Source: a virus. Taken from it: 26,749 nt of DNA. The stretch covers positions 1 through 26,749 of the IMG/VR virus record IMGVR_UViG_3300021138_001520; one strand, 5' to 3'. The translations under genes and the position numbers were made by a program. A model generated the notes under the pieces. It was not told the DNA's origin. It saw only the letters and a list, made by a program, of their open reading frames with translations, and made no database searches. Shown here piece after piece: positions 1 through 26,749 of the stretch (positions within the stretch are counted from its first letter, which is position 1; each line of letters begins with the position of its first letter).

Positions 1-36
1 ATTTCCACTCGAAACAGTTTGGCCAAATCAACCGAT

Positions 37-357
37 TTAAGAATAATATAACCCCAATTTCTTTAATTCTTCTTCAGTTAAATTATTTTTTGCTCGATTG
101 GCTCTAAAGGATATAACTTCTAAATTATCTAGAACATATCCTTTAGATGAATCAATTCTATCAAAACTATAACTATTATCTTGAGGAGTTCCTCTATTCC
201 ATTTTAAAGGAATATTTAAAATAGGACATGTGATTGGAAAATCTATTAAATAAAAATCATAAACTGTCATATCAAAAGGAATTCCTCTTTTCTTAGCACT
301 GGATTTTATCCTTTGGTACATTTCCCTAGGTTCTGGAGCTTTGATTCTTTCATTCAT
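37..357 (-). CDS. Putative HNH-like nuclease, small phage type
   Basis: 106 aa. The C-terminal half carries the pattern SFDRID..KGY...N....S..AN..KN (about residues 63-92), preceded by CPIL.IPL (about 44-51). From memory this arrangement occurs in small HNH-type nucleases and homing-endonuclease-like proteins of phages, where DRID replaces the first His strand and the two Asn complete the motif. No zinc-binding CxxC pairs are seen. The gene points away from promoter P1, and its ATG at 357 lies only a few bases from the P1 upstream box on the other strand. No clear Shine-Dalgarno sequence precedes the ATG, so a start at Met13 is possible. The nuclease assignment is inferred from motifs only. 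Confidence 0.55.
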   Translation of the reverse strand: MNERIKAPEPREMYQRIKSSAKKRGIPFDMTVYDFYLIDFPITCPILNIPLKWNRGTPQDNSYSFDRIDSSKGYVLDNLEVISFRANRAKNNLTEEELKKLGLYYS

Positions 358-360
358 AAA

Positions 361-408
361 AAGTGCTTGTTTTTAAAATACATTTAAGATATAATATATC
401 TATACTTT
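361..408 (+). promoter_or_regulatory. Early promoter P1 (AGTGC-TTGTTT-N17-TATAAT)
   Basis: Upstream box AAGTGC at 361-366, -35 TTGTTT at 367-372, exactly 17 bp, -10 TATAAT at 390-395, then the start-region block TATACTTT at 401-408. It shares these elements with P2-P6 and lies just upstream of the 427 gene. Sigma70-type recognition by host RNA polymerase is inferred. Confidence 0.8.
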
Positions 409-426
409 TAAATTTTTAGGAATTTT

Positions 427-963
427 ATGAATATCTTTTATACTAATCACAATCCAACAATTTGTGCACTATGGCATACAAATAGACACGTAGTTTCTCA
501 AATAAAAGAATCTTGTCAGTTACTATCTACCGCTCATCGCGTATTAGATGGTGTTGAGTATGTCCATGCATCTTCAGGTCGTAAAATCAAACGCTGGAAA
601 CTTGATGACGATAGAGATGCTATATTATATAAAGCTACTCACATAAACCATCCTTCTGTCATTTGGGCAAGACAATCTTCAGAAAATTATATGTGGTTAG
701 CTGAATTATTATCAGAATTATGCAAAGAATATACTTACAGATATGGAAAAATTCATAAATGTGAACAGATTGGTCTTGTTGATATGTTATATACTAATGT
801 TCCTAATAATATTCAACAAAAAAGTTTTACAGAGCCTACACTTGCAATGCCTCCACAATATATCATTAAAAATAATTCAATAGCAAGTTATCAAAAATAT
901 GTTCGCGAGGGAAAAATTCATTTACATAAATGGAAAAATAGAGAAACGCCAGCATTTATATAA
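427..963 (+). CDS. Conserved phage protein of unknown function
   Basis: 178 aa, first gene after P1, with TAGGAA before the ATG. It belongs to a family I recognise from many T4-like phages but cannot name. Family-like stretches are NHNPTICALWH near the N-terminus, HVVSQI then QLLSTAHRVLDG (about 31-42), YKATHINHPSVIWARQSSENY (about 68-88), EYTYRYGKIH and a C-terminal WKNRETP. The many conserved His, Trp and Arg residues suggest an enzyme or nucleic-acid-binding protein, but no catalytic motif is recognised. No signal peptide or membrane segment is visible. Its position directly behind an early promoter suggests early expression. Confidence 0.8.
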   Translation: MNIFYTNHNPTICALWHTNRHVVSQIKESCQLLSTAHRVLDGVEYVHASSGRKIKRWKLDDDRDAILYKATHINHPSVIWARQSSENYMWLAELLSELCKEYTYRYGKIHKCEQIGLVDMLYTNVPNNIQQKSFTEPTLAMPPQYIIKNNSIASYQKYVREGKIHLHKWKNRETPAFI

Positions 964-987
964 ATAGTTTCGTTTAGGGGTCATATT

Positions 988-1110
988 ATGATAGATTGGA
1001 TTGTTACAAAAGCTCTACAACTTTGTATTTTAACAGTAGCATTTTTATTATCGCCCCTAATTATATATGCGATTTTAGAATCTGAATATAAATTTAGGAA
1101 AGGAAGATGA
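988..1110 (+). CDS. Small single-pass membrane protein, unknown
   Basis: 40 aa. AGGGG sits before the ATG. Residues about 8-30 form one strongly hydrophobic segment (LQLCILTVAFLLSPLIIYAI), followed by a charged tail (ESEYKFRKGR). The stop overlaps the next gene as ATGA, which suggests translational coupling in the P1 transcript. A small inner-membrane protein is the only supported description. It is too short for any family assignment. Confidence 0.6.
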   Translation: MIDWIVTKALQLCILTVAFLLSPLIIYAILESEYKFRKGR

Positions 1111-1268
1111 CGGAACGCAAATTATTGGTTGAAAAGTTCAAACTCGAAGCATTGATGACGGAACTTGATATTGAAATGTTATATATTAAAGAAGAAAAGT
1201 ATAACATACAAAAAGAGATCGATGCAATCGATAGAGAATTATCAGATTTAATAACACCAATTTTATAA
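1107..1268 (+). CDS. Small coiled-coil protein, unknown
   Basis: 53 aa, starting in the ATGA overlap with the upstream gene and preceded by a strong GGAAAGGAAG ribosome-binding site. The sequence is almost entirely charged and helical, with Leu/Ile repeating every 3-4 residues (KLLVEKF, EALMTELDIEML, IQKEIDAIDRELSDL), so a coiled coil across nearly the whole length is likely. There is no signal peptide or membrane segment. Function is not recognised. Confidence 0.6.
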   Translation: MTERKLLVEKFKLEALMTELDIEMLYIKEEKYNIQKEIDAIDRELSDLITPIL

Positions 1269-1299
1269 TACTACCAGATAGTAAATTGACGAGGGTCGG

Positions 1300-1557
1300 A
1301 TGAAAGGGTATCAAATTCAAATCATTAAAGCAAAACTTCCAACATATTGGTATGCAAATCACATTGATGAAATATATTGGGCTTCTGTAGATTTTAGAAT
1401 AACTGAAGATTCTGGATATCAAATTATCCATGAAGGAGTTTATACTGTAAAATGTGATGGAATCCGATGGGTCAATAAAGAAGATTGTGTTGTGTTAAAA
1501 GAATCAGAAATTACAGTAAAAGAAATATCTACAATTGAAATAATTGAACATGTTTAA
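1300..1557 (+). CDS. Hypothetical phage protein
   Basis: 85 aa, preceded by a GAGGGTCGG ribosome-binding site. The protein looks like a small all-beta fold: alternating hydrophobic strands such as YQIQIIKA, ASVDFRI, EGVYTVKCDGIRWV and DCVVLKESEITV. No family is recognised and no membrane segment is present. Its end overlaps the next gene by eight bases, in line with an operon from P1. Confidence 0.65.
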   Translation: MKGYQIQIIKAKLPTYWYANHIDEIYWASVDFRITEDSGYQIIHEGVYTVKCDGIRWVNKEDCVVLKESEITVKEISTIEIIEHV

Positions 1558-1789
1558 TAGTCGATGGAAACTAAATTTAATACAATTTGATGATACAACA
1601 GTTGAATATAATACAGAATTATCATACAAATTTTCTCATATGAAAAAGAATATAGAATTGGATTTTACAAAAGACCAATTATTAAAAATGGTTAAAGATG
1701 ATGAATTTTTTAGTACAGTATACGGAAATATTTTATCCGATAGGGATATAATAATAGGAAAAAATTTAATTAATAGGAATTTTGGATGA
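1550..1789 (+). CDS. Hypothetical phage protein
   Basis: 79 aa from the ATG at 1550. A TTG six bases upstream is in frame, but the ATG is preferred. No strong ribosome-binding site is present, so translation probably depends on coupling to the overlapping gene ending at 1557. The C-terminus overlaps the next gene as ATGA. The protein is charged and soluble, with a KDQLLKMVKDDEFF helix-like stretch near the middle. No family is recognised. Confidence 0.6.
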   Translation: MFNSRWKLNLIQFDDTTVEYNTELSYKFSHMKKNIELDFTKDQLLKMVKDDEFFSTVYGNILSDRDIIIGKNLINRNFG

Positions 1790-2595
1790 AAATTGCGTAT
1801 ATGTCCGACCTCCATTTGGAGTCGAGTGGCATAGAAATAAACAATACAAATGGGGCAGACATTTTAGTTCTTGCTGGAGATATCTTTGTAGCAAATGATC
1901 TTAAAGATCAGAATATAGATTATTCTGATGATTTTGAATTGATTAATAATATTCGCTCATTTAGAATCCACAATTTTTTCTCACAATGTTCAAAATTATT
2001 CAAACATGTCATTTTTGTAGCCGGAAATCATGAATCATATCATTCTGATTTTGATAAAACAATTCCAAATATTAAAAACAAATTAAAGTATATTAAAAAC
2101 CTTCATATATTAGAAAAAGAAAGTATTATTATTGATGGTGTTAAATTTGTTGGTGCTACTTTGTGGACAGATATGAATGATAATTGTGAATCGTCAAAAG
2201 AAATTATAAAACGATATATGGGAGATTTTAGACTTATCCAAAAAAACGGCAGAAAATTTACCCCAAATCATGCTATTGAAGAACATAACAATACTTTATG
2301 GTTTCTTAATGATGCAACAAAACCAGATAATAAAATAGTTGTTGTTACTCACCACCAACCAAGTCCATTAAGTATCGCAGATGAATTTAAAGATGACGAA
2401 TTAATGAATGGTGGATATTGTTCAGATTTAACTGAATTTATAGAAAATAGACCACAAATAAAATTGTGGATAGCAGGACACACTCACAACAATTGGGATT
2501 ATATGGTTGGCGATACAAGAATTTTGTGTAACCCAAGAGGATATAGACACGAGCAATCATTCATTAATTTTAAATTGTATTATGTAGAACTTTAA
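1786..2595 (+). CDS. Calcineurin-like metallophosphoesterase
   Basis: 269 aa. All hallmark blocks of the superfamily are present in order: DLH at 8-10 (D-x-H), GD at 31-32, GNHE at 80-83, HH at 189-190 and GHTH at 231-234. These residues coordinate two metal ions and hydrolyse phosphomonoesters or phosphodiesters. The closest type seems to be the Icc/YfcE-like cytosolic phosphoesterases, with an ending resembling phage and bacterial proteins that carry NPRGY. The substrate cannot be told; cyclic nucleotides, nucleic-acid ends and nucleotide-derived signals are all possible. It overlaps the previous gene as ATGA and is probably early expressed. Confidence 0.9.
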   Translation: MKIAYMSDLHLESSGIEINNTNGADILVLAGDIFVANDLKDQNIDYSDDFELINNIRSFRIHNFFSQCSKLFKHVIFVAGNHESYHSDFDKTIPNIKNKLKYIKNLHILEKESIIIDGVKFVGATLWTDMNDNCESSKEIIKRYMGDFRLIQKNGRKFTPNHAIEEHNNTLWFLNDATKPDNKIVVVTHHQPSPLSIADEFKDDELMNGGYCSDLTEFIENRPQIKLWIAGHTHNNWDYMVGDTRILCNPRGYRHEQSFINFKLYYVEL

Positions 2596-2616
2596 TTTTT
2601 TAACAGAGGTGGTATT

Positions 2617-2751
2617 ATGAGAACATTGGCAATTATAATTCTTGGAATTTTAATTTTTGTTTACATACAAATAGAAGTAGCTTCAGAAAATCCATGTTCT
2701 TCATTTTCAAAAAACCCATCGATGTGTAATTCCGATAACTATCCAAAATAA
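2617..2751 (+). CDS. Small exported or membrane-anchored protein
   Basis: 44 aa. AGAGGTGG lies before the ATG. Residues 3-18 are a hydrophobic N-terminal segment (LAIIILGILIFVYI), followed by a short hydrophilic tail with two Cys (NPCSSF, PSMCNS) that would be periplasmic if the N-terminus acts as a signal anchor. Two extracytoplasmic Cys could form a disulfide. Its stop codon directly abuts promoter P2. Function is unknown. Confidence 0.55.
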   Translation: MRTLAIIILGILIFVYIQIEVASENPCSSFSKNPSMCNSDNYPK

Positions 2752-2796
2752 AGTGCTTGATATTTTGATACGAATATAGTATAATAAACTATATTT
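2751..2796 (+). promoter_or_regulatory. Early promoter P2 (AGTGC-TTGATA-N17-TATAAT)
   Basis: AAGTGC at 2751-2756, -35 TTGATA at 2757-2762, 17 bp, -10 TATAAT at 2780-2785, start-region block ATATTTTT just downstream. It drives the run of genes from 2815 to 6819. The box begins at the last base of the upstream stop codon. Confidence 0.82.
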
Positions 2797-2814
2797 TTAA
2801 TTATAGGATGAAAA

Positions 2815-2970
2815 ATGAAATGTATAATATTTTGTATAAGTTGGATTGGTGTATTTGTAATTATGGATAACCATTTTCATATCGAAAACAATGTAGTTTA
2901 TGCAGTAGTCGGTTACTCATTTCATATATTCCAAGAGATTTTAGACCTTATATTTGACAAACCACATTAG
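2815..2970 (+). CDS. Small hydrophobic protein, unknown
   Basis: 51 aa, first gene after P2. AGGA is eight bases before this ATG. An overlapping ATG at 2809 in another frame gives only a 20-residue peptide and is rejected. The N-terminus (CIIFCISWIGVFVIM) is hydrophobic, and a second amphipathic stretch (VVYAVVGYSFHIFQEILDLIF) follows a polar turn. It may be a two-helix membrane protein. No family is recognised. Confidence 0.5.
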   Translation: MKCIIFCISWIGVFVIMDNHFHIENNVVYAVVGYSFHIFQEILDLIFDKPH

Positions 2971-2979
2971 GATTTGATT

Positions 2980-3222
2980 ATGAAATTGATATTAACACGA
3001 GAAGATGTACAATGTGCAATAAGAAATTATGTTAAGGAGAAAGTAATTCTTCCTGATAATGCTGAAATAACTGTTACTAAAGATAATGCTGTTGTAGAAT
3101 GGACATATGAAGTTTCGTCTAATAACTCACCACCTCAATTTACTCCTAGAGAATCATCTTATAGTGGTGGATCTATTCAAACTGGCGGTAGAAAAACTGA
3201 TATACATGGAAATACATTATGA
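2980..3222 (+). CDS. Conserved small phage protein
   Basis: 80 aa from the ATG at 2980, with TAGGA at good spacing. A TTG six bases earlier is in frame but has poorer spacing. The N-terminal half resembles a small family common in T4-like phages (MKLILTREDVQCAIRNYVKEK, then a beta-strand pair). The last 30 residues are Ser/Gly/Pro-rich (SSNNSPPQF, SSYSGGSIQTGGRK) and probably disordered. The function of this family is not known to me. It overlaps the next gene as ATGA. Confidence 0.65.
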   Translation: MKLILTREDVQCAIRNYVKEKVILPDNAEITVTKDNAVVEWTYEVSSNNSPPQFTPRESSYSGGSIQTGGRKTDIHGNTL

Positions 3223-3659
3223 CAATTACAACAATTAAAGAAGATATAAACGGTGATTTATATATCGATTTACCAGAAGATATTTTAATTAAAGCTGAAT
3301 TATCAGAAAATAATATTGTAGAGTTTATCGATAATAGTGATGGAGGTTTTACATTGAAAAGAGTTGAAAAAGAAGAAACTGAATTCGTATTAGTAGAATG
3401 TATACAACAATATAGAATGAGATATATGGTAGAAGTTCCTAAAGGTAAATCTGAATTGGCATTAGATACTGTAGTTATGGAAGAAGCTTCAGAGTTTTCT
3501 CAAAAAGATTTAGGTGAAACTATTGTATCGCATAGAGTAGTATCAAAAGAAGAATTATTAAATATTTGTGATAAAGATAATAATTATTGTAAAAATTGGT
3601 CTGATGATAAAAAACTTGATATTTTTGTAACAAAGGTGAATAGTGATGGCACAGCATAG
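3219..3659 (+). CDS. Phage protein with possible AbrB-like N-terminus
   Basis: 146 aa. Residues about 10-50 (LYIDLPEDILIKAELSENN, then a VEFIDNSDGGFTLKRV hairpin) have the look of a swapped-hairpin AbrB/MazE-type DNA-binding domain, whose usual pattern is strand, LP..I....L..GD.V and a hairpin. Residues about 56-140 form a second segment familiar from T4-like phages (YMVEVP, ALDTVVMEEASEFSQKDLGE, SHRVVSKEELLNICD), function unknown. There is no membrane segment. It overlaps neighbours at both ends. The AbrB resemblance is pattern-based and weak, so it may be a simple beta-rich domain. Confidence 0.6.
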   Translation: MTITTIKEDINGDLYIDLPEDILIKAELSENNIVEFIDNSDGGFTLKRVEKEETEFVLVECIQQYRMRYMVEVPKGKSELALDTVVMEEASEFSQKDLGETIVSHRVVSKEELLNICDKDNNYCKNWSDDKKLDIFVTKVNSDGTA

Positions 3660-4524
3660 AATAATTTCAAAAATGGATGAAAATGGGATAATTTGGTATT
3701 ATCCTCAAACAAAATCATGGGGGATTTGGTGGTATTATCACGAATCAAATTATCACCAAAACCACGTTTCATTTCTTGATATAGAAGATGCTTATTCATC
3801 ACTTGATAAGTTAAACAAATCGACCGCATACCATACAAAATTCCCAGAGTTTCTTAAAGAGTTATATAATATTCCAGAATCAATTACATATTCATATGTT
3901 AGGTGGTTCCATAAACATTCCGGAAAGGTTCTTACAACCACACAAACAATGGTTGATGATCTAAAATCGCACGGTTTTGATGGTGATATAATCCCATGGA
4001 CACGAGGGGTTGATAGAACTATTTTTAAAAGAACTGATAGAACATTTAGAAAACCAATCACACTATTAAGCGTTGGTAGAGTAAGTAAAGAAAAAGGGCT
4101 TGACGATTTTTGCGAACTACAGTTAAACGATTATCGTGTTGATAAGATAATTGTAGGTGATGGTCCTTATCTTAATGAATTGAAAAAGAAATATCCAGAT
4201 ATTACATTTGTCGGAAAGAAAACTGGATCAGAATTAGCATCATATTTTAACGAAGCTGATGTTTTTGTATTTACGAGCAAGACTGATACATTTGGTATCG
4301 TTATCATCGAAAGTCTAAGTGTAGGAACACCCGTTGCTGCTTATCCTGTTCCAGGACCGATTGATATTTTAGAACAAGGTGTTACAGGTTTTATGAATGA
4401 AAATCTTGAAGATGCTGTACAAGCTTGTTTATATTTAGATAGAAATAAAGTTTACGAAAATAGCAGTAGATGGACATGGGAAAATTGTTGGAAAATCTTT
4501 AAAGAGAACTTAATTAAAAAATGA
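3646..4524 (+). CDS. GT4-type glycosyltransferase, N-terminally truncated and fused
   Basis: 292 aa from ATG 3646; an in-frame GTG at 3643 is also possible. AAGGTG supports this start. From about residue 60 it aligns by pattern with GDP-mannose-dependent alpha-mannosyltransferases of family GT4: AYHTKFPEF, IPESITYSYVRWFH, WTRGVD..IF, then the C-terminal Rossmann domain LLSVGRVSKEKGLDDF, VGDGP, and FGIVIIESLSVGTPVAAY containing the conserved Glu. The canonical first ~90 residues of the N-terminal Rossmann domain are absent. In their place is a ~58-residue Trp/Tyr-rich unit (ENGIIWYYPQTKSWGIWWYY) that resembles a small stand-alone phage protein. Whether it is active is uncertain; a host surface-sugar or nucleic-acid sugar role is inferred. 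Confidence 0.85.
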   Translation: MAQHRIISKMDENGIIWYYPQTKSWGIWWYYHESNYHQNHVSFLDIEDAYSSLDKLNKSTAYHTKFPEFLKELYNIPESITYSYVRWFHKHSGKVLTTTQTMVDDLKSHGFDGDIIPWTRGVDRTIFKRTDRTFRKPITLLSVGRVSKEKGLDDFCELQLNDYRVDKIIVGDGPYLNELKKKYPDITFVGKKTGSELASYFNEADVFVFTSKTDTFGIVIIESLSVGTPVAAYPVPGPIDILEQGVTGFMNENLEDAVQACLYLDRNKVYENSSRWTWENCWKIFKENLIKK

Positions 4525-5141
4525 AAATATATACTTCAAATTTTAGAAATCATTGGCTGTCGCCCTATGTTATTTTAGAGAAGTTTTTCTTCTGGAGAAA
4601 GGGTTATGATATATACGACAAAGATCCACCAAAATGGTTACAAACTATTTGTGAATGGAATCAGAATTTTCTAGATTTTATTCACCCAAGAATTAATTAT
4701 ATAAAAATTGATCCTTGGGATGTTTGGTCTATGGACACGACGTTAGCTCCTATTATCCTACCGATGTTAAAACAATTGAAAGAGGGTAAACAAGGATCCC
4801 CTTTTGTTGATGATGAAGATGTTCCTTACCATTTAAAATCAATGAACGCTCCAAGAGTCGAATGTGAATGGGATACTGACGAAAATTTCCATAAACGATG
4901 GGAATGGGTTCTTGATGAAGAAATATTTGCTTTTCAATCTTTAATTACTGATTGGGAAGACCAGTTTAGAACTGGTGAACATGACTTAGATATAATAAAA
5001 GGTGAAAATGGTTTAAGTCAAATTATACGAGGTCCAAAAGATACATATAAATGCGATTATGATGGTATGAAAGAATATCAAAAACGTATTGATAATGGGT
5101 TTAGACTTTTTGGAAAATATTTTCAGCACCATTGGGATTGA
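4521..5141 (+). CDS. Conserved T4-like phage protein of unknown function
   Basis: 206 aa, overlapping the glycosyltransferase stop as ATGA. I recognise this family from T4-type phages: HWLSPYVILEKFFFWR near the start, VKIDxWDVWSMDTTLAPIILPMLKQL-type block at about 60-87, PFVDDEDVP at about 94-102, EWDTDENFHKRWEWVLDEEIFAF at about 116-138, and an invariant-looking end NGFRLFGKYFQHHWD. It is acidic and Trp-rich, with no signal peptide or membrane helix. No enzymatic motif is recognised. In other phages it is also a stand-alone gene of unknown role. Confidence 0.8.
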   Translation: MKIYTSNFRNHWLSPYVILEKFFFWRKGYDIYDKDPPKWLQTICEWNQNFLDFIHPRINYIKIDPWDVWSMDTTLAPIILPMLKQLKEGKQGSPFVDDEDVPYHLKSMNAPRVECEWDTDENFHKRWEWVLDEEIFAFQSLITDWEDQFRTGEHDLDIIKGENGLSQIIRGPKDTYKCDYDGMKEYQKRIDNGFRLFGKYFQHHWD

Positions 5142-5144
5142 TAA

Positions 5145-5276
5145 ATGAAACTTAAAAAAATTATTAAAAATATGTACAAAGCGTGTATAGAACACGATAC
5201 AGTGAAAGAGAAAAAACTTTGGTTTAAAACTTTAAGAAAATCTCTTAAAGGGAAAGATACTCATGGTATTAAATGA
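5145..5276 (+). CDS. Small basic protein, unknown
   Basis: 43 aa, very Lys-rich (MKLKKIIKNMYKAC, KEKKLWFKTLRKSLKGK), predicted helical and strongly basic. It starts three bases after the previous stop and overlaps the lipase start as ATGA, so it sits naturally in the operon. A nucleic-acid-binding or adaptor role is conceivable from charge alone. No family is assigned. Confidence 0.55.
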   Translation: MKLKKIIKNMYKACIEHDTVKEKKLWFKTLRKSLKGKDTHGIK

Positions 5277-6013
5277 TGTTAGAACATAAATCGACTGCAT
5301 CAATATCATTATTATTTGCTAAACTTTCAAATCTTGCATATAATGACAATCAATCTTTTGAAAAATTTGGCTATAAAAGTATTTGCATAAACAAAAATAA
5401 CAGTCAAGCATATTTTTTGTATAATGATACTGATGTAATTGTCGTTTGTAGAGGAACTAGACCAACAAAACTTGCAGATATAATTTCTGATATTAAATTT
5501 GCATTGGTACCAAGTAATTATGGTATTGGACACGTTCATGCTGGATTTAAAGAAAAGGTAAACAATATCTGGGGAGATCTTGGAGATTTATTTTTAAAAT
5601 ATGCGCCTAGTAGACGTGTTTGGTTAACTGGTCACAGTTTAGGTGCTGCTATGGCAACAATCATAGCAATTCGATGTCACAGATTTAAAGAATTACCAAA
5701 ACCTTTATTGTACACATTCGGCAGTCCGAAAGTTGGAGACAAAGAATATGTTCAATCATTAAATTCTTTAAACATTTTACATGTAAGATGGGTTAATAAT
5801 GCTGATATTATAACAAGGAATCCAGTATACCCATATTGGCATCATGGAATTTTAATGTATTTTGATCATGATGGAAATATTGCAAATATGACAGCTCTAC
5901 AAATAGCCAAAGACAGAATTAAAGGGTTTTTTGTTGGATTGTCTAAAGGGGAAGTAAATTTTTTTGTTAATCATGACATGACAAGATATATAAGAAATTT
6001 AGAAAAATTATGA
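5273..6013 (+). CDS. Class 3 lipase (alpha/beta hydrolase)
   Basis: 246 aa. It has the class 3 lipase architecture: VVCRGT at about 57-62 (oxyanion strand), HAGF at 89-92, the nucleophile elbow GHSLG with Ser122, LYTFGSPKVGD at about 146-156, Asp178 in NNADII, and the catalytic His in YWHHG (190-191). It should hydrolyse acyl esters such as phospholipids or triacylglycerols. No signal peptide is present, so it would act on the inner leaflet or cytosolic substrates unless released at lysis. It overlaps both neighbours as ATGA. Lying in the P2 operon, it appears early rather than lytic-late. Confidence 0.9.
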   Translation: MMLEHKSTASISLLFAKLSNLAYNDNQSFEKFGYKSICINKNNSQAYFLYNDTDVIVVCRGTRPTKLADIISDIKFALVPSNYGIGHVHAGFKEKVNNIWGDLGDLFLKYAPSRRVWLTGHSLGAAMATIIAIRCHRFKELPKPLLYTFGSPKVGDKEYVQSLNSLNILHVRWVNNADIITRNPVYPYWHHGILMYFDHDGNIANMTALQIAKDRIKGFFVGLSKGEVNFFVNHDMTRYIRNLEKL

Positions 6014-6819
6014 AATATCTAATTTTAATATTATTATTGTTATCAAATACAGTTTTTGCTGAAGGCGGACATAAAATATCTAGACCTGTTACAAATACTT
6101 TATCTATTGAAGACAATGACGAAGATAAAAATAGATTAGTCATAAATTATGAACAAGATTCTTATCAATATAACCAAACTCAATATGGCAACCCATCTAT
6201 AAACTATTCAACACATGGATGGGATTTTGGAATAATTTCTCAGAATATAAATGAATATTCAGGAAACCTCCAACAAGCTCAAAATTTTGAAAATGATACT
6301 TATATAAACATCAATAAAACTTTTAAACATAATTATGTTTTTGATAATTTAGATTGCGGTTCTGCTTGTAATTATTTTTCTGAAGTTCTTAATAATTCTT
6401 CCACAACATTTGGAACCCAAACTGGATTAGTTTTTCCAATGTCAAAAAGTTTGGATCCAAATAAAATTAATGCCTCTACATTACACGAATTTTATTTTAT
6501 TGATAATGATTATGAATTTATTAAAGATAGATTAGCATATCATATGGGAACATATTATGCCAATCAAGCATTGACAACAACGACTTCATATTGGGGTATG
6601 ATGTATGGTATGGAAGCAATCCTTTGGCCGAAACGATTAAAATTGAATTTAGATTTCTATGATGGAAGATCTAATGTTTCTGGAACGGTCATACAAGGAA
6701 CAGTTATGTTTAATAGACATTTAGAATTGTTTGCTGGTGTGGGTCTTGCAACACAAGGTTCTGGCAATTATGATTATGTCATTTCAGGAATAAATTTAAT
6801 TCAAATATTTAATAAGTAA
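6010..6819 (+). CDS. Exported, probably beta-rich outer-membrane protein
   Basis: 269 aa. Residues 1-17 are a classical signal peptide (MKYLILILLLLSNTVFA with cleavage likely after VFA). The mature part is polar and Tyr/Asn-rich, with alternating strands that become barrel-like near the end (YGMEAILWPKRLKLNLDFY, GTVIQGTVMF, LELFAGVGLATQG, YVISGINLIQIF). The last hydrophobic strand and terminal aromatic resemble outer-membrane barrels, although 269 residues would make a small barrel. One Cys pair (LDCGSACNYF) may form a disulfide. It overlaps the lipase gene. Function is unknown; superinfection exclusion or envelope alteration is an inference. Confidence 0.65.
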   Translation: MKYLILILLLLSNTVFAEGGHKISRPVTNTLSIEDNDEDKNRLVINYEQDSYQYNQTQYGNPSINYSTHGWDFGIISQNINEYSGNLQQAQNFENDTYININKTFKHNYVFDNLDCGSACNYFSEVLNNSSTTFGTQTGLVFPMSKSLDPNKINASTLHEFYFIDNDYEFIKDRLAYHMGTYYANQALTTTTSYWGMMYGMEAILWPKRLKLNLDFYDGRSNVSGTVIQGTVMFNRHLELFAGVGLATQGSGNYDYVISGINLIQIFNK

Positions 6820-6866
6820 AGTGCTTGACACTTTCCATCAGATTTAGTATAATAAGTCATACTTTG
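6819..6866 (+). promoter_or_regulatory. Early promoter P3 (consensus TTGACA-N17-TATAAT)
   Basis: AAGTGC ending at 6824, -35 TTGACA at 6825-6830, 17 bp, -10 TATAAT at 6848-6853, then the block ATACTTTG. This is a perfect sigma70 consensus promoter and the strongest of the set. It drives the DUF932 gene at 6901. Confidence 0.88.
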
Positions 6867-6900
6867 AAATTAATTTAAAACCTCTTAAGGAGAATATATT

Positions 6901-7869
6901 ATGGCTGCAAATCTTGACTACTCTAACGACCGTGTGAATTATGCTTATGTTGCTGAACATGGAAGTGTTTGGCATGGAGAAGGTAATGTCCTTCCTTTAC
7001 ATGCACCCCTAACTGAATGGAAACGCGAAGCAGGTTTAGAATGGGAAGCTGTATCTAGTCCTATTTTATTCAACAACCGCGATGATATTCCAACAGTCTT
7101 TCCTGATAAAATGGCACTGTTTCGCAGCGATAATAACGCACCTTTATCAGTAGTGAGCGATTCTTATAAAATCGTTCAACCAAGCGAAGTTGTGGACTTT
7201 TTTGCTGATCTTTTAGATAAAAATGGTATGGAGATGTCATCATGTGGTTCTTTATTTGGCGGTAAACGATTCTTCGCTACAGCCAAACTAAACGATATTG
7301 AAATAATTAAAGGAGATAAAATCACTGGATATCTTTTATTGGCAACTTCATTAGATGGTTCGATGGCTACAACTGCTAAAACAACTTCTGTTAGAACAGT
7401 TTGTTCAAATACCTTAACTATGGCTATTGACGAGAAATCAGCTAATATGGTCAAGGTTCCACATTCTACTGAATTTAATGTAAATCGTGCAAAATTAAAT
7501 TTGGGTTTAATTGAAGAATCTCAAGAAAAATTTATGGAGAATATGCGTAAATTGGCTTCAGTAACTGTTTCCGATTCTGATGTTCGTAAGATTTATAATG
7601 AAATATTTTACAACAAAGATGTTTCTGCAGAAGATCAACATGGAACTACAGTTAAAAAAGTTAATGATATTATGCAACTTTACAAATATGGTAATGGTTC
7701 AAATTTCGGTCAAGGAACTCTATACAACACTCTTCAAGGTGTGACAGATTATTTTAGTAATAATATAAAATCGAAAACTGAAAGTGCAAAATTTTGGCAT
7801 TCTTTCTACGGTACTGCTGAGAAAATTAAATTACAAACTCAGAAAACATTACTTGATATGGCTGCATAA
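6901..7869 (+). CDS. DUF932 family phage/plasmid-like protein
   Basis: 322 aa, with an ideal AAGGAGA ribosome-binding site and its own consensus promoter, so it is probably made in large amounts. It matches the pattern of DUF932 (phage/plasmid-like protein, TIGR03299 type): WHGEGNVL near the N-terminus, A.FRSDN.APLSVVSDSYKIVQP (about 71-97), the GGKRFFATAKL strand (about 119-129), LLATSLDGSMATTAKTTSVRTVCSNTL (about 146-172), and a C-terminal NTLQGVTDYFSNN stretch. The family is widespread in phages and plasmids and its molecular role is not established to my knowledge. It is cytosolic, with no membrane segment. Confidence 0.85.
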   Translation: MAANLDYSNDRVNYAYVAEHGSVWHGEGNVLPLHAPLTEWKREAGLEWEAVSSPILFNNRDDIPTVFPDKMALFRSDNNAPLSVVSDSYKIVQPSEVVDFFADLLDKNGMEMSSCGSLFGGKRFFATAKLNDIEIIKGDKITGYLLLATSLDGSMATTAKTTSVRTVCSNTLTMAIDEKSANMVKVPHSTEFNVNRAKLNLGLIEESQEKFMENMRKLASVTVSDSDVRKIYNEIFYNKDVSAEDQHGTTVKKVNDIMQLYKYGNGSNFGQGTLYNTLQGVTDYFSNNIKSKTESAKFWHSFYGTAEKIKLQTQKTLLDMAA

Positions 7870-7877
7870 GCTTATCA

Positions 7878-7922
7878 GTGCTTGATTTTTAATTTAAACA
7901 AGAGTATAATCATATTATACTC
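7878..7922 (+). promoter_or_regulatory. Early promoter P4 (AGTGC-TTGATT-N17-TATAAT)
   Basis: AGTGC ending at 7881, -35 TTGATT at 7882-7887, 17 bp, -10 TATAAT at 7905-7910, start-region block ATACTCTT. It precedes the 7948 gene. Confidence 0.82.
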
Positions 7923-7947
7923 TTTAACTATATAATATGGAATTATC

Positions 7948-8265
7948 ATGAAAACAAAATCAATTCAAGAAGGCATGGAAGCAGCATTTAAAATTCTTGC
8001 TATAGCTTCTCTTACAAACCAAAAGAAAGAAAGAAATACAGATTCTATAGAAACGGAATCAGCAAGAATAGAACGGTGTGTTGAATACTATTATAAAACA
8101 GACAAATCTGTTCTGCTTGATTATCCAGGATTTGTAAGTAAATTTCTTCAGGATAATTACAAAGAAATAACGTCAGGAAATAAATTTTCCAGCCTTTACC
8201 TTGATGATCTTCCAGAAGGGAAAGAAAGAGAATACTACATGGAAGATGCATCTATCTTAATTTAA
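7948..8265 (+). CDS. Hypothetical phage protein
   Basis: 105 aa, first gene after P4, with GGAA upstream of the ATG. Mostly helical and charged: a helical N-terminus (EGMEAAFKILAIASL), a central IERCVEYYYKTDKSVLLDYPGFVSKFLQDNY-type region and an acidic tail. There is no signal peptide; the short hydrophobic run KILAIASL is too brief for a membrane helix. No family is recognised. Confidence 0.65.
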   Translation: MKTKSIQEGMEAAFKILAIASLTNQKKERNTDSIETESARIERCVEYYYKTDKSVLLDYPGFVSKFLQDNYKEITSGNKFSSLYLDDLPEGKEREYYMEDASILI

Positions 8266-8271
8266 GGATTA

Positions 8272-8481
8272 ATGCCTATGACAACAGAAGAAAACTTTAG
8301 AAAAGATTTCAGTAATTTATTAAAAAAATATAATGCAGAATTTGATGTAAATGTTGAGTTATTAGAATTTGGTCCTGATATTGTTGGCATTTCAGTTTAT
8401 ATTCCAGAAATGATTACAGAAGATGGACATCAAGAAGAAACTACAATCCAATTTACAAAATGGTTTGACCAAGATTTATAG
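8272..8481 (+). CDS. Hypothetical small acidic protein
   Basis: 69 aa, starting six bases after the previous stop. AAGGA supports the ATG at 8272 over the in-frame ATG at 8278. The layout is one helix (ENFRKDFSNLLKKYNAEF) followed by two or three beta strands (VNVELLEFG, IVGISVYIPE, TTIQFTKW). It is acidic overall. No family is recognised. Confidence 0.6.
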   Translation: MPMTTEENFRKDFSNLLKKYNAEFDVNVELLEFGPDIVGISVYIPEMITEDGHQEETTIQFTKWFDQDL

Positions 8482-8490
8482 GAGAATAAT

Positions 8491-8682
8491 ATGTTTGTTT
8501 CTGAAAAATATAATACATGGGATTTATACGAAGAACTAACTGCATTAAATTGGAAAGGAAAACATTTTTCTATTAATGATGTCACAACATATTTATCTGA
8601 AGATAATAAAACAATAGCAGTTGTTCAATATGATAATAAAAAATCTTTAATTGTTTCTGTTGATTGGAAAAAAAGTGCTTGA
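8491..8682 (+). CDS. Hypothetical small protein
   Basis: 63 aa with an AGGAGA ribosome-binding site. The fold looks like a short helix followed by a beta hairpin (TIAVVQYDNKKSLIVSVDW). Its last codons, Ser-Ala-stop, are encoded inside the AGTGCTTGA box of promoter P5, so coding sequence and promoter overlap. No family is recognised. Confidence 0.6.
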   Translation: MFVSEKYNTWDLYEELTALNWKGKHFSINDVTTYLSEDNKTIAVVQYDNKKSLIVSVDWKKSA

Positions 8683-8722
8683 TATATTTCGTCTAATTTA
8701 GTACAATATATTATACTTTGAA
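8672..8722 (+). promoter_or_regulatory. Early promoter P5 (AGTGC-TTGATA-N17-TACAAT)
   Basis: AAAAGTGC ending at 8678, -35 TTGATA at 8679-8684, 17 bp, -10 TACAAT at 8702-8707, start-region block ATACTTTG at about 8713-8720. It overlaps the stop codon of the upstream gene and heads the ligase and exonuclease operon. Confidence 0.8.
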
Positions 8723-8735
8723 TTTGGGATATATT

Positions 8736-8912
8736 ATGTTAAAAATGCAAGAAACTACAAAATCGTTTTCTTCTGGAATATTACACACATACTTATTGTC
8801 AGATGACAAATATAAATGTTTTGGTTATATTAAAAATGGCGAAACTGAAGAGATTATATTTAAAAAACCTATGAATTTTTCAACACGTGGAAGAACATTT
8901 AAAAAATTATGA
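8736..8912 (+). CDS. Conserved small phage protein
   Basis: 58 aa from ATG 8736, supported by GGGA upstream. A TTG at 8718 would lie almost on the predicted transcript start of P5 and is rejected. The stretch HTYLLSDDKYKCFGYIKNG and the ending FSTRGRTFKKL match a small protein or domain I recognise from T4-like phages, function unknown. It overlaps the next gene as ATGA. Confidence 0.65.
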   Translation: MLKMQETTKSFSSGILHTYLLSDDKYKCFGYIKNGETEEIIFKKPMNFSTRGRTFKKL

Positions 8913-9100
8913 CATCACCAACTCTCAAACAATTGATCAAGGAATTACCTTCGTCAATGAACAAACCAATTTATATTCAATGTGGATTTAATCGTTTTGA
9001 AATTGTCACTCTTATAGAAGAAGAAGATTATATTCTTTTTCTTGCCGATGAAGATGCAAACAATCCAGTTGGATATCCACCTGATAAGGGTGTAGCATGA
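8909..9100 (+). CDS. Hypothetical small protein
   Basis: 63 aa, overlapping both neighbours as ATGA, which supports coupled translation with the ligase downstream. It has a short helix (LKQLIKELPSSM) and then strands (PIYIQCGFNRFEIVTLIEE, YILFLADED). No family is recognised. Confidence 0.6.
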   Translation: MTSPTLKQLIKELPSSMNKPIYIQCGFNRFEIVTLIEEEDYILFLADEDANNPVGYPPDKGVA

Positions 9101-10401
9101 GTATATTGCAAAAATTAGACCGTTTGGCAACAACTGGTTCTACAAATCAAAAACTTGAATTCCTCAAACTGAATTTTGATAATGAAACCCTAAAAGATGT
9201 ATTTCGTTTAGCGTATTCGACTCAGATTCGATTCTGGATTAAAAAACGTCCAACTTTGACGTTTGAAACTGGAAAAAGAATTGAGTTATCGTTAGCTTTA
9301 GATTTGTTAGTAACTAATATAGCATCTAGAAAATTTACTGGCAATAAAGCTATAGAATATATTGGCGGATTATTGACATTACTTGAGACAGATGATAGAG
9401 AAGTTTTATATAGAGTTCTTGAACGCGATTTAAAATGTGGTACAGGAGCATCTTTAGCCAATAAAGTTTGGCCAAAACTTATCCCAGACTATCCTGTTCT
9501 TCTTTGTAATAAATTTAATGAGAAAACTGAAAAGAAAGTTGTTTGGTCTATTGGTCAAATAATTCAAACTAAACAGGATTCAAGTCGAATCAATTTTGAA
9601 TTCGATCAAGGTAACGTAATTTCTGTTACAACTAGAAATGGTTCAACTATTGATATTACACCATTTGAAGATATTACAGTAGATAATCAAGAACATTTCA
9701 TTCTTGATGGTGAATTAATGTGTTCAAAAGATGGAAAAGATCTTGATAGAAAAACATCTTCTGGTATAATTAATAAAGCTATTAAAGGAACAATTTCTAA
9801 AGAAGAGTCAGAATTATTGAATTTAGTTGCTTGGGATATTATTCCTTATGAGGACTTTCTTAAAGGAGAATGTCCAATTAAATATTCTGATAGATTTTTT
9901 CAATTACAACAGGTTGTTGGAGAAAATACTAATAGAATTAAAATCGTTGAGTCAAAAATTGTTTATTCGAAAGATAAAGCATTTGAACAATATAATGAAA
10001 ATCTTGCTAAAGGTCTAGAAGGATGTATTCTTAAAAACCCTAATGCAACTTGGTCTTCTAAACGCAGCAACGATTATTTAAAATTAAAAAATGAATCAAC
10101 TGCTGATTTAAGAGTAATTGGTTATGATATGGGAACAGTTGGTTCTCAATTTGAAAGTATGTTAGGTTGTCTAATTTGTGAAACTTCTGATGGTTTACTA
10201 CAAGTAAAAGTTGGTTCTGGATTTAAACACTTAAATGGTGAAAGAGATGATCCAGAATCTTATGTTGGTAAAATTATTGAGGTGAAATATAACGAAATTA
10301 TCGGAAATAAAAATTCTGACAAAAAATCTTTATTTTTGCCAATTTTTTCTTGTGTCAGATTTGATAAAGATATTGCAAACACATTAGAGGAATTATTGTG
10401 A
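9097..10401 (+). CDS. lig: ATP-dependent DNA ligase, T4 gp30-like
   Basis: 434 aa; T4 gp30 is slightly longer (487 aa). Seals nicks in duplex DNA during phage replication and repair. The N-terminal helical DNA-binding region (1-130) ends with ERDLKCGTGASLANKVWP as in gp30. Nucleotidyltransferase motifs follow: motif I at 159-164, motif III DGEL at 204-207, motif IIIa LNLVAWDIIP at 241-250, motif IV LEGCILKN at 307-314, motif V YLKLK at 327-331, then an OB domain with VKVGSGFK and a C-terminal FLPIFSCVRFD. Lys159 is the expected adenylation residue. Motif I reads KQDSSR, so the normally invariant Gly of KxDG is Ser. It is part of the P5 operon. Confidence 0.93.
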   Translation: MSILQKLDRLATTGSTNQKLEFLKLNFDNETLKDVFRLAYSTQIRFWIKKRPTLTFETGKRIELSLALDLLVTNIASRKFTGNKAIEYIGGLLTLLETDDREVLYRVLERDLKCGTGASLANKVWPKLIPDYPVLLCNKFNEKTEKKVVWSIGQIIQTKQDSSRINFEFDQGNVISVTTRNGSTIDITPFEDITVDNQEHFILDGELMCSKDGKDLDRKTSSGIINKAIKGTISKEESELLNLVAWDIIPYEDFLKGECPIKYSDRFFQLQQVVGENTNRIKIVESKIVYSKDKAFEQYNENLAKGLEGCILKNPNATWSSKRSNDYLKLKNESTADLRVIGYDMGTVGSQFESMLGCLICETSDGLLQVKVGSGFKHLNGERDDPESYVGKIIEVKYNEIIGNKNSDKKSLFLPIFSCVRFDKDIANTLEELL

Positions 10402-10601
10402 AAAAAAATTATCTTAATAGAAATGTAAAATCATTATATTTAAAATATCTTCAATTAAAAACTAAGAAGAATCAGACAGAATTAGATAAAGATGATTTAT
10501 TGAAAGTGTCTGATACATTAATAATGTTATTAATTGAAGAAAGCGAAAAGAATTTTAAATCAAATTTAGTGCTTCAACACCAAATAGCAACAAGGAATTA
10601 A
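10398..10601 (+). CDS. Small basic helical protein, unknown
   Basis: 67 aa, starting with GTG that overlaps the ligase stop (GTGA), preceded by GAGGAA. It is highly charged and helical (KSLYLKYLQLKTKKNQTELDKDDLL, then DTLIMLLIEESEKNF). It may form a coiled-coil or nucleic-acid-associated peptide. Placement between a ligase and an exonuclease is suggestive of DNA metabolism, but no family is recognised. Confidence 0.6.
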   Translation: MKKNYLNRNVKSLYLKYLQLKTKKNQTELDKDDLLKVSDTLIMLLIEESEKNFKSNLVLQHQIATRN

Positions 10602-10603
10602 TT

Positions 10604-11191
10604 ATGTTCTGTCTGGATATTGAAAGTTTATCGGTTGAAAGTACAACTGTCATTCTTTCTGTTGCTCTTGTGTATTTTGACGAAACTCGAGACGATCACA
10701 CATGGGAATCTTTATATAGAGATTCAATATTTGTAAAATTATCTGCTAAAGATCAGATTGATAATTACAAAAGAACTTTAAATAAAGATACATTAGAGTG
10801 GTGGAAAATACAATCTGATATTGCAAGAGACGCTTCTTTTACTCCAAAAAAATCTGATCTAACTGCTCTTGAAGCTGCAATTATTCTTAAGAAATATAAA
10901 ACAGAGCAATCAAAAAAACCTGACAAAGATATTGTATGGGTTCGAGGTTCAATTGATCAAGTAGCAATAGATTCTTTATTTAATGCTATGAGAATTGAAA
11001 GATTATTTCCATTTTGGAATTATAGAGATGTTAGAACATTTGTTGATTTTAACACAGAAACTGGGGCTAGAGGTTATGCTGAAATTGATCCAGAAAAATA
11101 CCCTGGAATATGGGATAAAAATGTAGTTGTCAAACATCATCCAGTCGATGATATTTGTTTTGATGTTCTACAAATTTTATATGGAAAATAA
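10604..11191 (+). CDS. dexA: DexA-like 3'-5' exonuclease (DnaQ/RNase T fold)
   Basis: 195 aa; T4 DexA is somewhat longer (227 aa). DEDDh-type motifs are visible: CLDIES with Asp5 and Glu7 (ExoI), WVRGSIDQVAIDSLF at about 112-126 with Asp (ExoII), and VKHHPVDDICFDVLQIL at about 175-191 with His and Asp (ExoIII). DTLEWWKIQSDIAR at about 62-75 and FWNYRDVRT at about 136-144 match the T4 DexA-type pattern (IEWWKNQSPEAR, FWNQRDIRT). It degrades single-stranded nucleic acid ends, probably host DNA or RNA turnover. The related Rv2179c-type exoribonucleases (DUF5051) are an alternative, so the substrate is open. Confidence 0.88.
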   Translation: MFCLDIESLSVESTTVILSVALVYFDETRDDHTWESLYRDSIFVKLSAKDQIDNYKRTLNKDTLEWWKIQSDIARDASFTPKKSDLTALEAAIILKKYKTEQSKKPDKDIVWVRGSIDQVAIDSLFNAMRIERLFPFWNYRDVRTFVDFNTETGARGYAEIDPEKYPGIWDKNVVVKHHPVDDICFDVLQILYGK

Positions 11192-11212
11192 CACTAAATA
11201 GTTACAGGCTTG

Positions 11213-11240
11213 TTGCCTAAAGGGTTTTATTGTCTATAAA
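11213..11240 (+). promoter_or_regulatory. Possible weak promoter upstream of groES
   Basis: TTGCCT at 11213-11218, 16 bp, TATAAA at 11235-11240, 35 bases before groES. It lacks the AGTGC box and start-region block of P1-P6. A small hairpin (AGGC, TTGTT loop, GCCT) overlaps the -35. The chaperone genes may also be reached by read-through from P5. Confidence 0.35.
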
Positions 11241-11275
11241 GAGATAAAGTTTTTCAATTAAAGAAAGGAAATAAA

Positions 11276-11530
11276 ATGATAGTTTTAAATAAAAATGTTT
11301 TGATTTTAAAACAAAAACAAGAATATTCTGGATTGATTCAGGGTGTTGATACTGAAGAAAGTACCTATGCAAAAGTTATGGGACTTGGAAAACAAGTTGA
11401 AGAAGTTAAACTTGGTCAAACAGTAATTCTTGATTGGTCTAAAGCAAAAAAAGTAAAAAATGAACTTTTTATTGTTTTAGAAGAAGATATTGTAGCAATT
11501 CTAGAAGCTGAAGAATTGGAAGTAATTTAA
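11276..11530 (+). CDS. groES: GroES co-chaperonin, compact phage form
   Basis: 84 aa against 97 in E. coli GroES and 111 in T4 gp31. It caps the GroEL ring during protein folding. Recognisable parts are the first strand (LNKNVLILKQK), a mobile loop with SGLI at 18-21 in the place of the GGIVL contact, the core strand TYAKVMGLGKQVEEVKLGQTVIL, and the C-terminal FIVLEEDIVAILEAEE strand that matches the bacterial VLIMSESDILAIVE. The segment that forms the roof hairpin in E. coli (between GNG and VKVGD) is largely missing. It sits 68 bases before groEL with an AAGGAAA ribosome-binding site, and the pair is very likely co-transcribed. Confidence 0.88.
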   Translation: MIVLNKNVLILKQKQEYSGLIQGVDTEESTYAKVMGLGKQVEEVKLGQTVILDWSKAKKVKNELFIVLEEDIVAILEAEELEVI

Positions 11531-11532
11531 TC

Positions 11533-11557
11533 TCCAAATTGTCAAAAGAGATTTGGA
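11533..11557 (+). other. Hairpin between groES and groEL
   Basis: TCCAAAT at 11533-11539 pairs perfectly with ATTTGGA at 11551-11557 around an 11-base loop. No T-run follows, so it is not a classical terminator. It could set the groES/groEL ratio through RNA processing or stability; this is inference. Confidence 0.4.
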
Positions 11558-11586
11558 AGTAAGTTGTAACATTAGTTAAACTTTAA

Positions 11587-13209
<1,623 letters not shown>

Positions 13210-13221
13210 ATCCATCCTTGG

Positions 13222-13247
13222 AGCGAGGGTTTTTAATCCTCGCTTTT
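13222..13247 (+). terminator. Rho-independent terminator of groEL
   Basis: AGCGAGG (13222-13228) pairs with CCTCGCT (13238-13244) around a nine-base loop, followed by a T-run. It lies 12 bases after the groEL stop, between convergent genes. On the - strand no T-run follows, so it acts only on groEL. Confidence 0.85.
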
Positions 13248-13267
13248 ATATCCGTCCCTGATATATT

Positions 13268-13993
13268 TTAATTTTCCAAATCGACAAGATTTTTTGGTAT
13301 CAAAGGCGAAATATTCAATCCAGTTGTTTTTTCTATAGATTTAACACTAACCAAATATTTTCTAAAATCTTTAAGATTAATACCTGTATTTGGAAATTTA
13401 TAGACTACGATTTTATTTATACTTGGCTGGATAACGACTTTATAAATGCTATCTGGAATTCCAACACCTTCCCCAATAGTTTTATATCCTTTATTATAGA
13501 TAGTTCCTGTTATTACATAAACATCATCTAAATGAGCTAAATCTCTAACATAACTTTCAAGATATGCCCATGTTCCACGATTTAGTGTTTTATTTTGTGG
13601 CATCATATTTGTCATTAAAAATGATTCATCCATAGCATCTTTGGAATATTCAAAATCTGCTGCTGGGGCAAGGTGACCTCTATCATAAACTGTTCCAGAA
13701 TAATCTGATAATTTTGATCTATAATTATAAGGAATTTCTATATCTTCATGAAAATTATTTTGCCGTTTTATTGTCCCAATTAAATTAGTTTTTGTTATAT
13801 GTTCTACAACATAAATTGGTGTTTTTGTTTTATATGAATAATTTACAGCATATCCATTTCTACACAGATATTGATTATCTCCATCTTTTATAATAGGGGC
13901 TCCCCATATTACCTTTTCTGGACATTTGTCATCGATAGGATTTCCTAAAGCCAATACAGGTAATAACAGGAATAATGTTAATAGTTTTTTCAT
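13268..13993 (-). CDS. Secreted DNA/RNA non-specific endonuclease (NUC1 family)
   Basis: 241 aa. Residues 1-17 are a signal peptide (KKLLTLFLLLPVLALG), so the enzyme is exported. The betabetaalpha-metal active site is complete: DRGH at 104-107 with His107 as base, and Asn129, Asn138 and Glu146, spaced exactly as N110, N119 and E127 of Serratia nuclease. It should cut both DNA and RNA with Mg2+. It overlaps the endolysin gene (ATG within the final codons) and shares its late promoter, so it appears at lysis time in the periplasm or outside the cell. Two Cys (about 24 and 44) in the N-terminal part could form a disulfide. Confidence 0.92.
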   Translation of the reverse strand: MKKLLTLFLLLPVLALGNPIDDKCPEKVIWGAPIIKDGDNQYLCRNGYAVNYSYKTKTPIYVVEHITKTNLIGTIKRQNNFHEDIEIPYNYRSKLSDYSGTVYDRGHLAPAADFEYSKDAMDESFLMTNMMPQNKTLNRGTWAYLESYVRDLAHLDDVYVITGTIYNKGYKTIGEGVGIPDSIYKVVIQPSINKIVVYKFPNTGINLKDFRKYLVSVKSIEKTTGLNISPLIPKNLVDLEN

Positions 13994-14589
13994 AATAATC
14001 CTAAAGATAAATCTCGTAGTTGTTTTCGTTCGGTGTAGCCAAGAAGCGCACCATTAATTGCAATTGTTAGTCCTTCAAAGTCGTTAGAATCAACAAATCG
14101 ATTTAGATTGTTTTGTTTCCAGAAGACACAAGAACTTTCAACTGCTCCTTCCAGAGTTGCACAGTACTCCACACACTCTGATAATTCTTTACCAATAGCT
14201 TTGCTTAGTTTTTCGTAATTGGCCTTTCCAGTAGTTTGTATGCAACCCCTGCCACGATATAACCACCCATCACCAGAAGCTTCATTACCATTTCCCAATC
14301 TATTTGAATAAACTTTATTTGCAATCTTTTCAGGATTTCTATTATAAGGTTCTGCAGATGCTTTAGTTGGAAATCTTTTTTTCCAAACCACACACAACCT
14401 TTCTGATGAATAATTAAGATTTTCTGTAAATTTTGTAAATCCTCCAGACTCATGTGCAGTTTGACCAAGAAAACAAGCAATCCTTTCTTTTGTATCTATA
14501 CCATATTTTGGTAACATAATATTTAAAATATCAACTATATTTTCTGGAGCATTTGGTGCTATTTTTTGTATTAATTCTTTTGTTACCAT
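13990..14589 (-). CDS. Endolysin, glycoside hydrolase family 19
   Basis: 199 aa, a single GH19 (chitinase/lysozyme-like) domain of usual phage size. GQTAHESGGF at 42-51 holds the first catalytic Glu (Glu47). NKVYSNRLGNGNEASGDGWLYRGRG and CIQTTGKANY at about 91-125 form the substrate-cleft segment typical of phage GH19 endolysins. It cleaves the peptidoglycan glycan strand. No signal peptide or SAR anchor is visible, so it would need a holin for release; none is seen next to it. TAGGAA precedes the ATG, and a T4-type late promoter lies 21 bases upstream of the start. Confidence 0.93.
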   Translation of the reverse strand: MVTKELIQKIAPNAPENIVDILNIMLPKYGIDTKERIACFLGQTAHESGGFTKFTENLNYSSERLCVVWKKRFPTKASAEPYNRNPEKIANKVYSNRLGNGNEASGDGWLYRGRGCIQTTGKANYEKLSKAIGKELSECVEYCATLEGAVESSCVFWKQNNLNRFVDSNDFEGLTIAINGALLGYTERKQLRDLSLGLL

Positions 14590-14609
14590 ACAAATTCCTA
14601 TGTTTTTTA

Positions 14610-14618
14610 GTATTTATA
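14610..14618 (-). promoter_or_regulatory. T4-type late promoter for the lysis genes
   Basis: On the - strand the sequence reads TATAAATACT, matching the T4 late -10-like element (TATAAATA) recognised by gp55-type sigma. It lies just upstream of the endolysin start and only a few bases from the divergent early promoter P6. Confidence 0.75.
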
Positions 14619-14620
14619 AA

Positions 14621-14670
14621 AAGTGCTTGTATTTAATTTTCAAATCAGTTATACTATATTTAATTTCAAT
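14621..14670 (+). promoter_or_regulatory. Early promoter P6 (AGTGC-TTGTAT-N17-TATACT)
   Basis: AAGTGC at 14621-14626, -35 TTGTAT at 14627-14632, 17 bp, -10 TATACT at 14650-14655. The downstream block is weaker here (AATTTCAA). It drives 14686 and 15129. Confidence 0.75.
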
Positions 14671-14685
14671 AATGAGGAATAAATT

Positions 14686-15132
14686 ATGTTTGGACAGATT
14701 AAAAATTTGATACAAAAAAATAGAAACAACAAACGGTTTTTTGAGGCGAATGATTATGTAACAGTTGTTCCATTTCTATTTGGAGCGCAATTAGAAAATC
14801 GTAGGTTAGGTCGATACATTTTTATAAAAGATACCGATTATTCAGGACAGATTCTTTTAGATAGAGAATTTGTAGACATTTCAACTGATGATACAGATTT
14901 TAAATCAAGTATTTTAGAAACCGATGCATTATTAAGTATTGTTGCAGAATCAGCAATGTATAATAGAGAATTTAACATTATGTTATCAATGATACATATT
15001 GACAATTGGGATACACTAAATACTTGCATTAATATAGCAGAGTCAACTTCTGATGATTTTGATACAAAAGTCAAAATTACCATTAATTCTTTGTGTGAAC
15101 TTCTTGACACAGAATCAGAGGATTCAGAATGA
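14686..15132 (+). CDS. Hypothetical phage protein
   Basis: 148 aa, with a GAGGAA ribosome-binding site just after P6. A basic N-terminus (KNLIQKNRNNKRFF) precedes an acidic remainder ending DTESEDSE. The middle looks mixed alpha/beta (YVTVVPFLFG, GRYIFIKD, ALLSIVAESAMYN). No signal peptide is present. The family is not recognised. Its stop overlaps the lipoprotein gene as ATGA, so the two are probably co-expressed early. Confidence 0.65.
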   Translation: MFGQIKNLIQKNRNNKRFFEANDYVTVVPFLFGAQLENRRLGRYIFIKDTDYSGQILLDREFVDISTDDTDFKSSILETDALLSIVAESAMYNREFNIMLSMIHIDNWDTLNTCINIAESTSDDFDTKVKITINSLCELLDTESEDSE

Positions 15133-15326
15133 AAATAATTAATCTATTCGTTGTTTTATTTCTTACAGGTTGTACTGCATATGTTCCAGCAAATTATTCT
15201 GTAGGCTATCAATATCCTGTATATTCGTATCCAAGATATACTTATCCAAATTATAATTATGGAATTTATAGTTATCCATCATATCCGATGTATGGATATG
15301 GGCACGGACATCATTGGCACCATTAA
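15129..15326 (+). CDS. Small Tyr/Pro-rich lipoprotein with His-rich tail
   Basis: 65 aa. The N-terminus (KIINLFVVLFLTGC) is a lipoprotein signal with lipobox LTGC, so Cys15 should be lipidated after cleavage. The rest is almost only Tyr, Pro, Ser and Asn in repeats of the type YSYPxYxYPNYNY, ending GYGHGHHWHH. The fold is probably extended or disordered, anchored in the inner or outer membrane. The five-residue HHWHH end with further His is a plausible metal site. Other roles, such as surface masking, are possible. It shares the P6 transcript with the 14686 gene. Confidence 0.7.
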   Translation: MKIINLFVVLFLTGCTAYVPANYSVGYQYPVYSYPRYTYPNYNYGIYSYPSYPMYGYGHGHHWHH

Positions 15327-15373
15327 TTGTGTTTTACTTAGTTTCAAAAACTTCCAATCTGGCTGTGAGTGAT

Positions 15374-15649
15374 TTAATTAACAGGAGTTGGTACAATAAC
15401 TGAGTTTGCATTTCTCTGCTCTACAGTTTGAACCCAATTATTTGTAAATGCCGCTACAACAATTTCTTCTTTACTGCTAGGAATTGTAGAGCCTTGTTCA
15501 AGAAACTTCTCTACAGCAATTTTAACTATCTCATCAATAGCAATTCTTGCTCTTTCATGCGCGGCATTTTGTATCCATTCATCAACTGAGGCTGTAACAT
15601 AACCCATTGCTATATTTTCTGCTTCTGTGTACTCTATTGTGTATATCAT
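15374..15649 (-). CDS. Fibre-associated phage protein of unknown function
   Basis: 91 aa, starting four bases after the tail-fibre stop with an AGGATAA ribosome-binding site. It resembles short proteins I recognise downstream of tail-fibre genes in T4-like phages: YTIEYTEAENIAMGYVT, VDEWIQNAAHERARIAIDEIV, AVEKFLEQG. It is helical and acidic with no membrane segment. A role as a small virion or fibre-assembly protein is likely from position only. Confidence 0.65.
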   Translation of the reverse strand: MIYTIEYTEAENIAMGYVTASVDEWIQNAAHERARIAIDEIVKIAVEKFLEQGSTIPSSKEEIVVAAFTNNWVQTVEQRNANSVIVPTPVN

Positions 15650-15653
15650 ATTA

Positions 15654-18290
15654 TTATCCTATTAAGTGACCAGTAAAACTGGCATAATTACCATCAGTGT
15701 ACATAGCACCTGGACCTGATTCAAATCTTATTGTAACGTAGTCATTTACGGCTAATTTTACATGACCTTCAGCAATTAAAGTCCACCAAACATTCGCAGC
15801 CTTTTGTGTGATAAATCGTAATCCACCATATCCTGCTCCATTTACATATATAGCAGTTCTGTATTCGCCAGCAGCTGCATTATTGGCCAACTGATGATAT
15901 CTAAAGAAATATGTACCCGCCACAGGTGCGGTAAATCTCCCTGTACCTAAATTTAAATTACTACCAATATCAAACACTGCCGAAGTATAAGTAATGTCTG
16001 TTCCTGAGGCATTTGAGGTGGTAGTGGTGGCATTAAAAGCAGGTTGATAAGGCATAGTAACCCTACCAGTATTATCTACTCTAAGTCTTTCGACAAAATC
16101 AGCAGAAATACTACCCGCTATACCAGCATTAGTTCCAGTATATAAAGTAAATACCCCACTAGTGTTTCTTATTGCCCAACCGCCTTGAGATGCTACTGTA
16201 TTTTTCCATCCAGAATCCCAATAAACACCACCACCAAGAAAAGAACCATCTGATCCCATTACTGGATACTTATTTCCAGATAAAGTAAGAGAGTTTGGAT
16301 AAGGACTACTCGTCCCAATCCCCACGTTGCCTGAAGCATCTTTATAAACCTGACCTGAACCTATGTTCAGTATGCCTGTACCGCCTGTAAGCGTACCTGT
16401 GTAAGATGTGTTGTTGGCAGTAACTGTACCAGTAAAAGATGGATCTGCTATTGTAGCTTTTCTTATTTCTAAATCTTGAATTGCAAGCTGTACAGTATTT
16501 TGTCCAGAAGAAATTCCAGAAAAAGGCGCAGCAAAAGAAACCGTACTAGATGTATATGGGTTATTAATATATCCATCAACTTGTAAGAATACTTTAGCAC
16601 CAGCAACACAACCATCATTTAATGTAACAGTAGTGCTATTTGTTTCAACATATTCTGTTGGAAACTGCCTAACACCATTTATATAAACACGCAATTGATT
16701 TGCTCCAGGAACATATGTAGGAGTTGTAAATGCTACTTGGTTTGCTGTTGCTGCGGTGACAGATGAAGTCGAGTTTATTGTTGTTCCAGGAGTTGATCCA
16801 CCTCCTGTTTGTGCTGCCCAATAAAAAGACCCTGCTCCGCCTGTTGTTAATACATAACCAGGAGTTGGTGATCCTGGATATATTTCAGTTCTAAGATCAG
16901 GAAGATTTGTTACACCTGTACCACCAGAAGATAGTCCAAGAGGAGTCCCTAATGTTAATGATGCTGAGGTCAATGCTCCAGAAAAGTATCCGGAACCATT
17001 TACAGCTAAAGTTCCATATGCGCTTGGATTAGAGTATCCAATCCCCACGTTGCCGGAGGAGTCGATGCGCATAGCAGTGGTCATAGCTACAACAGCTCCA
17101 GCCGTTGTAACGCCAGACACGTTGAAATCCCAACCGCCAACCCCAACTAATGAGCTCACTAACTCACCGCAATAATTTGTGGTTATTGCCCGTTTAGTGT
17201 ATGTCGAGTCATAATATAAATTAGCATTAAAACCTGTAGTGTTTGAGTTAGTCCAAACAGAACCTGTACCACACTGGAGTACTGTTGCGGCACTATTCCA
17301 CGCTGAATATTTAGCATTTAGAGTTAGGTTTCCCGCTACTGATAATTTAGTTGTTGGCGAACTCGTCCCAATTCCCACGTTGCCGGAGGAGTCGATGCGC
17401 ATGCGTTCGGTTAATGGACATGTAGTTCCAGTAGTTCCAGCAGGGGCATTGGAAAAAGTCCATTCTCCAACCCCATTAATATTAAACCCCATTTCTCCAG
17501 CGACGGTTGTGCTGTAATATGTTGGCACATAACTTGCGGCTCGATAAACATTTGACGCAAGAATAGTTGTGTTATTGTTGTTAAATAACCCTGCTCCAAT
17601 AACCTGAATAGCTTTTGACGGAGTTGCCCATGCTGATGGAACAGTACCAATCCCCACGTTGCCGGAGGAGTCGATACGCATGCGTTCTGTGCCACCACCA
17701 GCAGGATTTGTCCCGATAGCACTAGTTCCAAAAGTTAAATATGTTCCACCATTAGAAACACCAAAAGTTTCGGCTGCAAAAATGGACATACCACCATTCA
17801 TTCCTAAAAATCCGGATGTGCCATACCCACCAGCTAGAAATGACCCTAATCTATCACCAGTTAGAACAGCGGTCGGAAGAGCTATTGTTCCTCTAGCCCT
17901 ATAGTTTATGAAATTTGTCCCATCGCCATCATTATATTGGTCATAACGCCATCCAGAGTTAGTTTGATTTACTACATGTGCTGTGGCTGCAGGACTACTC
18001 GTCCCAATCCCCAAGTTAGTCAAACCAACAAGACTTGGAATTGTACTTCCTAATACAAGAGAAGAAGTTCCTAATATAATCGAATTATTAGCTAATGTAC
18101 TGCTGGACATTGACATCCATGTTGGAGCAACATTCGCTCCCATAGATACCAATATATGACCATATGATCCAGGATTACCATCAAGATTAAAAGTTCCATC
18201 TAAATTAAATGAGACATTACTTCCAAGTTGTAAATTGGAATTTATTGTTATTCCAGGAGTATAATCTATTTCATAATAACCTGTTGTCAT
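15654..18290 (-). CDS. Tail fibre/adhesin with GIGT repeats and C1q-like head
   Basis: 878 aa. Recognises or contacts the host surface. The shaft is built from repeats around RMRIDSSGNVGIGT, with clear copies in the N-terminal half and variants NLGIGTSSP and KDASGNVGIGTSSP. A Gly/Thr-rich linker follows (LGLSSGGTGVTNL, GYVLTTGGAGSFYWAA) as in other phage fibres. Residues about 746-878 form a C1q/TNF-like domain (GRFTAPVAGTYFFRYHQL, YRTAIYVNG, LAVNDYVTIRF), a trimeric beta-sandwich suited to receptor binding. No S74 intramolecular chaperone is seen. The start follows AGAGG. A near-consensus late promoter lies 24 bases upstream. Repeat DNA is more GC-rich than its surroundings, suggesting modular exchange. 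Confidence 0.92.
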   Translation of the reverse strand: MTTGYYEIDYTPGITINSNLQLGSNVSFNLDGTFNLDGNPGSYGHILVSMGANVAPTWMSMSSSTLANNSIILGTSSLVLGSTIPSLVGLTNLGIGTSSPAATAHVVNQTNSGWRYDQYNDGDGTNFINYRARGTIALPTAVLTGDRLGSFLAGGYGTSGFLGMNGGMSIFAAETFGVSNGGTYLTFGTSAIGTNPAGGGTERMRIDSSGNVGIGTVPSAWATPSKAIQVIGAGLFNNNNTTILASNVYRAASYVPTYYSTTVAGEMGFNINGVGEWTFSNAPAGTTGTTCPLTERMRIDSSGNVGIGTSSPTTKLSVAGNLTLNAKYSAWNSAATVLQCGTGSVWTNSNTTGFNANLYYDSTYTKRAITTNYCGELVSSLVGVGGWDFNVSGVTTAGAVVAMTTAMRIDSSGNVGIGYSNPSAYGTLAVNGSGYFSGALTSASLTLGTPLGLSSGGTGVTNLPDLRTEIYPGSPTPGYVLTTGGAGSFYWAAQTGGGSTPGTTINSTSSVTAATANQVAFTTPTYVPGANQLRVYINGVRQFPTEYVETNSTTVTLNDGCVAGAKVFLQVDGYINNPYTSSTVSFAAPFSGISSGQNTVQLAIQDLEIRKATIADPSFTGTVTANNTSYTGTLTGGTGILNIGSGQVYKDASGNVGIGTSSPYPNSLTLSGNKYPVMGSDGSFLGGGVYWDSGWKNTVASQGGWAIRNTSGVFTLYTGTNAGIAGSISADFVERLRVDNTGRVTMPYQPAFNATTTTSNASGTDITYTSAVFDIGSNLNLGTGRFTAPVAGTYFFRYHQLANNAAAGEYRTAIYVNGAGYGGLRFITQKAANVWWTLIAEGHVKLAVNDYVTIRFESGPGAMYTDGNYASFTGHLIG
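16313..16342 (-). repeat. Tail-fibre DNA repeat, divergent copy
   Basis: CCCAATCCCCACGTTGCC is shared with the three longer copies, followed by a diverged TGAAGCATC. It encodes DASGNVGIG. Confidence 0.7.
17038..17072 (-). repeat. Tail-fibre DNA repeat, copy 1
   Basis: Contains CCCCACGTTGCCGGAGGAG then TCGATGCGCAT, nearly identical to the copies near 17366 and 17646. It encodes MRIDSSGNVGIG. Confidence 0.85.
17366..17410 (-). repeat. Tail-fibre DNA repeat, copy 2
   Basis: Same core as copy 1 with one C-to-T change (ATTCCCACG), extended by GCGTTCGGT. It encodes ERMRIDSSGNVGIGT. Confidence 0.85.
17646..17690 (-). repeat. Tail-fibre DNA repeat, copy 3
   Basis: Same core with one G-to-A change (TCGATACGCAT) and extended by GCGTTCTGT. 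It encodes ERMRIDSSGNVGIGT. Confidence 0.85.
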
Positions 18291-18313
18291 TAAATCGCCT
18301 CTTTAAAATTATT

Positions 18314-18322
18314 GTATTTATT
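18314..18322 (-). promoter_or_regulatory. Probable late promoter of the tail-fibre operon
   Basis: The - strand reads AATAAATAC, one base from the TATAAATAC late element, 24 bases upstream of the fibre start. It is divergent with the + strand late promoter at 18346. Confidence 0.5.
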
Positions 18323-18345
18323 AACATTTTAGACTATTTAGTTAT

Positions 18346-18353
18346 TATAAATA
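18346..18353 (+). promoter_or_regulatory. T4-type late promoter
   Basis: TATAAATA 40 bases upstream of the 18393 structural-type gene. An exact match to the T4 late core, and properly placed. Confidence 0.65.
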
Positions 18354-18392
18354 AGTATTAAATACATAACATTTTTACTAAGGATCAACATA

Positions 18393-18902
18393 ATGATTAC
18401 TGAGATTTCTAGAAACATAAGTGGCACATATTATGCTGCTAATACTACGATAGTATTCGACACAAATCCATATCTTTTAGCGAATAATACATTAACATTA
18501 TATTTCATAAATAATGATTCTAGATATGCTGATACAGTCGCATCAGTATCTGGAAATAATGCAGTAATTGCGTTTTCTAACCAACAATATGATGGTACTA
18601 GAGTTGTTGCTATTACACCGAATTTTGGTTCTGGATTAACTGGACCACAACAACCGTTTACATTTAAAACAACAAATCCACCTAGTGTTATATTGCAAGC
18701 ATTTTCTACTGGTGGAACTGCGAATGTTAAAATCCAAGCGTCTACAGATCAAGCACATTGGGTGGATTTAGCAACTCTTCCACTTACTACTGCGAATTCA
18801 AATACTGCTTTTACTACTGTAACATCTCCATGGCCATACGGTAGATTAAATATTGTAGATATAGCATCAGGAAACTCAATAGCAGTTAATAAAGCAATAT
18901 AA
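18393..18902 (+). CDS. Putative virion structural protein
   Basis: 169 aa with an AAGGA ribosome-binding site and a late promoter. The composition is typical of virion beta-sandwich proteins: rich in Thr, Ser, Asn and Ala, with almost no Cys. Strands include NTTIVFDTNPYLL, TLTLYFINN, NAVIAFSNQQYDG, PSVILQAFSTGGTANVKIQAS and DLATLPLTTANS. QASTDQAHWVDLATL resembles the C-terminal pattern seen in phage decoration or fibre-tip modules (roughly: signal, error, applied value). The family is not named. It lies between the fibre gene and another structural-type gene. Confidence 0.65.
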   Translation: MITEISRNISGTYYAANTTIVFDTNPYLLANNTLTLYFINNDSRYADTVASVSGNNAVIAFSNQQYDGTRVVAITPNFGSGLTGPQQPFTFKTTNPPSVILQAFSTGGTANVKIQASTDQAHWVDLATLPLTTANSNTAFTTVTSPWPYGRLNIVDIASGNSIAVNKAI

Positions 18903-18905
18903 TAT

Positions 18906-18923
18906 TATAAATAGTATAAATAC
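18906..18923 (+). promoter_or_regulatory. Tandem late promoter elements
   Basis: TATAAATA at 18906-18913 and TATAAATAC at 18915-18923, 34-50 bases upstream of the 18957 gene. The second is the better match to the T4 late consensus. Confidence 0.65.
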
Positions 18924-18956
18924 ATATAAAATCAATTTTAATTTAGGAGTTACAAA

Positions 18957-19412
18957 ATGGCTGCAATGTCGGATTATTTAGAAAACAAAGTAGTGGACGC
19001 AATTTTTAGAGGACAACCGCTACCAACAATAAGCAACATTTGGGTTGCATTAACAACAACACCTGTGACAGATTCTAACACAGGCGCGAATATTACTGAA
19101 TTTGCAGCGACAGGCAGTTATGCAAGAGTACAATTAACATCAAATTTAAATAGTTGGATGGGAACAAATTATGCTCAAGGTGTTGCTTCTGTGGGTTCAA
19201 ATGGTACTGTTTCAAATAATGTTGCAATAACATTTCCTGCGCCTACAGGAAACTGGGGAATTGCTAATTCTTTCGTACTTCTTGATACTGCAACTGTAGG
19301 AACAGGAAATACATTATTTTATGGACAGCTAACACAAGCAAAAACTATAAACTCTGGTGATGCTGCTCCAACTTTCTCAGCTAACACTCTACAAATCCAA
19401 ATCGACAACTAA
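18957..19412 (+). CDS. Phage virion protein (SDYLENKVVDAIF family)
   Basis: 151 aa. I recognise a family widespread in phages: SDYLENKVVDAIFRGQP at the N-terminus, IWVALTTTPVTDSNTG at about 28-43, then GSYARVQL, NNVAITFPAPTGNWGIANSFVLLD at about 86-109, LFYGQLTQAKTINSGDAAPTF and a strand-rich ending. Members are annotated as structural or tail-associated beta-rich proteins of unclear exact location. TAGGAG precedes the ATG and two late elements lie upstream, in line with a virion protein. A strong terminator follows. Confidence 0.8.
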   Translation: MAAMSDYLENKVVDAIFRGQPLPTISNIWVALTTTPVTDSNTGANITEFAATGSYARVQLTSNLNSWMGTNYAQGVASVGSNGTVSNNVAITFPAPTGNWGIANSFVLLDTATVGTGNTLFYGQLTQAKTINSGDAAPTFSANTLQIQIDN

Positions 19413-19427
19413 AATTTGATTTAATAC

Positions 19428-19457
19428 GATGGGTAAATTAATTTGCCCATCTTTTTT
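19428..19457 (+). terminator. Rho-independent terminator
   Basis: GATGGGTAAA (19428-19437) pairs with TTTGCCCATC (19442-19451, one T-G pair) around a four-base loop, followed by six T. It ends the 18957 gene. Confidence 0.88.
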
Positions 19458-19470
19458 GTAATCAACTTTT

Positions 19471-19512
19471 AAGTTCTTATAACGGCTCTTTCCAACTTCT
19501 TTGATTTTGTTG
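19471..19512 (-). pseudogene. Relic of a second TPR-glycosyltransferase C-terminus
   Basis: About 35 of 42 bases match the end of the intact gene at 20812-20853 without gaps. The - strand translation reads QQNQRSWKEPL then stop then ELK, against QQKPRSWNEPLLELKEIL in the intact protein. Upstream in the same frame are stops and no start, so only the 3' tail of a paralogous gene is left. It occupies the 118-base gap between the terminator and the oxygenase gene; nothing else is seen in that gap. Confidence 0.7.
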
Positions 19513-19575
19513 ATATGAATGCCTGTGTACTAACTATAATGCTAATTACATTCCATATATACAGTGTGTAAAAGT

Positions 19576-20106
19576 TTAGTTATATGTTTGATTAATAAAA
19601 AATACTTGGGTTAATCTACTGTTTTCATTGGTATTACCAAAATATTTTGTAGATTTGTGAAATTCGGTTGCTTTATATAATACTAGTCGATTAAATACAT
19701 TACCAATAATATCCCTTGCAACATGAGGATGGCCTGTATAAATTGTAGTCCCAGCATCGATGGGCGCATCTGGTGTTAAGTATAAAATTCCTGCAACCTC
19801 TACATCATTATCCATATGTATCCAACTATCGCCATCAATCTCCTTAGTTAATTGAAAACTACTTCTAATCGATAAATTTTCAGTTAACCCAAATGTAGAT
19901 TGAGCGAGATATGAAATTCTAGATAATACCATATCAGCATATCCTATATCTAATTCATTAACATTAATAGTTCGTAATCCTGGCCAAGTATTTTCTCCAT
20001 TATTGATCTCACTAATTTCTTTTGATGAATAGTATTTTTGGTTTAATGCCCAAGTTCTAACAACGTTAGGATAAGGTAAAAAATTATCAAGTATTATTAA
20101 ATTCAT
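19576..20106 (-). CDS. 2OG-Fe(II) oxygenase-like protein
   Basis: 176 aa, last gene of the seven-gene operon; it overlaps the SGNH gene by 20 bases. The double-stranded beta-helix signature is visible: HMD with His97 and Asp99, the strand GILYLTPDAPIDAGTTIY (105-122), distal His150 in EFHKS, and Arg164 in SRLTQVFF, which should bind 2-oxoglutarate. LVLYKATEFHKST is typical of prolyl-4-hydroxylase-like small phage oxygenases. It would hydroxylate a protein side chain, sugar or lipid using Fe(II), O2 and 2-oxoglutarate. The substrate is unknown; the context of glycosyltransferases suggests a step that prepares or modifies a glycan or its attachment residue. Confidence 0.82.
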   Translation of the reverse strand: MNLIILDNFLPYPNVVRTWALNQKYYSSKEISEINNGENTWPGLRTINVNELDIGYADMVLSRISYLAQSTFGLTENLSIRSSFQLTKEIDGDSWIHMDNDVEVAGILYLTPDAPIDAGTTIYTGHPHVARDIIGNVFNRLVLYKATEFHKSTKYFGNTNENSRLTQVFFINQTYN

Positions 20107-20800
20107 ATCCCAACTCTTTTATTAATAAATCTGCTACAGTAATATGTTCTTCTTTGTTCCAATATTCTTTATCGGTTTTTTTACCTTTGATTCCTCTGGA
20201 AGCATTTAATAAATTGGTTCCTCTTAAAATATATCTTTCTTCTTCTATAAAGTATCCATTATCGCATTGGTCGCACCATACATCAAACGCTAACCATCTA
20301 CAACCAGATTTATTTAATACTTGTTGACAAGAAGTAAACATTACTTTAAACATTTCTTGATACCATATACTAGAATTAAATGGACCAAATGCTCCCCACA
20401 TAAATTGTTTGGCATATTGACAGGTAGTAGAATCCATTAGATGATATGACATTCGTTTTGTTCTAATACCATCATCATCTTCATTTAAATCCGTTATTCT
20501 ATAATTAATATCTGGATGATTTGATGTAATATCATAATCATCAGCAAGACCAAATTCAAACCTTGATGGAGCAGTCCAACCTATTAATACAATATCATCT
20601 TTTGTTAAAGGAATTGATTGTAATTTTCTAGCAATCCGCCAGTTACTTGAGGCAGGAAGAGAAAAATCGGTTAATGGCATTTCTAATTTTTGAGATATTA
20701 CATTAGGCCAAATTAATTCTTTTCTTTGTTCTTCGTTTATATCAGAATCAATAAAAAAGTTCCATCCCCAAGTAAAACTATCCCCAAATGTGTATATCAT
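20087..20800 (-). CDS. SGNH/GDSL-like hydrolase
   Basis: 237 aa, overlapping both neighbours (ATGA at the start). The N-terminus IYTFGDSFTWGW gives block I with the nucleophile Ser8. DFSLPASSNWRIARKL (about 45-60) resembles block III with Asn53. A late KEEHITVADLLIKEL has His219 in the place of the catalytic His, followed by a helix, as in block V; the usual DxxH Asp is not obvious (Glu217 or Glu218 precedes it). Family members remove or add O-acetyl and other acyl groups on glycans. There is no signal peptide, so it acts in the cytosol, perhaps on glycan precursors of the same operon. Phages also carry non-catalytic SGNH folds. Confidence 0.72.
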   Translation of the reverse strand: MIYTFGDSFTWGWNFFIDSDINEEQRKELIWPNVISQKLEMPLTDFSLPASSNWRIARKLQSIPLTKDDIVLIGWTAPSRFEFGLADDYDITSNHPDINYRITDLNEDDDGIRTKRMSYHLMDSTTCQYAKQFMWGAFGPFNSSIWYQEMFKVMFTSCQQVLNKSGCRWLAFDVWCDQCDNGYFIEEERYILRGTNLLNASRGIKGKKTDKEYWNKEEHITVADLLIKELGYEFNNT

Positions 20801-22125
20801 AAAATTTCTTTAAGTTCTAGTAATGGTTCATTCCAACTTCTTGGTTTTTGTTGGCGTAATAATGTAACGCTATCACCATACCATGGACTTTGTTTTGTTG
20901 AATGTGACCATGTATAATAGGCAGATATAGGAATGAATATAAAAGTTTTCTTTCCCATGCTTGCTGATGCATGTGCAACAGATGTACAAGTAGTAATAAC
21001 CAAATCTAAATTATTAATTATAGATAATGTATCATCAAAAGATTTCATATAGTCATGCATTGGAATTAATCCTGGAAAATCATCAATTTCTTCCAGACCA
21101 ACATCGCGTTGTAAACTATAAAATTCAGCATCTATATGTTTAACAGATTCATAGATTTCCTTTAATGGAACTGATCTATGCAAGTCATTATCATAATCTG
21201 GATTACCTTGCCATCTAATACCAATTTTCTTTTTATCAGATTTCATCCATTCGTATTTTGCATCATATGCATCAGATGATTTGATGTATGGTCCATACCA
21301 TAGATTAGTATAATCTAAATTTAATGAGGTTGGCATATTCATTGGATAAGTCCACAACAATCCTTCTTCCTGCGGGATATCCTTTCTATTGGTTATAGTC
21401 TTAAATCCATTACGATTAAATATCTCTGCTATATCCTTTCTTTCTGATAACCATATTGGATTCATACCAAAATCTGTAAGATACTTCATAAATCTCACAT
21501 TAATTATCTCATCACCAATACCAGCTTCTGCAAATAAAATTATAGTCTTTCCTGGTTGTATCCCACCTTCCCAATATTTGAATGGAAGTTTGGCTTTTTG
21601 CCAATAGTCTAATTTCTTTCCTTCTTCGAGGAATAAATTCAAACCTTTTTGAAATTCGTCTCTGTACAAGTAATATGTACCAAGATTAAACTTAATTTTA
21701 GTAGCATATTCTTCCGATAAATTCTTGGTGTTTAATAAAACATCATGTAGAATTTCCTCTGCTTTGTCCCTTTCATTCATCAAAAAATACGAATACGCTT
21801 TTTCTAATTTTGTATCGACATCATCAGGTATAGAAATTTCTGCTTGTTTGATATATTTTAATGCTAATTCGGGTTGATTTGCATGATTATACACATTAAT
21901 TAAATTAGCTCTTGCAGTCCAAATTTTAGTATTAACGTATGCTGTTATTAATGCTTTTTCTGAAAAATCTATTGCTTTATCATAAATTTTTTGTTTAAAA
22001 TAACATTTTGCAAGGTCGTCATATTCTTCAAATTTCCAAGCATGTTTGCTCATAGTATCAAGCAAACTTATTGCCTGACTTTTTTCGCCATGTGCAACTA
22101 GATAATTAACTAGATTTTCAAGCAT
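20797..22125 (-). CDS. TPR-repeat glycosyltransferase
   Basis: 442 aa. Residues 1 to about 170 are TPR-like helical hairpins (e.g. DDLAKCYFKQKIYDKAIDFSE at about 36-56, LALKYIKQAEI, AYSYFLMNERDKAEEIL). From about 190 a GT-B domain follows: IILFAEAGIGDEI at 195-207, GIRWQGNPDYDND, HRSVPLKEIYE, FYSLQRDVGLEEI, DTLSIINNLDLVITTCTSVAHASASMG and SPWYGDSVTLLRQ. This is the architecture of TPR-coupled sugar transferases related to heptosyltransferase (GT9) and O-GlcNAc-transferase-like proteins. The TPR part probably holds a protein acceptor. It overlaps both neighbours, and a tail of a second copy survives at 19471. Confidence 0.87.
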   Translation of the reverse strand: MLENLVNYLVAHGEKSQAISLLDTMSKHAWKFEEYDDLAKCYFKQKIYDKAIDFSEKALITAYVNTKIWTARANLINVYNHANQPELALKYIKQAEISIPDDVDTKLEKAYSYFLMNERDKAEEILHDVLLNTKNLSEEYATKIKFNLGTYYLYRDEFQKGLNLFLEEGKKLDYWQKAKLPFKYWEGGIQPGKTIILFAEAGIGDEIINVRFMKYLTDFGMNPIWLSERKDIAEIFNRNGFKTITNRKDIPQEEGLLWTYPMNMPTSLNLDYTNLWYGPYIKSSDAYDAKYEWMKSDKKKIGIRWQGNPDYDNDLHRSVPLKEIYESVKHIDAEFYSLQRDVGLEEIDDFPGLIPMHDYMKSFDDTLSIINNLDLVITTCTSVAHASASMGKKTFIFIPISAYYTWSHSTKQSPWYGDSVTLLRQQKPRSWNEPLLELKEIL

Positions 22126-22666
22126 CTTTTATTACCATTAATTTCATATGTGTTTCACCATACACATTATTAAAATTTCTTGCAACTTCAGCCCTTTCTT
22201 CTTCTGTCATTTGTGCAAAACGAGGTTTCCAATGATCATCGACAATAAAATCATATTCTATAATTTCAAAATCAACATTTAATGGTAAACCAAATCCACT
22301 TGAACTATTCCATTGATCAATATGCCATTTATTATATTTTTTACTAAACAATCTCATATTATCAACAGTAACAAATCTAACATGGGATGGATCACCATAC
22401 CAAACTTCGCTTCTGTGATGTGGAACTTGAATATCAATAATTGCTGTATCTTTACAAACTCTATAAATTTCTTTCATTAATTGAAAGAATCCAGGTCCAA
22501 TATGTTCAAGAATATGATACGCTCTTACTTCATCAATAGTATTATCCTCAAATGGTAATACATCTTCTCCTAATTTAACTAAGTAATCTGGATTTGTTAA
22601 TGGATCAGCATCCAAATTCAAAAATCCATCATAACGTTTAAATCCACCACCTATGTTAATTTTCAT
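22118..22666 (-). CDS. SAM-dependent methyltransferase (type 11-like)
   Basis: 182 aa from ATG 22666, supported by GGTGA; an in-frame GTG nine bases upstream is possible. Rossmann signatures are INIGGG at 3-8, LNLDADP at 16-22 with the acidic residue for the SAM ribose, GEDVLPFEDNTIDEVRAYHILEHI at about 34-57, and IIDIQVPHH. It has the pattern of small sugar- or lipid-modifying methyltransferases in surface-polysaccharide clusters. It overlaps neighbours on both sides (11 and 8 bases). A methyl cap on a glycan is the likely product, though this is inferred from context. Confidence 0.85.
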   Translation of the reverse strand: MKINIGGGFKRYDGFLNLDADPLTNPDYLVKLGEDVLPFEDNTIDEVRAYHILEHIGPGFFQLMKEIYRVCKDTAIIDIQVPHHRSEVWYGDPSHVRFVTVDNMRLFSKKYNKWHIDQWNSSSGFGLPLNVDFEIIEYDFIVDDHWKPRFAQMTEEERAEVARNFNNVYGETHMKLMVIKDA

Positions 22667-23027
22667 TTTTATCACCTATTATTATAAAATATGTATCGTT
22701 TTGTTTTACCCAAGTTTTAATAAAATCTAATGCTTGGTCTGAAATTGGTACACCCATTTCAATTACTTTTAAATATTGTTTATTATCTGCAATTTCTATA
22801 GAAATTAATACATTGCTTTCTGTGGGTTTCATCCAATCCGGAAATAATCCTTGTGACCAAGCACATTGATAATCAATACAATCTTTTGGTCGAGTATTAT
22901 ATATAGAACAATTCTTGTTACATAAAAACAAACAAGATTTGCCATTCCCAAAAGGATTGCCATATGAATTTGCAGTTAGCCAACCATCACAACATGCTGT
23001 ACATGACCCGCATTCTTTAAAACTCAT
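22656..23027 (-). CDS. CxxCxxCC cysteine-cluster protein (YkgJ-like)
   Basis: 123 aa. The N-terminal CGSCTACC at 6-13 is the CxxCxxCC signature of the YkgJ/PF03692 family, followed by Cys32, Cys36 and Cys40, then IYNTRPKDCIDYQC at about 42-55 with Cys50 and Cys55. The YNTRPxxC block is strongly typical. Family members bind Zn or an Fe-S cluster; a biochemical role is not established in general, although some are linked to methylation of flagellin-type proteins (FliB). Start overlaps the stop of the large glycosyltransferase as ATGA. Its presence inside a glycan operon is unusual. Confidence 0.85.
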   Translation of the reverse strand: MSFKECGSCTACCDGWLTANSYGNPFGNGKSCLFLCNKNCSIYNTRPKDCIDYQCAWSQGLFPDWMKPTESNVLISIEIADNKQYLKVIEMGVPISDQALDFIKTWVKQNDTYFIIIGDKNEN

Positions 23028-25780
23028 CTAGTTATTTTTCTATGCGAAAATATATCTAAAAACAAGTTAAATTCGTCATCAGATTTTGCTACAATTTCTA
23101 TAGTATTGCCTAACTCGTTTTGAAATTGTCTTAATTCTAAATTACCAACTTCGTTTGCATACAATGTTTTATATAGTCCTTGTATAAAATTTGCACCATT
23201 TTTTAATAACCAAGGATCTTCTGTTGGAATTAACTTATTATACCATAAATCAAAGATCTCGTCAAGTTTTGATAAATCGCCATGTTTTTGAGTAATTGCG
23301 CATAATAAACCCATATAATAATATTGTGCCATAGTAAAATCTGGTCTTTGTCTATAATTTTTAATAATCAAATCATAGTAACGATCTTCAATCTTTTCAT
23401 TTCTTACTGGTCTATTAATTGTTCCATAATGAGCAATGAATGCAATATCTTGGAATAAACATTTACTGATCCAACCTTCATCTGTTGTTGGATATTCGTG
23501 AACTACCCCAGTAAAATATATTCCATTATTTTTAAACAATCTATCGTGATATGGTGGATCATATTCATTCTTATCTCCATATACAATACAATGTTTTTGA
23601 CTGACTAATATACTATTGTAATAGTCAGAAGTTATAAATTGTGATAATAATTTACCATTAATCAATTCTTCATCAGCATCCATCCAAAGTATATAATCGC
23701 CAGTACATTTTTCTATGCCATAATTTCTAGCCGCTGAAAAGTTACCTAATCCATCATCTTCTTCCCATTTATAATCATAAATTTTATCAGTATATTTTGA
23801 TGCTATTCTTTTGGTATCATCAGTAGAACCAGTATCAACAATAATTATTTCATCAACTAAATTATAGATTGATTTTAAACATCTTGCTAAGTTATTTTCT
23901 TCATTCTTAACAATCATACTAGCAGATATCTTTTTATATGGACGAGTTTTGATAAACTTATCTTGGTAATCAGGTTTGTGAAATGTTGGTATGTTATCAG
24001 GTTCTACTGTAAAATGATATACCCAATGATAGATCGGTTCTCCTCTTCTGCCTTGTTGTTTATCTTTAATTGCTTTAATAGTTAAATCTGTTTCTTTAAA
24101 TATGGTTTTAATATCGTTTAATTCGAAATGGTGCAAATGTTCTATATGTTTATTGTCTTTATCTAAATTTTGCCATGGACCAGCTGGAGTAGTAAAAATA
24201 AAAGTACATTTCTTTTTAACCAAAGTCATTAATTTGTTCAAAAATGTTATAGTATCTTCAATGTGTTCCATCAATTCAGCAACAATAACAACATTTGCAT
24301 CTAACTCATATTGATCAATATTTAATACATTATCACGAATAGTAATGATTTGATTGTACTGTGGTTTATATGTTTTTTCAAAATTATCTAATGCATCTTG
24401 ACAATAATCATATGCATACAAATTGTTTATATACAACGAATATTTTTCTAATAATGGTAATGAAACACACCCATCATAAGAACCTAAGTCTAATACATTT
24501 AAATTGTAATTATGTTCTTTGACAATATACTTTATTTCATCAACAATAATATTGATTCTTTCACAGGAATTTCTACCACCATCAATATATTTGTGATCTT
24601 CAATATTATCAAAATTACAAATGTCAATCAAATCATAATATTTTTTATCTCCAGACAGTTCTTTTGCTGCTACTAAATCAGAATAAATTTCTAATTGATC
24701 TAAAATCGCTTGTTTGTTATTATTACTTCTTTCAATAAACATAGAATCAATTTTATCATTCCAAGTTCTAGCAACATTACTCCAATCATAAGGTTGTATT
24801 AATTCTTTTGCTTTTAAAACTTCTTGTTCGTAAGTTTTGTCTTGATATTTGTCAAACAATGCTATAAATTCTTGATCATAATTATCACCATGCGGAATTT
24901 TTGTATCAGATTTAACAGTTTCTGCTAATGCATAATCATCAGTTGTCATAACTAAACAACCAGATGCTTGCGCTTCCATAGCATTGATGCATGATGTTTC
25001 ACCTTTGCAATCTGTCGGATAAATCATATAAGCACAGCGATTCAATAGAGAATAATAATCTTTTTTACTTAATGTTCCATTATCTATTATATTTTTTGAT
25101 GATTTTAATAATTCATTTGACTTTTTGAATACTTCATAAAACATATCACCTGATTGATAATTTGCCATTGCATTTTGATATCCACAAATATGTAATTTTG
25201 CTTCTGGATTTTTATCAACTATTTTTGGCCAAATATCTTCTAAAAGTTTAACTAGTCCACGTTCAAATCTTGCAGAATATATATAGTTGTTTTTCTTTTG
25301 TTCAAATGGTATTGTATCAGAAACTAAACTTTTATCAAATCCATTGGATGTTACCCAAAATGCATCATCTTCTAAATTATACGAATTTTTAAAGAATTGT
25401 TTATGATATTCTGATAGACAAAATATTTTATCAGCAACCGATATAGAAAGTTCTGGATTATCAATAAAAATATCATGTGTCCACAAAATATTTAATTTTG
25501 AATCCAGTGGTTTTGCTAAAAATTCGGTATATCGGGATACAATACAAACATCAGTCTGACATTTTTCATCATTATTAAATTGAACATAACTTCTATAATC
25601 AACACCATCATATATTCCAGGTTTATCACAATCACAATAAACTGTAACATCGTTTCCTAAATATGAGAGTTCTCTAGCCATATAAATCATTGCTGATTCC
25701 GAACCACCTAGAGATTTTTCAATTAAAGAATTGCCGTTAAATTGTAGCCCAAGGGTTACAAATGATATAGTCTTTTTCAT
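23024..25780 (-). CDS. Three-module GT4 - methyltransferase - GT2 protein
   Basis: 918 aa from ATG 25780, which has GGAGG at ideal spacing; a TTG six bases earlier is rejected. Residue numbers below are from this TTG frame and are two higher. Module 1 (about 5-350) is a GT-B retaining transferase: SLGGSESAMIYMARELSYLG at 25-44, and GETSCINAMEAQASG with the Glu263/Glu271 pair. Module 2 (about 425-590) is a SAM methyltransferase: VLDLGSYDGC at 431-440, AYDYCQDALDNFE, AELMEHIED. Module 3 (about 617-830) is a GT-A transferase: SASMIVKNEENNLARCLKSI, IIIVDTGSTDDT at 647-658, WMDADEEL with DxD at 703-705. One polypeptide thus carries two sugar transfers and a methyl transfer. It acts in the cytosol. 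Confidence 0.92.
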   Translation of the reverse strand: MKKTISFVTLGLQFNGNSLIEKSLGGSESAMIYMARELSYLGNDVTVYCDCDKPGIYDGVDYRSYVQFNNDEKCQTDVCIVSRYTEFLAKPLDSKLNILWTHDIFIDNPELSISVADKIFCLSEYHKQFFKNSYNLEDDAFWVTSNGFDKSLVSDTIPFEQKKNNYIYSARFERGLVKLLEDIWPKIVDKNPEAKLHICGYQNAMANYQSGDMFYEVFKKSNELLKSSKNIIDNGTLSKKDYYSLLNRCAYMIYPTDCKGETSCINAMEAQASGCLVMTTDDYALAETVKSDTKIPHGDNYDQEFIALFDKYQDKTYEQEVLKAKELIQPYDWSNVARTWNDKIDSMFIERSNNNKQAILDQLEIYSDLVAAKELSGDKKYYDLIDICNFDNIEDHKYIDGGRNSCERINIIVDEIKYIVKEHNYNLNVLDLGSYDGCVSLPLLEKYSLYINNLYAYDYCQDALDNFEKTYKPQYNQIITIRDNVLNIDQYELDANVVIVAELMEHIEDTITFLNKLMTLVKKKCTFIFTTPAGPWQNLDKDNKHIEHLHHFELNDIKTIFKETDLTIKAIKDKQQGRRGEPIYHWVYHFTVEPDNIPTFHKPDYQDKFIKTRPYKKISASMIVKNEENNLARCLKSIYNLVDEIIIVDTGSTDDTKRIASKYTDKIYDYKWEEDDGLGNFSAARNYGIEKCTGDYILWMDADEELINGKLLSQFITSDYYNSILVSQKHCIVYGDKNEYDPPYHDRLFKNNGIYFTGVVHEYPTTDEGWISKCLFQDIAFIAHYGTINRPVRNEKIEDRYYDLIIKNYRQRPDFTMAQYYYMGLLCAITQKHGDLSKLDEIFDLWYNKLIPTEDPWLLKNGANFIQGLYKTLYANEVGNLELRQFQNELGNTIEIVAKSDDEFNLFLDIFSHRKITR

Positions 25781-26553
25781 CGCCAAACCTCCATATCACT
25801 AAATTTATGTAATATATCTGGCGGTAAAATTGTAGGACGTTCTATCCATTCTATTTTCTTTCTTGTTGTATGCAATCCTTTTACATTAACATCATCATCA
25901 AATTCGTCATATGATGTTTCAACATCATTAAAATCGTGTTGATAATATGGTTGTCCAATAAAATTATAAATTGCTGTCATCATACCAGCAGGGTTTTTAC
26001 AAAGTTGTTCATATTCAACTAACATGATCATATTCTTCTCTGCTGATGTTATAGCTTGTTTTAATCCAAGATATGCAAACCCAACTGTAGAATCTTCTCT
26101 CATTAGATAATCACATCTTGAATATACTGTTGATGCATAATCATCAGGAATCATTAAATTTTTATCGTATGGATTTTTTCTATATAAATTTTCAAAAGAA
26201 TCAAGAACCCAATTTAAATCTCTTACACAAATAATAAGTTTTGTATATGGGTATAAATCTTTTAAAAATGGAGTAAGTAATGTCCAACCGCGATTTGTGT
26301 CAAAAAATACTTCTTTAGATGGATCATCATAATAATTATCAAAAATGCCATGAATTATATTTTTTCTTTTTTCTGCTGGACATTGATGTCTATACCCAGA
26401 CATAGCAGAAGATTGTTCAATTATTGCTCTAGTAAATCTAGCAAGAGGACCAGATATTGATGCTTGAAATTTTGGATTTTGGTTTAGAATAGTCGATAAA
26501 AGGGTTGTCCCAGAACGTGGTAACCCAGAAATGAAGTAGTATTGTTTGTTCAT
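25777..26553 (-). CDS. PAPS-dependent sulfotransferase
   Basis: 258 aa, first gene of the operon behind a late promoter. FISGLPRSGTTLLSTIL at 7-23 is the 5'-phosphosulfate loop of sulfotransferases. LIICVRDLNWVLDSFENLYR (about 105-124) supplies the Arg/Ser residues that contact the 3'-phosphate in the family. MLVEYEQLCKNPAGMMTAIYNFIG is typical of the C-terminal half. It transfers sulfate from PAPS to a hydroxyl or amine of a sugar or a tyrosine. There is no signal peptide or TM anchor, so cytosolic. It overlaps the three-module gene as ATGA. Sulfation of the glycan made by the downstream genes is the most economical inference. Confidence 0.9.
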   Translation of the reverse strand: MNKQYYFISGLPRSGTTLLSTILNQNPKFQASISGPLARFTRAIIEQSSAMSGYRHQCPAEKRKNIIHGIFDNYYDDPSKEVFFDTNRGWTLLTPFLKDLYPYTKLIICVRDLNWVLDSFENLYRKNPYDKNLMIPDDYASTVYSRCDYLMREDSTVGFAYLGLKQAITSAEKNMIMLVEYEQLCKNPAGMMTAIYNFIGQPYYQHDFNDVETSYDEFDDDVNVKGLHTTRKKIEWIERPTILPPDILHKFSDMEVWR

Positions 26554-26580
26554 ATAAATATCTCATGTTATAGTTTAAGA

Positions 26581-26588
26581 TATTTATA
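26581..26588 (-). promoter_or_regulatory. T4-type late promoter of the seven-gene operon
   Basis: The - strand reads TATAAATAT 28 bases upstream of the sulfotransferase ATG, giving a leader of about 20 bases. It lies between the RCC1-repeat gene and the operon. No AGTGC-type early promoter is found in this gap. Confidence 0.65.
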
Positions 26589-26613
26589 TGCGTAGTTAAT
26601 GGGTGTAAATATT

Positions 26614-26749
26614 TTACATATCGTCTTTTATTGCTGCGGTATGAAGAGTTCCACCAGCAACTTGTTTCCAATTTGTTCCACCAGCAATGGTCTGAACTGG
26701 AGAACTTTTATTTGTAACGGTACTATCGCCAAGCCCTCCATTACCATTA
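26614..26749 (-). CDS. RCC1-repeat protein, C-terminal fragment (partial)
   Basis: The reading frame enters from the right edge and stops at 26614 after 44 complete codons. The residues NGNGGLGDSTVTNKSSPVQ and TIAGGTNWKQVAGGT then LHTAAIKDD are one full RCC1-type repeat (pattern NxxGQLGDGTT..SSPVQ..GGTNWKQVA.G..HT.AIK.DG). Such repeats form beta-propeller blades; in phage genomes they occur in large virion adhesins or fibres. The frame is AT-rich like the rest. The gene lies upstream of the sulfotransferase in the same direction. Its length and number of blades lie outside the window. Confidence 0.8.
   Translation of the reverse strand, partial: NGNGGLGDSTVTNKSSPVQTIAGGTNWKQVAGGTLHTAAIKDDM

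Follow-up and report, generated by a model that had tools for sequence, protein, structure and literature searches.

What do the enzymes of a seven-gene overlapping run act upon, when that run lies between an RCC1-repeat gene and fibre genes of a virus? The window, the whole 26,749-nucleotide stretch analyzed, holds such a run. The reading that we favor, with a probability of roughly two in three, is of a late, cytoplasmic modification cassette that would act on proteins of the phage's own virion appendages, chiefly on the RCC1 propellers encoded just upstream. The cassette probably puts sugar, sulfate and methyl groups on the virus's own host-contact proteins.

Table 1. Features of the window that bear on the cassette (positions are those of the window)
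Feature	Coordinates	Strand	Remarks
Tail fibre, C1q domain at C-terminus	15654..18290	-	PF00386 3e-10; PHROG tail fibre matches
Fibre gene, convergent with cassette	18957..19412	+	Pfam Gp80 fibre protein, PF23140 2e-30
2OG: 2OG-Fe(II) oxygenase-like protein (DUF6445), 176 aa	19576..20106	-	accessory; H97xD99, H150, R164
SGNH: SGNH/GDSL-like protein, 237 aa	20087..20800	-	accessory; GDS(F/Y) + H219 motifs
TPRGT: N-terminal TPR + GT-B (GT9-like) glycosyltransferase, 442 aa	20797..22125	-	core cassette gene
MT: SAM methyltransferase, 182 aa from ATG	22118..22666	-	core cassette gene; PF08241
CxxC: CX2CX2CC protein, 123 aa	22656..23027	-	frequent cassette gene; phrog_9155 1e-19
GMG: GT4 + methyltransferase + GT2, 918 aa from ATG	23024..25780	-	accessory
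SULF: PAPS sulfotransferase, 258 aa	25777..26553	-	core cassette gene; PF13469 2.7e-17
Perfect 13-bp inverted repeat, arms 26551-26563 + 26578-26590	26551..26590	-	encloses TATAAATA, reaches into SULF start codon
RCC1-repeat (beta-propeller) gene, 3' end only, cut by contig end	26614..26749	-	

The seven minus-strand genes are uninterrupted open reading frames lying head to tail over 19576-26553, with start codons corrected to the ATG at 25780 for GMG and at 22666 for MT. All six junctions overlap (by 4, 4, 11, 8, 4 and 20 nt), as the first-pass annotation had it, and the RCC1-repeat and fibre genes that it placed on the two flanks are both there. In L013, a second contig from this virus, the window's partial RCC1 gene is the third of an RCC1 array behind an S74 long-tail-fibre gene. 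The first-pass remark that no NDP-sugar synthesis gene is present is true, but for this 26.7-kb fragment only. Hydrophobic segments were found in none of the seven cassette proteins.

TPRGT joins an N-terminal TPR domain (PF14559, 7e-8) to a C-terminal GT-B domain, the layout of FlmG. The glycosyltransferase fold is confirmed from the predicted structure (pLDDT 94) and is of GT9 type, the best comparisons with solved structures, over ~230-240 residues, being to 3tov (GT9; VIA Z 17.1), WaaF (16.2) and TibC (15.6). A whole-model Foldseek search gave SPY/OGT as top matches (E near 2e-8, TM on query about 0.3). A catalytic Asp in the glycine-rich loop of the N-lobe is present as D205 of GIGD205E, invariant in 42/42 sequences, and is equated with TibC D110 by motif context, not by residue-level structural alignment. 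The four-Cys iron finger and N-terminal beta-barrel of BAHT (TibC) proteins were not found in the window's TPRGT, which has two Cys and a helical TPR N-terminus. TPRGT is nearly absent from bacteria and archaea as far as a single scan of 84,980 species genomes goes, which gave two weak matches only, at 22-28% identity, and a bacterial origin for it was rejected on that result.

SULF has the features of a PAPS-binding enzyme, namely the 5'-PSB GLPR.G loop and the 3'-PB Arg...Ser, with G10-R13, G15, T17, R111 and S119 invariant (n=18), and its best solved sequence relatives are the protein-tyrosine sulfotransferases TPST1/2 (E 2.5e-11). A counterpart of the TPST catalytic Glu, which we take to lie after the PAPS loop, was not found in SULF, the TPST GEETR segment aligning to non-conserved, Glu-less residues of the phage profile. 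MT is above the cut-off for its Pfam family. GMG combines PF00534 (GT4, 4e-10), PF13489 (methyltransferase, 7e-10) and PF00535 (GT2, 1e-22) in one protein and is present in 7 related contigs; enzyme-domain fusions are SULF-GT in L185 and GT-MT in L231 and BUCT-ZZ01.

The CxxC protein has an exact CX2CX2CC motif (C6, C9, C12, C13) and 8 Cys invariant in the alignment, with a score of 11.1 bits against the gathering score of 23 for PF03692 (CxxCxxCC / FliB-like). The motif resembles that of a protein methylase, and the protein is possibly an Fe-S protein methylase. In SGNH, GDS(F/Y) and H219 (EEH) are invariant in 6 close relatives, and profile libraries gave no significant family match for it. 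The 2OG protein has the metal triad and C-terminal Arg of its class in an HxD...H...R motif (H97, D99, H150, R164) invariant in 11 relatives; its only library labels are DUF6445 and phage 'minor coat protein', and phage relatives of the gene are annotated as 2OG-Fe(II) oxygenase or prolyl 4-hydroxylase. Profile search against solved structures gave no matches for 2OG or CxxC. Most of the family names assigned at first pass thus hold, with SGNH named from motifs and CxxC below the Pfam cut-off. The single sulfated, methylated and hydroxylated glycan proposed with them is not supported, since SULF is nearest to protein-tyrosine enzymes, the CxxC motif is like that of a protein methylase, and most cassettes are without 2OG and SGNH.

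Nor is the gene combination, one that could not previously be named, a mark of uniqueness, because the exact order recurs in L013 and in one relative (L009), and because part of the set forms a conserved, widespread core. That core, TPRGT with SULF and MT and often CxxC, is found in ~90 non-redundant phage loci, with GMG, SGNH and 2OG as accessories. The cassette enzymes are a widespread set, so far almost only in viruses. Their most constant non-enzyme partner is RCC1, earlier treated as a mere boundary: an RCC1 beta-propeller gene of the tail-fibre region is no more than about 10 kb away from TPRGT in 74 of 89 non-redundant loci and in 0 of 80 control loci (Fisher 5e-33, ignoring shared ancestry). 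The linked loci show 35 gene orders, with the genes on one strand in 73 of 74, and the RCC1 genes lie behind a Peptidase_S74 long-tail-fibre gene and are interleaved with a DUF4376 tail-fibre gene. RCC1 was found in 51 of 50,697 phage records and TPRGT in 5; four of the latter carry RCC1, and these four are the best RCC1 matches among all the records. The profile used to retrieve RCC1 loci had itself been built from linked examples. TPRGT was present at 0 of 12 single-RCC1 loci, and PBECO4 has an array of 10 RCC1 genes without adjacent enzymes. Many distant SULF homologues are without RCC1 nearby. An acceptor motif was also sought: no clear one emerged in enzyme-linked RCC1 repeats (T 14.9% versus 11.1%, with a small comparison set), and it was dropped as showing no clear difference between linked and unlinked repeats. 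Judged by gene neighborhood, RCC1 is the best acceptor candidate for the cassette.

Could RCC1 instead be a mere neighbor in an adhesion island, with the acceptor another protein of the tail-fibre module such as the S74 long tail fibre, the DUF4376 protein or collagen-like fibres? The S74 fibre is indeed upstream of the RCC1 array, and among the 15 non-redundant TPRGT loci without RCC1, several of them truncated, are some (L062-L064) flanked by collagen-like or lectin-like fibre genes. However, in 11 non-redundant loci the enzyme genes are interleaved with the RCC1 genes themselves (RCC1-TPRGT-CxxC-RCC1-SULF), and RCC1 is still present in a marine single-cell virus whose TPRGT is at 25% identity, so that we consider another acceptor unlikely. 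Much less probable again is remodeling of the host surface, in which the enzymes would change LPS or capsule for superinfection exclusion or receptor change. Enzymes of LPS synthesis typically have GT4, GT2 or GT9-like domains, and O-antigen conversion genes are known in phages (PHROG matches), but the cassette lacks membrane segments, a flippase or an anchor, has a late-type position beside virion genes, and has core enzymes linked to RCC1 genes, a linkage not shared by another glycosyltransferase of the same phage. The absence of membrane segments, together with genetic linkage to the genes of fibres and of virion RCC1 proteins, supports the initial choice of virion fibres, not host LPS, as target. 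DNA hypermodification or small-molecule synthesis is barely credible: phage glycosyltransferases are often DNA-modifying (general knowledge; PMC12619734), but the operon has no nucleotide-modifying gene, and neither a TPR domain nor linkage to fibre genes fits a DNA target well.

A T4-type late element, TATAAATA, is at 26588-26581, just upstream of the cassette. Its frequency in the window is no higher than chance (8 versus 7.5 expected) and was rejected as late-promoter evidence, position alone being informative; across relatives it is enriched just upstream of cassettes (18/74 versus 98/1907, p 8e-8). The late element proposed at first pass is therefore present and enriched at this junction, its overall frequency equaling chance, and late timing is supported by its position together with a T4-type portal in many relatives. 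The inverted repeat around it is predicted to fold in RNA as a hairpin at the SULF start (z -5.8), with a predicted probability of the start codon being unpaired of 0.00 in read-through RNA versus 0.64 in RNA begun at the late element. The hairpin is thus predicted to hide the SULF start codon in the former and not in the latter. A late element inside a hairpin over a start codon is what we take to be the T4 e/soc/49 style of late promoter. As a family-wide switch the occluding hairpin was rejected, being strong only in the closest relatives and so clade-specific.

With late-expressed, cytoplasmic enzymes acting on virion appendage proteins, the TPR domain would dock the RCC1 or fibre protein, and the GT9-like domain would add a first sugar to Ser/Thr, possibly host-derived heptose from ADP-heptose. 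In this virus GMG would extend and methylate the chain; MT would methylate and SULF sulfate, the target being either sugar or protein (Tyr). Further modification could come from the other three: hydroxylation by 2OG, acyl/acetyl trimming by SGNH, and the action of CxxC, possibly a protein methylase of the Fe-S kind. The likely gain would be tuning or masking of the host-contact surfaces of the fibre tip. A wider proposal, held tentatively and at somewhat under even odds, is of a nearly virus-restricted protein-modification pathway dedicated to phage RCC1 propellers, combining TPR-directed GT9-type O-glycosylation with sulfation of a viral structural protein (on sugar or tyrosine), across aquatic T4-type phages. 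Phage 'RCC1' proteins have hitherto been labeled DNA-condensation proteins; the position of their genes among tail-fibre genes and the company of dedicated modifying enzymes point instead to decorated surface propellers for host contact or shielding. If so, phages would have appendage-modification systems of their own, comparable to those by which bacteria glycosylate flagellin and adhesins, and sulfation would be added to the known phage virion modifications. The cultured phages S-SRM01 and BUCT-ZZ01 carry cassette genes, which makes direct testing possible; the Synechococcus phage S-SRM01 has TPRGT, CxxC and SULF together with three RCC1 genes. The S-SRM01 paper has no mention of mass spectrometry, RCC1 or sulfotransferase, and a literature search on RCC1, phage and sulfotransferase together found no relevant paper.

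Known systems offer partial parallels. The RCC1-like proteins of coliphages and their relatives (W70, GAP32, phAPEC6, PBECO4) likewise have RCC1 repeats, often in tandem. Mass spectrometry placed those of W70, which share the PHROG, in the virion (PMC11370258), and likewise one of GAP32 (PMC5259590), which favors the main reading; for those of phAPEC6 a DNA-ordering role, not a fibre role, was proposed (PMC7247149); the PBECO4 array differs in having no modification cassette beside it. Mycobacteriophages also encode modification of their virion proteins, with glycosylation of capsid and tail-tube C-termini (Freeman et al. 2023, cited in PMC12619734), though without an RCC1 protein, sulfotransferase or TPR-glycosyltransferase being described as far as that citing account goes. 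TPST1/2 share PAPS-binding motifs with SULF, which differs in not conserving their Glu-containing segment and in being without a membrane anchor. SPINDLY and OGT share the TPR plus GT-B layout of protein O-glycosyltransferases, but with low TM-scores, the TPRGT GT domain being closer to GT9. TibC, with its GT9-like catalytic fold, D110, four-Cys iron finger and beta-barrel, and the other BAHT autotransporter heptosyltransferases modify adhesins (PMC4358343); fold and catalytic Asp are shared, whereas TPRGT lacks the iron finger and has TPR in place of the barrel. Similar in domain layout is FlmG of Caulobacter, a soluble flagellin O-glycosyltransferase whose N-terminal TPR binds the acceptor, whose C-terminal domain is GT-B, and whose cytoplasmic action is on the protein of an extracellular appendage (PMC7591256). 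By this analogy the TPR domain of TPRGT may be the acceptor-holding part, as first suggested. Unlike FlmG, TPRGT is phage-encoded, has a GT domain nearest GT9/TibC and a putative RCC1 propeller acceptor, and is coupled to a sulfotransferase and a methyltransferase.

An earlier first-pass annotation described seven genes lying head to tail with overlaps, and this arrangement is borne out: all seven ORFs are intact and six of six junctions overlap (Table). The names given stand on two kinds of support. Those of the PAPS sulfotransferase (SULF), the GT4-methyltransferase-GT2 protein (GMG), the methyltransferase (MT) and the TPR part of the TPR-glycosyltransferase (TPRGT) are backed by domain searches, while the CxxCxxCC protein (CxxC), the putative SGNH protein (SGNH) and the 2OG-Fe(II) oxygenase-like protein (2OG) draw their support from motifs invariant across relatives, not from family scores. 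No membrane segment was found in any of the seven proteins. The claimed lack of a sugar-synthesis gene holds in the 26.7-kb fragment and, because the virus record is itself of that length, is known for that fragment alone.

Coordinates of the cassette, of other features in the window and of two loci compared with it
Sequence	Position	Strand	Feature
Window	26551-26590		Predicted hairpin (perfect 13-bp inverted repeat) over the T4-type late element and the SULF start codon
Window	26553 -> 19576	minus	Cassette SULF, GMG, CxxC, MT, TPRGT, SGNH, 2OG; junction overlaps 4, 4, 11, 8, 4 and 20 nt
Window	19576-20106	minus	2OG; ~30 residues between two metal-binding motifs absent, as also in that of locus L034, and present in the other nine aligned relatives
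Window	15654-18290		Tail fibre with C1q domain at its end
Window	13268-13993		Gene for a DNA/RNA non-specific endonuclease; overlaps that for endolysin
Window	11276-13209		GroES/GroEL gene pair of the phage
Window	3643-6819	plus	Second cluster: GT4 glycosyltransferase, phrog_11543 protein, class 3 lipase, unknown protein
L185 (viral locus)	7354-9231		SULF directly fused to GT domain, TPR part replaced; RCC1 genes on both sides
L064 (viral locus)	2352-6098		Collagen-like fibre (PF01391, 3.5e-103), followed downstream by TPRGT and SULF as a pair; no RCC1

In read-through RNA, the hairpin predicted from the inverted repeat would hide the start codon of SULF; in RNA begun at the late element, the codon would be free. 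This design resembles the translational occlusion of T4 e, soc and 49. The hairpin is retained with different arm sequences in L009, a related viral contig, and with small changes in L010/L012; it is absent in relatives more distant than these. Elsewhere in the window, GroEL finds its best matches within the phage collection in chromosome-like records of bacteria (identity up to 71.5%), which suggests acquisition of the GroES/GroEL pair from a proteobacterial host.

The seven-gene combination is not a one-off. All seven recur, in the same order, in L009 at 66-93% identity, as well as in L013, a longer contig from this virus with 100% identity in all compared proteins. The core widespread across relatives is SULF, MT and TPRGT, often with CxxC; GMG, SGNH and 2OG are variably present, and the seven-gene set is a variant. 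TPRGT matches occur in five of 50,697 phage records, and in one scan TPRGT was nearly absent among 84,980 species genomes. Four of the five phage records, S-SRM01 (two entries), BUCT-ZZ01 and a marine single-cell virus, also carry RCC1-repeat beta-propeller genes (RCC1), and the same four are the best four RCC1 matches. The S-SRM01 order, among other genes, is tail fibre, RCC1, RCC1, TPRGT, CxxC, RCC1, SULF. The GT domain is fused to MT in BUCT-ZZ01 and in locus L231, the TPR part being absent from the L231 fusion as from that of L185. A T4-type portal is present in 10 of 16 records examined.

Ahead of the operon, L013 has an array of S74 long tail fibre, RCC1, DUF4376 tail-fibre gene, RCC1, a 161-aa gene and RCC1. 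In profile scans of viral contigs, before duplicate removal, RCC1 was nearby at 62 of 80 TPRGT loci, and TPRGT was found at 57 of 74 RCC1 loci; with near-duplicates removed, RCC1 was present at 74 of 89 TPRGT loci, on the same strand as TPRGT in 73 of the 74. Control loci around another glycosyltransferase of the window had RCC1 in none of 80 cases, the p-value for TPRGT versus control loci, 5e-33, being one that ignores shared ancestry. Simple inheritance of one block as the cause of this linkage is argued against by the shuffling of gene order (35 different core orders among the RCC1-linked non-redundant loci) and by divergence that reaches 25% identity. Around the GT4 of the window's second cluster, no RCC1 cassette families were found. 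Among RCC1 loci with room downstream, TPRGT accompanies every array of at least two RCC1 genes (50/50) and no single RCC1 gene (0/9). That an array implies TPRGT holds in this lineage only, since the retrieval profile favours RCC1 types linked to enzymes and since, in PBECO4, ten RCC1 genes stand in tandem without adjoining enzymes.

W70 virions were found to contain three RCC1 proteins (PMC11370258) of PHROG 4219, a family that also matches the L013 RCC1 proteins; in GAP32 virions the number is one, an RCC1-like protein (PMC5259590). A DNA-ordering role has been proposed by another group for the RCC1-like proteins of phAPEC6 (PMC7247149). In the mechanism proposed here, the TPR domain would dock an RCC1 or fibre protein during its synthesis, the GT9-like domain of TPRGT would attach the first sugar, and partner enzymes would then methylate and sulfate sugar or protein, with GMG, SGNH and 2OG elaborating the modification in this virus. 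As some cassettes without RCC1 adjoin collagen-like or lectin-like fibre genes, the range of acceptors may extend to fibre proteins in general.

The best SULF matches are protein-tyrosine sulfotransferases, yet SULF lacks their Glu segment, so tyrosine sulfation is only a possibility. CxxC shares its type of Cys cluster with FliB, a flagellin lysine methylase (PMC8598068). The GT half of TPRGT has no Pfam match; a confident structure model (pLDDT 94) gives a GT-B domain whose nearest structural neighbours (Z 15-17) are heptosyltransferases of GT9 and TibC, a heptosyltransferase that acts on protein. TibC is a precedent for a GT9-like enzyme acting on an adhesin (PMC4358343), and FlmG provides one for a TPR domain as the acceptor-binding part (PMC7591256). 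Whole-chain Foldseek matches of TPRGT, at low TM-score, are SPINDLY and OGT, each a TPR protein O-glycosyltransferase.
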